Positions 1-64,000 of a stretch of 64,000 bases of DNA are shown here, piece by piece; position 1 is the stretch's first letter, and each line of letters starts with the position of its first letter. A program made the translations under genes and the position numbers. Source of the DNA: Streptomyces odontomachi. GTDB lineage: Bacteria; Actinomycetota; Actinomycetes; Streptomycetales; Streptomycetaceae. The stretch is taken from positions 186,001 to 250,000 of the forward strand of contig NZ_JAMJWG010000002.1 in the NCBI RefSeq assembly GCF_024435355.1, read 5' to 3'. The notes below the pieces were generated by a model that did not search any database, was not told where the DNA came from, and saw only the letters and a program-made list of their open reading frames with translations.

Positions 1-860
1 ATGCGCATCTCGGGGGTCGGCACACCGACCAGCACCACGGTGCCGGCCAGGTCGCGGGCGTAGAAGGCCTGCTCGTACGTCTCGGGGCGGCCGACCGCCT
101 CGATGACGACATCGGCGCCGAAGCCGCCGGTGAGCTCCCGGATCGCTTCGACGGGGTCGCCCTGGCGTGAGTTGACGGTGTGGGTGGCGCCCAGGCCGGT
201 GGCGGTGCGCAGCTTGCGGTCGTCGACGTCCACCGCGATGATCTTCGCGGCGCCGGCCAGCGCGGCGCCGGCGATGGCGGCGCCGCCGACCCCACCGCAT
301 CCGATGACGGCGACGGCGTCGCCGCGGCCGACGTTGCCCGTGTTGATGGCGGCGCCCAGGCCGGCCATCACTCCGCAGCCCAGCAGTCCCGCGGCGGCCG
401 GGGAGGCCTCGGGGTCGACCTTGGTGCACTGGCCGGCGGCGACCAGGGTCTTCTCGGCGAAGGCGCCGATACCGAGGGCAGGGCTCAGCTCGGTCCCGTC
501 GGCCAGGGTCATCTTCTGCTCGGCGTTGTGCGTGTCGAAGCAGTACCAGGGACGGCCGCGCAGGCAGGCACGGCACTGGCCGCACACGGCACGCCAGTTG
601 AGGATGACGAAGTCGCCGGGGGCGACTCCGGTGACGCCGGCACCGACGGACTCGACGACGCCGGACGCCTCGTGGCCCAGCAGGAAGGGGAACTCGTCGT
701 TGATGCCGCCCTCCCGGTAGTGCAGGTCGGTGTGGCAGACCCCGCACGCCTGCACCTTCACCACGGCCTCGCCCGGGCCGGGGTCCGGGACGGTGATGGT
801 CTCGATCGCGACCGGTTCGCCCTTGCCCCGCGCGACCACACCCTGCACCTGCTGTGCCAT
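1..860 (-). CDS. mscR: S-(hydroxymethyl)mycothiol dehydrogenase (partial at window edge)
   Basis: This is a zinc-dependent alcohol dehydrogenase of the class that oxidises the mycothiol adduct of formaldehyde to S-formylmycothiol in the cytoplasm. About 286 codons are visible and the C-terminus lies beyond base 1. The N-terminus carries the catalytic zinc ligands Cys42 (GVCHTDLHY) and His63-Glu64 (LGHEASG). A Cys-rich structural zinc region ([11 protein letters not shown]) follows, then the NAD Rossmann motif [10 protein letters not shown]. The ATG at 860 follows a GAGAAAGGG ribosome site. It is the last visible gene of the aromatic operon, directly after the vanillate demethylase reductase. 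That fits removal of formaldehyde released by O-demethylation. The family assignment is strong; the mycothiol cofactor is inferred from similarity and the actinobacterial context. Confidence 0.9.
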
Positions 861-1016
861 GTTCGGCAGCCCTTTCTCTCGGCTCACTCGCTGTTGCTTC
901 ATGCTTGCTCGTCGTTCATGCCCGCTCGGCCCTGCGTCCCCGTCGCTCGCGCCGAGTCTCTCGCGTACCGGCGCGATCGGCGCGGATCGTGCGGGGGCGG
1001 GTTGCCCACGGGCCGG

Positions 1017-2012
1017 TCAGAGGTCCAGAACCAGCCGTTTTGACGCCGCCCGGGACACGCACACGAACATCACGTCGCCCTCGGCGCGCTCCGCCTCGGT
1101 GAGCAACGAGTCGTGGTGCTCCGGTATGCCGTCCAGGACGCCGGTCTCACAGGTGCCGCAGGTGCCCTCGCGACAGGACGAGAGCACCGGGAGCCCGGCG
1201 TCTTCGAGGACCTCCAGCACGGAGCGGTCCGGGGGCACGGTCAGGGTCTGCCCGGTGCTCGCGATCTCCACGTCGAACGCCTCCGCCGCACCGTCGCCGG
1301 CGGCTGGGCCGGCGGCGGGCTCCTGCGCCTTGGGGGTGAAGCGCTCGACGTGCAGAGCGCCTGCGGGCCAGCCGCCGGCGCAGCGCTGTTCCACCGCGTC
1401 GAGCAGGCCGGCGGGCCCGCAGCAGTACACCTGGGTGTCCCGCTGGGGGGTGCCGAGCAGCGCGTCGAGGTCGAGCAGTCCCGTCTCGTCCTCGGGGCGC
1501 AGCGCCACCCGCTGCGGATGGTCGCGGACGAGTTGGTCGGCGAAGGCCATGGAAGCGCGGGTACGGCCGCCGTAGACGAGGTGCCAGTCGGCGCCGCGCC
1601 GGGCGGCCTCGGCGATCATGGGCAGGATCGGGGTGATGCCGATGCCACCGGCGATGAAGAGGTAGCGCGGCGAGTCGACCAGCCGGAAGTGGTTGCGCGG
1701 GCCCCGCACGCGTACCGTGCCGCCCTCGGCGAGCACGTCGTGCACATGGGCCGAGCCGCCGCGGCCGTTCTTCTCCCGCAGGACTGCCACGTTCAGTTCG
1801 GACCTGTCGCCCGGGTCGCCGCACAGCGAGTACTGCCGGACGAGCGCGTCGCTGAGGAGCACGTCGAGGTGGGCGCCCGGTTCCCAGGAGGGCAGCGGTT
1901 CACTCCGCGGGTGCGTGAGGGTGAGCCGGACGACGCCGTCGGCGAGCGGTTCCTTGCGCGCGAGGGTCAGTTCGAGCTCGCGCTCGGGGCGCGGGGGCGT
2001 CGGGGTGGGCAT
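1017..2012 (-). CDS. vanB: Vanillate O-demethylase reductase subunit (VanB-type)
   Basis: A 331-aa electron-transfer protein that would pass electrons from NAD(P)H through flavin and a 2Fe-2S centre to the VanA oxygenase. The flavin-binding RQYSLC motif is at residues 59-64, the nucleotide motif GGIGITPI at 122-129 and CCGP at 197-200. The C-terminal plant-type ferredoxin domain carries Cys280, Cys285, Cys288 and Cys318. This order (reductase then ferredoxin) is typical of phthalate dioxygenase reductase-type proteins. The ATG at 2012 follows AGAGGAAGAG; a longer in-frame reading upstream lacks family sequence and was rejected. It lies downstream of vanA and the 72-aa gene and upstream of the formaldehyde dehydrogenase. 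The specific methoxy-aromatic substrate is inferred from context. Confidence 0.9.
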   Translation of the reverse strand: MPTPTPPRPERELELTLARKEPLADGVVRLTLTHPRSEPLPSWEPGAHLDVLLSDALVRQYSLCGDPGDRSELNVAVLREKNGRGGSAHVHDVLAEGGTVRVRGPRNHFRLVDSPRYLFIAGGIGITPILPMIAEAARRGADWHLVYGGRTRASMAFADQLVRDHPQRVALRPEDETGLLDLDALLGTPQRDTQVYCCGPAGLLDAVEQRCAGGWPAGALHVERFTPKAQEPAAGPAAGDGAAEAFDVEIASTGQTLTVPPDRSVLEVLEDAGLPVLSSCREGTCGTCETGVLDGIPEHHDSLLTEAERAEGDVMFVCVSRAASKRLVLDL

Positions 2013-2218
2013 GTCGGTTTCTCTTCCTCTTCCACGTGGGTGACGGTGCGACGCGCCTGCGGGGGCGCCCCGGGGAGGGGGTCGGGGGCGCCCCCGGAAA
2101 GGGCGGGGGACGATGCACACCGTCTGAAGGCCTGGCGGCACGGCAGGTCGCCATGGGCCCGCCGGCCGCCTCGGACCGGGTGTCAGACCGGGCACCGGGT
2201 GTCGGAACGGACCGGGTG

Positions 2219-2437
2219 TCAGACCCGGACCGGGTCCTGTGCCTGCGCCCGTGCGGGTGCCTCGGGGTGTTCCAGGAGCCAGTCCCACAGCTCGACCGGA
2301 TCCTCGAACTCCCGCTCCGCGCCGCAGTAGCAGACCCCGAGCAACCGGTCGGTCCCCGGCACCCAGCGGACCCGCAGGACACCACCGGGCAGGGCGTCGA
2401 AGTCGTGCTCGCGCAGCACGGCGACGTGCTCCCGCAT
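2219..2437 (-). CDS. Small Cys-X-Cys protein translationally coupled to vanA
   Basis: A 72-aa ORF whose ATG overlaps the vanA stop codon in a TGATG junction, so the two are probably translationally coupled. The sequence is acidic and Trp-rich towards the end, with a central CYCGAERE element (Cys36, Cys38) followed by FEDPVELWDWLLEHPE. There is no signal peptide or membrane segment. I do not recognise a named family. The position between oxygenase and reductase genes suggests an accessory role, for example in iron-sulfur handling or in oxygenase stability. That role is inference from position only. The ORF is credible because it starts exactly at the vanA stop and sits in a tight operon. Confidence 0.7.
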   Translation of the reverse strand: MREHVAVLREHDFDALPGGVLRVRWVPGTDRLLGVCYCGAEREFEDPVELWDWLLEHPEAPARAQAQDPVRV

Positions 2438-3498
2438 CACAGCGCCGGTTCGCCGGTCGCCGCGCCCTCTTCGGCCAACCGCTTGAGGATGCGACGGGCC
2501 GCCAGGCCACCGGTGTCGATGTTGATGCTGAGTTCCTGGTAGCCGTCCCGCTCCGCGGTGATGGCCTTCTCGAGCACGTCGAGCGCCACGACGTCCTGGA
2601 GGACGACGGTGCGGTTGTTGTCGTGCATGAACGCGGAGACCTTCTGGTCCTCGAGCGCGAAGTCGCGGGCGACCGCCCAGAAGTCGTGGGTGGTGCTCTC
2701 CGTCTCCGGGGTGATCGCGTACACCACCTCCACGTGGAAGGCGTCCGGGTCGCTGCCGTCCGCGTCCGGCGGCGGGGTGCCCACCGGGGCGATACGGCTG
2801 TGCAGCAGGTACAGGCAGGGTGCGTGGTACTCGATGTCCTGCCAGCGGGTGATCCGGCCCTTGATGCCGGTCGAGTCCGCGTAGAAGGACGGGCAGGCGG
2901 CGTCGTCCATGTGCCGGCTGACGCGTACCACGGCGGCGGCGTCGTCCGCCTCGGTCGTGATGGGGGTCTCGGCGACCTCCGGGGTGCCGATGTAGCCGCC
3001 GTGCAGATACGTCTCGTGGGACAGGTCGAGCAGGTTGTCGACCAGCAGGTCGTAGCGTGCCGCCAGCGGCTCCATGCCGGAGACCACCGCGAAGCCGGGA
3101 TCGTCGAGCCAGGGCGCGCGCGGGATGAGCTTCTCGTCGGCGCGGTCCCGTTCCCCGATCCACACCCAGACGAACGAGTCCTGCTCCACGACCGGATACG
3201 ACGTCAGGCGGGCGGTGCGCGGCACCCGTTTCTGGCCCGGCACGTTCACGCAGACGCCGTCGGCGCCGTAGGTGAAGCCGTGGTAGCCGCACACCACCTT
3301 GTCGCCGTCCAGGTGGCTGGGCTCCTGGGAGAGCGGGAAGCGGCGGTGCACGCAGCGGTCGGACATGGCCGTGACCGCGCCGGACTCGGTGCGCCACAGC
3401 AGGATCGGCTCGCCGCACACCGTGCGCGAGAACAGCTCGCGGCCCACCTCCCGGCCATAGGCGGCGACGTACCACTGATTGCGGACGAATGACGTCAT
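2437..3498 (-). CDS. vanA: Vanillate O-demethylase oxygenase subunit (Rieske, VanA-type)
   Basis: A 353-aa Rieske non-haem iron oxygenase that would O-demethylate vanillate or a similar methoxybenzoate to the phenol plus formaldehyde. The Rieske cluster ligands are Cys49-X-His51 and Cys70-X2-His73. The mononuclear iron motif is Asp158, His161 and His166 in NLLDLSHETYLH. The length matches the VanA subfamily. The start at 3498 has AGGAGG five bases upstream; the ATG 33 bases earlier has no ribosome site. It is coupled by a TGATG overlap to the 72-aa gene and followed by vanB. The adjacent aryl aldehyde dehydrogenase and formaldehyde dehydrogenase support a vanillate-type substrate. Confidence 0.92.
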   Translation of the reverse strand: MTSFVRNQWYVAAYGREVGRELFSRTVCGEPILLWRTESGAVTAMSDRCVHRRFPLSQEPSHLDGDKVVCGYHGFTYGADGVCVNVPGQKRVPRTARLTSYPVVEQDSFVWVWIGERDRADEKLIPRAPWLDDPGFAVVSGMEPLAARYDLLVDNLLDLSHETYLHGGYIGTPEVAETPITTEADDAAAVVRVSRHMDDAACPSFYADSTGIKGRITRWQDIEYHAPCLYLLHSRIAPVGTPPPDADGSDPDAFHVEVVYAITPETESTTHDFWAVARDFALEDQKVSAFMHDNNRTVVLQDVVALDVLEKAITAERDGYQELSINIDTGGLAARRILKRLAEEGAATGEPAL

Positions 3499-3696
3499 CG
3501 GTCCTCCTGCGAAGGTGCCGTTGTGCTTCAAACCGTGCTCAGCGTCCTCCCGGGGCCCGACCGTGAACAGGGCGGCTTCCGCTCAGCGGAAGCGCTTCGG
3601 CCGATTGGCCGTCCCGTCCGCCTCCCCTGTCCGGCCGGCCCTGCGCACCTTCACCCTCCCCATGCACCTCGCTCATCACTCCCCCGCCTCCCGCGC

Positions 3697-3768
3697 CTTC
3701 TCTGCCGCCCCTGCCGCCCCTGCCATCCGTGCCCGTCCCTGCCGTCCTTGCCGTCCCTGCCGTCCCGG
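3697..3768 (-). repeat. Degenerate 9-bp purine-rich tandem repeat
   Basis: Just after the aldehyde dehydrogenase stop codon the minus strand reads as imperfect repeats of GGGACGGCA / GGGGCGGCA for about 70 bases, strongly strand-biased (purine-rich on the transcribed sense). It fills much of the 270-bp gap before vanA. It does not form an obvious hairpin. It may be simple slippage-derived sequence or a transcript-level element. Confidence 0.6.
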
Positions 3769-5226
3769 TCAGAACGGGTACACCGCCTCCTCGGCCCGTA
3801 CGGTGATCCAGCGGGTCTCGGTGAAGGCCTCGATGTTGGCGGCGCCACCGAAGCGGGCTCCGGTGCCGGAGGCGCCGACGCCGCCGAACGGGACGTGTGC
3901 CTCGTCGTTGACCGTCTGGTCGTTGATGTGCACCAGGCCCGTGGGGACGCGTTCGGCCAGGTCCATGGCCTTCATGACGTCCCGGCTGAGGATGCCCAGC
4001 GACAGGCCGTACTCGCTCGCCGTGGCCAGCGCGATCGCCTCCTCGGAGGTGGCGAAGCTGCGCACCGGCGCCACCGGCCCGAAGACCTCCTCGGCGTAGG
4101 CGGGCGAGGCGTCGGTGACGTCGGTGAGCACCGTCGGCCGGTAGAACAGGTCCTCGTAGGTGCCGCCGGTGGCCAGCCGGGCGCCGCCCGCGACACTCTG
4201 CGTGACCAGCCCGTGGATCTTGTCGCGCTGGCCGGCGTCGATGACCGGCCCGAGGGCGACCTCCGCGCGTGCGGGGTCTCCGACGGCCAGCCGTCCGGCC
4301 CGCTCGGCGAGGCGTTCGGCGTACTCGTCCGCGACCGACTCGTGGACCAGGTGGCGTCCGGTGCTCATGCAGACCTGGCCCTGGTGGAAGAAGGAGCCCC
4401 AGGCGGCGGTGGAGGCGGCACGCTCCAGGTCGGCGTCGGGCAGCACGATCAGCGCCGAATTGCCGCCGAGCTCCAGATGGGCGCGCTTGAGGTGCTCGGC
4501 CGCCGCGGCGCCGACCCGGCGACCGGCCGCGGTGGAGCCGGTGAAGGAGATGATCCGGGTCTGCGGGGCCTCCACCAGGGCCGCGCCCGCCTCGGCGCCG
4601 CCCGGCACCAGGCTGAGCACGCCCTCGGGCAGCCCGGCCTCCTCGAAGACCCGCATGATGCTGACGCCGCCGCCGACCGCGGTCCGCTGGTCGGGCTTGA
4701 GGACGACCGCGTTGCCGAGCGCGAGGGCGGGGGCGACGGAGCGTATGGCGAGGACCAGCGGCACGTTGAACGGTGCGATCACGCCGACCACGCCTGCGGG
4801 CACCCGGCGCACCATGCTCAGCCGGGGTTCGGCCGACGGCAGCAGCTCGCCGAACGGTCGGGACACCAGGGCGGCCGCCTCGTAGCACTCCTGGGCCGCG
4901 GTCGTGGTCTCGAAGGCCGCCTTTCCGGGGATGCTGCCGGCCTCCCTGATGAGCCAGTCCTGGATCTCCTCGGCGTGCCGGGTGAAGAGGTCGCCGGCCC
5001 GGCGCAGCACCGCAGCGCGCGCGGTGTAGGGGGTGCGCGCCCAGGCGGTCTGGGAGCGTGCGGCGTGCTCGGCGGCGCGTGCCACGTCCTCGCCGCCGGC
5101 GTATCCGACGTGCTCCAGGATCTGCCCGGTGGCGGGCTCCACGACGGGCGTGGTGCCGCCCGCCGCGGCCGTCCAGCCACCGATGTGGACCTTGCCCGAC
5201 CAGGTCTGCGGAGCGAGCAGCGACAT
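3769..5226 (-). CDS. Aromatic aldehyde dehydrogenase (vanillin/benzaldehyde type)
   Basis: A 485-aa NAD(P)-dependent aldehyde dehydrogenase that would oxidise vanillin, benzaldehyde or a related aryl aldehyde to the acid. The cofactor-binding FTGSTAAG lies at residues 228-235, the general base Glu252 in LELGGN, and the catalytic Cys286 in HQGQVCMSTG. The length is normal for the family. The start at 5226 follows AAGGAG at good spacing; an upstream in-frame ATG at 5250 is a less likely alternative. It sits between the arylglyoxylate decarboxylase, which would make the aldehyde, and vanA, which would use the acid. Substrate choice is inferred from these neighbours. Confidence 0.88.
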   Translation of the reverse strand: MSLLAPQTWSGKVHIGGWTAAAGGTTPVVEPATGQILEHVGYAGGEDVARAAEHAARSQTAWARTPYTARAAVLRRAGDLFTRHAEEIQDWLIREAGSIPGKAAFETTTAAQECYEAAALVSRPFGELLPSAEPRLSMVRRVPAGVVGVIAPFNVPLVLAIRSVAPALALGNAVVLKPDQRTAVGGGVSIMRVFEEAGLPEGVLSLVPGGAEAGAALVEAPQTRIISFTGSTAAGRRVGAAAAEHLKRAHLELGGNSALIVLPDADLERAASTAAWGSFFHQGQVCMSTGRHLVHESVADEYAERLAERAGRLAVGDPARAEVALGPVIDAGQRDKIHGLVTQSVAGGARLATGGTYEDLFYRPTVLTDVTDASPAYAEEVFGPVAPVRSFATSEEAIALATASEYGLSLGILSRDVMKAMDLAERVPTGLVHINDQTVNDEAHVPFGGVGASGTGARFGGAANIEAFTETRWITVRAEEAVYPF

Positions 5227-5254
5227 CGCGGACTCCTTGGGGTTGTTCATGAGC

Positions 5255-5289
5255 GGGATACGAGATACGGGATATGGGATACCGAATAC
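5255..5289. repeat. Five tandem 7-bp repeats (GGGATAC-like)
   Basis: Five consecutive heptamers, GGGATAC, GAGATAC, GGGATAT, GGGATAC and CGAATAC, lie in the 147-bp gap just upstream of the aldehyde dehydrogenase start and downstream of the decarboxylase stop. The spacing is an exact 7 bp. The function is unknown. It may be an expandable repeat affecting translation or message processing in the middle of the operon. Confidence 0.75.
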
Positions 5290-5373
5290 GACGTTAGGGG
5301 GCCTGGGGAGGAACGGCCCAACGGGGGCGTTGATCTTGGGACGGGGGCGTGGCCGGGCGAGCGGGTGCGGCGG

Positions 5374-6972
5374 TCAGGGTTCGAAGGTCCGATCGGCTTC
5401 CACGACCACGTCGAGCAGCAGGGGGGCGGTCCGGGTGGCGAGGGTGGGGGTGAGGGCGTCGAGGGTGTCGAGCAGCTGGGCATGGCCGGTGACACGGGTG
5501 GCGGGACAGCCGAGCGCGGTGGCCAGGCCGCTGATGCTGATGTCCTCGAAGGCGGGCCACGGCGCCTTGCCCCCCTGCTTCTCGGCGAGCCGGTCCATGA
5601 TCGCGTAACGTCCGTTCGTGAGGACCACGAAGACGGCGCCGACGCCGTAGTGCGCCGCCGTCCACAGCGCCTGCACCTGGTAGAGCGACGAGCCGTCGCC
5701 GACGACGGCGACCACCGGCCGCCGGGGCTCGGCCATGCGCACCCCGATCGCCGCGGGCACCGCGAAGCCGAGGCCGCCCATGGCGGCGCTGAGGAAGCCC
5801 AGCGGTGCCCGGGCGGGCAGCAGGGCGTGCAGGTCGGGACGGTTGGAGGGGGTCTCCTCCACGACGACGGTGTCGACGGGCAGCCGCTCGGCGAGCGCGG
5901 CCAGCACATGGGCGGCGCGCAGCGACTCGCCTGCGGCCGGCGGCTCGGGGCGTGGCCGCTTCGGCGGCAGCACGGGGGTGGTGGCGCGGGCCGGCGTGCG
6001 GGCGGTGAGCTGCACGCAGAAGTCGGCCAGCGGCGCGAGGACGGCGAGCTCGACCGGGGCGCGGTGGGCCTCGGCAGGGTCGTCGGTGACCAGCGCGAGC
6101 CGGGTGCCGGCGGGCACCAGGGGACCCTCCTCGTAGGCGTACTGGCGCAGCACCGGGGCGCCGATGGCGAGCACCAGGTCGTAGGGGGCGAGGGTGGCGC
6201 GCAGGCGGGTGCGGTCGGCAGGCAGGTGGCCGGCGAACAGGGCGTGGTCCTGCGGGAACCCGGCGCGCGCCCCGAACGACTCCTGCCACACCGGGCAGCC
6301 CAGCCGCTCCGCGAGGCCGACCAGGGCGCTCCAGGTGTCGGCGTTGTCGGCACCAGCGCCCACCACCAGCGCGGGCGCGCCGGCGGCCGCGAGCAGGTCG
6401 GCGACCTCCTGCACGGCGCCCGGAGAAGCGGCGGTGGCGTGGCGCAGCGCGGCGGGGGCCGGCACCGGCAGGTCGTCGGCGGGCTCCAGCCAGTCGTTCA
6501 TGGGCACGATGACCAGCGCGGGACCGCGTGCGGTACGGGCGGTGTGCGCGGCGCGGCCGATGGCGCCGGGGACGTCCTGGGCGCGCGACGGGGTCTCGAC
6601 GCTCACCGGGTAGTCGCCCGCGAGTGAGTCCAGGCGTCCGGTGAGGAAGGGCTCCTGCGCGAGGTGGCGGCGATCCTGCTGGCCGACGAGGACGACGAGG
6701 GGGGCGCGGTTGACGCGTGCGGTGGCGAGGGCCCCGACGGCGTTGCCGAGGCCGGCGGTGGTGTGCAGGACCGCCAGGGCGGGTGCGTCGCGCACCACGG
6801 CCCAGCCGGTGGCCGCCCCGACGACGGAGCCCTCGTGGAGGGCGAGGACGAAGTCCAGGTCGTCGGGGAGGTCGGTGAGCAGCCCGACCTCGGTGGAGCC
6901 GGGGTTGCCGAACAGGGTGGTGATGCCGTGCCGACGCAGTTCGTCGAAGGCGGCTTCGCGGACGGTGCGCAT
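5374..6972 (-). CDS. mdlC: Benzoylformate decarboxylase-like ThDP enzyme
   Basis: A 532-aa thiamine-diphosphate enzyme expected to decarboxylate an arylglyoxylate to an aryl aldehyde. It has the full three-domain layout. Ser26 (FGNPGSTEVG), Glu47 (LHEGS) and His70 (AVLHTTAG) fall at the positions of the active-site residues of the Pseudomonas putida enzyme. The ThDP/Mg motif starts at GDGSSLYQ and ends at the Asn of LTNGRY. At the position of the second catalytic histidine (His281 in P. putida, APVFRYHQY) this protein has Tyr278 (APVLRQYAY). That suggests a shifted substrate or mechanism. It lies between the transporter and the aldehyde dehydrogenase. A vanilloylformate-like substrate is inferred from vanAB downstream; plain benzoylformate is the alternative. 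Confidence 0.85.
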   Translation of the reverse strand: MRTVREAAFDELRRHGITTLFGNPGSTEVGLLTDLPDDLDFVLALHEGSVVGAATGWAVVRDAPALAVLHTTAGLGNAVGALATARVNRAPLVVLVGQQDRRHLAQEPFLTGRLDSLAGDYPVSVETPSRAQDVPGAIGRAAHTARTARGPALVIVPMNDWLEPADDLPVPAPAALRHATAASPGAVQEVADLLAAAGAPALVVGAGADNADTWSALVGLAERLGCPVWQESFGARAGFPQDHALFAGHLPADRTRLRATLAPYDLVLAIGAPVLRQYAYEEGPLVPAGTRLALVTDDPAEAHRAPVELAVLAPLADFCVQLTARTPARATTPVLPPKRPRPEPPAAGESLRAAHVLAALAERLPVDTVVVEETPSNRPDLHALLPARAPLGFLSAAMGGLGFAVPAAIGVRMAEPRRPVVAVVGDGSSLYQVQALWTAAHYGVGAVFVVLTNGRYAIMDRLAEKQGGKAPWPAFEDISISGLATALGCPATRVTGHAQLLDTLDALTPTLATRTAPLLLDVVVEADRTFEP

Positions 6973-7077
6973 GCGGTGCCGATCCTTGCTGGTGGGGGCG
7001 TGGTTCTGGCCCGGCCGGCGGGGCCGGCACCGATCCGGTCCGCGGTGCGGCGGCCCCGTGGCCGGGCGGGTCGGGGG

Positions 7078-8598
7078 TCAGGCCAGGTGGACCGCGCGCT
7101 TTCCGCGCACCTGCGACAGCACCAGGAACCCGGCGACGACAAGGCCCGCGTCCAGCCAGACGGCCGCGGTCCAGCTGCCGGTCGAGTCGCGCAGCACACC
7201 GCCGATGGCCGGGGAGAGCACCGCGCCCATCTCGCCGATCAGGTTCTGCATCCCGAAGGCGGAGCCGCGCAGGTCGGGCCGGGCCAGCTCGGCGGTCAGC
7301 GCGTGCCCGACGGGTTGCAGGGCGTTGAAGAACAGGCTGGCGGTGAAGAGCAGGACGCCCATGACCCACAGGGAGGGGTGGTCGGCGGCGCTGAGGTACC
7401 AGGCGAAGGCGACGGTGAGGACGGCCTGGAGGCCGGTGAAGGTCAGCATCATCTCCTTGCGGCCCCAGCCGCGCCGCAGGCCGTAGTCGGACATCCAGCC
7501 GCCCGCGGGGAACCCGATGATGCCGGCGCCGGCGTTGAAGCCCGCCGTCAACGCCGAACTGGCGAAGGAGGAGTGGGCGGCGCCCGCGACGATGGACACC
7601 GACCAGAAGCTGAAGAACCACAGGTTCCACAGGATCGCGATGTAGACGAGGTAGATGCAGAACAGGTCGCGGTGCTTCAGCACCGGCCCGAGCTCCTCGC
7701 CCTTGCGGGCCAGGACGAACAGGACGAGTCCCACCGCGAGCGCGACTTCGAGCACGGCGATCCACAGTTCGGACAGGCCCACGCCGTCGCCGATCAGGTA
7801 CACGGCCATGATCAGGACGAGCGAGACCACCGCGTAGCCGCCCAGGTGCAGGGCCGCCCGGCCGACCACGGCCGGCTTGAGGTGGGAGCGGAAGTACCAG
7901 GTCAGGGTCAGGGCCACGACGAGGGTGGCGACGCCCAGCACCCAGAACGCCATCCGCCAGGCGTCGGTGTCGGACAGCATGCTCTTGCCGAAGTCGACGA
8001 AGTCCGGGGTGAAGATGGTGGCGATGGTGATGCCGATGGCGAGGCCGGTGATGACGACGCCCATGCCGAGGCTGCGGTCCCGCTGCGGGGTGCTCGCCGT
8101 GATCAGGGTGCGGTCGTTGGAGTAGAAGGCGCCCTCGCCGAGGCCGGTCACCACGCGCAGCACGATGAAGGCGACCAGGCCGCCCAGGAAGCCGGTGAGC
8201 ACCGTGGTGACGCCGGCCCAGAGCAGGCTGACCACGATGATGGTGCGGTGTCCGTAGCGGTCGCCGAGGTAGCCGCCGGGGAACTGGGTGAGCATGTACC
8301 CCGCGAAGAACAGGCCGCCGATGAGCCCGCCCAGGGAGTGCGGATGTTCCGCGTGCGCCATGAATCCGACGCCGTTGTCGATCATCCAGGTGACCACCGG
8401 GCCGGTGACCGAACGGTCCGCCGCGCTGACCGTCCAGCCGAGCAGGAGCAGCAGCCACAGGGTGTGCCAGCGCCGCCAGCGCCCGGGGGCCGCGCCGGCC
8501 GCCGGGTCCGCCGCGGCGGCCGGGTCACCGGGCCCCGGGGCGCCGGGGGTGTCCGGCGCGGCTGGGGGGACGGTGTTGTCGCCCGGTACAGACGTCAT
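7078..8598 (-). CDS. MFS transporter, probable aromatic-acid uptake
   Basis: A 506-aa major facilitator protein with about twelve hydrophobic segments. The loop motif GYLGDRYGHRT follows the second helix and a proline/alanine-rich N-terminal tail precedes the first. The overall pattern resembles the anion:cation symporter group that takes up organic acids. The ATG at 8598 follows AAGGAG; the ATG 30 bases upstream has no ribosome site. It is the first gene of the minus-strand aromatic operon, facing the IclR regulator across a 174-bp promoter region. It would import the arylglyoxylate or methoxybenzoate that the downstream enzymes use. The substrate is inferred. Confidence 0.85.
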   Translation of the reverse strand: MTSVPGDNTVPPAAPDTPGAPGPGDPAAAADPAAGAAPGRWRRWHTLWLLLLLGWTVSAADRSVTGPVVTWMIDNGVGFMAHAEHPHSLGGLIGGLFFAGYMLTQFPGGYLGDRYGHRTIIVVSLLWAGVTTVLTGFLGGLVAFIVLRVVTGLGEGAFYSNDRTLITASTPQRDRSLGMGVVITGLAIGITIATIFTPDFVDFGKSMLSDTDAWRMAFWVLGVATLVVALTLTWYFRSHLKPAVVGRAALHLGGYAVVSLVLIMAVYLIGDGVGLSELWIAVLEVALAVGLVLFVLARKGEELGPVLKHRDLFCIYLVYIAILWNLWFFSFWSVSIVAGAAHSSFASSALTAGFNAGAGIIGFPAGGWMSDYGLRRGWGRKEMMLTFTGLQAVLTVAFAWYLSAADHPSLWVMGVLLFTASLFFNALQPVGHALTAELARPDLRGSAFGMQNLIGEMGAVLSPAIGGVLRDSTGSWTAAVWLDAGLVVAGFLVLSQVRGKRAVHLA

Positions 8599-8772
8599 CG
8601 GGAACTCCTTGTTCCGTTGCGCGGCCACAGACGGGGAGGGCGGGGCGGCCGGGGACGGTCATGTTCTGCTGGGCGGAATGCACCAGGCCAGGGCCAGATG
8701 CCCGGCTTCAGCGTGCGGACAACGTACGACCGCGGCTCATCTGGTGGAATAGGTGAAACTAGAATTTCTGCT
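8599..8772. promoter_or_regulatory. Divergent control region, IclR gene / aromatic operon
   Basis: A 174-bp region between two divergent starts. TAGAAT at 8760-8765 matches the streptomycete -10 consensus. It lies eight bases before the regulator ATG (8773), with no Shine-Dalgarno sequence between, which predicts a leaderless regulator transcript. The AT-rich stretch 8745-8770 contains a short dyad (AGAA-T-TTCT) and is the most likely IclR operator. The operator is a guess; the -10 element is directly visible. Confidence 0.5.
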
Positions 8773-9603
8773 ATGTCGAATCTTCACCGGGATGCGCCCC
8801 GGCACAAGACCGCCTCCGCCGCGGCGTCCGCCGACGACGTCTACGGCGCGAGCTCGGTCGCCAACGCCCTGCGGGCGCTGGCCTACCTGGGCAGCAGGGA
8901 CACCGTGCGGGTCACGGACGTCAGCGACCAGCTGGGGGTGGCCCGCTCCACCGCGCACCGGCTGCTGCACACGCTGCGCCTGCACGGGTTCGTGGAGCAG
9001 GTCCCCGGCGGCCGCCAGTACCGGCTCGGGCCCGTGCTGCTGGCGCTGGCGCAGGGCAGGGCCGCGGTGGAGTCGCGCAGCCGGATCGGTGTCGCGCAGT
9101 TGGTGCGGGTGGCCCGCCCCCACTTGAAGCGGTTGCGCGACGAGGCGGCGGAGACCAGCAACCTGGTGCAGCTGGACGGGCCCGACGCGCTGTTCCTGGA
9201 CGGCGTGGACGGACCGCATCCGCTGCGGGTCGCCCCGCGCACCGGTGACCGGGTGCCCGCCTATGCGACCGCGGGCGGCAAGGCGCAGCTGGCACAGCTG
9301 CCCAAGGAGGCGGTGCGCCTGCTGTATCCGGCCGGGCTCGACCCGCTCACCTCGTGCACCGTCACCGGTCTCGACGAGCTGGACGAGGACCTGGCCAGGA
9401 CGCGGGAGTGCGGTTGCGCCCTGAACATCGACGAGAGCGTCATGGACGTGCACGCCTTCGGTGTGCCGGTCCACGACGGGCACGGGGTGTGCATCGCGGC
9501 GGTGACGGTCTCCGCACCGAGCACCCGCGGCGGCCGGGCCCGTGCCGCGGAGTTGCTGCCGCTGCTGCACCGGGCCGCGCGCGGCATCACCGGGCAGTTG
9601 TGA
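8773..9603 (+). CDS. IclR-family transcriptional regulator
   Basis: A 276-aa regulator. The winged helix-turn-helix is at about residues 35-90 (DVSDQLGVARSTAHRLL), followed by the IclR ligand-binding domain with its conserved GDRVPAYATAGGKAQLA segment and the closing VTVSAP region. It is divergent from the aromatic operon and is its obvious candidate regulator, sensing an aromatic acid. Activator or repressor mode cannot be read from sequence. The start is placed at the ATG right after a good -10 element. No ribosome site is present, consistent with leaderless translation. Confidence 0.9.
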   Translation: MSNLHRDAPRHKTASAAASADDVYGASSVANALRALAYLGSRDTVRVTDVSDQLGVARSTAHRLLHTLRLHGFVEQVPGGRQYRLGPVLLALAQGRAAVESRSRIGVAQLVRVARPHLKRLRDEAAETSNLVQLDGPDALFLDGVDGPHPLRVAPRTGDRVPAYATAGGKAQLAQLPKEAVRLLYPAGLDPLTSCTVTGLDELDEDLARTRECGCALNIDESVMDVHAFGVPVHDGHGVCIAAVTVSAPSTRGGRARAAELLPLLHRAARGITGQL

Positions 9604-9632
9604 GGGACGCCGGGCAGCGGTGGGACCGCGGG

Positions 9633-10238
9633 TCAGACCTCCGCGAAGGTCAGGGAGGTGAAGCGGGTGGTGAAGCCGGAGCCGATGGGTGAGGCGCACA
9701 TCGGGCCGGCCTCGGCCTCCGCCTGCGGCGGGAAGTAGGCCAGCCGCAGCAGCGTGTCGGGTTCGGAGCCGTCGACGGCGTACCGCAGGGTGACCGCGTC
9801 GCCCTCCCGGTGCATTTCGACGGTGACGGCGGCCGGGGTGGGCGCGGGGCGGCTGATGAGGGCCAGCGGAACCACGTTCCAGTCGGAGACGTCGCGGGTG
9901 ACGACGGCGCTGAGCTGGTACTCCCCGTCGACGTACTCGACACCGGTCTTGATCCAGTTCTTGTCGTCCGCCCGCAGCATCAGGCCCGCCTGGTCGTACT
10001 GGTCGCGGTAGTGCCCGGCGAACGAGCAGCGCAGCACGAAGGTCTGGGGCACCGGGCGCAGCAGGGCGTGGCCCGAGTCGCGTACGTAGCCGTAGTGGGT
10101 GTCGACCCAGAAGTCGCTGTCCGGAGCCGAGGTGATCTCCAAGGAGTCCTCAGCCGACTGCCAGGTCGCCGGTAGGTTGAGCCAGCTCCAGTCGGTGTAT
10201 CCGAAGCAGGCCTGTCCCGCCTGGCCTTCCTGGCTCAC
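9633..10238 (-). CDS. DUF1349 concanavalin-like protein
   Basis: A 201-aa protein of the DUF1349 family (beta-jelly-roll, concanavalin A-like). Characteristic pieces are SDFWVDTHYGYVRDSGH near the N-terminus, the core FAGHYRDQYDQAGLMLR and KTGVEYVDGEYQLSAVVT. It has no signal peptide. The start is taken as GTG at 10238 behind GGGGAG; the open frame continues upstream but without family-like sequence. It converges on the IclR gene with a 29-bp gap. The family's function is poorly defined; sugar binding or processing is often guessed. Confidence 0.8.
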   Translation of the reverse strand: MSQEGQAGQACFGYTDWSWLNLPATWQSAEDSLEITSAPDSDFWVDTHYGYVRDSGHALLRPVPQTFVLRCSFAGHYRDQYDQAGLMLRADDKNWIKTGVEYVDGEYQLSAVVTRDVSDWNVVPLALISRPAPTPAAVTVEMHREGDAVTLRYAVDGSEPDTLLRLAYFPPQAEAEAGPMCASPIGSGFTTRFTSLTFAEV

Positions 10239-10629
10239 GCTTCCACTCCCCACTCTCGGCTGTCCGACGGACGCGGCTCGACCGCCCTGCGCGGGTGGCC
10301 CTGACGGACGGTGTGCATTTCTGCTCGTTGTGCCCACTGTGCCAGATGAGATCGATTGCCGTTGCCGTCTTTCGTCGAACTCCTGCCCGATGGAGCCGGA
10401 TCCGATCCGGGGTGCCCGAGGGCCGCGCCCCGGGCGGCGGCTGGGCGGCGTGGTGTGGCCGGCAGGACACTGCGTCTTCCCGCGGGCTGCGACATCAGCG
10501 GCTGCCGCCGCGGGCCCCCGGACCCCCAGCCGGAAGAGCAGGCCAGCCGGGACGACCGGCGCGGACATCACGCGGCGAACCCGAGTAATTGCCTTGTGGT
10601 CGTGGCCGGTCGGGCGGTGCAATGCGGCT
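10239..10629. other. 391-bp divergent intergenic region
   Basis: It separates the DUF1349 gene from the methyltransferase gene, which are transcribed in opposite directions, so it should hold two promoters. I see no clear hairpin, repeat or convincing -10/-35 pair, and the open frames crossing it are low in family-like content. Confidence 0.5.
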
Positions 10630-11418
10630 ATGACGGCGCTGGAGAGCACCCGCGAGGACGGCACGGGATCCGACCACCACACGGAGGTGAACCGGCGCTA
10701 CTGGGACGAGCAGGCCGCGGCCTCGCACGGTCCGCTCGCGCATGCGCAGTGGGCCGCGGCGGAGCCGCGATGGGGGCTGTGGGCCACGCCGGAATCCTCG
10801 GTCGGGGTGCTTCCCGGGGACCTGGCGGGGATGCGCGCGATCGAGTTGGGCTGCGGCACCGCGTACGTCTCGGCCTGGCTGGCCAGGGCCGGTGCACGGC
10901 CCTTCGGGATCGATCTGTCCCGCCGGCAGCTCGACACGGCCCGTGCGATGCAGGCGGAGTTCGGCATCGACTTCCCCCTCGTGCTCGGCACGGCCGAGCG
11001 ACTGCCGTGCCGGGACGGGGTGTTCGACCTCGCGATCAGCGAGTTCGGTGCCTCGCTCTGGTGCGACCCGCACCGCTGGATCCCCGAGGCCGCCCGTGTC
11101 CTTGCGCCCGGCGGCGGGCTGGTGTTCATGCGGTACTCGCCGCTGTTCGCGTTGTGCGTGCCGCCCGAGGGGCAGGCGTCCTCGGCGCTGCTGCGGGGGC
11201 AGTTCGGCACGGGCCGGCTGGATTGGGGGCGGCGCGTGGAGTTCGTGCTGCCGCATGGCCGGATGCTGCGGCTGCTGCGCACCCATGGTTTCGTCGTCGA
11301 CGATCTGATCGAGATCCAGGCGCCCCGGCCGGCGCACCGGGAGTACGGCGAGGTCTCCGCCGCGTGGGCGCACCAGTGGCCCAGCGAGGAGATCTGGACG
11401 GCCCGGTTGGCGGGCTGA
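10630..11418 (+). CDS. Class I SAM-dependent methyltransferase
   Basis: A 262-aa cytosolic methyltransferase. Motif I is ELGCGTAYVSAWLARAGA, followed by the acidic residue of motif II (FGIDLSRRQL), then AERLPCRDGVFDLAISEFG and the RVLAPGGGLVFM segment typical of the UbiE/type-11 group. The acceptor is unknown. It stands alone on the plus strand, convergent with a sulfotransferase gene. The start at 10630 is the first ATG that fits the family N-terminus, but the ribosome site is weak (GGGCGG). Confidence 0.85.
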   Translation: MTALESTREDGTGSDHHTEVNRRYWDEQAAASHGPLAHAQWAAAEPRWGLWATPESSVGVLPGDLAGMRAIELGCGTAYVSAWLARAGARPFGIDLSRRQLDTARAMQAEFGIDFPLVLGTAERLPCRDGVFDLAISEFGASLWCDPHRWIPEAARVLAPGGGLVFMRYSPLFALCVPPEGQASSALLRGQFGTGRLDWGRRVEFVLPHGRMLRLLRTHGFVVDDLIEIQAPRPAHREYGEVSAAWAHQWPSEEIWTARLAG

Positions 11419-11462
11419 CCCGACCGGGTCCCGGCGACGCGGCCGGGTCCCGGCGGGCCGGC

Positions 11463-12131
11463 TCAGTGGTCCCTGACGCCCGGGATGCGTCCGCTCTGCC
11501 GTGCCTCCGTGAGGCGGGCGGAGAACGCCGCACGGTCGTTGAGCCGGGGGTACGGCTCGTCCGGCACCGGCACGCCGAGGAAGTCGCAGAGCGGCTCCCA
11601 GCCCTGGCCGGCCTCGTAGACGAGCAGCCGGTCGGCCGGTACCTCGCGGCGCACCGCCGCATTGTGGTCGGCGAACACCTGAAGCGCGTGGTCCCGGTCG
11701 CCGAACCGGCCCTGGAACGTGCCCTCCCAGACGATCGCGTCGGTGAGGTCACCCATGCGTATGGTCATGGGGTTGTCGGACAGCGCGCCGTTCTTCCTCG
11801 CCAGCGTCGCCTGGTAGATGCTGTGGTAGGCGCTGTCGTACCAGCGCTCGGGGTCGCGCACGGTGAGGATCACCCGGGCGGCCGGGTAGTGGGCGACGAG
11901 CTCGCGCCAGAACCGGGCGCCCGGCCAGTCGACCGTGGCACCGAAGCCCCGGTAGACGTTCTCCCAGTCGATGTCCTGCCCTTGAGCGGCACGCTCCCAG
12001 TACGGCAGGGCCTCGGGTGCCGTGAAGACTTCCTGCATGTGGTGACATCGTCCGAACCCCAGCCGCTCCAGCGCGGTTTTCAGAGAGAGGGTTCCGGTTC
12101 GACCGAATCCGGCGCCTATGACGTCGAGCAT
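11463..12131 (-). CDS. Sulfotransferase-family protein
   Basis: A 222-aa protein of the short bacterial sulfotransferase family (Sulfotransfer_4 type). The PAPS 5'-phosphosulfate loop GAGFGRTGTLSLKTAL lies at the N-terminus, and the 3'-phosphate element VRDPERWYDSAYHS follows after about 90 residues. The C-terminus carries WEPLCDFLGVPVPDEPYPR, a conserved ending in this family. It is complete and of normal length. The acceptor is unknown; the neighbours (methyltransferase, small membrane protein) do not point to a pathway. Confidence 0.82.
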   Translation of the reverse strand: MLDVIGAGFGRTGTLSLKTALERLGFGRCHHMQEVFTAPEALPYWERAAQGQDIDWENVYRGFGATVDWPGARFWRELVAHYPAARVILTVRDPERWYDSAYHSIYQATLARKNGALSDNPMTIRMGDLTDAIVWEGTFQGRFGDRDHALQVFADHNAAVRREVPADRLLVYEAGQGWEPLCDFLGVPVPDEPYPRLNDRAAFSARLTEARQSGRIPGVRDH

Positions 12132-12258
12132 GACTTCCCCTTGCCGTAGTGAATTACGTGTGACCGCCGTCGGCTCGGCGGCGCGGGGAGGCTATTGAGG
12201 TGGTCGTGCGGTGGATCCGTGCGGATGAGGGCCCGCATTGGGGGGGCGGGCCCGGGGC

Positions 12259-12540
12259 CTAGGCCAGGCGTTCGACCTCCAGCGAGGCCTCCCGCAGGCC
12301 GGCGCCCGTGATCTCCCGGTAGGCGCGGATGGCCTGGATCTTCTTTCCCTCTCTCACCAGCGCGGTGACCTTCTCCAGTTCAGGGGAGTCCGTCTGGACC
12401 CCCAGGTGTTCGGCGATCAGGTCGATCTTGCGCTCCAGCCGGGCGACACGGCGGTCTGCCCGTCGCACCTTGCTCTCTATGCCGCCGAAGCCCGCGAAAG
12501 CGAACACGAAGAAACACGCCACCAGAATAGGTATCTCCAT
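12259..12540 (-). CDS. Membrane-anchored protein with L7/L12 C-terminal-like domain
   Basis: A 93-aa protein. Residues 3-20 form one hydrophobic helix (PILVACFFVFAFAGFGG). A charged, probably coiled segment (KVRRADRRVARLERKIDLIAEHLG) follows. The end (ALVREGKKIQAIRAYREITGAGLREA) resembles the C-terminal domain of ribosomal protein L7/L12. This is a known domain of unknown role in actinobacterial membrane proteins. It is on the same strand as the sulfotransferase but 127 bp upstream, so linkage is uncertain. Confidence 0.75.
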   Translation of the reverse strand: MEIPILVACFFVFAFAGFGGIESKVRRADRRVARLERKIDLIAEHLGVQTDSPELEKVTALVREGKKIQAIRAYREITGAGLREASLEVERLA

Positions 12541-12709
12541 GCCGCGATCTTAGAGCCCGGGCCCCGTCAGCCGATGCGACGCCTCGTCAACCACCGGCGT
12601 CTTTCAGGACACTGACGTGCACTCCGCTTTCGCCGTCGGGTCCCGCTGCGCCGTCCGGTCCCGATGCCTGGGCTGCCGTCCGGTGAGGGATGGGCCGCAG
12701 GTGCGCGGC

Positions 12710-12747
12710 AGCCGCGTGAGGGAGGTGTCCCGGGCCCTCACGCGGCT
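12710..12747. terminator. Hairpin terminator for the whiE hydroxylase gene
   Basis: A perfect 13-bp inverted repeat (12710-12722 and 12735-12747, AGCCGCGTGAGGG and its complement) with a 12-nt loop. It lies about 58 bp past the stop of the minus-strand FAD hydroxylase. There is no clear U-tract, as is common for streptomycete terminators. Confidence 0.7.
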
Positions 12748-12804
12748 CACCGTGATCGCGCTCACGGGGGCTGTCCCGACGGCACGCCGGCCCCGTCGAG
12801 TCGA

Positions 12805-14451
12805 TCAGGAAAGGCTCAGAAGCCGCTCCAGCGCTTGGCCCAGGACCGCTTCCGGATCCGGCACGGCGCCGGGTGCGCGCCAGGCCACGAAGCCGTCCGG
12901 GCGCACCAGGACGGCGCCGTCAGGTGCCGTGCCGTGCGCGCTCGCCCAGTCGGCACCGTCTTCGGTGCGCAGATCGGCGTCGGGGTCGGCGCCCACGCCG
13001 TAGACGTCGAGCGGTACGGACAGCCGGTCGGCGGCGCGCCGGGCAGCCGGGCGCCACGCGTCGTCGCGGGCGTCCGTGAGCAGCACCAGGGAGCGTTCGT
13101 ACAGGTCCAGGGTGGAGATCCGGGTGCCCGAACCGGTCCGGGTCAGCCACAGGTGCGGTGCACGGGTACCGGGCTCGCCGGTGAGGCTCATCCGCTCCGG
13201 CAGTACGGGTTGTTCGGGGTCGGTGCCCAACACCGCGCCGTTCGGGTAGCGGTAGCCCAGCACCACGGGCAGCATGCCGCCCTGCGGCGGGCCGCCGGCA
13301 CCCCGGGTGGGGGGCGGTGCGTACCCGGGGTGGCTGTGCTCGGCCGAGCGGACCGATGCCCGCCGGCCGGTCAGCTCGGCGATCGGCCGGCGTTCCTGCT
13401 CGTAGCTGTCGAGCAGGCCGGCGCCGGCCCAGCCGCCCAGCACGGCGGCGAGTTTCCACGCCAGGTTGTGCGCGTCCTGGATGCCGGTGTTGGAGCCGAA
13501 CGCACCCGTCGGCGACATCTCGTGGACCGCGTCGCCGGCCAGCAGGACGCGGCCGGCCGCGTACCGGTCGGCCACCCGCTCCGCGGCGTGCCAGGGCGCC
13601 CTGCCGGTGACCTCGACGTCGAGGTCCGGATCGCCGGCCACGCGGCGGATGTGCTCGGCGCAGCGGTCGTCGGTGAAGTCCTCCAGGGTTTCGCCGTCAT
13701 CGGGCCGCCACGGCATGTGGAACACCCACCGCTCCCGGTTGTCCACCGGCAGCAGCGCGCCGTCCGCGCCCGGTTCGGTGAGGTAGCACACGATGAAGCG
13801 GCGGTCGCCGACGACTTCCGCGAGCCGGCGCGAGCGGAACGTGACGCTCACGTTGTGGAACAGGTCGCCCGCCCCGCTCCGCCCGATCCCCAACTGCTCG
13901 CGCACCGGGCTGCGCGGCCCGTCCGCCGCGATCAGGTACTGGGCGCGCACGGTGCGGTGCTCGCCGGTGTCGCGGCTCTTCACGACCGCGCTGACCCCGT
14001 CCGGGTCCTGCGCGAAGGAGAGCAGTTCGGTGGAGAACCAGAGCTCGCCGCCGAGTTCGCGCGCCTGCTGCAACAGGACGGGCTCCAGGTCGTTCTGACT
14101 GCACATGCACCAGTTGCTCGGGCTGAACCGGGCCAGCCCGCCGCCCGGGTCGATCTCCTTGAACAGCCACCGCAGATCGTCACCGGCCAGCGAGGACCCT
14201 TGCAGGATCCCGTGGTTGTCCGCCAGCACCGAGGCCGCCTCGTGGATCGACCGTTCGACGCCGGCGGTGCGGAACACCTCCATGGTGCGCACGTTGTTCC
14301 CGCGGCCCCGCGGGTGCGTGGACGTGGCGGCGTGCTTCTCGACCAGCACGTGCTCGATGCCGAGCCGGCCGAGGAACAGCGAGGCGGACAGGCCCACCAG
14401 CGAGCCGCCCACGATCAGGACCGGCACATGGCGGTCGACGGTCTCGTCCAT
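12805..14451 (-). CDS. whiE-ORFVIII: Spore-pigment FAD-dependent hydroxylase (WhiE ORFVIII type)
   Basis: A 548-aa aromatic-ring hydroxylase of the PHBH-fold FAD monooxygenase family, expected to oxygenate the polyketide made by the adjacent genes. It has the N-terminal dinucleotide motif IVGGSLVGL, the central AADGPRSPVR motif and the second FAD motif LLAGDAVHEMSPTGAFGSNTG. The C-terminal domain is thioredoxin-like, as in PgaE or RdmE relatives. It is divergent from the rest of the cluster across a 281-bp region. In S. coelicolor the whiE hydroxylase gene has the same arrangement and its promoter depends on a late sporulation sigma factor. That regulation is known there and only inferred here. 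Confidence 0.9.
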   Translation of the reverse strand: MDETVDRHVPVLIVGGSLVGLSASLFLGRLGIEHVLVEKHAATSTHPRGRGNNVRTMEVFRTAGVERSIHEAASVLADNHGILQGSSLAGDDLRWLFKEIDPGGGLARFSPSNWCMCSQNDLEPVLLQQARELGGELWFSTELLSFAQDPDGVSAVVKSRDTGEHRTVRAQYLIAADGPRSPVREQLGIGRSGAGDLFHNVSVTFRSRRLAEVVGDRRFIVCYLTEPGADGALLPVDNRERWVFHMPWRPDDGETLEDFTDDRCAEHIRRVAGDPDLDVEVTGRAPWHAAERVADRYAAGRVLLAGDAVHEMSPTGAFGSNTGIQDAHNLAWKLAAVLGGWAGAGLLDSYEQERRPIAELTGRRASVRSAEHSHPGYAPPPTRGAGGPPQGGMLPVVLGYRYPNGAVLGTDPEQPVLPERMSLTGEPGTRAPHLWLTRTGSGTRISTLDLYERSLVLLTDARDDAWRPAARRAADRLSVPLDVYGVGADPDADLRTEDGADWASAHGTAPDGAVLVRPDGFVAWRAPGAVPDPEAVLGQALERLLSLS

Positions 14452-14732
14452 GAAATTCTCCGCTCTCAGCGTCTATGTACTAGAAAAGAGAATCATGGGT
14501 GATATGTTCTCAACGCTCAATTTCGTACAGCTTTGTGCACCCGTTCACCTGAACGGCGCGCATGCCTCGCGCCGCCTCCGGCGCCTGGCACGGATCAACC
14601 GCAGACAACTGCGGCACCCGAGAAACCGTCCGCGCGGCGCTCCGCTTCTCTCCACAGCGCCGCCGCGGACCCCTGACCTGAGCACGATCGGTGAGCCGAG
14701 TACGGCCGTACCGGCATGAGGGAGCGCAGAAG
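14452..14732. promoter_or_regulatory. Divergent whiE promoter region
   Basis: A 281-bp region between the hydroxylase and ORFI. The part next to the hydroxylase (about 14460-14535) is unusually AT-rich for this genome. It includes a loose dyad GAGAA...TTCTC around 14490-14513. By analogy with S. coelicolor it should contain two divergent, sporulation-timed promoters. I cannot assign exact -10/-35 boxes. Confidence 0.5.
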
Positions 14733-15842
14733 ATGACGGTCTTGCCACCACGGGTTTCCCACTCGGCCTTCGACGGCGCACGCCTGCGCGTGCTGCTGCT
14801 GGTGGACCTTCAGGAAGGCACGCAGGAGGAGTTCCTGCACGCCTACGGGCAGATGAACGAGAAGGTCGCCGCCGTCCCCGGGCACATCAGCGATCAGCTG
14901 TGCCAGTCGATCGAGAATCCCTTGCAGTGGCTCATCACCAGCGAGTGGCAGGACGCACCCACGTTCCTCGCATGGGCCAACAGCGACGAGCACCTGGCCG
15001 TGGTGGAGCCGATGCAGAACTGCATCCGCACCACCCGGTCGTTGCGCTACAACGTGCTGCGGGAGACCCACGGCGCTTCGGACGCAGGCCGTCAGCCGGC
15101 GGCACCCGCTCCCCAGGTGGCGCCGCGACTCGGCGAGGGAGTGGTCCGGCACGCCCTCACCTTCACCGTCAAACCGGGCAGCGAGGACATCGTCGCGAAG
15201 ATCCTCGCGGACTACGACTCCCCCGCGGCCCAGGTGGACGACAGCACCCGGCTGCGCCGCACCTCCCTGTTCCTGCACGGCAACCGCGTGGTGCGGGCCG
15301 TCGAGGTGGAGGGCGACCTGACGGCCGCGCTGCGGCACATCGCCCGGCAGCCCGAGATCCGTGCGGTCGAGGAGGCCGTGGACCCGCACCTGGAGCAGGA
15401 GCGGGATCTGAGCGATCCGCGTTCGGCGCGTGCCTTCTTCGCACGGGCCGCGCTGCCGATGGTCCATCACGAGTCCATGACCGGGCACGCGCCCGCCGAC
15501 CTGCACCGGCACGCGCTGCTCTACGAGGCGGCGCCGGGCTGCGGCAGCCGTCTCGCCCGGCTGTTGGCCGCCGCCGACGAGGCGGTGGCCGACGATCCGT
15601 CGAACCCGGTCGCCGTCAGCACCCTGTTCCAGAGCGGGGATGTCGTGGTCCGCCTCGTCGACATGGCCGGCCCGCTGAACGCACGGCCCGAGGCGGTCCT
15701 GGGCATCGCACCGGGGCGGGTCGCCGAGTTCGCCCGCCTGCTGCGGCCGGGCCATGCGCCCGCCCCCGGACAGGACCTCGCCGGCTTCCTCGCCGACCGC
15801 GCCATGACCCCGATCACGGAGCGCTTCGCGCCGCAGCGCTGA
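14733..15842 (+). CDS. whiE-ORFI: WhiE ORFI / SchA-CurD-type protein with three ABM-like modules
   Basis: A 369-aa protein of the SchA/CurD family found in spore-pigment and related type II polyketide clusters. It reads as three successive ferredoxin-like alpha/beta modules. The first (about residues 12-105) is an antibiotic-biosynthesis-monooxygenase-like domain ([26 protein letters not shown]). The second (about 135-225) begins [18 protein letters not shown]. The third (about 260-350) begins [16 protein letters not shown]. The start at 14733 follows GGGAG. It is the first gene of the plus-strand whiE operon. A role in polyketide cyclisation or oxidation is expected; the exact reaction is not known. 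Confidence 0.87.
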
Positions 15843-15881
15843 CAGCCGCACCCCTCGTCAACCCCGGAAGGACACCGTCAC

Positions 15882-16355
15882 ATGAACCAGCGGATGCTGG
15901 CGCCCCGCGTCGTGGACCTCAGCGACACACCGCACAACCGCAGACGCGGCGGCGATCTGCGCACCATGCTCACCCCCGCCACCGTGGGCGCGACCAGCGG
16001 CTTCATGGGGGTCGCCGTGATCGCGGCCGGCGAGCGGATCGGCGAGCACTACCACCCGTACTCCGAGGAGTTCGTCTATGTGACCAGCGGGCTGCTCGAG
16101 GTGGACCTGGACGGCGAGGCCCAACCGCTCGGGCCCGAGCAGGGTTTGTTCATCCCCCCGTACGTCCGCCACCGGTTCCGCAACGTGGGCGACGTCGAGG
16201 CCCGGATGGTCTTCCACCTCGGCCCGCTCGCGCCCCGCCCGGAGCTCGGGCACGTCGACACCGAGCAGACCGAGGACGCGGCGCAGCAGACCGCGCGGCA
16301 CGAGGCCGCGGTGCCCGCCGCCCAGGCCGCCGACGCGTCGGGCGCCGCCTCATGA
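15882..16355 (+). CDS. whiE-ORFII: Cupin-domain polyketide cyclase (WhiE ORFII type)
   Basis: A 157-aa single-cupin protein. The metal-binding first motif is [21 protein letters not shown], giving His-X-His and a following Glu. The second motif includes [12 protein letters not shown] with its His. An alanine-rich tail follows. Such cupins occur in spore-pigment and other aromatic polyketide clusters and help guide ring closure. Its stop codon overlaps the KS-alpha ATG, so the two are translationally coupled. The ATG at 15882 follows GGAAGGAC. Confidence 0.9.
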
Positions 16356-17617
16356 ATCGGCGCGTGGCCGTCACCGGAATAGGCGTGGTCGCACCGGGTG
16401 GCGTGGGCGCGTCGGCGTTCTGGGAACTGCTGGTCAGCGGCCGTACCGCGACCCGCGGCATCACGCTGTTCGACCCCGCGGGCTTCCGCTCCCGGATCGC
16501 GGCGGAGTGCGACTTCGATCCGGCGGCGTACGGACTGGACGACGACGAGGTGGCCCGCAGCGACCGGTACGTGCAGTTCGCGCTGGTCGCCGCCGGGGAG
16601 GCCTGGCGGGATGCGGGCCTGGACGGCGCCGCCCTGGAACCGTGGCGGCTCGGGGTCTGCCTGGGCACCGCGGTCGGTGGCACCACCCGGCTCGAGCACG
16701 ACTACGTCGCCGTCAGCCAGGCCGGTCGCCGCTGGGACGTGGACCACCGCCCGGCCGGGGCCCATCTGCACCGCGCCTTCTCGCCGAGCGCGCTCGGCGC
16801 CACGGTGGCCGAGAAGATGGGCGCACGGGGGCCGGTGCAGACCGTCTCGACCGGGTGCACCTCGGGCCTGGACGCGGTCGGGCAGGCTTGGCACGCCATC
16901 CGGGAAGGCCGCGCCGACGTGTGCGTCGCCGGCGCGTCGGACTCGCCGATCTCCCCCATCACGGTGGCCTGCTTCGACGCGATCAAGGCGACCTCGGCGA
17001 ACAACGACGACCCGGCGCACGCCTGCCGCCCGTTCGACGCGGACCGGGACGGGTTCGTCCTCGGCGAGGGCGGCGCCGTGCTGATCCTGGAGGAGTGGGA
17101 GGCCGCGCGGGCCCGCGGCGCCCGCGTGTACTGCGAGTTGAACGGCTATGCCACGTTCGGCAACGCCTACCACATGACCGGCCTGACCGCCGAGGGCGTG
17201 GAGATGGCCCGCGCCATCACCACCGCCCTGGACCACTCCCGGCTGGACCGCACCCGGATCGACTACGTCAACGCGCACGGCTCGGGCACCCGGCAGAACG
17301 ACCGGCACGAGACGGCCGCGGTGAAGCGGTCCCTGGGCGACCATGCCCGCACCATCCCGATGAGCTCCATCAAGTCCATGGTCGGGCACTCCCTGGGCGC
17401 CATCGGCGCCATCGAGGTGGCCGCCTGCGTGCTCGCCCTGGACCGCCAGGTGGTGCCGCCCACCGCGAACTACGCCACCCCGGACCCGGAGTGCGACCTG
17501 GACTACGTGCCGGGCACCGCACGGCCGGCGACGCTGCGCAGCGTGCTGTCGGTCGGCAGCGGGTTCGGTGGCTTCCAGTCGGCCGTGGTGCTCAGCCGGC
17601 CCGGAGGGAGTTCGTGA
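16352..17617 (+). CDS. whiE-ORFIII: Type II polyketide ketosynthase alpha (WhiE ORFIII type)
   Basis: A 421-aa ketosynthase that, with KS-beta, builds the poly-beta-ketone chain of the spore pigment on the ACP. The catalytic triad is intact: Cys169 ([13 protein letters not shown]), His309 (VNAHGSGT) and His346 ([11 protein letters not shown]). The glycine-rich end [15 protein letters not shown] is present. The length is normal. The start overlaps the cupin stop by four bases, and the stop overlaps the KS-beta start by one. This dense packing implies a fixed ratio of products. Confidence 0.95.
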
Positions 17618-18864
17618 TGGGCCACCGCCCCGGCCGTCGGGCCGTCATCACCGGTATCGGCGTCGTCGCCCCCAACGGCATGAGCACCGAGACGTTCTGG
17701 AAGAGCACGGTGGAGGGCATCAGCGTGCTGGACCGGATCTCACGCGAAGGCTGCGGGGAGTTGCCGCTCGCCGTCGCGGGCGAGGTGCGCGGCTTCGCCC
17801 CGGATGCGCTCATCGAGGAGCGCTTCCTCGTCCAGACCGACCGCTTCAGCCACTTCGCGATGGTCGCCGCGCAGGCCGCCCTGGACGACGCAGGGCTGAG
17901 CGGCGCCGGGCGGCGGGACCCGTTCGCGATGGGGGTGCTGACGGCGGCGGGCTCCGGCGGTGGCGAGTTCGGCCAGCGGGAGCTGCAACGGCTCTGGGGC
18001 ACCGGCCCACGGTCCGTCGGCCCCTACCAGTCCATCGCCTGGTTCTACGCGGCCAGCACCGGCCAGATCTCCATCCGGGGCGGCTTCAAGGGGCCGTGCG
18101 GCGTGGTGGCCAGCGACGAGGCCGGCGGCCTGGACGCGCTGGGGCACGCCGCCGCCGCCATCGAGCGCCAGGACTGCGACGCCCTGGTGGTCGGCGCCAC
18201 GGAGGCGCCGCTGGCGCCCTACTCCATGGTCTGCCAGCTGGGGTACCCGAGTCTGAGCCGGGGCACCGACCCGACCCGCGCCTACCGGCCGTTCACCCCG
18301 GCCGCCTGCGGGTTCGTGCCCGCGGAAGGCGGCGCCATGCTGGTCGTCGAGGACGCCCGCAGCGCGCGGGAACGCGGGGTGCGGCCCCGGGCCGAACTGG
18401 CCGGATACGCCGCCGCCTTCACCGCCGCCGACCGCTGGGAAGACGCAGCGGACGGCCTGGCCCACGCCGTGCGGGGCGCGTTGACGCAGGCCGGCTGCGC
18501 GCCCGAGGAGATCGACGTCGTCTTCGCGGACGCGCTCGGGGTCCCGGAGGCCGACCGTGCGGAGGCCCGGGGCCTCGCCGACGCCCTGGGCCCGCACAGC
18601 CTGCGGGTCCCGGTGGCGGCGCCCAAGACCGGCATCGGGCGCGCCTACTGCGGGGCACCGGTGCTGGACGTGGCCGCCGCGGTGCTGGCCATGGAGCACG
18701 GGCTCGTGCCGCCGGCGCCGAACGTCTTCGACATCTGCCACGACCTGGACGTGGTGACCTGCCGGGCCCGCCCCGCCACGCTGACGACCGCGCTCGTGGT
18801 CAGCCGCGGGCTGATGGGCTGCCACGCGGCGCTGGTGATCCGGCGCGCCGTCGACCCCCCGTGA
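17617..18864 (+). CDS. whiE-ORFIV: Type II polyketide chain-length factor, KS-beta (WhiE ORFIV type)
   Basis: A 415-aa ketosynthase-like partner of KS-alpha that sets chain length and starts decarboxylation. The nucleophile position that is Cys169 in KS-alpha is Glu168 here ([14 protein letters not shown]). In most chain-length factors it is Gln. The histidine motifs are also lost, as expected for a CLF. The ATG overlaps the KS-alpha stop (TGATG) and follows GGAGGGAG. The pair forms the usual heterodimer. Confidence 0.95.
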
Positions 18865-18944
18865 GCGCGCGCCACCGCCCCGCGTCTCACGAGGTCTTAC
18901 ACCCCCTGCATCGACCCCTCTGTTAGGAAGGAGCGGCCCTTTCC

Positions 18945-19683
<739 letters not shown>

Positions 19684-19755
19684 GCGCGCCCGACCCGCGC
19701 CGCCCCGACCGACCCTCCGCCGCCACGCCGTGTGCGGCCAGAACAGGAACCCTCC

Positions 19756-20088
19756 GTGCACCACACCCTCATCGTGGCCCGTATGGCCCCCGGGGCCGCG
19801 CCTGACGTGGCCAAGCTCTTCGCGCAGTCCGACGCCGGTGAACTCCCGCACCGCGTCGGCGTCGTGCGCCGTACCCTCTTCCACTTCCACGACCTCTACA
19901 TGCACCTCATCGAGTCCGAGGTGCCGCCGGGACCGGAGATCCAGAAGGCGACGCAGACGCCTGCCTTCCGCAGCATCACCGACGACCTGTCCGCCTACAT
20001 CAGCGCCTACGACCCGGCCACCTGGCGCAGCCCCAAGGACGCCATGGCCCAGGAGTTCTACCGCTGGGAGCGCGACGGCAAGGCCTGA
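19756..20088 (+). CDS. whiE-ORFVII: TcmI-family polyketide cyclase (WhiE ORFVII type)
   Basis: A 110-aa cyclase of the TcmI/ferredoxin-like family. The N-terminus HHTLIVARMAPGAAPDVAKLFAQSD and the conserved ELPHRVGVVRRTLFHFHDLYMHLIE identify it. The C-terminus ends in AMAQEFYRWER. It would close later rings of the pigment. The GTG start at 19756 has AGGA seven bases upstream and gives the usual length; a GTG 24 bases earlier is possible. It is the last gene of the operon, just before a strong hairpin. Confidence 0.92.
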   Translation: MHHTLIVARMAPGAAPDVAKLFAQSDAGELPHRVGVVRRTLFHFHDLYMHLIESEVPPGPEIQKATQTPAFRSITDDLSAYISAYDPATWRSPKDAMAQEFYRWERDGKA

Positions 20089-20134
20089 CGGCCACGGTGA
20101 CCCGGCCACGGCCGGCACCGGCACCCCCGTGCTC

Positions 20135-20177
20135 CGGCCCCGGCACGCCACCCCGTTGAGGAGGCGTGCCGGGGCCG
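20135..20177. terminator. Strong hairpin terminator of the whiE operon
   Basis: A perfect 15-bp GC-rich inverted repeat (20135-20149 and 20163-20177) with a 13-nt loop, starting 47 bp past the last whiE stop codon. It cleanly separates the pigment operon from the SDR gene. Confidence 0.85.
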
Positions 20178-20199
20178 TGTGCTGCCGGCCTGCGCGGAA

Positions 20200-20226
20200 G
20201 CCCATAACTTCCTAAATAATATGGGC
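20200..20226. promoter_or_regulatory. AT-rich dyad upstream of the SDR-GntR pair, candidate operator
   Basis: GCCCATA (20200-20206) and TATGGGC (20220-20226) form a 7-bp inverted repeat around the AT-rich core ACTTCCTAAATAA. It is the only AT-rich island in the 249-bp gap and lies about 110 bp before the SDR start. It is a good candidate for the binding site of the downstream GntR regulator or of a sugar regulator. Confidence 0.5.
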
Positions 20227-20337
20227 CGGGGCGAGGCCGCGTGCGGTCCCGTCCCGGCCCAGGCCTGCCGTCGTGTCCCGCGCCGGCGCCCGGGTGACGC
20301 CCGTAGCCGCACGGCAGCCAAGGAGTGGACCCGCCCG

Positions 20338-21111
20338 ATGAACCAGCCCCTGCCACGGCCCGCCGCCCGCTTCGTCGACCGCGTCGCCGTGGTCACCGGC
20401 GCGGCCTCCGGTATCGGCGCGGCCACGGCCGAGCGCCTCGCAGCGGAGGGCGCCGCCGTCGTGCTCGCCGATGTCGCCGCCGAGGCGGGCGAACGCGTCG
20501 CCGACGGCATCAGGTCGCACGGTGCGCGCGCCGTGTTCGTCCGGGCGGACGCCGCCGACCCCGGCGACTGGGAGCGTGTGATCACCGCAGCGCACGACTT
20601 CGGCCGGATCGGTGTGCTGGTGAGCAACGCCTTCACGGTGGAGGTGGTGCCGGCGCACGAGATGTCGCTGGCGTCCTGGGAGCGCCAGCTCTCCGTCAAC
20701 CTCACCGGCGCCTTCCTCGGTTTCAAGGCGGCGCTGCCCGATCTGCGCGCGGAGTCGGGTGCGGTGGTCCTCACCTCTTCCGTGCACGCCCACCACGGGC
20801 TGCCGGGTCGGCCGGCGTACGCCGCGTCGAAGGGCGCGCTACTCTCACTGAGCGGTCAGCTCGCCGTCGAGTACGGGCCGCACATCCGGGTGAACGCGGT
20901 GCTGCCGGGCCCCGTCCTGACCGGCGCCTGGGAGGAGATCTCCGAGGCCGACCGGGTGGCGAGCGGCGCCGCGACCGCGGCCGGGCGGCTGGGGCGGCCC
21001 GAGGAAGTGGCCGCCGCGATCGCGTTCCTCGCCTCCCCCGAGGCCTCGTTCGTCACCGGGTCCAGCCTGCTCGTCGACGGCGGGTGGAGCGTCGTCAAGG
21101 ATTCGTCCTGA
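20338..21111 (+). CDS. Short-chain dehydrogenase/reductase
   Basis: A 257-aa classical SDR. The NAD(P) motif TGAASGIGAATA lies at about residues 21-32, an Asp typical of NAD preference follows at the end of beta-2 (VLADV), the structural VSNA motif comes next, and the catalytic set Ser (LTSSVHA), Tyr-X3-Lys (PAYAASKGA) is intact. The end SFVTGSSLLVDGGWSV is typical of sugar-acid and polyol SDRs. The ATG at 20338 has AAGGAG about twelve bases upstream. It is followed by a GntR regulator of the DgoR-like group, suggesting a sugar-acid pathway. The substrate is unknown. Confidence 0.87.
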   Translation: MNQPLPRPAARFVDRVAVVTGAASGIGAATAERLAAEGAAVVLADVAAEAGERVADGIRSHGARAVFVRADAADPGDWERVITAAHDFGRIGVLVSNAFTVEVVPAHEMSLASWERQLSVNLTGAFLGFKAALPDLRAESGAVVLTSSVHAHHGLPGRPAYAASKGALLSLSGQLAVEYGPHIRVNAVLPGPVLTGAWEEISEADRVASGAATAAGRLGRPEEVAAAIAFLASPEASFVTGSSLLVDGGWSVVKDSS

Positions 21112-21171
21112 GGCGCCGGCAGGGACGTGTCCCCCGCTGTCGTCCAGGAACCGCCAGAAAGGCAGGATGCG

Positions 21172-21909
21172 ATGCCGCCCTACGCGCGCCGTGGCGTGCA
21201 CGGCCAGACCGTGGAAACCCTCGCCCGCCGGGTGCTCAGCGGTGAGCTCCCGGAGGGGGCGACGCTCGACCTGGTGGCGTTGCAGCAGGAGCTGGACGTC
21301 AGCCTCACCGCGCTGCGGGAGTCGCTGAAGGTGCTGGCGGCCAAGGGCATGGTGGACGCCCGGCAGAAGCGCGGCACGTTCGTGCGGTCCCGCTCGGAGT
21401 GGAACCTGCTCGACGCCGACGTGCTGCGGTGGCAGTTCGCCGAGCGTGGCACCGCGCGAGCGGACGCGGTACTGCTGCGCAACCTCGGCGAGGTGCGCGT
21501 CATCATCGAACCGGCGGCGGCCCGGCTGGCCGCCGAGCGCCGCACCGACGCCGATCTGGCCGCACTCGACGGGGCGCTGGCGGCGATGGGCGAGCAGGGC
21601 GGCACGCCCACCCACGCGGTCGAGTCCGACCTCGCCTTCCACCGAGCCCTGCTCACCGCCTCCCACAACGAGTTGCTGGAACGCATGGAGATGGTGATCG
21701 AGTCCGCCCTCGCCCACCGCGACCGGCTGGTGCACGGCACCGGGCGCGCCGACGATCCGGTGCCCAGCCACCGCGCGGTGCTCGACGCGGTGCGCGCCCG
21801 GGACGCGGCCGGCGCGGAGCAGGCCATGCAGGCCCTGCTCGCCCAGGCGGTACGGGACGTGGATTTGGCCAGGACGGGCCCGGACGCCGACGCCGACGCC
21901 GGTGGATGA
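21172..21909 (+). CDS. FadR-subfamily GntR regulator (DgoR-like)
   Basis: A 245-aa regulator. The N-terminal winged helix (TVETLARRVLSGELPEGATL, LDVSLTALRESLKVLAAKGMV, KRGTFVRSRSEWNLLDADVLRW) is followed by an all-helical FCD ligand domain with Asp/His metal-binding positions (ESDLAFHRAL, PSHRAVLDAV). The WNLLDADVLRW junction resembles DgoR-type sugar-acid regulators. The ATG at 21172 is preferred over a GTG at 21127. It probably regulates the SDR gene just upstream and possibly the aldolase gene at 28392. It is closed by a clear hairpin. Confidence 0.88.
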   Translation: MPPYARRGVHGQTVETLARRVLSGELPEGATLDLVALQQELDVSLTALRESLKVLAAKGMVDARQKRGTFVRSRSEWNLLDADVLRWQFAERGTARADAVLLRNLGEVRVIIEPAAARLAAERRTDADLAALDGALAAMGEQGGTPTHAVESDLAFHRALLTASHNELLERMEMVIESALAHRDRLVHGTGRADDPVPSHRAVLDAVRARDAAGAEQAMQALLAQAVRDVDLARTGPDADADAGG

Positions 21910-21916
21910 GTCCCGG

Positions 21917-21941
21917 CACGCCTTCACCTTGTGAAGGCGTG
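21917..21941. terminator. Terminator of the SDR-GntR operon
   Basis: An 11-bp perfect inverted repeat, CACGCCTTCAC and GTGAAGGCGTG, with a 3-nt loop, eight bases after the GntR stop codon. Confidence 0.85.
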
Positions 21942-22141
21942 ATGTTTCCGGACGGTTAACGGTGGGACGTTGGTGCATACCTATTGACGGGACATGTTCA
22001 ACTCCCGAACCATGTTGGCCCGAGAGCCCGGCCGTGACCTTCCGGCCGGGACCGCATGTGCGGGCTGGTCCAGCACCCCTCTCGGCACGGGCGGGGGTGC
22101 TGTCGCCGTCCGTTCGCGTTTCAGGAAGGCATCCCCCCACG

Positions 22142-23731
22142 ATGACGATCCGCAGACTCCGATCCTCCCCCCATTCCGGTGCCCGACGGCGCGGCGTGCT
22201 CTGGACCGCGGCACTGTCCGCGCTCGCCGCGACGGCCCTGCACCCCTCGCTGGCCGGCGCGGGCACCACCGCAGGTGCGACGGTCCAGGTGTATCTGACC
22301 ACCACCGACGACGCCGGCGGCCGCCATGTCGTCAAGGGCCTCGAGCAGCAGGACCCGGTGGCCTTCACCCCGGGCACCGGACGGATCACGGTGGACGCAG
22401 GCCAGCGGTACCAGGCGTTCGCGGGCGGCGGCGCCTCGTTCACCGACACCGCCGCCTGGCTGATGAACAGCAGCGGAGCGCTGAGCCAGGCCACCCGTGA
22501 CGACACCATGCGGAAGCTGTTCGATCCCCGGGAGGGGATCGGTCTCGACTTCATCCGCAACCCGATCGGCGCGTCCGACCTCGCCAGAAACGGGTACACC
22601 TTCGACGACATGCCCGCCGGGCAGACCGACGAGTCCCTGGCCCACTTCTCCATCGACCACGACCTGGCCGATGTGCTGCCGCTGACCAGACAGGCCCGGC
22701 AGCTCAACCCGGACACCAAGGTGATGGCCTCACCGTGGACCGCGCCGGCCTGGATGAAGGACAACGACAGCCTGGACCAGGGCTGGTTGCAGGCGAAGTA
22801 CTACGCCGCCTACGCCCAGTACTTCGTCAGGTACCTCCAGGCGTACCGGGCGGGCGGCGTGCCGGTCGACTACGTCTCCGTGCAGAACGAGCCGACCTGC
22901 TGCTCGGGTTATCCGTCCATGCAGTGGAACGGCTCGGGTCTGGCGTACTTCACCAAGACCGATCTGCTGCCCGCGTTGCAGGAGGCCGGCCTGTCCACCA
23001 AGGTGCTCGCGCTGGACTGGAACTGGAACCGGTACGACGAGTACGCGGCCGACACGGTGGGCGACGCGGCGGTGCGCAGCCACCCCAACTTCGGCGGGAT
23101 GGCCTGGCACGGCTACGAGGGCGACGTCGGCGAGCAGACCACCCTGCACGACCGCTACCCGGACATCGGTGTCTTCGACACCGAGCACTCCGGCGGCACC
23201 TGGGTCGGCAACCAGCAGCACGACGACATGCACAACCTGATCGACTACACCCGCAACTGGGGCAGCAGCTGGGTGAAGTGGTCGCTGGCGGTGGACCAGG
23301 ACATGGGCCCGCACGACGGCGGCTGCGGCACCTGCACCGGCCTGATCACCGTGCACCACGGCGACGACCGCTCCGGGCAGGTCGACTACACCGTCGAGTA
23401 CTACACGATGGGCCACCTCACCAAGTTCGTGAAGCCCGGTGCCCACCGCATCGCCTCCACGGCCGACTCCTCGGTGCTGAACGTCGCCTGGCAGAACCCC
23501 GACGGCTCGACGGCCCTGATCGCCTACAACGACACCGGCTCCCCGCAGACCGCCGACATCGGCGTCGCCGGTGAGCATTTCACCTATGACCTTCCGGCCG
23601 GCGCCTCGGCCACCTTCACCTGGGGCGGCACGGCAGGCGTGACAGACGGGGCCCGGGACGGCGCCCCCGCGAAGGCCGGCGCCGCGGCACCGGTCACCGC
23701 CGCATACCAGCGCAACGAGAGGCGAGCCTGA
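22142..23731 (+). CDS. Secreted GH30 glycosidase
   Basis: A 529-aa secreted enzyme of glycoside hydrolase family 30 (glucosylceramidase / beta-1,6-glucanase group). An N-terminal signal with an Arg-rich start (SGARRRGVLWTAALSALAATAL) points to Tat export. The acid/base is Glu250 (VSVQNEPTC) and the nucleophile Glu348 (VFDTEHSGG). A C-terminal beta-sandwich typical of GH30 follows from about residue 425. The upstream 231 bp hold a possible TTGACG element at 21984-21989. The stop overlaps the next ATG by one base, so it is the first gene of a three-glycosidase operon. Confidence 0.9.
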   Translation: MTIRRLRSSPHSGARRRGVLWTAALSALAATALHPSLAGAGTTAGATVQVYLTTTDDAGGRHVVKGLEQQDPVAFTPGTGRITVDAGQRYQAFAGGGASFTDTAAWLMNSSGALSQATRDDTMRKLFDPREGIGLDFIRNPIGASDLARNGYTFDDMPAGQTDESLAHFSIDHDLADVLPLTRQARQLNPDTKVMASPWTAPAWMKDNDSLDQGWLQAKYYAAYAQYFVRYLQAYRAGGVPVDYVSVQNEPTCCSGYPSMQWNGSGLAYFTKTDLLPALQEAGLSTKVLALDWNWNRYDEYAADTVGDAAVRSHPNFGGMAWHGYEGDVGEQTTLHDRYPDIGVFDTEHSGGTWVGNQQHDDMHNLIDYTRNWGSSWVKWSLAVDQDMGPHDGGCGTCTGLITVHHGDDRSGQVDYTVEYYTMGHLTKFVKPGAHRIASTADSSVLNVAWQNPDGSTALIAYNDTGSPQTADIGVAGEHFTYDLPAGASATFTWGGTAGVTDGARDGAPAKAGAAAPVTAAYQRNERRA

Positions 23732-24729
23732 TGAGCACCGCACGACACCGTCGCCCCCGCTCCATCACCCTCGCGGTGGCCGTCGCCGCCGCAACCGTCG
23801 GCACCACCATGGCCGCCTGGGGGGCCATGGCCGACGAGCCCGCCGTCCGGGCGGCCCCCGCCGCCGTGGCGCCCTACATCTACAACGGCTGGGGCAACCC
23901 TCCCGACCCGGCCGAGGTCATGGACGCCACCGGCGTCAGCTGGTTCACCATGGCCTTCGTCCTGGACGCCGGCGGCTGCGACCCGCAGTGGGACGGCGGC
24001 CGGCCGCTGACCGGCGGCGAGGACCAGCAGACCGTCGAAGCGGTACGCGCCAAGGGCGGCGACGTGGTCCCGTCGTTCGGCGGCGCCAGCGGCGCCAAGC
24101 TGGAGCAGTCCTGCGCCGACGCGGACGCCCTGGCGGGCGCGTATCAGAAGGTCATCGACGCCTACGGACTGAAAGCGATCGACATCGACATCGAGGGCGA
24201 CGCGTACAACGACCCGAACGTGCAGCAGAAGACGGTCGACGCGTTGAAGCAGGTGAAGGCAGACAACTCCGGGCTGGTCACCTACGTCACCTTCCCCAGC
24301 GACCGCAGCGGCCCGGACGACAGCATGATCAACAGGGCCGCCGACTCGGGTCTGGAGGTGGACGGCTGGACGATCATGCCGTTCGACTTCGGCGCGGCCG
24401 GCGAGGACATGGCGCAGCTGACCATCCAGGCCACCGACGGTCTGAAGGACACCGTCAAGAACGCCTACGGGTACAGCGACGAGGAGGCCTACGCGCACAG
24501 CGGCCTGTCGTCGATGAACGGGATCACGGACGCCCAGGAGACGGTCACGACCGGCGACTTCCAGACCATCGTCGACTACGCCCAGCAGCACCACCTGGCG
24601 CGACTGGCGTTCTGGTCCGTCAACCGGGACCGGCCCTGCCCCGGGGCCTACCCGAACGACGACACCTGCTCCGGTGTCGCGCAGGACCCCTGGCAGTTCA
24701 CCAAGATCTTCGCCGGGTACACCGGCTGA
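23731..24729 (+). CDS. Secreted GH18 chitinase-like protein
   Basis: A 332-aa secreted GH18 protein with a signal peptide (LAVAVAAATVGTTMAAWGAMADE). The catalytic DxDxE motif is intact: Asp151, Asp153 and Glu155 in AIDIDIEGDAY. No carbohydrate-binding module is attached. The sequence is close to the short actinobacterial GH18 group whose substrates include chitin and related N-acetylglucosamine glycans. Its ATG overlaps the GH30 stop (TGATG), so translation is coupled. Confidence 0.88.
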   Translation: MSTARHRRPRSITLAVAVAAATVGTTMAAWGAMADEPAVRAAPAAVAPYIYNGWGNPPDPAEVMDATGVSWFTMAFVLDAGGCDPQWDGGRPLTGGEDQQTVEAVRAKGGDVVPSFGGASGAKLEQSCADADALAGAYQKVIDAYGLKAIDIDIEGDAYNDPNVQQKTVDALKQVKADNSGLVTYVTFPSDRSGPDDSMINRAADSGLEVDGWTIMPFDFGAAGEDMAQLTIQATDGLKDTVKNAYGYSDEEAYAHSGLSSMNGITDAQETVTTGDFQTIVDYAQQHHLARLAFWSVNRDRPCPGAYPNDDTCSGVAQDPWQFTKIFAGYTG

Positions 24730-24773
24730 ACGTCGATGTTCCCCCCTGCTTCTGCCACGCATGGAGAAACCTG

Positions 24774-26033
24774 ATGAACATCGGACGTCGAAGGTTACTG
24801 ACCACCGCCCTGGCCGCCGGCGCCGCCGGCGCCCTGACAAGCCGGCAGGCCGGCGCGGCACCGGCCGGCGGGGCGGCCGGGCCACCGGCCGGCCCCGTGG
24901 GCGATGTGGTCGGCAAGATCACCGTCGGCTACCAGGGCTGGTTCGCCTGCGCCGGCGACGGTGCCCCGATCAACGGCTGGTGGCACTGGAGCAAGGACAT
25001 GAGCCGGCCGCCGTCCACGTCCAACGGCGGCATCACGTCCTGGCCCGACATGCGCGACTACCAGCACGTCTACCGGACGGACTACGCGAACCTGAACGAC
25101 GGCCGACCCGCCACCGTGTTCTCCTCCTGGGACGACCAGACCGTCGACACCCACTTCCGCTGGATGCAGGAGCACGGCTGCGACACCGCCGCACTGCAAC
25201 GCTTCAACCCCTACGGCGCCGAGGGCCCGACCCGGGACGCCATGGCGCAGAAGGTGCGCAGCGCGGCGGAGGCGCACGGCCGGAAGTTCTACATCATGTA
25301 CGACGTCAGCGACTGGGCCGACATGCAGGCGCAGCTCAAGGAGGACTGGACGGCGAAGATGCAGGCGCACACCGCCTCCAGCGCCTACGCCCGGCAGAAC
25401 GGCAAGCCGGTGGTGTGCATCTGGGGCTTCGGTTTCAACGACCCCCAGCGCCCGTTCGCCCCGGACGCCTGCCTCGACGTGGTCAACTGGTTCAAGAGCC
25501 AGGGTGTCTATCTCATCGGTGGTGTGCCGACCCACTGGCGCACCGGCACCGATGACTCCCGTCCGGGCTTCTCGGACGTCTACCACGGCTTCCACATGAT
25601 CTCGCCGTGGATGGTGGGCCGGATCTCCGACACCGCGGGCGCCGACCGGTTCCTGCGGGACGTCAACACCCCGGACAAGGCCGACTGCGACGCACACGGC
25701 ATCGACTACCAGCCCTGTGTGATCCCCGGCGACCTCCAGTCCCGGCACCGGGCGCACGGCGATCTGATGTGGCGGCAGTTCTACAACATGGTCGGGCTCG
25801 GGGTCGCCGGCATCTACGTCTCGATGTTCGACGAGTACAACGAGTCCAACCAGATCGCCAAGACCGCGGAGACCGCCGGGGACGTGCCGGCCGGGTCCGG
25901 CTTCTACGCGCTCGACGAGGACGGCACCAGTTGCTCGTCCGACTACTACCTGCGGTTGACCGACGACGGCGGCCGCATGCTGAAGGGCCAGCTCCCGCTC
26001 ACCGCGACACGGCCCACCCAGCCGCGGGTGTGA
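24774..26033 (+). CDS. Tat-exported GH71/GH99-like glycosidase with a TTA codon
   Basis: A 419-aa protein with a twin-arginine start (GRRRLLTTALAAGAAGAL), then a GH71/GH99-like barrel domain beginning GKITVGYQGWFACAGDG and ending around IYVSMFDEYNESNQIAKTAE, where acidic residues cluster. Families 71 and 99 include alpha-1,3-glucanases and endo-alpha-mannosidases; I cannot choose. Codon 8 (24795-24797) is TTA, the codon read by the developmental bldA tRNA, so translation is probably tied to development. It is the third gene of the secreted glycosidase operon and is followed by a strong hairpin. Confidence 0.82.
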   Translation: MNIGRRRLLTTALAAGAAGALTSRQAGAAPAGGAAGPPAGPVGDVVGKITVGYQGWFACAGDGAPINGWWHWSKDMSRPPSTSNGGITSWPDMRDYQHVYRTDYANLNDGRPATVFSSWDDQTVDTHFRWMQEHGCDTAALQRFNPYGAEGPTRDAMAQKVRSAAEAHGRKFYIMYDVSDWADMQAQLKEDWTAKMQAHTASSAYARQNGKPVVCIWGFGFNDPQRPFAPDACLDVVNWFKSQGVYLIGGVPTHWRTGTDDSRPGFSDVYHGFHMISPWMVGRISDTAGADRFLRDVNTPDKADCDAHGIDYQPCVIPGDLQSRHRAHGDLMWRQFYNMVGLGVAGIYVSMFDEYNESNQIAKTAETAGDVPAGSGFYALDEDGTSCSSDYYLRLTDDGGRMLKGQLPLTATRPTQPRV

Positions 26034-26110
26034 ACCGGCCGCATGCGCGTGGGCCCGGCCGAACTCGGCCGGTTCGGGTGCAGGGGAGCCGTACCGACCC
26101 TCCTGGGGAA

Positions 26111-26145
26111 GGGGCGGGCACCGGTCGCCGTCCGGTGCCCGCCCC
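26111..26145. terminator. Bidirectional terminator between glycosidase operon and Gfo/Idh gene
   Basis: A perfect 14-bp inverted repeat (26111-26124 and 26132-26145) with a 7-nt loop, placed between two convergent stop codons. A second short dyad (CCGGCCGA and TCGGCCGG, 26055-26072) lies just upstream. Confidence 0.85.
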
Positions 26146-26166
26146 GCCGGGGTCCGGTCCCGGTTC

Positions 26167-27261
26167 TCAGGCCACGGCGACCTGGGCCGGGACGGGTGCC
26201 GGGCGCTCGCAGGTGGTGCTGACGGGCCGCCGGGTGCCGTCGTGTGCCGCGTCCAGCAGGGTGAGCATCACATCGAGGACGTGGTGCGCGAGTTCGGCCG
26301 AGGCACGGTGCGCCCGGCCCGCGTCAAGGGCGCCGGCGAGGTCGGCGAGGCCGATGCCACGGCCCCCGTCGGGGTAGCCGGCCGAGACCGGCAGGGGCTG
26401 CCAGGCGCCCTCGGCGTACAGCTCGACCGGGCCGTCGAAGTTGTTCGGGTCGGGCACCGAGAGGCTGGCGGTGGTGCCGTGCACCTCGATGCGCGGCAGC
26501 CGGGCGGCGTGGATGTCGAAGCTCATGACGAGCGTGGACAGGGCACCGCCCGCGTGCTCCAGCACGCCCGTGACATGCGTGTCGACCTGCACGGGGAAGG
26601 TGTCGCCCGCGCGTGGACCGCTGCCGATCACCCGCTCGGCGCGCGGCCGGGCCGTGGCGCCGGTGACGCGGACCACGGGCCCGAGCAGGTGCACCAGCGC
26701 GGAGATGTAGTAAGGGCCCATGTCGAGCAGCGGGCCGCCACCGGGCCGGTAGTAGAACTCCGGGTCCGGGTGCCAGCGTTCGTGGCCGGCCGTCGTCATG
26801 AACGCGGTGGCGGCGACGGGGACACCGACGAGCCCGTCGTCGACCGCCTTGCGGGCCGTCTGGGTGCCGGTGCCGAGGACGGTGTCGGGCGCGCAGCCGA
26901 CCCGCAGTCCGGCCGCGTCCGCAGCGGCCAGCACCGCGGCGGCTCCCGCGCGGTCCGCGGCGAGCGGCTTCTCGCCGTAGACGTGCTTGCCGGCGCGCAG
27001 CGCGTCGAGGGCGACATCGGCGTGGGCGGCGGGCACCGTGAGGTTGAGCACGGCGTCCACGTCGGCGCGTTCGACGAGTTCGGCGACGGACCCGGCCACG
27101 GCCGTCCCGTCGCCGGCCGCGCGTGCGGCCTGTGCGGCGCGGTCCGTGTCGAGGTCGGTGACGGCGGTCAGGCGGACGGTGTCGAGCCGGGCGAACGTCT
27201 TCAGATAGGCGCCGCTGATCCTTCCGGCCCCGACCATGCCGATCCTCAGCGGCTGGCCCAC
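26167..27261 (-). CDS. Gfo/Idh/MocA-family sugar oxidoreductase
   Basis: A 364-aa NAD(P)-dependent oxidoreductase. The Rossmann motif GMVGAGRISGAYLKTF is at the N-terminus and the conserved EKPLA, with the catalytic Lys, at about residue 95. The C-terminal alpha/beta domain includes GGGPLLDMGPYYISAL with its characteristic Asp and HALGP-like LLGPV. The substrate is probably a sugar or cyclitol. The start overlaps the end of the upstream ThuA-like gene by 16 bases, so the two form an operon often seen together in sugar catabolism loci. Confidence 0.88.
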   Translation of the reverse strand: MGQPLRIGMVGAGRISGAYLKTFARLDTVRLTAVTDLDTDRAAQAARAAGDGTAVAGSVAELVERADVDAVLNLTVPAAHADVALDALRAGKHVYGEKPLAADRAGAAAVLAAADAAGLRVGCAPDTVLGTGTQTARKAVDDGLVGVPVAATAFMTTAGHERWHPDPEFYYRPGGGPLLDMGPYYISALVHLLGPVVRVTGATARPRAERVIGSGPRAGDTFPVQVDTHVTGVLEHAGGALSTLVMSFDIHAARLPRIEVHGTTASLSVPDPNNFDGPVELYAEGAWQPLPVSAGYPDGGRGIGLADLAGALDAGRAHRASAELAHHVLDVMLTLLDAAHDGTRRPVSTTCERPAPVPAQVAVA

Positions 27262-27905
27262 AGCAGTCCCCTCTCGGTCAGCGTCTGCACCTCGGGCACG
27301 TCGAAGTCATCGGGCTTGTGGCCGATGGTGGAGACGAAGACGCGTCCGGCACCGACGGTCCTGGTCCACACGGCCGGCATCACGGCCGCGTCCGGATGCA
27401 CCTCGTCGGGCTCGAAGACGGTGGTGGCGAGCACGTCGACGAGCGGATCGGTGGCCACCCAGTACTGCTCGGTGTGGACGCGGAAGTCGCCGAGCCCGGC
27501 GACGACGGGGTGCGTGGCCCGCTCGGACACGATGCGCACCTCGTGGTCGAGGAAGCCGGCCGGGTGCATCAGGAACTGCCCGCCGGTCAGCAGCTGGTAG
27601 GGCAGGTCGGCGCGGAAGGCGTCGACGATGCCGCCGTGCCAGCCGGCCAGTCCGGTGCCCGCACGGACCGCCGCGGCCAGGCCGGCGCTCTGCTCGGGGG
27701 TGATCGTGCCCATGGTCCAGCACTGGACGATCAGATCGGTGGCGGTGAGCAGGTCGGCGTCCTCGTAGACGTCGAGCGTGTCGGAGAGCTCGACGGTGTA
27801 GCCGTGCTCCTTGAGGAACGGCACGAAGCGGTCGGTGATCGTCACGGGCTGGTGGCCCTCCCAGCCACCGCGTACGACAAGGGCCCGTCGGATGTTGGTC
27901 GTCAC
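27246..27905 (-). CDS. ThuA-domain protein (trehalose utilisation type)
   Basis: A 219-aa class I glutamine-amidotransferase-like protein of the ThuA family. Recognisable parts are the N-terminal RALVVRGGWEGHQPVTITDRF, the central TGLAGWHGGIVDAFR with its His, and the C-terminal RVFVSTIGHKPDDFDVPEV. ThuA proteins in other bacteria take part in oxidation of disaccharides to 3-keto sugars together with Gfo/Idh oxidoreductases. That partnership is seen here: its end overlaps the Gfo/Idh start. The GTG start at 27905 is the first fitting codon; the ribosome site is weak. Confidence 0.85.
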   Translation of the reverse strand: MTTNIRRALVVRGGWEGHQPVTITDRFVPFLKEHGYTVELSDTLDVYEDADLLTATDLIVQCWTMGTITPEQSAGLAAAVRAGTGLAGWHGGIVDAFRADLPYQLLTGGQFLMHPAGFLDHEVRIVSERATHPVVAGLGDFRVHTEQYWVATDPLVDVLATTVFEPDEVHPDAAVMPAVWTRTVGAGRVFVSTIGHKPDDFDVPEVQTLTERGLLWASR

Positions 27906-28391
27906 AGGCGTTCAACGCTCCCATCGATGTGCGCAGCAAAACGCGGCGGTCTCATCGTCGAGCCGCTCGGTCAGGGGGTGCCGGCAGGCGGTGCCGCTGA
28001 GGCGGTCGAGGCCGCGGCCGGGGGTCATGGGGCGTCACGATGCCGCCCACGGGGACGAGGGTGCTGGGGAAGTCGTCGTGGAAGGCGGGCAGTCATCGGA
28101 TTGTCGTCCTCAATCCGAACGCACCCGGGCGACTTTTGTCAACGCACCGGAGGATAGAGATCGGACGTCTGAGGTCGGCAGTCTCGCCGCTCTCCGCCTG
28201 CCGGCCGCCGCGGGGCCGTCCGCGTGCGCCACCGGCGATACCGGCCTCTTGGTCCAGGCCAGGAGGGCCGATTAACCTTCTGGCCACCGAAAGTTCAACT
28301 GCCAGGCGGCTCACGGGCTATCGTAGGGCAGGACGTAGGACATCTCACGTCCTACGTCCTTCTCAGGAGCAGCCTCACTGGAGCAGCCCTC
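27906..28391. promoter_or_regulatory. 486-bp divergent region with aldolase-gene operator
   Basis: It lies between the ThuA-like gene and the aldolase gene. Most of it shows no coding signal. The only strong structure is a perfect 12-bp inverted repeat at 28330-28360, about 30 bp before the aldolase ATG. Confidence 0.6.
28330..28360. promoter_or_regulatory. Perfect 12-bp inverted-repeat operator (AGGACGTAGGAC)
   Basis: AGGACGTAGGAC at 28330-28341 and its exact complement GTCCTACGTCCT at 28349-28360, with a 7-nt centre. It sits immediately upstream of the aldolase ribosome site (CAGGAG). The position in the likely promoter/leader and the lack of a gene end upstream argue for an operator, probably of a GntR/FadR-type dimer, not a terminator. 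Confidence 0.7.
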
Positions 28392-29351
28392 ATGGCCCTG
28401 ACCCCACCTCGACGCGGCGTCGTTCCGCCCCTCTGCACCCCGCTGGACGCCACCGGAGCCGTGGACACCGGCTCCCTCGGCCGGCTCGTCGAGCATCTGA
28501 TCCGCGGTGGTGTGCACGGCGTCTTCGCCCTCGGCTCGTCCGGCGAGACCGCCTATCTCACCGACGAGCAGCGCTGCGTCGTGCTGGAGACGGTCGTCGC
28601 CGCGGTGCGCGGCCGGGTGCCGGTGCTCGCCGGCGTCATCGACACGACCACGCCGCGCGTGCTGAGCCATGCGCGCAGGGCGGCCCACCTCGGCGCGGAC
28701 TCCCTGGTGGCCACGGCGCCGTTCTACACGCGCACCCACCCCAAGGAGATCACCCGGCACTTCCGCGCCCTGCGAGACGCCGTGGACCTGCCGCTGTTCG
28801 CCTACGACATCCCGGTCGCCGTGGGCACCAAGCTCCCGGCCCCCCTGGTGGCCGAACTCGCCGCGGACGGCACGCTGGCCGGTCTGAAGGACAGCAGCGG
28901 CGACGAGGGCGGCCTGCGGCGGCTGCTGGTCGCGCTGGGCGGCCGGCACGGCCGCGGCGACGGCCCCGCGCCGGACTTCACCGTCTTCACCGGCTCCGAA
29001 CTCACCGTCGACGCCGCGCTGCTCGCCGGTGTCGACGGCGTCGTGCCGGGCCTCGGCAACGTCGATCCGGCGGGCTACGTACGGCTCTACGAGGCGGCGC
29101 TGGCCGGCGACTGGGCGCAGGCCGCCAAGGAGCAGGAGCGTCTGGTCACCCTCTTCGGCATGGTGGACGCGGGCCCCGAGGCCGAGATGGGGCGCAGTTC
29201 GTCGGCGCTCGGCGCGTTCAAGTCCGCGCTGCACCAGCTGGGCGTCATCGACTGCGGCGGCACCGCGATCCCCCAGATTCCGCTCGGGGAGGCGTCGGAG
29301 GCGGAGGTGGGCCGGCTGCTGCGGGGGGCGGGGCTGTCGCCGGTGCGGTGA
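28392..29351 (+). CDS. Dihydrodipicolinate synthase-family aldolase
   Basis: A 319-aa class I aldolase of the DHDPS/N-acetylneuraminate lyase family. The signature GSSGETAYLT lies at about residues 48-57, the Tyr138 of YDIP and the Schiff-base Lys166 (AGLKDSSGD) are intact. Its neighbours (ThuA, Gfo/Idh, GntR regulator) suggest a 2-keto-3-deoxy sugar acid substrate; lysine biosynthesis is unlikely. An exact inverted-repeat operator precedes it. Confidence 0.87.
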   Translation: MALTPPRRGVVPPLCTPLDATGAVDTGSLGRLVEHLIRGGVHGVFALGSSGETAYLTDEQRCVVLETVVAAVRGRVPVLAGVIDTTTPRVLSHARRAAHLGADSLVATAPFYTRTHPKEITRHFRALRDAVDLPLFAYDIPVAVGTKLPAPLVAELAADGTLAGLKDSSGDEGGLRRLLVALGGRHGRGDGPAPDFTVFTGSELTVDAALLAGVDGVVPGLGNVDPAGYVRLYEAALAGDWAQAAKEQERLVTLFGMVDAGPEAEMGRSSSALGAFKSALHQLGVIDCGGTAIPQIPLGEASEAEVGRLLRGAGLSPVR

Positions 29352-29380
29352 CGACGCCGCGCCGCCCCTCCCGTCGTCAC
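29348..29380. terminator. Short bidirectional hairpin over two convergent stop codons
   Basis: GTGACGACG (29348-29356) and CGTCGTCAC (29372-29380), a perfect 9-bp inverted repeat with a 15-nt loop. The arms include the stop codons of the aldolase gene and of the convergent secreted-protein gene. Confidence 0.6.
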
Positions 29381-30333
29381 GGGCGCGGTCGCCAGCCGCC
29401 CACCGGCCCCACACGCTGGAGGACGCGGTATCCCGCCGCCCCCAGCACCCCCGCGATGAGGAGTCCCCCGAGCACGAGCTGCGCCGTGCCCCAGGGGCCT
29501 TCGGATGCCCCGGCCGCGCCGGCCTGAACGCCGTGCCGCGGCGGGCCGGGACCGTCCGTGCCCCGATCGCCGCCCGCGCCGGGATCGCCTCCTTCCGGCC
29601 CGGCGAGTCCGGAGTCCGTGCCGTCGCCGGGAGTGGCGTCACCGCCTTGCCCCGGATCGGGTCGCGCACCCTGAGCAGTGCTCCCGTCCTCCGGGTCCCC
29701 GTCGAGCGCGGGATCGTCGGAGGATCCCGGGTCCTGGAACGAGGGGGTGAGGCCGTCCTGGCCGGTACCGGGGTCGTACTCGTCGGCGCCGCCGGAGTCC
29801 GGCACATCGGCGCCGCCGGAGTCCACGGACGCCCCGGGGTCCGGAGGCAGGGTGTCGGCGCCGGACGTGGTGTCCGCACCGGGTCCCGGGTCAGCCGCGG
29901 CACCGGTGCGGGGCACCGACCGGACCGAGGGTTCGGGCGCCTCGTCGGTGCCGGGCGCCTGCCGGGTGACCGTGCCGCCGTCGGGCGCGCCGGGGGTCGG
30001 CCGCGGCGCCGGGCGGGGCCGTGCCGGGCAACCGGACGGTGTGCTGGGTGCCGGGTGCGCTCCGGTGGGTCGGAAGCGGACGTGGGTCGCGGGCGACAGC
30101 GGTGCAGTACGGTCGCGGGTCGCCTCGGTCCCGGCGTGGCCGGTGGACGTCGTGCCGGGCTCCGTCCGCCGGCAGCCGCGGGCACTCGAATCCGCCGGCG
30201 GAACCTGTCGTCCGGCGGCCGGCCCCGCGTCCGCGTACCGCGGGCCGCCCTGCGCCGCGGCGGCCGGCGCGACCGCGGCGGCCAGCACCACGGCGCTCAC
30301 CGCGGCGGCCCGGGCACACACTCTGGACCGCAT
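29377..30333 (-). CDS. Secreted Pro/Gly/Asp-rich protein with C-terminal membrane anchor
   Basis: A 318-aa low-complexity protein. Residues 1-28 form a signal peptide (RSRVCARAAAVSAVVLAAAVAPAAAA). About 220 residues rich in Pro, Gly, Asp, Ser and Thr follow. A single membrane helix near the C-terminus (AQLVLGGLLIAGVLGAAGYRVL) and a short basic tail end it. This layout is typical of streptomycete cell-wall-associated proteins; no LPxTG is visible. The start at 30333 follows GAGGGAG. I do not recognise a family. Confidence 0.7.
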   Translation of the reverse strand: MRSRVCARAAAVSAVVLAAAVAPAAAAQGGPRYADAGPAAGRQVPPADSSARGCRRTEPGTTSTGHAGTEATRDRTAPLSPATHVRFRPTGAHPAPSTPSGCPARPRPAPRPTPGAPDGGTVTRQAPGTDEAPEPSVRSVPRTGAAADPGPGADTTSGADTLPPDPGASVDSGGADVPDSGGADEYDPGTGQDGLTPSFQDPGSSDDPALDGDPEDGSTAQGARPDPGQGGDATPGDGTDSGLAGPEGGDPGAGGDRGTDGPGPPRHGVQAGAAGASEGPWGTAQLVLGGLLIAGVLGAAGYRVLQRVGPVGGWRPRP

Positions 30334-30494
30334 GGCATCGCTCCCTCGCTCCCGTCTGAAGAGCACTCCGCGCAGCACGTGCAAGGTCGGCAGGACATGC
30401 GGAAGGCCCCTGTCATCCGGCCACGCTAGGAGCGTCGTGGAGCGCCCGCCCGTGGAGCGGGTCCGTCCGACGTACCCGCACCGCCCCGCACGGG

Positions 30495-31133
30495 CTACGT
30501 GCTCGCGACGGGGGCCCCGGGCCCGTCCTCGGGCGTCACGTACCGCTGCACGGCGGGCGCGTACCGCTCGGTGACGTCGTCGATGGCCGTCGTGTGCAGT
30601 GCCCTGCCGCCGACGATGCCGTACATGACGCCCAGGCCGAGCAGCATGCCGACGGCCAGCTCGGCGCGCAGGCCCGCGTCGGGTCCGGGCAGCCGGGCCG
30701 CGAGGCGGTCACCGACCTGGGCGCGGAAATTGGCGCGCAGGACGTCGCCGTGCTCGCGGTGCAGGGGTGCGAAGACGATGCGCAGCAGCGGGTCGGCACC
30801 CTGCTCGGCCTGGCTGAGCAGGACGTGGCGCACCATGTGTGCGCCGAGCCGGTCCAGCGGCGCGTCCAGCAGGGCGGCCGCGTCCGTCTCGAACGACATC
30901 ACGTGCGCGAAGAGCGCGTCCTTGTTGCCGAAGTACTTCAGGATCAACGGCGGGCTGACGCCGGCGCGTTCGGCGACCGCTTTCAGCGTGATGTCGGCGT
31001 GCGCCCGCCGGGCCAGCAGGTACCGGGCCGCGCGGAGGATGGCGGCCTTGGTCTCCTCGGCGTCACGGCGGACCGGGTACGGGGCGGCCCTCGACGGGCC
31101 GGCGGCCGGATCGGCCCTGTGCTCCTGCACCAT
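30495..31133 (-). CDS. TetR-family transcriptional regulator
   Basis: A 212-aa TetR regulator. The DNA-binding domain (about residues 22-70) reads EETKAAILRAARYLLARR, ITLKAVAERAGVSPPLILKYFGNKDALFAHVM. A helical ligand domain of the group with the C-terminal TetR_C segment (GMLLGLGVMYGIVGG) follows. It lies 39 bp downstream of an MFS exporter gene on the same strand, so it is the likely repressor of this operon. It would act at the doubled dyad at 32825-32866. Confidence 0.9.
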   Translation of the reverse strand: MVQEHRADPAAGPSRAAPYPVRRDAEETKAAILRAARYLLARRAHADITLKAVAERAGVSPPLILKYFGNKDALFAHVMSFETDAAALLDAPLDRLGAHMVRHVLLSQAEQGADPLLRIVFAPLHREHGDVLRANFRAQVGDRLAARLPGPDAGLRAELAVGMLLGLGVMYGIVGGRALHTTAIDDVTERYAPAVQRYVTPEDGPGAPVAST

Positions 31134-31172
31134 GCGCTCGCGCTCCTTTCCCGCTCCGCGCCGTCCCGCCCT

Positions 31173-32768
31173 TCACCGGATCTTCCTCCCCGTCACACGG
31201 GCCATCCCGGTCGTCCCGTCCGCCCCACCGGCCTCGGCCACGGCGGCCACACCGCCCGCCTCGATGCCGCCAGGCGCCGCGACCGCTGCGCCCTGCGGGG
31301 CCGCGGCCGCCCCGGCGCCGTCCTCGAGCGCACCGCCACCGCGGCGGCCGGGCAAGTCCGGATCCGCGGGTATCGCGAACGCCGCGGCGCAGGCGGCCAG
31401 GGCGACGATGCCGGCCATCACGAACGCCAGCTGGTAGCCGTGCAGGGTGGGCACCGGCTGCCCGCCGACCGGCATCGTGTGCCGCACCAGCACCGCGGCC
31501 ACGGCGGCGCTGCACACGGCCTGGCCGATGGTGCGCAGCAGGACGTTCACGCCGTTGGCCGAGGCCGTCTGGTGGCCGGGCACCGCCCGGAGGATGAGCG
31601 TCGGCAGTGCCGAGTAGCACAGCGTGGTGCCCGAGGAGACGACCGCGGCGCCCACCATGACCGCCCACAGGGCCCGGCTGTCGGCGATCCGCACGACATA
31701 GCCGAGCGCGATCACCACCGCCCCGAGCGCCAGGGTGACCCGGGCGCCGCGCGCTGCGGAGATCCGGGCGGAGACCGGGGACAGCAGCAGCATGATCACG
31801 CCGTTCGGCAGCAGCACGAGTCCGCTGCCCACGATCGACAGGCCGAGCCCGTATCCGGTCGCCCGCGGTGCCTGCACCAGTTGGGCGGTGACCAGCGTGT
31901 TCGCGTAGAAGGCGAATCCGGCGAGCAGTGCGGTCAGATGCGGCAGCGCCACCCGCGGCCGGGTGGCGAGCCGCAGGTCGACGAGCGGGTCGGCGGTGCC
32001 CAGCTGCTGGTACCACCACAGGGCCAGTATCACCGCGCAGCCGCCGAACAGGCCCAGGATCCGCGGGCTGCCCCACCCCCACTGGCCACCCTGCGACACG
32101 GCGAGCAGCAGGCAGACGAGGCCGGCGGCGAGCCCGAACGCGCCGAGCGTGTCGAACCGCCCCGGCGACCTGACCGGGGACTCCCGCACCGCCCACCAGG
32201 CCAGCGCGAGCCCCAGTACGCCGAGCCCGCTGGTGGCCCAGAACATCACGTGCCAGTTCGCGTACTGCGCGATGAGTGCGGCCAGCGGCAGCCCGAGTGC
32301 GGCGCCGATGCCGACCGTGGAACTCATCAGCGCCACCGCCGCATTGGTGCGGGCCGGCGGCAGCACGTCACGCAGCAGGCTGATCGACAGCGGCACCACG
32401 GCGGCCGCCGCGCCCTGCAAGGCGCGGGCCGCGATGAGCACCCGGATGTCGGAGGTCAGCGCGCACAGCACCGAGCCGGTGGTCATCAGCGCCAGGGCGA
32501 GCAGCAGCACCCGGCGCCGCCCGTACATGTCGCCCGCCCGGCCGAGCACCGGAGTCAGCACGGCGCCGCTCAGCAGGGTGGCGGTGACCATCCAGGAGAC
32601 GGCCGCTGCGGAGGATCCGGTCAGCCGCGGCAGGTCCGGGAGCAGCGGCACGACGACGGTCTGCATGACGGCCATCAGGATGCCGCCGAAGGCGAGCACC
32701 GGCACCGTCATGCGTGCGCGTAAACCCGAGGTGCCGGGGGTGGTCTCCGCCGACGGGACAGCCTCCAT
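31173..32768 (-). CDS. MFS drug exporter, DHA2-like
   Basis: A 531-aa multidrug-exporter-type MFS protein with a long hydrophobic core and a Gly/Ala-rich cytoplasmic tail. The motif GRAGDMYGRRRVLL follows the second helix and LGLPLAALIAQYANWHVMFW matches the antiporter region. It is the first gene of an operon with the TetR regulator. The ATG at 32768 follows GGAG. A doubled TetR operator lies about 57 bp upstream, so expression is probably induced by its export substrate. Confidence 0.88.
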   Translation of the reverse strand: MEAVPSAETTPGTSGLRARMTVPVLAFGGILMAVMQTVVVPLLPDLPRLTGSSAAAVSWMVTATLLSGAVLTPVLGRAGDMYGRRRVLLLALALMTTGSVLCALTSDIRVLIAARALQGAAAAVVPLSISLLRDVLPPARTNAAVALMSSTVGIGAALGLPLAALIAQYANWHVMFWATSGLGVLGLALAWWAVRESPVRSPGRFDTLGAFGLAAGLVCLLLAVSQGGQWGWGSPRILGLFGGCAVILALWWYQQLGTADPLVDLRLATRPRVALPHLTALLAGFAFYANTLVTAQLVQAPRATGYGLGLSIVGSGLVLLPNGVIMLLLSPVSARISAARGARVTLALGAVVIALGYVVRIADSRALWAVMVGAAVVSSGTTLCYSALPTLILRAVPGHQTASANGVNVLLRTIGQAVCSAAVAAVLVRHTMPVGGQPVPTLHGYQLAFVMAGIVALAACAAAFAIPADPDLPGRRGGGALEDGAGAAAAPQGAAVAAPGGIEAGGVAAVAEAGGADGTTGMARVTGRKIR

Positions 32769-32824
32769 GAACGCTCCAGCGCAGGGGTGGGCCGGCGCAT
32801 GGCAACGGAGGCCGCACGCCGGAA

Positions 32825-32866
32825 GGTGAATCGGAATTCACCAGTGTAGGTGAATTCCGATTCACC
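32825..32866. promoter_or_regulatory. Doubled TetR-type operator
   Basis: Two 18-bp sites, GGTGAATCGGAATTCACC (32825-32842) and GGTGAATTCCGATTCACC (32849-32866), are exact reverse complements of each other. Each is itself a near palindrome of the GGTGAAT/ATTCACC half-site. They are six bases apart (24-bp centre spacing). The site is the only AT-rich patch upstream of the exporter gene. Confidence 0.8.
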
Positions 32867-33003
32867 TCATTGCCGACCGTGGGGGCGCGGGAGTATAGGG
32901 CGCGCTGGTGGCCGCAGCCGGCCCACCGTCCGCCGGTCCGCCGGTCCGCCGGTCACCAGGGCGTTCCCCGGGTGACCGGCCGAGTCGGGAGATCCGGAAC
33001 CGG

Positions 33004-34005
33004 TCAGGCCCCGGCCGCCTCGCCTCCGGCGATGACGTGGTCGATCCTGGCCAGTTCCGCGGGGCTGAACTCCAGGCCGCGCACGGCGGCCACGCTGTCG
33101 TCCAGCTGGGCGGTGCTGCTGGCCCCGATGACCGCCGAGGTCACGTTCCGCAGGACCCAGGCCAGGGCCAGCTGCGCCAGGGTCTGGCCGCGGTCCTGGG
33201 CGATCTCGTTGAGCGTCCGCAGCCGCCCGACGAGTTCGCCGGTCAGTTTCTCCTCGGTCAGGAAGGGGCTGTCTCCGGCGGCCCGGGAGCCTGCCGGGAC
33301 GCCGTTCAGGTAGCGGCTGCTGAGCAGGCCCTGCTCCAACGGCGAGTAGGCGATGGAGCCCACGCCGAGCTCGTCGAGCGCGTCCAGCAGGCCGTCCTCC
33401 ACCCAGCGGTCCAGCATCGAGTAGCGCGGCTGGTGGATGAGGAGCGGGGTGCCGAGGTCGGCCAGGATGCGCGCGGCCTCACGGGTCTGCTCGGCCGAGT
33501 AGTTGGACACGCCCACGTACAGCGCCTTGCCCTGCCGCACCGCCGTGTGCAGGGCCCCCATGGTCTCTTCCAGCGGGGTGTCGGGGTCGAAGCGGTGCGA
33601 GTAGAAGATGTCGACGTAGTCCAGGCCCATCCGGTCCAGGCTCTGGTCGAGCGAGGACAGCAGGTACTTGCGCGAGCCCCACTCGCCGTACGGGCCCGGC
33701 CACATCAGGTAGCCCGCCTTGGTGGAGATGACCAGCTCGTCGCGGTGGCGCGCGAGGTCGCGGCGCAGCGCCTCCCCCAGGAACTCCTCGGCGGCTCCGG
33801 GCGGCGGGCCGTAGTTGTTGGCCAGGTCGAAGTGGGTGATCCCGAGGTCGAAGGCGTGGCGGAGGATGTCCCGCTGGGTCTCGGCCGGCCGGTCGGGCCC
33901 GAAGTTGTGCCAGAGGCCCAGCGACAGTGCCGGCAGCCGAAGGCCGCTGCGGCCGGTGCGCCGGTAGGGCATGGCCGCGTATCGGTCGGGATGTGCGGTG
34001 TACAA
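33004..34005 (-). CDS. Aldo-keto reductase (L-glyceraldehyde 3-phosphate reductase type)
   Basis: A 333-aa AKR of the YghZ/GprA group (AKR14-like). The N-terminus MPYRRTGRSGLRLPALSLG is diagnostic. The tetrad positions are Asp and Tyr in FDLANNYGPP, Lys in ISTKAGYLM and His in IFYSHRFDP. The TTG at 34005 has AGGAG six bases upstream and gives the usual family N-terminus (YTAHPDRYAAMPYRR); the ATG at 33972 is the alternative. It is divergent from a LysR gene that probably controls it. Confidence 0.88.
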   Translation of the reverse strand: MYTAHPDRYAAMPYRRTGRSGLRLPALSLGLWHNFGPDRPAETQRDILRHAFDLGITHFDLANNYGPPPGAAEEFLGEALRRDLARHRDELVISTKAGYLMWPGPYGEWGSRKYLLSSLDQSLDRMGLDYVDIFYSHRFDPDTPLEETMGALHTAVRQGKALYVGVSNYSAEQTREAARILADLGTPLLIHQPRYSMLDRWVEDGLLDALDELGVGSIAYSPLEQGLLSSRYLNGVPAGSRAAGDSPFLTEEKLTGELVGRLRTLNEIAQDRGQTLAQLALAWVLRNVTSAVIGASSTAQLDDSVAAVRGLEFSPAELARIDHVIAGGEAAGA

Positions 34006-34160
34006 CGGGCGCTCCTGCGAAGGGTGCGGGGGGTCGCCTGGACCCCTCCGGTACATGACGGGCGGGCTGCGCCGGGCCGGCCCGATCGGCGGTCCCGGTG
34101 CGGACGCGGCCCCCAGCCTTCCGCCGAACCCGGGCAGCAGTCCAACAGGAGAATGCGATC

Positions 34161-34175
34161 GTATTGTGCGGATAC
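34161..34175. promoter_or_regulatory. LysR box in the AKR/LysR divergent region
   Basis: GTATTGTGCGGATAC is a 15-bp dyad with GTAT/ATAC arms, fitting the T-N11-A rule for LysR regulators. It ends 11 bp before the LysR ATG and about 155 bp from the AKR start. Confidence 0.55.
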
Positions 34176-34186
34176 GCTGCTGAATC

Positions 34187-35101
34187 ATGGAACTGCGTCA
34201 TCTCCAGCACTTCGTGGCCGTCGCCGAGGACCGGCATTTCACCCGGGCGGCGGAACGGCTGATGGTGTCCCAGTCGGGGCTGTCGGCCTCCATCAGGTCC
34301 CTGGAGCGCGAGCTACAGGCCCCGCTGTTCGTGCGCACCACCCGTCACGTCACCCTCACCGAAGCCGGCCGTGCGCTCCTCGCGGAGGCCGAACGCGTCC
34401 TGGCCGGGGTCCGGGCCGCCCAGGAGGCGGTGGCCGCGGTCCAGGGGGTGCTGCGCGGTCGGCTCGCGCTGGGGACCGAGCAGTGCGTCGCCGGCGTGCG
34501 GGTGCCGGCGTTGCTGGCGGCGTTCCGGGAGCGGCACCCGGAGGTCGAGATCCGGCTGCGGCAGGCCGGGTCGGCGCTGCTCGTCGAGGAGGTCGCCGCC
34601 GGGCGTCTCGACCTGGCGTTCGCGGTCACCGTCGGCGAGCTGCCGAGCACGGTGCGCAGCGTGCCACTCGCGCGCGAACCCATGGTCGTGCTCTGCCATC
34701 CGGCGCACCGCCTGGCCGCGCGCGCCGCAGAGCCCTCGGACGGCACCGGGTCCCCGGACGGCGCGGCCATCACCGACCTGGGCGGCCTCGGGAGTGAGGC
34801 GTTCGTGGACTTCCATCCGGACTGGGGCCCGCGCCGGACCACCGACGCCGCGTTCGCCGCGGCCCGGGTCAGCCGCACCGTGACGCTGGAGGTGGGCGAC
34901 GTGCACAGCCTGCTGGAGCTGGTCCAGGAGGGTCTGGGCATCGCGGTGGTGCCCCGGCACTTCGCCCGCAAACCCCAGGCGGCGGAGCTGTGCGCCATCC
35001 CGGTGAGCGGGCCGGCCCGGATCGCCTACGAGACGGTGGCGGTGCTGCCCCGGCGCCCGGCCACCAGCCCGGCGGCGCGGGAGCTGATGGGCCTGCTGTA
35101 G
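34187..35101 (+). CDS. LysR-family transcriptional regulator
   Basis: A 304-aa LysR regulator. The N-terminal winged helix HLQHFVAVAEDRHFTRAAERLMVSQSGLSASIRSLE is followed by the linker helix and a two-part substrate-binding domain (LALGTEQCVAG, LVQEGLGIAVVPRHFA). There is no ribosome site before the ATG, suggesting a leaderless message. It is divergent from the aldo-keto reductase and is its likely regulator. Confidence 0.9.
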   Translation: MELRHLQHFVAVAEDRHFTRAAERLMVSQSGLSASIRSLERELQAPLFVRTTRHVTLTEAGRALLAEAERVLAGVRAAQEAVAAVQGVLRGRLALGTEQCVAGVRVPALLAAFRERHPEVEIRLRQAGSALLVEEVAAGRLDLAFAVTVGELPSTVRSVPLAREPMVVLCHPAHRLAARAAEPSDGTGSPDGAAITDLGGLGSEAFVDFHPDWGPRRTTDAAFAAARVSRTVTLEVGDVHSLLELVQEGLGIAVVPRHFARKPQAAELCAIPVSGPARIAYETVAVLPRRPATSPAARELMGLL

Positions 35102-35245
35102 CGGCGGGCGACGGGACGCGGGCACCCCCCGCCTGGCTCCGCACGACTCCGCAATGCCCTCGGTACGGGACGGGCTCGGATCGCCCTGACAGACCTATGC
35201 TGGTCTTGCGGCTAATGACAGCTATACGGACGTCAGGAGGCCGTC

Positions 35246-36295
35246 ATGGTCGGGAGTCTTGTCGCCGCACTGGTGGCAGTGATCTGTGTGGGCCTGGTCG
35301 GCCTGCTGTCATCGGCACGGGTGGTCAAACAGTACGAGCGTGGGGTGATCTTCCGGCTCGGCCGGCTGCACGGATCGGCCCGCCATCCGGGACTCGCCCT
35401 GATCCTTCCGGGCGTGGACCGGCTGCACAAGGTCAACCTGCAGATCGTCACCCTGCCGGTGCCCGCGCAGGAGGGCATCACCAGGGACAACGTCACGGTA
35501 CGGGTGGACGCGGTCGTCTACTTCAAGGTGGTCGACGCGGTCAACGCACTGGTGCAGGTGGAGGACTACCGTTTCGCCGTCTCGCAGATGGCCCAGACGT
35601 CGTTGCGCTCCATCATCGGCAAGAGCGATCTCGACGATCTGCTCTCCAACCGAGAGAAGCTCAACCAGGGCCTGGAGCTGATGATCGACAGCCCCGCGGT
35701 CGGCTGGGGAGTGCAGATCGACCGGGTGGAGATCAAGGACGTGTCGCTGCCGGAGACGATGAAGCGCTCCATGGCGCGGCAGGCCGAGGCGGACCGGGAG
35801 CGGCGGGCCCGCATCATCAACGCGGACGCCGAGTACCAGGCCTCCAAGAAGCTGGCCGCCGCCGCCCAGGCGATGTCGAAGCAGCCGGCCGCGCTGCAAC
35901 TGCGGTTGTTGCAGACCATGGTGGCGGTCGCGGCGGAGAAGAACTCCACCCTCGTCCTGCCCTTCCCCGTCGAGCTGCTGCGCTTCCTGGAACGGGCGCA
36001 GGGCGGCACGGCACCCGCCGCGACGTCGACGGACGGGGCGGAGCCGTCTCCCCAGACCGAGGACGAGGCGGACGGCGAAGCCACCGACGCGGAGAAGGCC
36101 GACGAGGCCGACGAAGCCGGCGCGCCGGCGCTGGATGCCGGTGACGCGCTGGCGGAGCCGGGGCGTGACGGGGCGCTGTGGAACCCGACCGAGGTACCGG
36201 GCACGGCACACCCGACCCCGGCGGCGACCCCACCCCCGACGACCCCGGCGGCGGCGCCGGAGTCTCCGCCGAACGGTACGGAGCCGCGTGCCTGA
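35246..36295 (+). CDS. Slipin/stomatin-like SPFH protein
   Basis: A 349-aa membrane-anchored SPFH/band-7 protein. One N-terminal hydrophobic helix (LVAALVAVICVGLVGLLSS) is followed by the SPFH domain (residues about 25-190; VVKQYERGVIFRLGRL, RDNVTVRVDAVVYFKV) and a helical EAQ-like region. The C-terminal 100 residues are acidic then Pro-rich and unique to this group. It probably organises membrane microdomains. The start has AGGAGG five bases upstream. No NfeD partner is present next to it. Confidence 0.9.
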   Translation: MVGSLVAALVAVICVGLVGLLSSARVVKQYERGVIFRLGRLHGSARHPGLALILPGVDRLHKVNLQIVTLPVPAQEGITRDNVTVRVDAVVYFKVVDAVNALVQVEDYRFAVSQMAQTSLRSIIGKSDLDDLLSNREKLNQGLELMIDSPAVGWGVQIDRVEIKDVSLPETMKRSMARQAEADRERRARIINADAEYQASKKLAAAAQAMSKQPAALQLRLLQTMVAVAAEKNSTLVLPFPVELLRFLERAQGGTAPAATSTDGAEPSPQTEDEADGEATDAEKADEADEAGAPALDAGDALAEPGRDGALWNPTEVPGTAHPTPAATPPPTTPAAAPESPPNGTEPRA

Positions 36296-36600
36296 CGGGT
36301 GCGGCATCCTCCCCCACCCGTGCTCGCCGGAGCGCGCAGCTCTCCCGTCAGGGGCGCACGGAGGTGCGCGTGCAACCCTGCGGCACCCCATCGGCGCCCC
36401 TGACGGGCCCCCGGACCGGCGCGGCCCGATGGCGCCACGCGGCCGCAGGAGGGGCCCTCAGGAGGGGCCCTGGGGGTAAACCCCCAGACGAAGACGGAGG
36501 TCAGCCTCGTTATCCCGGCGTCGCTCGCTGCCTAGCGTGAACTCCCGTGAAGGCGCACGACCGTGCCTCACGCACCGGACCGCGCCACAGGGGAGCAGCG
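36296..36600. promoter_or_regulatory. 305-bp upstream region of the ABC/two-component operon
   Basis: It holds a 13-bp tandem duplication (CAGGAGGGGCCCT at 36446-36458 and 36459-36471) and an 18-bp perfect palindrome at 36470-36487. A possible -10 (TAGCGT, about 36533) lies downstream. The first 140 bp show nothing notable. Confidence 0.55.
36470..36487. promoter_or_regulatory. 18-bp palindrome, candidate response-regulator operator
   Basis: CTGGGGGTAAACCCCCAG is self-complementary over its whole length and abuts a 13-bp tandem duplication. It lies about 115 bp upstream of the ABC ATPase gene. The operon also encodes a NarL-type regulator, which would bind as a dimer to such a site. Confidence 0.6.
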
Positions 36601-37425
36601 ATGATCGACGTCAGGGATCTCACGAAACGGTACGGGCCCACCGTCGCCGTGGCGGATCTGAGTTTCACGGTACGACCGGGCAGCGTGACCGGCTTCCTCG
36701 GGCCGAACGGCTCGGGCAAGTCGACCACCATGCGCATGATCATGGGTCTTGACGCGCCGGACACCGGCGAGGTGCGCATCGCCGGGCGCGCCTACCGCGA
36801 CCTGCCCTGGCCGCTGCGCGAGGTGGGGGCGCTGCTGGAGGCACGCACCTTCCACCCCGGTCGCAGCGCGTACCACCATCTGGCGGCGCTGGCCGCGGGC
36901 GGCGGCGTCCCGGCCCGTCGGGTGGACGAGGTCCTTCAGACCGTCGGGCTGAGCGGGGCGGCACGGCGGCGCGCCGGTACGTTCTCGCTCGGCATGGCGC
37001 AACGGCTCGGCATCGCGGCGGCCCTGCTCGGCGACCCGGCCGTACTGCTCTTCGACGAGCCGGTCAACGGCCTCGATCCGGAGGGCGTGCGCTGGATCAG
37101 GAACCTGATGAGATCGCTGGCCGCCGAGGGCCGCACCGTGCTGCTCTCCAGCCATCTGATCAGCGAGATGGCCCTGACCGCCGACCATCTCGTGGTGATC
37201 GGCCAGGGCCGGCTGCTCGCCGACACCTCGGTGCGCGAGCTGACCGCCTCGGGCGGCTCCCTGGAGGAGGCCTTCTTCCGGCTCACCGGCGAGAGCGCCG
37301 AATACCGGGGCCTGGCCCCGCAGCCGACGGGCGCCGCGGCCGTCGACACTCCGGGCCGGCACCCGGGCCCAGACCCTCAGGACCTGCCCCGCCAGGGCAC
37401 CGCACACCGCCAGGAGCGCCCGTGA
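36601..37425 (+). CDS. ABC transporter ATP-binding protein
   Basis: A 274-aa ATPase. Walker A is GPNGSGKST, the signature is degenerate (FSLGMAQRLGIA), Walker B is AVLLFDEPVNGLDPEG and the switch His is in LLSSHLISEM. The Pro-rich C-terminal 40 residues are extra. It is of the CcmA/bacitracin-export-like group. Its stop overlaps the permease ATG (TGATG). With the two-component system behind it, the unit resembles self-regulated antibiotic or envelope-stress response modules. Confidence 0.92.
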   Translation: MIDVRDLTKRYGPTVAVADLSFTVRPGSVTGFLGPNGSGKSTTMRMIMGLDAPDTGEVRIAGRAYRDLPWPLREVGALLEARTFHPGRSAYHHLAALAAGGGVPARRVDEVLQTVGLSGAARRRAGTFSLGMAQRLGIAAALLGDPAVLLFDEPVNGLDPEGVRWIRNLMRSLAAEGRTVLLSSHLISEMALTADHLVVIGQGRLLADTSVRELTASGGSLEEAFFRLTGESAEYRGLAPQPTGAAAVDTPGRHPGPDPQDLPRQGTAHRQERP

Positions 37426-38240
37426 TGACCTCCCCGTCCAGCCGTACCGCACCCGCCCGCACCACAGGGCCGGACATCGGCCGGCACGGTCTGCGGCAGG
37501 CCGTCCGGATGGAGTGGATCAAGCTGCGCAGTCTGCGGTCGACGTGGTGGGCGCTGCTGCTGGTGGTCGTCGCCATGCTGGCCGTGGGAGTGATCACCAT
37601 GGCCAACACCAAGGCGCCGGGGCCCGGCCGGGCCGCCGCCTTCGACCCGACCAACAACGTGCTCGCCGGAGTGGCGTTCGGGCAGCTGGTGATCGGCGTG
37701 ATCGGGGTCCTGCTGATCACCGGCGAGTACGCGTCCGGGTCCATCAGGTCGACGCTCGCCGCGATCCCGCGGCGCCCGCTGCTGCTTCCGGCGAAGGCGG
37801 CCGTGCTCGGTGTTCCGACGCTGGTGGCGGGCGAGGCGGTCTCCCTCGGCACCTTCTTCGCGGGTCGTGCGGCGCTGCATCCGGCCGTGCCCCACCCGTC
37901 GTTCGACCAGCCGGGCGTGCTGCGGGCGGTGCTGCTGTCCGGGGTCTACCTGGCGCTGGTCGGCCTCATGGGCCTGGGCATCGGCGCCCTGACGCGGCAC
38001 ACGGCGAGCGCCATCGGCGGCGTCGTCGTCCTGCTCTTCGTGCTTCCTGCGCTCCTCGCCGGGCTCACCGGCGTCCGCATCGCCAAGTACTTCCCGACCA
38101 TGATCGCCGGGAACTCCCTCGCGGCGGCCAAGGTGACGGACGGCATGCTCTCGCCCTGGGCCGGGCTGGGGATGCTGGGCCTGTACGTGGTGCTGCTGCT
38201 CGGCGCCGGCGGCTGGCTGCTGACCCGGCGGGACGCGTGA
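37425..38240 (+). CDS. ABC transporter permease (ABC-2 type)
   Basis: A 271-aa permease with about six hydrophobic segments and the N-terminal MEWIKLRSLRSTWWALL found in ABC-2 permeases of actinobacteria. ITGEYASGSIRSTLAAIPRR is the conserved cytoplasmic loop. It is translationally coupled to the ATPase. A GTG at 37422 is an alternative start, both behind CAGGAG. Substrate is unknown. Confidence 0.9.
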   Translation: MTSPSSRTAPARTTGPDIGRHGLRQAVRMEWIKLRSLRSTWWALLLVVVAMLAVGVITMANTKAPGPGRAAAFDPTNNVLAGVAFGQLVIGVIGVLLITGEYASGSIRSTLAAIPRRPLLLPAKAAVLGVPTLVAGEAVSLGTFFAGRAALHPAVPHPSFDQPGVLRAVLLSGVYLALVGLMGLGIGALTRHTASAIGGVVVLLFVLPALLAGLTGVRIAKYFPTMIAGNSLAAAKVTDGMLSPWAGLGMLGLYVVLLLGAGGWLLTRRDA

Positions 38241-38347
38241 CCGGAGCGCCGGAGGCGAGGCCCGGACGAAGTGCCGCGGCCGGGACGGGAAGCGCGGGCA
38301 AGGCGGGAGGCCCCGGGCAAGGGACCACGGTGAAGGAGACTTGAGCC

Positions 38348-39859
38348 ATGCAGGACAGCCGCAAGGCGCCCCCTCCGTCGCCGCCCGACCCACCACCGCC
38401 CCATCCGCCCTCCGCCGATCACCAGCCGGCCGGGCCGCCGTCCGCGCCGCACCTGCGACCGGCCGGCCCGCCGGCGGCGGCAGGCACGGCGCGCCCCGGC
38501 GCTCCGGGGGCGGACCGTGCCGCCCTGCCCGGCCCGGTCCGCGCGGTCCGTGGCATCGGCACGGTGCTGCGCACGCCGCTGACCGCGCGTGCCTGGTTGG
38601 AGGCGGCGTACTGCCTGGCCGCTTTCCCGCTGGCGGTGGCCGGTTCCGTACTGGTCATCGTGTTGCTGGCGCTGGGTTCGGGGCTGCTGGTGTCGTTGGT
38701 CGGCGGGATCCTGGGGGCGTTGATCCTGGTGGCCGCGTTGCGCCTGGCCCGGGTGCAGGGCGCAGCGCACCGCGCGCTCGCCCGCGGGCTGCTCGGCGAG
38801 CGCATCCCCGCACCGGTGCCGCCCGCGCCGGCCCACGGCCTGTTCGGGCGGCTGGACGCCGGGCTGCGCAACCCCGTCGACTGGCGCTGCGTCGGGTATG
38901 TGCTGGTGAAGCTGCCGGTGTCGGCCTTCGGGATGTACGCGGTGGGGTGGTGGGTGACGGGTCTGGTCAACCTCTCCACGCCGCTCAGGTGGAGCGTCCT
39001 CGGCCAGTACCCGCGGCACGGCGGCCCGCACGGCGCGCCGGTCCTCACCCCGCTGCCGTTCGGCGGCGCGCCCCGGTTCCACACCTTCTGGGGCACGTTG
39101 CTCGCGGCGGCCATCGGGGTTCTCACCCTGCTGGTCGCGCCGTGGCTGACCCGCGCGGTGGTGGCCGTCGACCGTCGGCTCCTGCGGGAGCTGCTGGGGC
39201 CCGGGGCGCTGGCCGAACGGGTCAGGGACCTGGAGGAGACCCGGGCGCTGGCCGTGGACGACGCCGCTGCGCTGCTGCGCCGGGTGGAGCGCGACCTGCA
39301 CGACGGGGCGCAGGTGCGCCTGGTGGCGCTGGCGATGAGCCTCGACATGATCAGGGAAGGGATCGGCGACGACGGCGCGGGACCGGACCGCACCCGGCTG
39401 CGCCGCCTGGTGGAGACCGCGCACCACAACGCCACCGAGGCCATCGCCGAACTGCGCGATCTGGCCCGCGGCATCCATCCACCGGTCCTGGACGACGGTC
39501 TGCCCGACGCGCTGGCCACCCTGGCGGCGCGCAGCACCGTGCCCGTGGACCTGTCCGTGCGGGTGCCGGTGCGGCCGTCGGCGGCGATCGAGACCATCGC
39601 CTACTTCTGTGCCGCTGAGCTGCTGACCAACGTCATCAAACACAGCGGGGCCCGTCGGGCGACCGTCACCGTGGCCGAGCAGGACGGCGTCCTGCGGCTG
39701 GTCGTGGCCGACGACGGGCACGGCGGCGCCGAACCCGGACCGGGCAGCGGCCTCACCGGACTCCAGCAGCGGGTGCGCCCGGTGGACGGCAGGCTGAGCA
39801 TCGACAGCCCGGCGGGCGGCGGGACGGTCGCCACCGTCGAGCTGCCGCTGCACGCGTGA
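38348..39859 (+). CDS. Sensor histidine kinase (HisKA_3 family)
   Basis: A 503-aa kinase. A Pro-rich cytoplasmic tail (about 60 residues) precedes a four-helix DUF4173/sensor-type membrane region (about residues 80-290). The phosphoacceptor is His318 in ERDLHDGAQVRLVALAM. The HATPase domain has the N box (ELLTNVIKHSG) and a G box (VADDGHGG, GSGLTGLQQRV). It is 12 bp before the response regulator gene and 107 bp after the permease, in the same direction. Confidence 0.92.
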   Translation: MQDSRKAPPPSPPDPPPPHPPSADHQPAGPPSAPHLRPAGPPAAAGTARPGAPGADRAALPGPVRAVRGIGTVLRTPLTARAWLEAAYCLAAFPLAVAGSVLVIVLLALGSGLLVSLVGGILGALILVAALRLARVQGAAHRALARGLLGERIPAPVPPAPAHGLFGRLDAGLRNPVDWRCVGYVLVKLPVSAFGMYAVGWWVTGLVNLSTPLRWSVLGQYPRHGGPHGAPVLTPLPFGGAPRFHTFWGTLLAAAIGVLTLLVAPWLTRAVVAVDRRLLRELLGPGALAERVRDLEETRALAVDDAAALLRRVERDLHDGAQVRLVALAMSLDMIREGIGDDGAGPDRTRLRRLVETAHHNATEAIAELRDLARGIHPPVLDDGLPDALATLAARSTVPVDLSVRVPVRPSAAIETIAYFCAAELLTNVIKHSGARRATVTVAEQDGVLRLVVADDGHGGAEPGPGSGLTGLQQRVRPVDGRLSIDSPAGGGTVATVELPLHA

Positions 39860-39871
39860 GAGCATGCGGCC

Positions 39872-40516
39872 ATGCGCGTGGTGATCGCCGAGGACGCTGC
39901 CGTGCTGCGGGAGCTGATGGCCCAGATGCTGAGCGAGCGCGGGCACGAGGTGTGTGCGGCCGTGGGCGACGCCGAAGCCTTGCGCGCGGCGGTCGCGAGG
40001 CACCTTCCCGAGGTGACCGTGGTCGACATCCGCATGCCTCCCACGCACACCGACGAGGGGCTGCGCGCGGCCATCGACATCCGCCGCGATCACCCCGCCA
40101 CGGGCGTGCTGCTCTTCTCCCAGCACGTCGAGACGCGCTACGCGACCCGGCTGCTGGCGGCGGGGTCGGCGGGCGTGGGCTATCTGCTCAAGGACCGGGT
40201 CGCCAATGTCTCCGAGTTCGTCGACGCACTGGCGCGGGTCGGTGCCGGCGGCACGGCGCTCGACCCCGAGGTCGTCACCCAGCTCGCCGGTGCCAGCCGG
40301 CACGTCGACGACCTCGACCGGCTCACCCAGCGGGAACGTGAGGTGCTCTCCCTGATGGCCGAGGGCCGCTCCAACGCCGCGATCGCCGCGGCCCTGGTGG
40401 TCTCCGCCGGCACGGTGGAGAAACATGTCGCCGCGATCTTCGGCAAGCTGGGACTGCCGTCGTCGGAGGACCACAACCGCCGGGTGCTGGCGGTCCTCCG
40501 CCATCTTCATCCCTGA
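39872..40516 (+). CDS. NarL-family response regulator
   Basis: A 214-aa regulator. The receiver domain has the acidic pocket AEDAA and the phosphoacceptor Asp52 (VVDIRMP), with the conserved Lys in YLLKDRV. The LuxR-type helix-turn-helix is LTQREREVLSLMAEGRSNAAIAAALVVSAGTVEKHV. Partner of the upstream kinase. The pair probably controls the ABC genes through the palindrome at 36470-36487. Confidence 0.93.
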   Translation: MRVVIAEDAAVLRELMAQMLSERGHEVCAAVGDAEALRAAVARHLPEVTVVDIRMPPTHTDEGLRAAIDIRRDHPATGVLLFSQHVETRYATRLLAAGSAGVGYLLKDRVANVSEFVDALARVGAGGTALDPEVVTQLAGASRHVDDLDRLTQREREVLSLMAEGRSNAAIAAALVVSAGTVEKHVAAIFGKLGLPSSEDHNRRVLAVLRHLHP

Positions 40517-40590
40517 CCGCCGCGGACGGCCTCGGGTTGCGGCCGGCTGCCCACGCCGGCCGTCCGTGCCGGCTGTTACGGTTCCGGGTC

Positions 40591-41130
40591 GTGACCGAGC
40601 TGCTGCCCGACTTCCCCTACCACCCCGACCCCGTGAGCACCTCCGTGGTGATCCCTTCGGATGCGGTCTGCATGTGCTGTGGACGGGGACGCGGGTACAT
40701 CTACACGGGACCGGTGTACGCGGTCGACGACCTCGCCGACCGGCTGTGCCCGTGGTGCATCGCGAACGGCGACGTCGCCGAGCGGTTCGACGCGCATTTC
40801 ACGGGCGGCACGGGTCTGGGCGACGACGTGCCGATCGAGGTCTTCTCCGCGGTCGACAGACGCACTCCGGGCTTCCCCGCCTGGCAGGAGCCCCGGTGGT
40901 TCTTCCACTGCGGCGACGGCGCCGCTTTCCTGGGCCGTGTCGGGGCGGCCGAACTCGCGGACCACCCCGACGCGCTGGCGGCGCTGCGCCGAGAGGTGAG
41001 CGGTCGGGGCCGGCCGCCGGGCCAGGTCGAGCGCTTCCTCGGGGCGCTGGACAGGGACGACCAGCCGACGGCCTACCTCTTCCGGTGCCGGGTCTGCGCG
41101 ACGCACCTCGCCTATGCCGACGCCACCTGA
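40591..41130 (+). CDS. CbrC-family (UPF0167) protein
   Basis: A 179-aa protein of the CbrC/UPF0167 family, whose E. coli member is linked to colicin E2 resistance. The N-terminus LPDFPYHPDPVSTSVV is diagnostic. Three Cys pairs follow: VCMCCGRGRGY, LCPWCIANG and FRCRVCATHLAY, probably binding metal. The GTG at 40591 is the start that gives the family N-terminus. It follows the response regulator by 75 bp and may be co-transcribed. Confidence 0.85.
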   Translation: MTELLPDFPYHPDPVSTSVVIPSDAVCMCCGRGRGYIYTGPVYAVDDLADRLCPWCIANGDVAERFDAHFTGGTGLGDDVPIEVFSAVDRRTPGFPAWQEPRWFFHCGDGAAFLGRVGAAELADHPDALAALRREVSGRGRPPGQVERFLGALDRDDQPTAYLFRCRVCATHLAYADAT

Positions 41131-41209
41131 ACCACGGCGCGGTGCGCCGCCGTCGCCGGTTCCTGTGGCGGTCTGCCGGGCTCCCCGGGTCCGGGCTTAC
41201 CGTGGAGGG

Positions 41210-42124
41210 GTGCGGATCGTTTCCCTCCTCCCCTCGGCCACGGAGATCCTCTTCGCGGTCGGCGCCGGTGACGACGTCGTCGGTGTCACGTTCGAGTGCG
41301 ACCACCCACCGGAGGCCCGCAGCCGGCGCATCGTCTCCACCAGTGCGCTGCCCGAGGGGGGCCGGGCGTCGCCTGCGGAGATCGACCGGCTGGTCACCGA
41401 GCGGATGGCCGCCGGGGAGGACCTGTACCACCTGGACCGCAGCGCGCTGGCCGGGCTCGACGCCGATCTGGTCGTCACCCAGGACCTGTGCGCGGTCTGC
41501 GCGGTCGACGTCGGCACGGTCCACGACGCGCTGGAGTACCTCGCCTGCCGCGCGGACGTGCTGACCGTCGATCCGGAGACGCTGCCCGAGGTGCTCGACT
41601 CGATCATCACCATCGGTACCGCCGCCGGCGGCCACTGCCGTGCCCGGGCCGAGCAGTTGGTCGCAGGGCTGTCGGCGCGGCTCGACGCGGTACGGGCCGA
41701 GGTCAGCCGTGATCCGGGTACGGCGCCGGTGCCGGCGTTGGTCCTGGAGTGGACCGACCCGCCCTTCGCACCGGGCCACTGGGTGCCGGACATGGTCGAG
41801 GCGGCCGGTGGGAGCTGTGTCGTGGGCCGCTCCGGGGAACGCTCGTTCCGCACCGGTTGGGAGGAGCTCGTCGCCGGCCCGGCCGCCACGGCGGACGTGG
41901 TGGTCTGCGCACCGTGCGGCTTCGGCCTCGACGAGTCGGCCCGGCTGGCCGCCGAGATCGCCGACCGGCTACCTGCGGGAGTGCCGTTGTGGGCGGTGGA
42001 CGCCAACGCGTCGTTCGCCCGCCCCGGACCCCGCCTGGTCGACGGTGTCGAGGCGCTGGCCGGCATCCTCCACCCCGGCGTCGTCGGTGCACCGGATCCG
42101 TCGCTGGCCCGCCGCATCCGCTGA
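41210..42124 (+). CDS. BtuF-like cobalamin/metal-chelate binding protein, no signal peptide
   Basis: A 304-aa protein of the helical-backbone metal receptor family (BtuF/FecB type). The N-terminus MRIVSLLPSATEILFAVGAGDDVVGVTFECD and the C-terminal lobe DANASFARPGPRLVDGVEALAGILHP match actinobacterial cobalamin-binding-like proteins. There is no signal sequence, so it is predicted to be cytosolic. This is common for this group. The GTG start at 41210 gives the conserved N-terminus. No ABC permease or ATPase gene is next to it. Confidence 0.85.
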   Translation: MRIVSLLPSATEILFAVGAGDDVVGVTFECDHPPEARSRRIVSTSALPEGGRASPAEIDRLVTERMAAGEDLYHLDRSALAGLDADLVVTQDLCAVCAVDVGTVHDALEYLACRADVLTVDPETLPEVLDSIITIGTAAGGHCRARAEQLVAGLSARLDAVRAEVSRDPGTAPVPALVLEWTDPPFAPGHWVPDMVEAAGGSCVVGRSGERSFRTGWEELVAGPAATADVVVCAPCGFGLDESARLAAEIADRLPAGVPLWAVDANASFARPGPRLVDGVEALAGILHPGVVGAPDPSLARRIR

Positions 42125-42211
42125 CCCCGGCGGGATCCGGAGGGCCGGACCAGACGCCCGCCTCGGGCGCCCGCCCGCCACGAAGGTGCTCGCCGCCCGG
42201 GGGCTCCGTGG

Positions 42212-43507
42212 TCAGCGGCCGGCGCCCGGTGACGGTGCCGCACCTGTGCCGGGTGGCGGGGAGGGTCCGGGCGCGGGGGTCAGCGCGGCGGCGAGGGTGC
42301 CCAGGGCGGTGCAGCCGACGACCGCGAGCAGCCCGGGCCCGTAGCCGCCGCAGGCGTCGAAGAGCAGCCCGGTGAGGGCCGGGCCGACTGCGGCTGCCGG
42401 GAGCACGGCAGCGTTCTGCCAGGCCGTGATGGTGCCGTAGTGGAGGCGTCCGAACTGGTCGGCGAGGGCGGTGGCGCGCAGCGGGTTGAGGCTGCCGTAG
42501 CCGAATCCGTACAGCACCGCGTAGGTGACGAACAGCCATGTCGCGTTCGCCAGGAACAGCACGATCGTCGCCAGGGTCATCGCACCGGTCGCCAGGCACA
42601 GCAGCCGGCGACTCGCCACCCGTTCCGTCCAGGTGTTGAGGACGAGCCGGGCCGGGACGCTGGCCAGGCCGGTCAGGCCGGACACCGTCGACGCCAGTAC
42701 CGGAGACATGCCCCGGGAGATCATGTAGGGGATCTGGTGGACCTGGAGGGCGTTGGCGGCCAGCATCGCGGTGCTGCCCGCCGCGGTCAGGCACCAGAAC
42801 GCGGCGCCGCGTACGGCTCGCCGCGGGGTCTGGCCGGCCGGGGGCACCGCGGATGCACCGGATCCCGCAGAGGGGTCGCCGTCCGGGCGCAGGCCGAGGT
42901 CTTCGGGTCGGTGGCGCACGAAGACGACGGCGAGCGGGGCCATGGCGAGCTGGATCACGGCGAGGACGACGAGGGCGGTGCGCCAGGACCATGTGGAGAT
43001 CAGCCAACCGGACAGCGGGATGCACAGGGGCGAGGACAGGCCGCCGAGGGTGGTCAGCAGCGCCATGGCCCGGCCGCGGCGGCGATCGAACCAGTTGGTG
43101 ACGACGACGAAGGTGACCGGGTAGAGGGTGAGCGCCATCGTCGTGCCGATGCCGAGCGCCCAGACCAGGAAGAAGGCGCTCAGGCCGGGGCCGGCGGCGA
43201 GCGCGGCCAGCGACACCGCCCCCGTGAGGCACCCGCAGGCCAGCACGGCGCGGGCGCCACGCCGATCGACGACCCGGCCGACGGGGATGCCGAGGGCGGC
43301 GGAGACGAGCAGGGAGACGGAGTAGGCCGACGAGATGTCGGCGCGGGAGCCTCCGAGGGTCGCGGTGACGGGGGTGACGAGGACACCGAAGAGGTACTGG
43401 GTGGTTCCGTAGGCGACGATCGTGTGGATACCGAGGGCGGTGACCAGACGCCAGCCGTAGTAGCGGCCTCCCGAGCGGGAACGGTTCGGGGCGTCGGTCT
43501 TGGAAAT
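42212..43507 (-). CDS. OFA-type MFS transporter with no standard start codon
   Basis: A 431-aa MFS transporter of the OFA (oxalate/formate antiporter-like) group. TM1 begins at RYYGWRLVTALGIHTIVAYGTTQYLFG; the motif GRVVDRRGARAVL follows TM2. In this frame the first ATG/GTG/TTG is the GTG at 43246, which would remove TM1-2. The best start is ATT at 43507 (reading ISKTDAPNR), nine bases after a perfect AGGAGG. A short ORF ends about 100 bp upstream. Either the start is a rare ATT, or the gene begins elsewhere through a frameshift. The family assignment is firm; the N-terminus is not. Confidence 0.75.
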   Translation of the reverse strand: MSKTDAPNRSRSGGRYYGWRLVTALGIHTIVAYGTTQYLFGVLVTPVTATLGGSRADISSAYSVSLLVSAALGIPVGRVVDRRGARAVLACGCLTGAVSLAALAAGPGLSAFFLVWALGIGTTMALTLYPVTFVVVTNWFDRRRGRAMALLTTLGGLSSPLCIPLSGWLISTWSWRTALVVLAVIQLAMAPLAVVFVRHRPEDLGLRPDGDPSAGSGASAVPPAGQTPRRAVRGAAFWCLTAAGSTAMLAANALQVHQIPYMISRGMSPVLASTVSGLTGLASVPARLVLNTWTERVASRRLLCLATGAMTLATIVLFLANATWLFVTYAVLYGFGYGSLNPLRATALADQFGRLHYGTITAWQNAAVLPAAAVGPALTGLLFDACGGYGPGLLAVVGCTALGTLAAALTPAPGPSPPPGTGAAPSPGAGR

Positions 43508-43893
43508 CGCGGGTGCCCTCCTCTGGCGCTCGTGCCCCCTCGCGGACCGCTTTGCGGGGCTGACTCCTTCGGCGAGCTGGCTCCTTGCGCGACTGCTGCT
43601 CCCGGCTCAGCCCTCGCCTGACCGTATGTTCTTGCTCATGGTCTCCCTCGGGGTGATGTGTGGTGCACGGTCCGTGGCCGGACGGGACCGAGTCACCCGA
43701 CCCGGTGTCAGACCGGCGCGGTGCACGGCCCGTTCGACGCACGATCACCCGCGAGCCCGCGGCACGGCGCCGTGGCCCAGCGCTGTCCGGCCCGCACCGG
43801 GGCGGCGCACGGCGCTCTCCCCCGGCGCCGTGCCGCCCGGGGAGAGCGCGAGCCCCCTCGGGCACTCTGCCGCTTCCGGCGGCGACGCCCGGC
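43508..43893. other. 386-bp region upstream of the OFA transporter gene
   Basis: It contains an 11-codon ORF on the minus strand (43607-43639) with a good ribosome site, followed by purine-rich sequence ending in AGGAGG before the transporter. The part 43640-43893 lies between that ORF and the end of the EF-hand gene; I see no coding or hairpin signal there that I trust. Confidence 0.5.
43607..43639 (-). CDS. Short leader ORF MSKNIRSGEG upstream of the transporter
   Basis: ATG at 43639 preceded by GAGGGAG; it reads MSKNIRSGEG then TGA. It lies 99 bp upstream of the transporter's probable start. It may be a leader peptide, or the true N-terminus of the transporter disrupted by a frameshift. 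The MFS reading frame is open across the gap. Confidence 0.4.
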   Translation of the reverse strand: MSKNIRSGEG

Positions 43894-44118
43894 TCAGCTG
43901 CGCCCGGCGCGCTCGTAGGCGCTCAGGAACTCCTCGAACGACACCGTGCCGTCGCCGTCGGCGTCCTGCCGGCCCAGCAGGGTCCTTGCCTGCGTCGCGG
44001 TGAGGTCCGCGACCCCGAGTTCCGACATGACCTGACGGAACTCGTCGGGCGTCAGGAACCCGTCCTTGTTGACGTCGAAGGTGTCGAACACCGTGCGTGC
44101 CGTGTCGTTGCCGGTCAC
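43894..44118 (-). CDS. Small EF-hand calcium-binding protein
   Basis: A 74-aa calmodulin-like protein with two intact EF-hand loops, DVNKDGFLTPDE and DADGDGTVSFEE. All oxygen ligands at positions 1, 3, 5, 9 and 12 are present. This matches the small cytosolic calcium-binding proteins (CabB-like) of Streptomyces. AAGGAG is eight bases upstream of GTG 44118; GTGs at 44124 and 44127 are too close to it. It stands alone between two transporter loci. Confidence 0.85.
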   Translation of the reverse strand: MTGNDTARTVFDTFDVNKDGFLTPDEFRQVMSELGVADLTATQARTLLGRQDADGDGTVSFEEFLSAYERAGRS

Positions 44119-44216
44119 TGCCACCACTCCTTGCTACGTGATCAATGGCGGCACAGCTTAGTGGCCGTCGTGGCGCCTGGTGCCGGCCGTGCCGGTCGCA
44201 CACGACTCCCCCGCAC

Positions 44217-45800
44217 TCACTCCCCCTGGACCGGAGCCGGCGGCGGCACCGGCGCCCCTGCCGGCGGGGGCACCTTGGCGTACCCGCCGCCGATCGTGGC
44301 GGCCTCAGCGCGCGGTGCGGGCACCGTCGTGCCGCCGGCGCCCTCGGAGGGCAGCACCGCGTCACGCGCCGTGCCCGGGTCCCAGCCGGTGAGCACGACG
44401 CGCTTTTGGACCACGATCGCTGCGCCCAGCACCACCGCGCCGACCAGCAGCATCAGTACGGCTCCGGCAACGTCGCCGGCCTTGGCGGCGTTGCCGACGA
44501 CGGCGCCGAACCAGCCGAAGTCGGCGTCGCCGAAGGTGGTGTTGGCCTTGCCGAAGTCGCCGAGGACCTTCAGCAGCAGGGCGGGCAGGAAGGTGATCAG
44601 CACGCCGTTGACGAAGGAGCCCACGGCGGCGCCGCGCCGGCCACCGGTCGCGTTCCCGTACACGCCCGCGGCGCCACCGGTGAAGAAGTGCGGCACGAGA
44701 CCGGGCAGCACCAGGGCGAGTCCGAACGCCGGGTGGAAGATCCAACCGAGCAGCCCCAGGCTGACCAGACCGCCGGCGAAGCTGCACAGGAAGCCGATGA
44801 GGACGGCGTTCTGCGCGTAGGGGAAGACGATCGGTGCGTCCAGGGCGGGCACCGCGCCCGGCACCAGTCGCTCCGCGATGCCCCGGAAGGCCGGCACCAG
44901 CTCCGCGAGGATGGTGCGCACACCGAAGAGGATCACGGCGACCGCGATGCCGAACTGCAACCCCTGCATCAGCGACTGCATCACGTAGTTCCCGACGCCG
45001 GTCGCCGCGCCGCTGCCGTTGCTCGCGAACGCCTTGAACGCCTCGGCCCTGCCGACCTTGCCGAGGTAGACCAGCGCCATGATCACGTACAGCAGCACCA
45101 TGGACAGCGCCGTGGCGACCATGGAGTCCCGCAGGAAGCGCAGGCCCTCGGGCAGCTTCATGTCCTCGGTGCTCCGGCTGCGCCTGCCCACCAGCCGGCC
45201 GGTGGCACCCGCCGCGATGTAGCCGGCGCTGCCGAAGTGGCCGATGGCGATGGTGTCGTTGCCGGTGACCCGCTTGGTCCAGGGGTGCGCGAAGGCAGGC
45301 ATCGCCACCAGCATGATGCCGAGCAGCGCGCCCCCGACGACCACCACGAGCCAGGACGGCTGCCCCGCGCTGGCCAGCACCATCGTCAGCAGGGTCGCCA
45401 TGAACAGCATGTGGTGCCCGGTGAGGAAGACGTAGCGCAGCGGCGTGAAGCGCGCCAACGCCAGGCTGACGGCGAAGCCTAGGATCATCAACCACGCCAC
45501 CCGGGCCCCGTACTGCTGCTGCGCGATGCCGACGATGGCCTCGTTGGTCGGGATCACGCCGTGCGCGCCGGTGGCGCCCTGGATCATCACGCCGAGCGGC
45601 GCCAGGGAGCCGGTGACGAGCGTCGCCCCGGCGTTGATCAGCAGGAACCCGAGCGTCGCCTTGATCCCGCCGCCGACCACCTGCCCCGCGGACCGGCGCA
45701 GCGCCAGCAGTCCGGCCGCCGTGATCAGTCCCACCAGGTAGGGCGGCTGGCTGAGGATGTCGTTGACGAGGAACTTGGCGAGGGCGACGAGCCAGTCCAT
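44217..45800 (-). CDS. ulaA: PTS ascorbate-type transporter, IIC component
   Basis: A 527-aa membrane protein of the UlaA/SgaT family (PTS EIIC, ascorbate/galactitol superfamily). Characteristic segments are QPPYLVGLITAAGLL, LGFLLINAGATL, PTNEAIVGIAQQQYG and VFPYAQNAVLIGFLCS. It would bring in L-ascorbate or a related sugar acid with phosphorylation by the fused IIA-IIB protein encoded 15 bp upstream. The C-terminal Pro-rich tail is unusual. No ulaG-like lactonase gene is nearby, so the substrate is not confirmed. Confidence 0.88.
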   Translation of the reverse strand: MDWLVALAKFLVNDILSQPPYLVGLITAAGLLALRRSAGQVVGGGIKATLGFLLINAGATLVTGSLAPLGVMIQGATGAHGVIPTNEAIVGIAQQQYGARVAWLMILGFAVSLALARFTPLRYVFLTGHHMLFMATLLTMVLASAGQPSWLVVVVGGALLGIMLVAMPAFAHPWTKRVTGNDTIAIGHFGSAGYIAAGATGRLVGRRSRSTEDMKLPEGLRFLRDSMVATALSMVLLYVIMALVYLGKVGRAEAFKAFASNGSGAATGVGNYVMQSLMQGLQFGIAVAVILFGVRTILAELVPAFRGIAERLVPGAVPALDAPIVFPYAQNAVLIGFLCSFAGGLVSLGLLGWIFHPAFGLALVLPGLVPHFFTGGAAGVYGNATGGRRGAAVGSFVNGVLITFLPALLLKVLGDFGKANTTFGDADFGWFGAVVGNAAKAGDVAGAVLMLLVGAVVLGAAIVVQKRVVLTGWDPGTARDAVLPSEGAGGTTVPAPRAEAATIGGGYAKVPPPAGAPVPPPAPVQGE

Positions 45801-45815
45801 GAGTGTGATAGCCCC

Positions 45816-46688
45816 TCAGACGTCGTAGGTGTCCCGCAGGACGCGGTCTGCCTCGGTGGTGCTGGTGAAGTCCGTCACCACCTTGACGGGCACGCCGACG
45901 TCCCCCAGCGTTCTGGCGATCTCCCCGGAGGTCATGATGGCGACGGCCTCGGACGCCTTGCCGCGGGCCGAGACGGTGTCGGTGGCCTCCACGGTGACGT
46001 ACCGGGACCAGCCCCAACGCTCGAGCACCTGCTCCAGCGTGTTCTTCAGGAACAGGCTGGTGCCCAGGCCGTTGCCGCACACCGTGATGATCTTGTGCGG
46101 CTCGGACCCGGCACCACCGGCGGACCGCCGCCCCGCCCCCGTGTCCCTGCTCGCCGGGGGCACGCTCTCCCCGGCGCCGCCCTCCCGGGCCGCGCCACGC
46201 GCCGCCCCCTCCGGCGCGGCGGTGCCGGACGTGCTGCCGGTCGCCGCGCCGAGTACGGCGCGCAGTGCCGCGGGGGTGGACGCGTCCCGCAGCGCCTGCG
46301 CCATGCCGGGGTCGGCGAGCAGTCTCGCCAGGGAAGCCATGGCTGCGGTGTGCTCGCTCGCGTCCCGCGCGGCGAGGGCCACCACCAGGTCCACCGGGTC
46401 GTTGGTCTCGTGACCGAACTCCACGGGTGCCGCGAGGCGCACCCAGGACATGCCGGTGCGCAGCACCGCGGGAGACGGCCGGGCGTGCGCGAAGGCGAAG
46501 CCGGGCGCCAGGACGATGTACGGCCCGTTCTCCGTCACGTTGCCGATCATCTCCGCCGTGTACGCGTCCGTACAGGTCCCGGCGGCGACCATCAGCTCGC
46601 CGGCAACGGTGATCGCCTGCCGCCAGTCGTCCACCGCCGCGTCGAGGCGCACGGCGTCGGCCGGAAGCAGCTCAGTCAGCTCTGCCAT
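45816..46688 (-). CDS. Fused PTS IIA-IIB protein, ascorbate type
   Basis: A 290-aa protein joining two PTS domains. The IIA domain (about residues 1-145) carries the phosphorylated His68 in FAFAHARPS. The IIB domain (about 198-290) carries the Cys204 phosphosite in TVCGNGLGTS. A Gly/Ala/Ser-rich linker (about 148-197) joins them. The order IIA-IIB in one chain is found in some actinobacteria. It is the first gene of a two-gene operon with the IIC gene. It needs HPr and EI encoded elsewhere. Confidence 0.88.
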   Translation of the reverse strand: MAELTELLPADAVRLDAAVDDWRQAITVAGELMVAAGTCTDAYTAEMIGNVTENGPYIVLAPGFAFAHARPSPAVLRTGMSWVRLAAPVEFGHETNDPVDLVVALAARDASEHTAAMASLARLLADPGMAQALRDASTPAALRAVLGAATGSTSGTAAPEGAARGAAREGGAGESVPPASRDTGAGRRSAGGAGSEPHKIITVCGNGLGTSLFLKNTLEQVLERWGWSRYVTVEATDTVSARGKASEAVAIMTSGEIARTLGDVGVPVKVVTDFTSTTEADRVLRDTYDV

Positions 46689-46807
46689 GCGGGGGATCTT
46701 TCCACGGACCGGCCGCCCGGCCCACCCCCTGTGCGCCTCCCACCTGCGGGATCGTCCGGTACAAAGCGCCACACGCGGCACGCTTCGCCGAGCGGGGCGC
46801 GGCAGGG

Positions 46808-48130
46808 TCACCAGGCGACCGGCAGCTCCCGCGGGCCGCGGATGAAGCCCTTGCTCTGGAACGTGATCTCCTCGGCCGGCACGGCGAGCCTGAGCCGCGG
46901 GAACCGCTCGAGCAGTGCGGCGAGCATCACCTCCGACTCCATGCGGGCCATCATCGCGCCCATGCAGTGGTGCGGGCCGTGCCCGAACGACAGATGGGCG
47001 ACGCCCGCACGGTCGAAGTCGAGCGCGTCCGGGTCGGCGAAGACCTCGGGGTCGCGGTTGGCGGCGAGATAGGACGCGTAGACCGCCTCGCCGGCGCGGA
47101 TGCGCACGCCGCCCACCTCGACGTCCTCGGTGGCGATGCGGGGCAGGCCCACGCCGTTCCGGTGCGGGATGTGCCGCAGCAGCTCGTCGACGGCGGCCGG
47201 CAGCAGGGCCGGTTCCGTGCGCAGCCGGTCCAGCTGCTCGGGGTGCGTGAGCAGCATGTAGACCATGTTGGCGCTGTTGTAGCGCACCGCGTGCGCCCCG
47301 CTGACGAGGATGGCGGTGGCCAACGAGACCGCCTCCGCCTCGTTGATGTCGCCGGCCTGCCAGGCCTGCGCCAGCACCGCTGCCAGGTCGTCAGCCTCGC
47401 TGTCGAACCTGCTGCGCAGCAGGTCGGTGATGTAGGCGGTGACCTCCCCCTTGGCGGCGTTGCTCGCCGCCGCGCCACGCCCGGTCGAGAGGATCACGTC
47501 GGGCCAGGCGCTCACCCGCACGCGCTCCCGCTCGTCGATGCCGAGCAGGTCGCAGACCACGGACAGCGGCAGCGGGCCGTGCAGGTGCGTCATGAGGTCG
47601 GCCGGCGAGCCCTGTTCGGCCATGGTGTCGAGCAGCTCGCCGACGGTCTGCTGCGCCATCGGGCGCAGCCGCTTCATGTGCTGCCCGGTGAAGGCCTTGT
47701 TCACGATCTTGCGCAGCTTGGTGTGGTAGGGCGGGTCGGCGTAGTTGAGCCCGGCCGGCGAGGCGACACGATGGCCGGACATGGCCGTCACGGTCGCGTC
47801 GACGAGGGCGGTGCGGCTGAACCGGGGGTCGGAGGTGACGAACTTGACGTCCTGGTAGCGGGTGACCACCCACGCGTCGTGGTCCGTGGAGAAGGGCAGC
47901 CTGATGCGCGCCACGGGCTCGTCGCGCAGCAGTTCGTGCAGGAGCGGGTCGAACTGGAGCGCGGGCAGGTCGTCGACGGCCCAGGCCCGTGCGGAGTCCC
48001 GGCCGCCGGCGGCCGGGGCGGCCGGTGACGTGGCGGGGGCTGCGGGCGCGGTGGAGTCGGGCGGGGTGCCGGCGGGCGACGCGGCGGAGGCCGGCCCCGG
48101 CCGGGCGGGCTGGGTCGGCTGGGTGGTCAT
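46808..48130 (-). CDS. Cytochrome P450 with atypical I-helix
   Basis: A 440-aa bacterial P450. The haem loop is [11 protein letters not shown] with the Cys ligand. The K-helix ExxR is in DELLRHIP. The I-helix, normally AGxxT, reads [10 protein letters not shown], so the conserved oxygen-activating Thr is missing. The N-terminal 50 residues are Pro/Ala-rich and disordered. Such P450s occur in antibiotic pathways acting on carrier-bound or unusual substrates. The ATG at 48130 is used. No ferredoxin gene is next to it. Confidence 0.88.
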
Positions 48131-48450
48131 GGGATACGCCTCCCGGTGCTGCTCCCGCGGCCACGGTGCCGGCCGCCGTCGTGAAGGGCACGGCCGACGG
48201 ACCGCACCCCGTGTCCGGTATGCCTTCCCTGACCACGCACGCGCCGAGCGCCAGGGCGCCCCCTGCCGCCCGAACGGAGCACCCCGGACCACGCCCACCC
48301 GGCGCCGCGCACCGGCCAGGCATGATGGTGGCCCGGCGCGCGTGGCTGGCCCGGCGGTACCGTGCGCTGGCGGGCGGTGCCCGCCGTGACGGCCCGGGGC
48401 GTACGCCGGGCGCGAGGTGTGCCAGGCGACCGAGCAGGAGAGGCGTGCAG
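48131..48450. other. 320-bp divergent region, P450 / oxidoreductase
   Basis: It separates the minus-strand P450 from the plus-strand oxidoreductase and should carry both promoters. I see no clear operator or repeat; the open frames crossing it look like shadow frames. Confidence 0.5.
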
Positions 48451-49464
48451 GTGAGTGACCTACTGGGAGTGGCCGTCCTCGGGGCGGGCCACATGGGTGC
48501 CGACCACATCCGGCGCATCGACCAGAGCATCAGCGGAGCCCGGATCGTGGCGGCGGCCGACCCGGACGCCGGGCGGGTCGAGGCCGCGGCGGCCGGGATC
48601 AGGGGAGCGTCGCTGCACACCGATCCGCTGGCGGCACTGGACGTACCCGGCGTCGAGGCGGTCCTGATCGCCTCCCCCGGTCCGTCCCACGAGGAGGCGC
48701 TCCTCGCGGCCTTCGAACGCGGGCTGCCGGTGCTGTGCGAGAAGCCGATGACCCCGGACACCGCGGGTGCGCTGCGGGTGATGGCGGCCGAAGCCAAGGT
48801 GGGCCGGCGCCTGGTGCAGGTCGGGTTCATGCGCCGCTACGACGCCGAGTACCTGCGTCTGAAGGCACTGCTGGACGCCGGGCGGCTGGGCCGGGTGCTG
48901 ATGCTGCACTGCACGCACCGCAACGTGTCCTCGCCGGCCGGGTTCACCTCGGCGATGATGATCGACAGTTCCGTCTCGCACGAGATCGACGCGAGCCGTT
49001 GGTTGCTCGGCCAGGAGATCACCGCGGTCTCGGTCCTGCGGCCGCAGCCCTCTTCGGGTGCTCCCGAGGGACTGCTCGATCCACAGCTGGTGCTCTTCGA
49101 GACGTCCGGGGGTGCCGTGGTGGACGTGGAGATCTTCGTCAACTGCGGCTTCGGCTACCAGGTGCGGTGCGAGGCGGTCGGCGAGACGGGCAGTGCCCGC
49201 ATCGGTGATGCGCGCACCATGGTGGTGGAGACCGAGGGCAGCACGCGGGAGGAGATCCCGCAGGACTATCTGGTGCGGTTCGTGGACGCCTACGACCGCG
49301 AGGTTCAGGCCTGGGTGGACGCCGCCCGCAAGGGGATCGTGACGGGCCCCAGCGCGTGGGACGGATATGCCACGGCCGCGGTGGCGCAGGCCGGTGTACG
49401 CGCCCAGCGAGACGGCGCCCGGGTCGCCGTCCACCTGGAGGAACGGCCCGCCCTGTATTGCTGA
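48451..49464 (+). CDS. Gfo/Idh/MocA oxidoreductase, inositol 2-dehydrogenase-like
   Basis: A 337-aa NAD-dependent oxidoreductase. The Rossmann motif [15 protein letters not shown] is at the N-terminus. The conserved CEKPM with the catalytic Lys lies at about residue 97. The C-terminal [17 protein letters not shown] and the FMRRYDAEY element are typical of inositol 2-dehydrogenase (IolG) members. GTG at 48451 is the chosen start, behind AGGAG. Its own catabolic operon is not present here. Confidence 0.85.
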
Positions 49465-49936
49465 CGGCGGCCTGGGCACGCCACTATCCGGGACTCTGGC
49501 ATATGCCGAATGCACCTCGGAAGTGGATTGTGCCAAAGCCCTTACGCGGCGTCCGGGGCTGTGCCAGAGTCATCCTCAGCCCTTCTCGCCGTACTCGTGG
49601 TGCCGGACGCAGTTCATGGCCGGACGGCCGGCATCCCAGCGGTGTCCCGGAGGGGTCGAGTCCCTGTTCGGCGCTGGCGAGAGCACGGCTTCGTGAGAGC
49701 GGGGCCGAGTGACGTCGGTGATCTGCGCGCCGGCCGCCGCGTGCGAGCGAGACCCGTGACTCGCTCAGCGTCGGTGGTGCGCGCAGGACCGTGCGCGGGC
49801 TCGCGGTCGAGCCGCAGGAAGCCGTGCCATCTCTGTGACTGGTTTCCCGCGGCTCCCGCGCATGCCCCCGAGCCCGCCCCGTCGCTCCTGGGCGAGTGGG
49901 GCGAGGATGACGCGGTGGTGGCCGCTTGCCGCGCGG
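49465..49936. other. 472-bp convergent gap with repeated TGCCA elements
   Basis: Two convergent genes end here, so no promoter is needed, yet the first 110 bp look like a regulatory region. CTCTGGCATATGCC (49494-49507), TTGTGCCAAAG (49528-49538) and GCTGTGCCAGAG (49558-49569) share a TGCCA(A/G)AG core. A 26-codon ORF at 49616 has no ribosome site. The rest shows nothing. Confidence 0.5.
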
Positions 49937-51469
49937 TCAGGCCCGGGCGGTGTCCCGGGGCTTGTCCACGGTGACCCGTGCCGATGGCTTCGGCAGGGCG
50001 TGCTCGATCTCCTCCCGCAGGTCGTCGATCTTCGAGTAGCCGGCGTACCGCCCGGTCAGGCGGTACATCTCACGCAGCCGGTCCCAGGTGCGCGACGAGG
50101 AGTTGGAACCCATCGACACCAGGGCGAGCCGCGCGTAGGCGTCCGCCTGCTCGGGGTCGTCGGCGATGAAGCAGGACGAGGCGAGGGTGAGGTAGTCGAA
50201 GATCTGCGAACGCTGCCGTCCCTTGCTCCGCAGGTCCAGGGCCAGTTGGGCGTGGTGCTGCGCGGTGCCGGCTGCCGCCGGCTCGTGCTCGGCGAGGGTG
50301 CGGTAGGCGAGGGCCTGCATGCCGTGCAGGTCCGCCTCGTCGAACATCTGCATCCAACTCGGCGGCGGCCCCTCGCCCTTGTCGGAGACGAAGAGCTGCT
50401 CCGCCACGCCGAGGGTGCGCCGCATGGCCTGGCCGTGTCCCATCGAGGCCTGGGCCCAGGCCTCGATGGTGCAGAGCATGGCCTTGGTGCGCGGCAGGGT
50501 CTCCTCGCCGGAGCCGGAGGTGGCGAGCTTCATCAGGTCCAGGGCGTCGTCGGGCTGGCCGAGGTGCACCATCTGGCGGGCGGCCCGGGACAGCGCCTCG
50601 CCCGCCCTGGGCCGGTCGCCCCCCTCGCGGGCGGCGTGTGCGGCGATGATGAAGTACTTCTGGGCCGTGGGTTCGAGACCGACGTCGTGCGACATCCAGC
50701 CGGCGAGCACGGCGAGGTTGGCGGCGACGCCCCAGAGCCGCCGCTGGAGGTGGTCGGGGTGGCGGTAGGCGAGCATGCCGCCGACCTCGTTGAGCTGGCC
50801 GACCACCGCCTTGCGTTGCAGTCCGCCGCCGCGAGCCGCGTCCCAGGCGCGGAACACCTCGACGGAGCGTTCCAGTTCCTCGATTTCCTGGGACCCGATC
50901 GGGGCGGCCTCGTAGCGGTCGAGGCCGGCGGGGTCGGCGTGTAGGGGATCGGTGTGGAGAGGGGAGTCGGATTGCGGGGAGCGGGGGGCATCGGCCGCGA
51001 GGGCCGGGTCGGTGTGCAGCCAGTCATGCATCGCGCTGCTGAGTACTGATCCTGCGGTGAGCGCGGCACCCGCGCCCACCAAGCCGCGTCGGTTGAGCAT
51101 GAGGTCCATTCCCGTGAATTCGGTGAGGACCGCAGCTGTCCGCTCGGGCGGCCACGGCAGTGGGTCGGGATGCTCTTCACCCCCGTCGTCACGCCGTTTC
51201 GAGGCGCGCCCGTGTCGGACCAGACCGAGGTCCTCGATGGTCACGACACGGCCGAGTTGCTCGGTGAACAGGATCGCCAACACCCGCGGTACCGGATCGC
51301 GCGGGATCTCTCCCATGTCGATCCAACGCCGCACCCGCGAGGTGTCGGTGGCCAGCTGAGGGTGGCCCATGGCGGCCGCCTGCCGGTTCACCAGTCTCGC
51401 GAGTTCACCCTTCGACCAACCGGCGAGACCGAACAGGTCCGCCAGGCGGGTGTTGGGTTGTCCGCTCAC
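49937..51469 (-). CDS. NsdA-like TPR-containing regulator
   Basis: A 510-aa protein of the streptomycete family whose best-known member is the differentiation repressor NsdA. It starts with a helix-turn-helix-like region (TRLADLFGLAGWSKGELARLVNRQAAAMG, SRVRRWIDMGEIPRDPVPRVLA). A variable linker follows, then helical TPR-like repeats from about residue 230 (e.g. QRRLWGVAANLAVLAGWMSHD, AQKYFIIAAHAAREGGDRPRAGEAL). GTG at 51469 is chosen. Whether it is the orthologue of nsdA or a paralogue cannot be settled. It is divergent from a phosphotransferase gene. Confidence 0.8.
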   Translation of the reverse strand: MSGQPNTRLADLFGLAGWSKGELARLVNRQAAAMGHPQLATDTSRVRRWIDMGEIPRDPVPRVLAILFTEQLGRVVTIEDLGLVRHGRASKRRDDGGEEHPDPLPWPPERTAAVLTEFTGMDLMLNRRGLVGAGAALTAGSVLSSAMHDWLHTDPALAADAPRSPQSDSPLHTDPLHADPAGLDRYEAAPIGSQEIEELERSVEVFRAWDAARGGGLQRKAVVGQLNEVGGMLAYRHPDHLQRRLWGVAANLAVLAGWMSHDVGLEPTAQKYFIIAAHAAREGGDRPRAGEALSRAARQMVHLGQPDDALDLMKLATSGSGEETLPRTKAMLCTIEAWAQASMGHGQAMRRTLGVAEQLFVSDKGEGPPPSWMQMFDEADLHGMQALAYRTLAEHEPAAAGTAQHHAQLALDLRSKGRQRSQIFDYLTLASSCFIADDPEQADAYARLALVSMGSNSSSRTWDRLREMYRLTGRYAGYSKIDDLREEIEHALPKPSARVTVDKPRDTARA

Positions 51470-51530
51470 GTCAAGCCCCCAGGTTCTCGGCTGCCTCGAC
51501 AGTAGCCCGCTGGCAGTTGCTGAGCGACTA

Positions 51531-51549
51531 TTCGCCAGGGTTCGCCAGG
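51531..51549. repeat. Two tandem 10-bp repeats upstream of the NsdA-like gene
   Basis: TTCGCCAGGG TTCGCCAGGC: the core TTCGCCAGG repeats at an exact 10-bp spacing, that is one helical turn, about 62 bp before the NsdA-like start. It may be a binding site for a regulator of either divergent gene. Confidence 0.5.
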
Positions 51550-51705
51550 CCCCGCCACATGGTGTGCCAGTGGGCACGGGGTGTCAGGTAGGAGAGCGCC
51601 GCCTGGGCCCGGTGGCCGGGCCGCACTCCCCAGGGTGCCGCCGACGCCGCCGGGGCCGGGTGACGCGAGGGAATTCGCAGGCACACGAAGGGATCTGTTT
51701 CGCCC

Positions 51706-52872
51706 ATGTACGCAGCATCGTCCTCCGTGTCCGCCCCACCCCGGCCGCCGCACCTGCTCCCCCGGCCGCCCCGGACCCGGGAGAACCCCGCGCCGGCGGG
51801 CGGCGGTGTCGCTTCCGTCGACCGTCCCGGCCGGCTGCTCCCCGCCCAGTCGCGCCGGCCCGTCAGGACCGGCCCTTCCCCGCTGAGCGGACGCCTGGAC
51901 CTGTCGGGGCCGCAGGGCGCCCAACTACGCACCTCCATTGCCGCGGTGCAGCGGATCTGCCCCGAGTTCAGCCCCGTCCAGTTGCTGCGCCGCAGCTCGC
52001 GCTCGGTGCTGCTGATCGGCAGCGTCGGCCGGGTCACCGCCGTCGCCAAGTGCTTACTCGACCAGTCCCCCGCCTGGAAGGAGCGCTACGAGCACGAAAT
52101 AGCTGTCTACCGTTCCTTCGTGCGCAACCGCCCGCCCGTGCGGGTGCCCCGGCTGATCGCCGCCGACCCCGCGGGCGGCACGCTGGTGATCGAGCGCGTG
52201 CCGGGACGCACCGCCGCCCTGCAACGGCATCCGGCACCCGTGCCGGCCCGCAGCGAGCTACGGGCCGCCTTGAGCGCCGTGCACCGGCTGGGCCAGTGGC
52301 AGCCTCCGGAGGGCGTCTTCGGCTGCCCCCTGGACTACGGCACGCGGATCTCCCGCTATCACGAACTCGGCCTGCTCACCGACCGTGACCTCGGCGATCT
52401 TCAGAAGCTGCTGCACGGCATCGCCCACACCACGGGCCGCCGCTCGGTGTTGCAGTTCAGCCACGGCGACGCGCTGCTGTCGAACGTGTTGCTGAGCCCG
52501 TCAGGACCGGTCCTGGTCGACTGGGAGCACGCCGGCTGGTACCTGCCCGGCTACGACCTGGCGACGCTGTGGACGGTGCTCGGCGACTCCCCCGAGGCAC
52601 GCCGGCAGATCTCCCAGCTCGCCCAGCTGGCCGGCCCCGTCGCGCGCGATGCGTTCCTGGTGAACCTGATGCTGGTGCTGACCCGCGAGATCCGGACGTA
52701 CGAGACGGCGGTGCAACGTTCGCTGCGCGAGGGCGCCACGCCGCCGCCGGGTCCGGCGGGCGCCTACGCCCCGGCACCGTCCTGCGAGGAGCAGCGCCTA
52801 CTGCTGCGGCGACTGCACGACGACTGCATGCTGGCCCGGCGCGCGGTACGGGCGGCGGTCGGCACGCGCTGA
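51706..52872 (+). CDS. APH-family phosphotransferase with a TTA codon
   Basis: A 388-aa kinase-like protein of the aminoglycoside phosphotransferase family. The catalytic loop is [14 protein letters not shown] (HGD-X4-N) and the metal-binding Asp is in LVDWEHAG. The N-terminal 60 residues are Pro/Arg-rich and probably disordered. Codon 117 (52054-52056) is TTA, so translation should depend on the bldA leucyl-tRNA and be timed to development. It is divergent from the NsdA-like regulator. The substrate is unknown; antibiotic resistance is not implied. The start at 51706 follows GAAGGGATC. Confidence 0.82.
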
Positions 52873-52960
52873 CGGGTACCCGGGGCGCAGGGCCCCGGTC
52901 CCGCATCCGAACCCACCCGCCCCCGCCAAACAGCCCTCTGAGCACACGCGTGGAGACACA

Positions 52961-52996
52961 CACGCGAACATGCACGGGAACACGCACGCGAACACG
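52961..52996. repeat. Three tandem 12-bp repeats (CACGCGAACACG-like)
   Basis: CACGCGAACATG, CACGGGAACACG and CACGCGAACACG follow each other at 52961-52996, between the phosphotransferase gene and a strong hairpin. Function unknown. Confidence 0.7.
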
Positions 52997-53003
52997 CAAT
53001 CGA

Positions 53004-53050
53004 AACAGCCCCTTGGGACGGTGCCCACCAACCGTCCCGTAGGGGCTGTT
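53004..53050. terminator. Long hairpin after the phosphotransferase gene
   Basis: Arms at 53004-53022 (AACAGCCCC...GACGGT) and 53031-53050 pair over 18-19 bases with one bulge; the loop is 8 nt (GCCCACCA). It lies 130 bp past the stop of the plus-strand gene and about 290 bp before the amidase. A terminator is most likely. Confidence 0.75.
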
Positions 53051-53252
53051 CCCGTCCCACCCCCTCCGTCGCACCCACGCCCCGGCGAGAGCTCTTCGAC
53101 CCCGATGGAGGGCCAACCATTGGTCCACGCCACTGACGCGTCGCAGGCGGTGTCGCCGCCAGTGCGCGCCCCGTCCTTCAGTGCCCGCCCGCCCTCTCTG
53201 ACGTGGGGATATCGCATGTCCTGAGGTCGCGCATCCCGTGTCCGGAGCGTGA

Positions 53253-53281
53253 TTGACGGATGCTCGCCCAGCGGATACGAC
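53253..53281 (+). promoter_or_regulatory. Candidate promoter of the amidase gene
   Basis: TTGACG at 53253-53258 and TACGAC at 53276-53281, spaced by 17 bp, about 60 bp upstream of the amidase start. The -35 is good; the -10 is weak. Confidence 0.45.
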
Positions 53282-53340
53282 TGACGCACGTCCCGGCCCG
53301 AACGCCGCTGCGCACCTGATTCACGTCCCAGGAGGCTGCA

Positions 53341-55320
53341 TTGCGAAGAACCGCCCCCGACCAGAAGTCGGCCGCGCACAGACACCTGCCCAAGAGCGGG
53401 CTGCTCGCCTCGGCCGCCCTGCTGCTGCCGCTGCTCGGTGCCGCCCCCTCCAGCGGAGCCGAAGTGCCCGGGTACGCCCGGTTGCAGGGCACCTTCGCGG
53501 CGGCGGCCGCCGAGTCCCACGTTCCGCAGAGCGTGCTGCTGGGCGTGGCGTACCTACAGTCGCGCTGGGACGCGCACCCGGGGACGCCGAGCGTGTCCGG
53601 CGGCTACGGCCCCATGCACCTGACCGACGCGCGCACCGCGCTCGCCACCGCGGGGCAGCACCACAGCCAGGGTGGCGAGGATCCGCGCGGCGACGCCGCC
53701 CGGGCCACGCTCACCCCGCATCCGGCCCCGGTGCCCAAGTCCACCGAGCTGCCGGCCCGGTTGACGACCCTGGAGCACGCGGCCCGGCTCACCGGGATCC
53801 CGGCCCGGCAGCTGCGCACCGACCCCGCGGCGAACGTACGCGGTGGCGCCGCCCTGCTGGCCGACGCGCAGCGGCGGCTCGGCAAGTCGCTCAGCGACGA
53901 CCCCGCCGACTGGTACGGCGCCGTGGCGCGCTTCTCCGGCGCCGATGACTCCGCCACGGCCGCCGGCTATGCCGACGACGTCTTCGCAGTGATCCGGGAC
54001 GGCGCGCACCGCACCACCGACACCGGCCAGCGGATCACCCTCACGGCCGACCCCGGGCTCGCACCCGATGCCCGGCAGGTGACGGCGATGGGGCTGCGCA
54101 AGGCGAAGACGGACGGCACCGAGTGCCCGAAGACGGTGGCGTGCGAATGGGTGCCCGCGCCCTACGCGGAGTTCGGCGACGGCGACTACGGCAACCACGA
54201 CCTGGCCGACCGTCCGCACGACCAGCACGTCGACGCGATCGTCATCCACGACACCGAGGGCTCGTGGGACGTCTCGCTGAAACTGGTGCAGGACCCGACG
54301 TACCTGGGCTGGCACTACACGGTGCGCTCCACGGACGGGCACATCGCCGAGCACATGCAGACCAAGGACGTCGGCTGGCAGGCCGGCAACTGGTACGTCA
54401 ACGCGCACTCCATCGGCATCGAGCACGAGGGCTTCCTCACCGACCCGGACGCCTGGTACACGGAGGAGATGTACCGGGCGTCGGCACGGCTCGTGGCGTA
54501 CCTGGCGGACAAGTACGACCTGCCGCTGGACCGGCAGCACATCCTGGGGCACGACACGGTGCCGGCCACCACAGGTTCCGGCATCCCGGCCATGCACACC
54601 GACCCCGGCCCGTACTGGGACTGGGCGCACTACTTCGAGCTGCTGGGCAAGCCCCTGCGCGCGACGGCGCCCAACGGTTCCGGTGTGGTCACCATCCGCC
54701 CGGACTACGCCACCAACCAGCCGGCGTACACCGGCTGCACCACGGCCGGCGAGCCGTGCGCGGCGCACGGCTCCAGTGAGGTCCGGCTGCACACCGAGCC
54801 GAGCGACGACGCACCGCTGCTCAAGGACATCGGACTGCGCCCCGGTGGCGAGGACTCGACGATCGACGTGAACGACATGGGCTCGCGCGCGTCCACCGGT
54901 CAGAGTTACGCGGTGGCCGACCGGAAGGGCGACTGGACGGCGATCTGGTTCCTCGGCCAGAAGGCATGGTTCAAGAACCCGGCGAAGCACCCGGCCGCGG
55001 TGCCCACCACCGGCGTGCTGGTGACACCGAAGGCCGGCAAGAGCGAGGTGCCGGTGTACGGGCGGGCGTACCCGGAGGCGTCGGCCTATCCGGCGGACGT
55101 ACCGGTGCAGGCGGTCTCCCCGATGCCGTACAAGCTGCTCGCCGGTCAGAAGTACGTGGTGGGCAACAAGGTGACCAGTGAGTACTACTACGCGGTGACC
55201 TTCGACACCGCCTCCCACAAGGTGGTGCGCGGCACGGACGTGTACTACGAGATCCAGTTCGCGCACCGCGTGGAGTACGTGCGGGCCGCCGACGTGGATG
55301 TGGTGCACGCCGGCCGGTGA
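53341..55320 (+). CDS. Secreted N-acetylmuramoyl-L-alanine amidase, multidomain
   Basis: A 659-aa secreted protein. A signal peptide (SGLLASAALLLPLLGAAPSSGA) precedes a lytic-transglycosylase-like domain (about 42-215). Its usual catalytic Glu position reads Gln73 (AYLQSRWD), so it is probably inactive and used for binding. An amidase_2 (PGRP-like) domain follows (about 295-435; VIHDTEGS, GIEHEGF, ILGHDTV, HTDPGPYWDW) with the zinc ligands present. The C-terminal part (about 455-655) looks like SH3-like modules. The TTG start has AGGAGG five bases upstream. It would cut peptidoglycan outside the cell. Confidence 0.88.
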   Translation: MRRTAPDQKSAAHRHLPKSGLLASAALLLPLLGAAPSSGAEVPGYARLQGTFAAAAAESHVPQSVLLGVAYLQSRWDAHPGTPSVSGGYGPMHLTDARTALATAGQHHSQGGEDPRGDAARATLTPHPAPVPKSTELPARLTTLEHAARLTGIPARQLRTDPAANVRGGAALLADAQRRLGKSLSDDPADWYGAVARFSGADDSATAAGYADDVFAVIRDGAHRTTDTGQRITLTADPGLAPDARQVTAMGLRKAKTDGTECPKTVACEWVPAPYAEFGDGDYGNHDLADRPHDQHVDAIVIHDTEGSWDVSLKLVQDPTYLGWHYTVRSTDGHIAEHMQTKDVGWQAGNWYVNAHSIGIEHEGFLTDPDAWYTEEMYRASARLVAYLADKYDLPLDRQHILGHDTVPATTGSGIPAMHTDPGPYWDWAHYFELLGKPLRATAPNGSGVVTIRPDYATNQPAYTGCTTAGEPCAAHGSSEVRLHTEPSDDAPLLKDIGLRPGGEDSTIDVNDMGSRASTGQSYAVADRKGDWTAIWFLGQKAWFKNPAKHPAAVPTTGVLVTPKAGKSEVPVYGRAYPEASAYPADVPVQAVSPMPYKLLAGQKYVVGNKVTSEYYYAVTFDTASHKVVRGTDVYYEIQFAHRVEYVRAADVDVVHAGR

Positions 55321-55327
55321 CACGGAG

Positions 55328-55369
55328 CGCGAAGGGGGCCCGGGTCGTGCGACCCGGGCCCCCTTCGCG
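55328..55369. terminator. Very strong bidirectional terminator
   Basis: A perfect 20-bp inverted repeat (55328-55347 and 55350-55369) with a 2-nt centre, starting eight bases after the amidase stop. It also lies 59 bp past the stop of the convergent GH95 gene. Confidence 0.92.
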
Positions 55370-55427
55370 TCTGCTGTCTCGTGTCTCCCGTGCCCCCGCA
55401 GCGATCGCGAGGCCCCGTCAGTCCCCG

Positions 55428-57815
55428 TCAGTCCCCGTCCTGGGCGCTGAAGACCCGGCGGGTGCCCGCCTCGGCCCGGTACGTGACCTCGCCACCGGGG
55501 ACGAGGTCGCTGCGCACGGTGAGGTCCCGGGTCTGGCCGGCGGTCACCGCGATGCGGGTGGCACGACCGGCCGACCAGTCGATGTCCACCGTCGCGCCAC
55601 CACGGGCCCGCAGCCCGCGCGCCGAGCCGTCGGACCAGGCGGCGGGCAGCGCGGGCAGTACCTCGATGGCGTCGAACTGGCTCTGCAACAGCATCTCCAG
55701 CACTCCGGAGGTGGCGCCGAAGTTGCCGTCGATCTGGAACGGCGGGTGGGTGTCGAAGAGGTTGGGCAGCGTCGAGGCCTTCAGCTGCTCGGAGAGCATC
55801 AGGTGCGCGTGGTCGCCGTCCCGCAGCCGTGCCCAGAAGTTGACCTTCCAGGCCTTGGACCAGCCGGTTCCGCCGTCGCCACGCGCGGTGAGTGACACCT
55901 TCGCCGCCTCGGCCCAGGTACTGCCGGGGACGATCTGCCGGCCCGGGTGCAGGGCGTACAGGTGGGAGACGTGCCGGTGGTCGTCGGTCGGGGAGTCCAG
56001 GTCGGCCTTCCACTCCTGGAGCTGGCCCCAGGAGCCGATCCGCAGGCCCGGATCGAGTGACTTCAGGGCCTGTTCGAGTTCGGCGCGGAAGGCGGGCGAG
56101 TCGCCCAGCGTCCGGGCGGCCTCCAGGGTGTTGGTGAACAGGTCATGGATGATCTGCTGGGACATCGAGGCACCGGCGCTGAAGTCGCCGTGTTCCGGCG
56201 AATAGCTGGGGGACGCGACCAGGGTGCCGTCGCGCGGGTCGGTGTGCAGGTTGTCCAGCCAGAACTCGGCGGCCTCCTTCATCACCGGGTACGCCGTGGT
56301 GCGCAGGAACCGGGTGGAGCCGCCGAAGCGGTAGTGCTCGTAGAGCTGTGCGGTGAGCCAGGCCGCGGCCTCCGGGAACCAGAACGCGGTGGGCCAGTCG
56401 TGCACGCCGGTGAAGCCGAACGGATTGGTCTCGTCGTGCACCACCCAGCCGCGGGAGCCGAACATCTCCCGCGCGGTGACCCGCCCCGGCTCCCGCATCG
56501 CGGCCACGTAGCGGTGGAAGGGCTCGGTGGTTTCGGGGAGCGCCGCCGCTTCGGCGGGCCAGTAGTTCATTTGCAGGTTGATGTTGACGTGGTAGTCGGC
56601 CGACCACGGCGGCTCGGTGCTGTCGTTCCACACGCCCTGGAGGTTGGCGGGGAGCGATCCGGGGCGTGAGGAGGCGATCAGCAGATAGCGCCCGTACTGG
56701 AAGTACAGCGCCTCCAGCGCCCGGTCGGCCGCGTCGTCGCCGGTGCCGGCCCCGTACTGGGCGAGCAGCCGGTCGGTGGGCAGGTCGGCGGGGGCGCGCT
56801 GCCCGATGTCGAGCGTGACGCGGCCGAACAGTGCCGCATGGTCGGCGACATGGCGTGCGCGCAGCTCCGGATGGGTGCGCCGGGCGGCTGCGTCGACGGT
56901 GCGGGTGACGGTGGCGTGCGGGTCGTCGCCGCGGTAGTGCGGGTAGGCGTCGGCGTAGTCCGTGCCGGCGGCGAGCACGAAGTGGGCCTCGTCCGCGCCG
57001 GTGAGCGTGAGCGCGCCGTCGGCCGCCGTCAGCGTGCCGCCCTGGTGTCGCAGGCGCAGCTGGGCCTCGAAGCGCATGCCGTTGTCGGCGAGCGTCCCGC
57101 GCACGGTGATCCGGTCGCCTTCGGCGGTGGCGGTGAAGTCGTCGCGCGGCGAGGAGTAGCGGAGCGTGCAGGAGACGGCGCCGGACCGGTCGGCGGCGAG
57201 CCGTCCGACGATCACCGCGTCGGGGCAGCTGGCGAAGAACTCCCGCTCGTGCCGCACGCCCTGGTCCTGGTCGGTGTAGGCGACCGTGGCGATGCCGGTG
57301 GCCAGGTGGAGGGAGCGGCGGTAGTCCGCCGGGGTGGTGGCCGGGGCCCCGGGGACGTCGAGGAGGAGGTCGCCGAAGGTCTGGTGGGCGCCGTAGCCGT
57401 GTCTGGCCTGGCCGAGCTGGGCGACGGTCTCCTCGGGGGTGAGGGTGGTGTGCTCGTCGAGCTGCTGCTGCACCGCGGCGACGGCGTCCGGGCGTGGCTC
57501 GCGCCAGTTTCCGAAGTCGTAGCCGTCCGCGGCGCCCGGGCCGCCGGTCCACAGCGTCTTCTCGTTGAACTGGAGGTGTTCCGTGGCGAGGGTGCCGAAG
57601 ATCATCGCACCCAGCGCGCCGTTGCCCACCGGCAAGGCCTCGGTCTCCCAGTCGGCCGCGGGCGTCGCGTACCACAGGGTCAGGTCATCGGAGGTGTGAG
57701 GCGTGGGTGTGGCCGCCGACGCCTCGTTTTCGGCGCCGACCACACCCAAGGCGAGGGCGCCTGCACTGCCAACAGCGGACATCATGGTCGTTCTTCGCGT
57801 CAGGCCATGAGACAT
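55428..57815 (-). CDS. Tat-secreted GH95 alpha-L-fucosidase-type glycosidase
   Basis: A 795-aa GH95 enzyme. A twin-arginine signal ([20 protein letters not shown]) lies at the N-terminus. The N-terminal beta-domain has [25 protein letters not shown] and [11 protein letters not shown]. The catalytic (alpha/alpha)6 barrel has [28 protein letters not shown], and the end [18 protein letters not shown]. It would release fucose or related sugars from glycans outside the cell. The start at 57815 is the ATG before the Tat motif. AT-rich sequence at 57838-57852 may be its promoter. No fucose-use genes are beside it. Confidence 0.92.
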
Positions 57816-57946
57816 GTGTCCCGACGCTAGAGGTCCGATCTTAATTCGGCAAGAGACATGACAAAGGAACGCCGGGGAAGCACCGTGCGGCCCGCCGTAC
57901 GGTGTCCGGGCGGGGCAGCCCTGGACCTGCTGGGAGAACTTCGGGC

Positions 57947-58453
57947 TCAGCCCTGCCGGAAGAGTTCGGCAGGAAGCGGCTTCAGCAGGGCGTAGAGGTC
58001 GTCCGTGATGGGCCGGTCCCAGGCGGCGATGGTGACCAGCACGGCGTCGCTGCGGTCGAACTGCACACAGGAGATACGGCTCTCCGAGAGCTTGATGCGC
58101 CGGACGACCAGGAGGTTGTCGCCCTGCATCACGGGGATGTCCTCGGAGCCGATGACGGTGACGTCCTCGTCGTTCTCCAGCGCGAGCAGGAGCTGTTCCA
58201 CCTCGAAGGGGATCTCGCCGTTGTCGATCTCGATGTCGCGGGCCGGGGAGCCCTCCGGGAGATTGCCGATGATCATCGCGGGTCCGCGCCCGCCGAAGAG
58301 GTCGTAGCGCAGGAAGACGCCCTGGCAGCTGCCGTCGGGAGCGGGCAGCAGCCCCGCGCCGAGATTGCCCGGCCAGTCCCCGGGGTCCATGGCCAGGACG
58401 TCGAAGTCCGGGCCCGCGGGCGTGGCGGGGTTGCGGCGGCGGAGGAACGACAT
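57947..58453 (-). CDS. Conserved protein of unknown function
   Basis: A 168-aa soluble acidic protein, [14 protein letters not shown] at the N-terminus, then [53 protein letters not shown] and an acidic [30 protein letters not shown]. No signal peptide, no membrane segment and no catalytic motif. I do not recognise the family. It lies 249 bp downstream of cydB on the same strand and 131 bp upstream of the GH95 gene; linkage to either is uncertain. The ATG at 58453 is the only reasonable start. Confidence 0.7.
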
Positions 58454-58585
58454 GCGGACATGGTACGTGGCCCGGGGTGCCTTTTGACGCGTCGGTGGCT
58501 CCTTGTGCTGGTGGCCGACCCGCTCGTGTCGGACGGCCGGGCCGCTTCTGCCACGTGACCGGTCTGTTCGGCTGGGTGACCGGCC

Positions 58586-58618
58586 GGTGGTCGGCTGGTG
58601 GTCGGTCGGTGGTCGGTC
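58586..58618. repeat. Three tandem 11-bp GGTGGTCGG repeats
   Basis: GGTGGTCGG repeats exactly at 58586, 58597 and 58608 (11-bp period) in the gap after cydB. Function unknown; it may mark the end of the cyd transcript. Confidence 0.6.
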
Positions 58619-58702
58619 CGTTCGGCGGGTGGCCGGTCAGCACCTCCCGCGCCCGGGTCGGGAAGGGCGCCCGATTGGCGCATCGGCCGGTCCGGCGCGG
58701 TC

Positions 58703-59758
58703 CTACCGTTCGCCGGCCCGGCCCGTGGACCCGGTGGACCCGGTGGACCCGCCAGATGTGCCGTGCGCGGGCTCCGGTCGCTGGAAGGTCGCGTACAGCA
58801 GCCACAGCGACGGGATCAGCAGCGCGGCGCCCACGCTGAGCGAGATCAGGCTCGCCCGCAGCACCGAAGGCAACGATGCCGCATCCGCCACGGTGGTGCC
58901 GGGCACCAGCATGTCCGGGTACTGGGCGGCGCCCCAGGACCACAGGACGGCGGCCACCGCGAGCGCCGCGGCGGCGCGGGCGGCGAGGTAGCGGTGCAGT
59001 GCCAGCAGGCCGAGGTCCGCCGTGCCCGCGACGGCACCGATGATCACCAGTGGCAGGGCGCGGTGGGTGAGGCCGTGGAAGAGGGCCGGCGCGTCCGCGT
59101 GCAGGATGCCGATGCCCGCGAGGGCGACCAGGCCGCACAGCAGTCCGCTGATCACCGCTCGCCGTTCGAACGCGCGGGCCAGCGTCCCGTGCTCCGTCCG
59201 GGCGGCGTCGGCGCACAGATAGACGGCGGCGAGATGGGCGCAGGTCAGGACCGCGAGCACGCCGCCGAGTACGGAGGTGGGGTTGATCCAGCTGCCGACC
59301 ACGTCGCCTCGGGCGAGGCCCGGTGGGACCCGGCCGGAGGCGACGCCCCCGGCGACGGTGCCGAGGAAGAACGGGGTGACCACCGAGGACACCGCGAAGC
59401 AGGCCCCGAACAGCCGCTGTTGCCAGAGTTCGGTGCTGGCCTTGCGGAACGCGAAGGCGGCGCCGCGCGCGATGATCCCGAGGGCGGTGAGCGTCAGGGG
59501 CACGTACAGCGTGGACAGCACCGCGGCGAACACCGGGGAGAACGCCGCCCACAGCAGGACCAGCACGAAGATCAGCCATACGTGGTTGGCCTCCCACACC
59601 GGGCCGATGCTGTGTTCGATCAGCCGGCGCTGTGGCAGGCCGCGACGGGTGCGTCCGGCGAGCAGGTCCCAGAATCCGGCGCCGAAGTCGGCCCCGCCGA
59701 ACAGCGCGTAGCAGGTCAGGCCGATCCACATCACGGCCAGCGTCACATCGGCGAGCAC
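58703..59758 (-). CDS. cydB: Cytochrome bd oxidase subunit II
   Basis: A 351-aa membrane protein with about eight or nine hydrophobic helices. The N-terminus [28 protein letters not shown] is the CydB signature, and [21 protein letters not shown] follows. It forms the quinol oxidase with CydA, used at low oxygen. The GTG at 59758 (GGGAG upstream) gives the usual start. The C-terminus ends with a short GST tripeptide repeat from three 9-bp direct repeats (58725-58751). It is 132 bp downstream of cydA. Confidence 0.92.
58725..58751. repeat. Three tandem 9-bp repeats inside cydB
   Basis: GTGGACCCG three times in a row, in frame, encoding Gly-Ser-Thr repeats near the C-terminus of CydB on the minus strand. 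Confidence 0.75.
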
Positions 59759-59890
59759 GACCGGCTCCCGTTGGCAGGGCGCCCGGTTTCGGGCCCGGGC
59801 AGGCACCCGGGGGCGCGGCGCAGCGGCGGGCGGGGTGGACGGGGCCCGCCGGGCCCGGGCCCGGGGCGGGGACCGCGTGCTCCGCCGGAT

Positions 59891-61279
59891 TCAGGTGACC
59901 GGATAGCGCTCGACATCGCTCTCCTGGGGTGCGATCGGCACGGGGGTGGCGCGGGCCAGTCGCCGCAGGACGTACACCGTGGCGGCGGTCATCGCCGTGT
60001 ACACCAGCAGCACCAGCCACAGTCCCGTCATCAGGCCGGGCGCCGGGTTGACGGCGTCGCGCACCCGCAGCACGCCCCAGACGATCCACGGCTGCCGCCC
60101 CAGTTCGGTGACGGTCCAGCCGCACTCGAGGGCGACCACGGCGGCGGGCCCGCAGACGGCGGCGACCATCAGGAAGATGCGCCGGCCCTTGAGGCTCCCC
60201 AGGTCGCGGCCGGTGCGCCGGGCCTGCCACCAGCCGAACAGCAGCACCACGCCCATCGAGAACAGCAGCATTCCGATGCCGACCATCGCATCGAACGACA
60301 GATGGATGGCGGTCACCGGGGGCCACTGGTCGCGCGGCACCTCGTGCAGTCCGGTGACGACCGTTTCGGGCCGGTAGCCGACCAGGAGTGACAGGCCGTC
60401 CGGAATCTTCAGCCCGTACCGCAGCTCGTTGTTGCCGGGGGCGACGCCGAGGACGGTGAGCGGGACGTGCGAACCGGTGCGGAAGACGCCCTCGATGCCG
60501 GCGAGTTTGATCGGCTGGTACGTGGCGAGGAAGCGTGCCGCCCAGTCACCGGCGATGATCTGGAACGGGGTGACGACGGCGCCGAGCGAGAAGGGCAGCA
60601 GGAACCCCGTCCGGTGGTAGGTGTCGTCGCGGCCGCGCAGCAGCGCGACGGCGTACACGGACGCGGTCGTGAAGCAGGCCACCATGAGTGCGGCGAGGAT
60701 CATGTGGACGCTCTCCGGCGGGCTGGCCGGATTGAGCATGGCCGCCCACGGTTCGACGCGGGCCAACGAGCCGTCGCGGCGCTGGGTGAAGCCGCGGGGC
60801 TGGTTCATCCACGCATTGGCGCAGACCACGAAGAAGACCGAGCAGAGCCCCGCGATCACGATGGGCACTCCGGTCAGCAGGTGGCGCTTGGGCGGCAGGC
60901 GGTCCCAGGCGTAGAGATAGATGCCCAGGAAGATCGCCTCAAGGAAGAAGGCGAAGCCCTCCAGGGCGAACGGCAGCCCGAGGACCTGCCCGAAGCGCCC
61001 CATCAGACCGGGCCACAACAGCCCCATTTCAAAGCTGAGGATCGTGCCGGACACCGCACCGACGGCGAACAGCACGCCCATGCCGCGCGCCCAGCGACGG
61101 GCCAGCAGGCGGCGGGCCGGATCACCCGTATGGATGCCGTACCACTCGGCCGCCAGGGTGAGCAGCGGCAGCCCCACGCCGAGGCAGGCCACCACGATGT
61201 GCCAGGCGAGGGAGAAACCCATCTGCGCCCGCGCCGCCGCCAGGTCCCCCTCGCGCACCACCGCGGCCCAGCCGGTCAT
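59891..61279 (-). CDS. cydA: Cytochrome bd oxidase subunit I
   Basis: A 462-aa CydA. Haem and quinol positions are visible: His in [19 protein letters not shown], Glu residues in [16 protein letters not shown], His in [14 protein letters not shown], and the quinol-loop [12 protein letters not shown]. The Q-loop is of the short type usual outside enterobacteria. It oxidises menaquinol and reduces oxygen without pumping protons. The ATG at 61279 has GGAG eight bases upstream. cydB follows; cydCD genes, which often follow in Streptomyces, are not in this window. Confidence 0.93.
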
Positions 61280-61468
61280 CCAGCGCGCTCCACGCAGCGC
61301 ACGGGCGCGCGGGTGCCCACACGACCGGACGGGTTCATGGCGGCTCCTGGGCCGGACATACAGGGGACGTTTCGGGGGCGGCGGTGCCGAACAGCAGGGG
61401 TACCACCGAACACCGCGCCCGAAACCGAACACCGGGCCCAGCACCCGGCCACGGTCAGGGGGCGGTCG

Positions 61469-62380
61469 TCACGCCGCCGGTTCGAGCGGTTGGGAGGGTG
61501 GCACGACCGCGATCGGCGCGGCTGCGTGCAGCAGCACGGCATGCGTGACGGACCCCAGGAGCCGGGTCGGATGCAGCAGACGCCTGCGGTGCCGGCCGAC
61601 CACGACCAGCACGGCGTCCTTCGACGCGGCGACGAGATGGCCCGCGGCGTCACCTGGCAGCACCTTCGGCTGAATGGTGACGTCGGGGTAGGAGGCCCGG
61701 TAGGGGCCGAGGATCTCGTCCAGTTGGTCGGCGGTGGCCGCCTGGGCCGCCTCCTGGTCCTCCGGGGTTGGCACGAAGTCGCCGGGTCCCGCCCAGGCGT
61801 AGGCCGGCCAGGGGTAGGCGCAGACGACGTGGAGCCGGGCCACGTGCCGGGCGGCTTCGGCACAGGCGAACGACAGGGCGTCCGTGTCGGGTGTCTCGGC
61901 GGAGACTCCGACGACGATCCGCGGGCCGGGCTCAGTGGGTCCCGTGTCGGGCACCTCGCGCCCGGGCCGGGGCACGACCACGACGGGGCAGGGTGCGTCA
62001 CGGGCGGCGGCCATGCCGCTCGAGCCGAGCAGCAGACTGGCGAACCCGCCACGGCCGCGCGAGCCGAGCACCAGCAGTTGGGCGCTCTGGCCCGCTTCCG
62101 TCAGGACCGCACCCGGGGCGCCCTCCAGGCTGCTGCTGTCCAGCTCCGGAAGGTGCGTGCGGCCCGTGAGGGAGCTCAGCACGCGGGCCAGCACCAGGTC
62201 GTCGGCCGGTTGCTGTGGACTGGTCGCCAGCGCTTCGGGCCTGGTCCACGCGGCGTACTGGCGCACATGGACCAGGCGCAGCGGCGCACCGCGTAGCTGT
62301 GCCTCCGCCAGGGCCCAGTCCAGGGCGCGCAGACTGCCGTCCGAACCATCGACGCCCACGACGATGGGCAGCGTGCTCAT
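61469..62380 (-). CDS. Tandem universal stress protein
   Basis: A 303-aa protein of two Usp domains (about 1-140 and 152-300). The first has the ATP-binding signature GSRGRGGFASLLLGSSG; the second is degenerate at that place (GRHRRRLLHPTRLLGSVTHAVLLHAAAP). Such double-Usp proteins in actinobacteria respond to low oxygen or stress. It lies just upstream of cydA on the same strand (190-bp gap), which fits a shared role in low-oxygen growth. Confidence 0.9.
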   Translation of the reverse strand: MSTLPIVVGVDGSDGSLRALDWALAEAQLRGAPLRLVHVRQYAAWTRPEALATSPQQPADDLVLARVLSSLTGRTHLPELDSSSLEGAPGAVLTEAGQSAQLLVLGSRGRGGFASLLLGSSGMAAARDAPCPVVVVPRPGREVPDTGPTEPGPRIVVGVSAETPDTDALSFACAEAARHVARLHVVCAYPWPAYAWAGPGDFVPTPEDQEAAQAATADQLDEILGPYRASYPDVTIQPKVLPGDAAGHLVAASKDAVLVVVGRHRRRLLHPTRLLGSVTHAVLLHAAAPIAVVPPSQPLEPAA

Positions 62381-62474
62381 GGGTTCCTCGTCTTCGGCGC
62401 GCCACCGCGGCCGGGCCGACTACGAGCAGTCGGCCGCGCGACGGGCCAGGTCGGGCCCCCCGAATCCGGTCATA

Positions 62475-62717
62475 TCAGGTCAGATCGAATTCTCCCTCGC
62501 GAGCACCCGACACAAACGCACCCCACTCGTCGGGGGTGAAGATCAGGGACGGGCTCTCGGGGCGGCCGCTGTTGCGCATCGCGATGAATCCCTCGACGAA
62601 CGCGATCTGGACGTCGCCACGTCCGCCGCTGCTGGAGCGCCAGTTGGCGTTGCTCAGGTCGAGGTCCGGCTTGTCCCAGCCCGAGAACGGTGGACGCCGG
62701 GTGATGCCTTCGGCCAC
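62475..62717 (-). CDS. DUF397 protein
   Basis: An 80-aa DUF397 protein: LDLSNANWRSSSGGRGDVQIAFVEGFIAMRNSGRPESPSLIFTPDEWGAFVSGAREGEFDL. This family usually sits next to an XRE-type DNA-binding regulator, as in BldB/AbaA-like loci. No such partner is adjacent here, so it is an orphan. There is a small gap to the Usp gene downstream. Confidence 0.9.
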   Translation of the reverse strand: MAEGITRRPPFSGWDKPDLDLSNANWRSSSGGRGDVQIAFVEGFIAMRNSGRPESPSLIFTPDEWGAFVSGAREGEFDLT

Positions 62718-62775
62718 GTGCGTGCTCCTCCCGATTGCGTTCGGCGCGGCCAGCCTAGCGAGTGGGGTGAACGCG

Positions 62776-62813
62776 GCACAGGGGCGGACGGCACAGCGGC
62801 GGCGCCCCTGTGC
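62776..62813. promoter_or_regulatory. 11-bp inverted repeat between GH25 and DUF397 genes
   Basis: GCACAGGGGCG (62776-62786) and CGCCCCTGTGC (62803-62813), a perfect repeat with a 16-nt loop, about 60 bp upstream of the DUF397 start. It could be an operator or part of the terminator of the GH25 gene. Confidence 0.5.
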
Positions 62814-62828
62814 GGCAGGTGTCTCTCC

Positions 62829-62882
62829 CCGGCGGGGGGCCTTGCCCTGGTGGGGGCGTTCCCCTTACGGGCCTCCCGCCGG
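62829..62882. terminator. Hairpin terminator of the GH25 gene
   Basis: Arms 62829-62841 and 62870-62882 pair over 13 bp with one G-T; a smaller GGGG/CCCC hairpin lies inside the loop. It starts about 100 bp after the stop of the minus-strand lysozyme gene. Confidence 0.65.
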
Positions 62883-62983
62883 GTGAGATCACCTCAAGGG
62901 CTCGTCCTCGTACGCCGGACGGGCTGGTGGGGTGCGCTCGGGCCTGCCTTCGGGCGCCGGGCTCCAGGCGCCGGGAGGACTAC

Positions 62984-63988
62984 TCAGTCCTCCTTCCAGA
63001 CCAGCGCCTTCAGCACGGCGGAGGAGACCGTGATCGGGCTGTCCTGGAAGCCCTTGACGCGGACGCGCATGCCGCGTCCCTTGCCGACGCGGCCGACCAG
63101 GGGGATCACCACGTAGGTGTTGCCCTCGGAGCCGATGACCTCGGTGATGGGGTGGTCGGTCTGGTAGTCGCCGTCGCTGTCGACCTCCGACTGGCGGGCC
63201 TGGACCTGGGCGCCGACCGGGACGCCCTCCAGGACGAGGGAGAGCTGACCGGTGAAGCGGGCCGGGCCGCGGACGAAGACCGAACCGTCACTGGCGTGGT
63301 CGCCGGTCTCGTCGGTCCACTCCTTGGTGAACTCGATCGCGTCCCAGTCCTGCCCAGGGCGGATGGTGTACGGCTTGTCGAGACCGAGATTCACGTACTT
63401 GGGCATGTCGTCCTCCGTCGATGATCCCGCGCCGGTGGCCCACTTCCTCAAGGCGGAACGGTCGGCGAACCTGGCGACGTTCGTGTCGATGGGCGTGCTG
63501 GTGTACTGGTGGAACAGCCAGTTGGCCTTGATGCCGGGCGCACCGGGATGGCCGTTGTAATCGGCGATCCACAGGGCGTCGCCGGCGTACGAGGTGGTGT
63601 CGCGGTTGAGCCAGAAGTCGCGGTTGCAGTACAGGCCCACGCGGTGCTGGGCGCCGCGCAGCTTCTTGACGGCGCGGATGAAGGCGTCCTTCTCGGCGCC
63701 CGAGGCCCGGGTGCCGGACGAGGTGTTCTCCCAGTCGACGAAGAGCAGGTCGCCTTCGGATGAGGCGCACTTCGCCACGAAGTACTCGGCCTGTGCCGCG
63801 ATGTTGCCGGGCCACAGGAAGTGGTAGAAGCCGACCACGCATCCGGCGTCGCGGGCCCGCTTGGCCTGGGCGGCCTGCTTGGGGTTCACATAGGAGCGGC
63901 CTTCGGTGGCCTTGACGATGACGAAGCCCAGGCCGCTCGTCGAGAACCCGGTCCCCTGATAATCGCTGACGTCGATTCCTTTGATCAC
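62984..63988 (-). CDS. GH25 lysozyme-family protein without signal peptide
   Basis: A 334-aa protein. The GH25 barrel (about residues 1-200) has the N-terminal MIKGIDVSDYQGTGF with Asp6, the acidic DLLFVDWENTSSG (Asp-Trp-Glu) and the end GIKANWLFHQYTSTPID. About 130 residues of a separate beta-rich C-terminal domain follow (DDMPKYVNLGLDKPYTIRPG onward). No signal peptide is seen, although the substrate is peptidoglycan, so release by another route (lysis, contractile or holin-like systems) is possible. The GTG at 63988 follows AAGGGAG near the window edge. Confidence 0.85.
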   Translation of the reverse strand: MIKGIDVSDYQGTGFSTSGLGFVIVKATEGRSYVNPKQAAQAKRARDAGCVVGFYHFLWPGNIAAQAEYFVAKCASSEGDLLFVDWENTSSGTRASGAEKDAFIRAVKKLRGAQHRVGLYCNRDFWLNRDTTSYAGDALWIADYNGHPGAPGIKANWLFHQYTSTPIDTNVARFADRSALRKWATGAGSSTEDDMPKYVNLGLDKPYTIRPGQDWDAIEFTKEWTDETGDHASDGSVFVRGPARFTGQLSLVLEGVPVGAQVQARQSEVDSDGDYQTDHPITEVIGSEGNTYVVIPLVGRVGKGRGMRVRVKGFQDSPITVSSAVLKALVWKED

Positions 63989-64000
63989 AGCGGCTCCCTT

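Follow-up and report, generated by a model that had tools for sequence, protein, structure and literature searches.

The systems closest to the locus analyzed here have been described in Rhodococcus, Pseudomonas and Streptomyces. According to the available text, the decarboxylase of Rhodococcus jostii RHA1 converts 4-hydroxy-3-methoxybenzoylformate to vanillin (PMC9811514), and BzfC of Pseudomonas sp. LLC-1 oxidises vanillin (PMC7760541). In Streptomyces scabies, an excerpt of the published work reports that deletion of vanA (SCAB_15301) leads to accumulation of vanillate, and that ferulate elicits a response of its vanA, vanB and IclR genes (PMC6904314).

The present locus sits at the edge of a 64,000-nucleotide stretch of Streptomyces odontomachi DNA (contig NZ_JAMJWG010000002.1, positions 186,001 to 250,000; hereafter the window). 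Seven genes line up on its minus strand, encoding an MFS transporter, a ThDP decarboxylase, an aryl-aldehyde dehydrogenase (ALDH), VanA, a 72-residue protein, VanB and an S-(hydroxymethyl)mycothiol dehydrogenase (MSH-FDH), which bears out, by domain and family matches, the identities and order given in an earlier note on this DNA. The seven genes of that note are all present; however, they do not form a closed set. The MSH-FDH gene (902 to -225, minus strand) is cut by the window edge and overlaps by 4 bases an MBL-fold gene that follows it outside the window (-222 to -854; PF00753, 103 bits), beyond which lies an IclR gene in convergent direction, also outside the window (IclR2). Moreover, two gaps are long: vanA lies 270 bp from the ALDH gene, and vanB 206 bp from the small gene. 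None of the remaining five junctions exceeds 123 bp. The other IclR gene, IclR1 (8773 to 9603; IclR_C and HTH_IclR domains), is divergently oriented on the plus strand. The gene-order comparison proposed in the earlier note found all ten genes in identical order in two further genomes of the same genus at 73-89% identity, and this recurrence indicates that the order is not due to chance. S. sulfonofaciens JCM 5069 also has this locus. Judged from sequence, the locus is a joining of two usually separate modules, IclR1-MFS-decarboxylase-ALDH and IclR2-vanA-small gene-vanB plus MSH-FDH/MBL. It is a rare new arrangement, the parts of which are already known.

The decarboxylase (5374 to 6972, minus strand), a ThDP-dependent enzyme of the arylglyoxylate (benzoylformate-like) kind, carries the three Pfam domains TPP_enzyme_N, TPP_enzyme_M and TPP_enzyme_C in a profile search. 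Its best NCBIfam model is the benzoylformate decarboxylase NF005485, with a score of 463.2 bits that stays below the cut-off of 493. Scores of 463, 474.6, 485 and 493.5 bits were obtained for four similar relatives, the last (L119) just above the cut-off, and an MdlC-like Streptomyces enzyme (L055) reaches 719 bits. Ser26, Glu47 and His70, the catalytic residues in PpBFD numbering, are kept in all 81 aligned decarboxylases. In the pocket, Tyr278 and Ile458 align to PpBFD positions 281 and 460, which are His281 and Ala460 in the wild type, and an Arg and a Leu align to positions 463 and 464. Among the other 80 relatives, Tyr stands at the first of these pocket positions (281) in 77/80 and Ile or Val at the second (460) in 80/80. 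In PpBFD, the substitution A460I is known to shift substrates. The pocket motif reads AIMDRL, versus GALRWF of the MdlC type; L051, L055 and L056 retain YH and GALRWF. By its score below the NF005485 cut-off and its differing pocket, the enzyme is not a strict MdlC orthologue. The designation "MdlC-type" in the earlier note thus applies to the ThDP fold and the catalytic Ser26/Glu47/His70, but not to the model cut-off or the His281/Ala460/GALRWF pocket. A search for a plasmid origin of the decarboxylase gave zero matches at E <= 1e-60. The decarboxylases of RHA1 and Pf-5 were reportedly treated by Wei et al. in 2019.

The ALDH (3769 to 5250, minus strand; Aldedh, 493 bits) possesses both the FHQGQVC and LELGG motifs of the catalytic Cys and Glu. 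Its closest solved structure is a 4-hydroxybenzaldehyde dehydrogenase (E 4.8e-108), with vanillin dehydrogenase at E 1.1e-95, and none of the 25 NCBIfam models listed scores above its own cut-off. The fold, the catalytic motifs and the nearest structures, which are aryl-aldehyde enzymes, point to a vanillin/4-hydroxybenzaldehyde dehydrogenase. The MFS transporter (7078 to 8628, minus strand, with an alternative ATG start at 8598; MFS_1, 141 bits), for which no NCBIfam transporter model reaches its cut-off, probably takes up an arylglyoxylate or aromatic acid. VanA (2437 to 3498, minus strand) has a Rieske domain and the sole VanA_C match in the genome, together with the metal motifs CxH...CxxH for the 2Fe-2S cluster and DNLLDLSHETYLH for the mononuclear iron. 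These domains and motifs are those of the oxygenase of vanillate O-demethylase, and activity on vanillate is predicted. The flavin/2Fe-2S reductase VanB (1017 to 2012, minus strand) matches FAD_binding_6 at 21.8 bits (cut-off 21.1), with NAD_binding_1 and Fer2 also above their cut-offs, and contains the motif CX4CX2C...C. The full MSH-FDH gene product scores 692.1 bits on TIGR03451, above the cut-off of 512.9, and is the only such match in the genome.

Between VanA and VanB lies the 72-residue CxC protein of an uncharacterised family (2219 to 2437, minus strand), the ORF of which shares one base with the VanA stop codon. It has no match in Pfam, NCBIfam or PDB; a further search returned only one-member matches at E 0.027 and 0.14, and a fold search with a single-sequence model (mean pLDDT 64.6) as the query gave a best E of 1.1. 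All 20 class-wide matches, its own included, are located between VanA and VanB, with invariant positions at W, CxC, PV, W and H. VanA, the small protein and VanB occur together in 26 of the 29 other loci, and an IclR2 relative (at least 54% identity) adjoins them in 15 of the 29. In PMC9867520, consulted for a small protein in vanillate demethylase, the word "hypothetical" does not appear.

A close decarboxylase is present in 19 of 392 same-genus genomes (own included), three of which have the full composite locus. The composite loci form a clade in the trees of VanA (0.985), the decarboxylase (0.987) and IclR2 (0.998), all midpoint-rooted, the last one taking in other IclR relatives. As far as the DNA examined extends, vanAB is missing from 79 of the 80 loci of related decarboxylases. 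The nearest relatives have decarboxylase and ALDH without vanAB, some with IclR1 and MFS; across the 80 loci, relatives of at least 45% identity were found for ALDH in 29, IclR1 in 15 and the MFS transporter in 10. PobA is present in four loci and PcaH in 11, and in two Streptomyces (L106 and L108) the decarboxylase and ALDH genes are followed by an IclR-type gene, with pcaI, pcaF and pcaH adjoining. These PobA and pca genes suggest that the module can feed para-hydroxybenzoate/protocatechuate-type metabolism. In one module carrier, the 410-contig draft G021, a VanA orthologue is missing (the best match has E 4.4e-9), so that the decarboxylase module seems to work there without demethylation. 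The coupling of the decarboxylase to vanAB, termed less usual in the earlier note, is indeed confined to 3 of 19 carriers in 392 genomes; the proposed route has precedents in R. jostii RHA1 and Pseudomonas LLC-1, as far as the available parts of these reports describe them (PMC9811514, PMC7760541).

The palindrome CTTCCGCTGAGCGGAAG (3576 to 3592, minus strand), 77 bp before the vanA start codon, is probably the vanA operator. Allowing one mismatch, 25 of the 28 other vanA orthologues have it in their upstream region. These counts are descriptive because the operator consensus was written after viewing those upstream sequences, and their shuffle control was mononucleotide and not tree-aware; L091 was left out, its match falling short of the start, and the paralogues L089 and L090 (~52%), without palindrome, were included among the 31. 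Three perfect copies occur in 10.57 Mb; the other two were set aside as background, since the ORFs that enclose them look on inspection like rpoB (L098) and a regulator of the NB-ARC type (L100). The 15-base core is perfect in both other composite loci and sits between ALDH and vanA in all three. In the DNA retrieved around the other vanA loci, no ALDH relative exceeds the 50% identity of the one in L073, which is on the other strand; since the palindrome precedes vanA at 25 of these 28 loci, it belongs to vanA rather than to ALDH. Because some of the loci that bear it have no IclR2 relative next to vanA, its regulator is not fixed.

At the other end of the cluster, TTCTGCTATGTCGAA (8766 to 8780, plus strand) overlaps the IclR1 start codon and is probably an autoregulatory operator. 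In 17/17 loci, the window's included, the IclR1 relative has close to its start a site with an internal ATG and at most one mismatch to TTCNGCNNNGCNGAA, the ATG being checked as the start used only in the window. IclR1 probably regulates the transporter/decarboxylase/ALDH module. A weaker operator-like site, TTCTGCTGGGCGGAA (8664 to 8678, plus strand), precedes the MFS gene with one mismatch to the vanA core; it is the second of two vanA-core-like sites in 20 kb, a number reached in 0/200 shuffles. The idea that the MFS promoter shares the vanA operator was considered and dropped, because neither of the other composite loci has the MFS-side site at <=1 mismatch. Scans for sigma-70 promoters and terminators revealed nothing above chance, with zero terminator-like sites in the ALDH-vanA gap.

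We consider it the best explanation, with a probability of about 0.6, that the fused modules turn vanilloylformate into vanillin, vanillate and then protocatechuate, with formaldehyde disposed of via mycothiol. The first module (IclR1, MFS, decarboxylase and ALDH) would import an arylglyoxylate with a para-hydroxyl group, vanilloylformate (4-hydroxy-3-methoxybenzoylformate) being the most likely one, which the decarboxylase would convert with ThDP to vanillin, and the ALDH would oxidise the vanillin to vanillate. VanA, the small CxC protein and VanB of the second module would then O-demethylate vanillate to protocatechuate, and the formaldehyde released would be cleared through mycothiol by MSH-FDH and the MBL-fold protein, with IclR2 lying beyond. 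Protocatechuate would pass to unlinked pca genes; PcaH, the protocatechuate dioxygenase, is above its cut-off elsewhere in the genome, beside genes read by eye as pcaI and pcaJ. The chemical logic of the arylglyoxylate-to-protocatechuate route put forward in the earlier note is thereby supported, and we infer vanilloylformate as the substrate. Against this explanation stand the decarboxylase score of 463 versus 493 bits and the Tyr/Ile in place of His281/Ala460 of PpBFD. The 79/80 related loci free of vanAB in the DNA examined, the carrier G021, the missing linkage to a mandelate-type dehydrogenase and the palindromes at loci lacking a neighbouring IclR2 relative also count against it. If the explanation is true, a compact gene set would convert methoxylated lignin fragments with a two-carbon side chain to protocatechuate and clear the formaldehyde, a useful ability for lignin conversion, and the locus would be a clear case of two joined catabolic modules that both retain their regulator genes and operator-like sites.

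For transcription, we infer two coordinated units, each of which probably has an IclR regulator and an operator. The proposal of one operon under an IclR regulator does not fit the presence of two IclR genes or the conserved, operator-like palindrome that vanA retains within the cluster, and is probably wrong because this palindrome separates ALDH and vanA in all three composites. A single eight-gene operon under IclR1, with the palindrome as a relic or terminator hairpin, would agree with the shared strand, five of seven junctions of <=123 bp and an ALDH-vanA gap free of terminator-like sites; it is rather improbable, given that the palindrome marks vanA rather than ALDH at 25/28 other loci, and that its core is perfect and IclR2 is adjacent in all three composites. 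A separate vanA operator-like site would also suit two modules without shared flux, in which the decarboxylase and ALDH serve 4-hydroxybenzoylformate or benzoylformate, and the neighbouring vanAB and MSH-FDH serve vanillate that stems from ferulate, vanillin or similar compounds. 4-Hydroxybenzoylformate is a live alternative, and benzoylformate may also serve, because module carriers without vanAB exist (79/80 relatives in the DNA examined), and PobA in 4/80 loci, the 4-hydroxybenzaldehyde dehydrogenase as best solved match of the ALDH, and the LLC-1 bzf genes, which lie beside van and act on benzoylformate in the accessible text (PMC7760541), lean the same way. Nevertheless, three genomes preserve the composite arrangement, MSH-FDH and both IclR genes included, and RHA1 is reported, in the part of the source available, to convert both the 4-hydroxy and 4-hydroxy-3-methoxy acids (PMC9811514), which makes the absence of shared flux somewhat unlikely.

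If the feed were 4-hydroxy-3-methoxymandelate or homovanillate, an FMN 2-hydroxyacid oxidase encoded elsewhere would supply the glyoxylate, and the true pathway would be longer than the locus. The locus has no linked mandelate-type dehydrogenase; three strong FMN 2-hydroxyacid dehydrogenase (FMN_dh) matches occur elsewhere in the genome and would permit such a feed, and 12/80 relatives' loci contain a malate/lactate-dehydrogenase-like gene. In RHA1, glycolate oxidase is described in the available excerpts as converting mandelic acid to benzoylformate and 4-hydroxyphenylacetate to 4-hydroxybenzoylformate (PMC10167727, PMC9811514). However, neither FMN_dh nor MDH-like genes are linked here, the MDH-like query giving zero matches in the window or flanking DNA (L009) at E <= 1e-10, and we regard this feed as unlikely. 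The literature search found no report tying vanillylmandelic acid degradation to vanillate in a bacterial operon, and just one review, on vanillin production in its available part, joining vanillate demethylase, Streptomyces and benzoylformate. Action on an unrelated 2-keto acid, or mainly as a carboligase, would accord with the score below the equivalog cut-off, the Ile at position 460, where A460I is known to shift substrates, and the Arg and Leu at 463 and 464; it is nonetheless very unlikely in view of Ser26/Glu47/His70 in 81/81 sequences, the ALDH (at least 45% identity) in 29/80 relatives' loci and the aromatic-pathway neighbours there. Beyond the preferred vanilloylformate route, a bolder reading is put forward tentatively, at somewhat less than even odds: the CxC protein might be a dedicated third component of actinobacterial vanillate O-demethylase, for example a partner in electron transfer, or in assembly by binding a metal or cluster, and the locus might be a purpose-built arylglyoxylate-to-protocatechuate unit, with its halves co-regulated via related IclR operators. 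Should the CxC protein be required, reconstituting a Streptomyces-type demethylase with just vanA and vanB may leave out a part.

The following comparisons with known systems are by description and cover the available text of each source. The RHA1 4-hydroxybenzoylformate (aryl C2) cluster, comprising a benzoylformate decarboxylase, vdh and the FMN glycolate oxidase ro02984, likewise pairs a decarboxylase with a vanillin dehydrogenase gene and handles 4-hydroxy- and 4-hydroxy-3-methoxybenzoylformate; it differs in its linked glycolate oxidase, and vanAB and MSH-FDH are not mentioned (PMC9811514, PMC10167727). The LLC-1 bzfRABCD genes, placed between vanK and vanR by figure-legend numbering, share with this locus a benzoylformate decarboxylase, an MFS transporter and an ALDH, which is active on vanillin too, adjoining a van operon, but have a LysR regulator, a porin and van genes as their own operon; the tested keto acid was benzoylformate, and a small CxC gene and mycothiol genes are not mentioned (PMC7760541). 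In S. scabies, SCAB_15301, 15321 and 15331 encode vanillate monooxygenase alpha, beta and an IclR protein, a demethylase near an IclR gene as here; an arylglyoxylate decarboxylase is not mentioned, and the number 15311, between the subunits, is absent from the text (PMC6904314). Finally, Rhodococcus rhodochrous GD02 differs in its acetovanillone pathway, with no mention of an arylglyoxylate decarboxylase, but similar to this locus, its pRGD2 carries a second vanAB (vanA2B2) near genes for mycothiol-dependent formaldehyde oxidation (PMC9618137).

The locus (in G000:C32:186001-250000; genome size 10.57 Mb) carries genes for an MFS protein, a ThDP decarboxylase, ALDH, VanA, a 72-residue CxC protein, VanB and S-(hydroxymethyl)mycothiol dehydrogenase (MSH-FDH) on the minus strand from 8628 to 1, the seven-gene order described in the earlier note. 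The window holds the first 300 residues of MSH-FDH, also on the minus strand; in the outward-extended locus (L009), this gene ends at -225 and is directly followed, with an overlap of 4 bases, by an MBL-fold gene outside the window. A second IclR gene, IclR2 (about -1770 to -934, start uncertain), converges on the MBL-fold gene, and IclR1 (8773-9603) diverges from the MFS-side genes. The window VanA is the single VanA_C match in the whole genome, and MSH-FDH of the locus is the sole gene over its model cut-off. Another contig carries a gene for protocatechuate dioxygenase beta (353 bits against a cut-off of 296), whose neighbours look by eye like pcaI and pcaJ. Elsewhere in the window, the genes at about 12800-21100 look by eye like a type II polyketide cluster of the spore-pigment kind, with an FAD monooxygenase, a cupin, an acyl carrier protein and cyclases.

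As judged from sequence, each half of the locus exists independently, since the first module (IclR1-MFS-decarboxylase-ALDH) is found without vanAB, and VanA loci are found without decarboxylase, MSH-FDH and MBL protein. In a family sample of 150 genomes, three others carry decarboxylases that are at least 65% identical: G021 (two copies), G141 (one) and G083 (one). The G141 copy has ALDH (80%) and IclR1 (61%) beside it and no vanAB adjoining; one G021 copy has ALDH (82%), and the other is on a contig of 4.5 kb. In this sample 29 other genomes have a VanA orthologue that is 64% identical or more, and all 29 loci (L061-L088 and L091) were examined. The small protein lies between VanA and VanB in 26 of them, and an IclR2 relative (at least 54%) adjoins VanA or VanB in 15; in no case does a decarboxylase, MSH-FDH or MBL protein reach 45%, the best matches over 100 residues being 30% for decarboxylase, 34% for MSH-FDH and 50% for ALDH.

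A scan of named genomes with an alignment of five decarboxylases confirmed 146 loci, and the 80 best of these were kept. Among these best 80, the whole set occurs in one, that of Streptomyces sulfonofaciens JCM 5069 (L104), with identities of 78% for IclR1, 85% for MFS, 82% for decarboxylase, 87% for ALDH, 89% for VanA, 73% for the small protein, 77% for VanB, 89% for MSH-FDH, 84% for MBL and 85% for IclR2. For the remaining 79, some of them on short contigs, the DNA examined shows no counterpart of VanA, VanB, the small protein, MSH-FDH or MBL that reaches 45%. At E ≤ 1e-150, the decarboxylase is found in 19 of 392 same-genus genomes, own included, and all 19 neighbourhoods were examined (L009; L044, L104, L106, L111, L112 and L115, assigned to carrier genomes by coordinates; and twelve further loci). 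Composite loci, carrying both modules, occur in three carriers: the window's own genome, G193, whose composite is by coordinates the S. sulfonofaciens locus, and G430 (L192). Forming a clade in the VanA (support 0.985, 46 sequences), decarboxylase (0.987, 107 sequences) and IclR2 (0.998, 73 sequences) trees, the trio fits a single joining event.

The palindrome CTTCCGYNNNRCGGAAG is present with at most one mismatch 5' of vanA in the window and 25 of 28 other orthologues (26/31 with the window and two paralogues, which both miss); mononucleotide shuffles match as well in 0.05% of sequences. It has three perfect places genome-wide, and the reversed control none. In the window it occupies 3576-3592 inside the ALDH-vanA gap, 77 bp 5' of vanA, and the two other composites match its 15-base core without mismatch. 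IclR2 probably acts here, an inference still, as the palindrome is present also at loci without an adjacent IclR2 relative. A related motif, TTCTGCTATG(T/C)CGAA or a close variant, contains an ATG and is found with at most one mismatch close to where IclR1 relatives begin, at 17/17 loci (L043 and L109 are the same genome). In the window (8766-8780) IclR1 starts at this ATG, a sign that the gene may be leaderless and self-regulated. A third operator-like site, at 8664-8678 ahead of the MFS gene, is conserved in neither other composite. With a conserved palindrome inside the ALDH-vanA gap, IclR1 probably under its own site and the MFS-side site unconserved, two transcription units would be expected, rather than the single operon under one IclR that had been proposed.

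The decarboxylase appears to belong to a separate subfamily related to benzoylformate decarboxylase. Ser26, Glu47 and His70 are kept in 81/81 aligned decarboxylases. At position 281 of the reference enzyme PpBFD the window decarboxylase has Tyr, and at 460 Ile, within AIMDRL, where wild-type PpBFD has GALRWF and differs at both positions. Its score against NF005485, the model for MdlC-type enzymes, is 463 bits (cut-off 493), four tested relatives score 463, 474.6, 485 and, just over, 493.5, and L055, an MdlC-like Streptomyces enzyme with the PpBFD pocket, reaches 719. This pocket and score argue against the label MdlC-type; with the gene order confirmed, that label dropped and a single operon probably wrong, the interpretation as an arylglyoxylate-to-protocatechuate operon is supported in part. 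L051, L055 and L056 hold a second, MdlC-like subfamily, with ALDH (61%) and an MFS relative present.

Among the best 80 of 146 decarboxylase loci, ALDH (at least 45%) occurs in 29, PcaH in 11, PobA in four and a malate/lactate-dehydrogenase-like gene, a candidate hydroxymandelate dehydrogenase, in 12 (L132:10632-11567, L128:9223-10155 and ten more), surroundings that point to aromatic acids. One stretch of L132 combines PcaH, PobA, transporter, decarboxylase, the dehydrogenase-like gene and ALDH, and reads by eye as a 4-hydroxymandelate route. By analogy, a 3-methoxy-4-hydroxy substrate may be argued for the composite decarboxylase, mainly because VanAB stands where L132 has PobA.

The CxC protein gene (2219-2437) overlaps vanA by one base, and sequence searches with its product gave no match in Pfam, NCBIfam or PDB; across 13 members, two Pfam families each match one member only (E 0.027 and 0.14). 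Invariant residues in these 13 include Trp25, Cys36, Cys38, Pro47, Trp51 and His57. A single-sequence model has a beta-beta-beta-alpha core (block pLDDT about 69-87), and a search with it returned no fold match. The protein is found in 20 of 296 genomes of the class, own included, and all 20 matches lie between VanA and VanB. On a Pseudonocardia plasmid ordered IclR-MFS-VanA-small-VanB-P450, a relative (65% over 40 residues) is annotated as hypothetical protein only. So strict a linkage speaks for some role in the vanillate demethylase; three of the 29 close VanA loci (L075, L083 and L085) have no recognisable match. At about 2150-2230, from the end of the small gene into the gap before vanB, a unit resembling CCCGGTCYGACACCCGGTCCG was seen by eye to recur as short direct repeats.

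The pathway idea is already known from precedents. Rhodococcus jostii RHA1 is reported to convert 4-hydroxybenzoylformate to 4-hydroxybenzaldehyde and 4-hydroxy-3-methoxybenzoylformate to vanillin, and vdh deletion in that cluster makes 4-hydroxybenzaldehyde and vanillin build up from wheat straw lignocellulose (PMC9811514); in Pseudomonas sp. LLC-1, bzfRABCD lies beside the van operon and BzfC oxidises vanillin (PMC7760541); in Rhodococcus rhodochrous GD02, vanA2B2 has mycothiol formaldehyde genes nearby (PMC9618137); and a Streptomyces vanA was confirmed via deletion (PMC6904314). For the fused set with two regulator genes, the portions of open-licence literature available gave no precedent. 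As these sources describe them, RHA1 resembles the locus in the step predicted for it from arylglyoxylate to aryl aldehyde, which in RHA1 includes the methoxylated acid, and LLC-1 in that its bzf genes adjoin the van operon as the decarboxylase module adjoins vanAB in the window.
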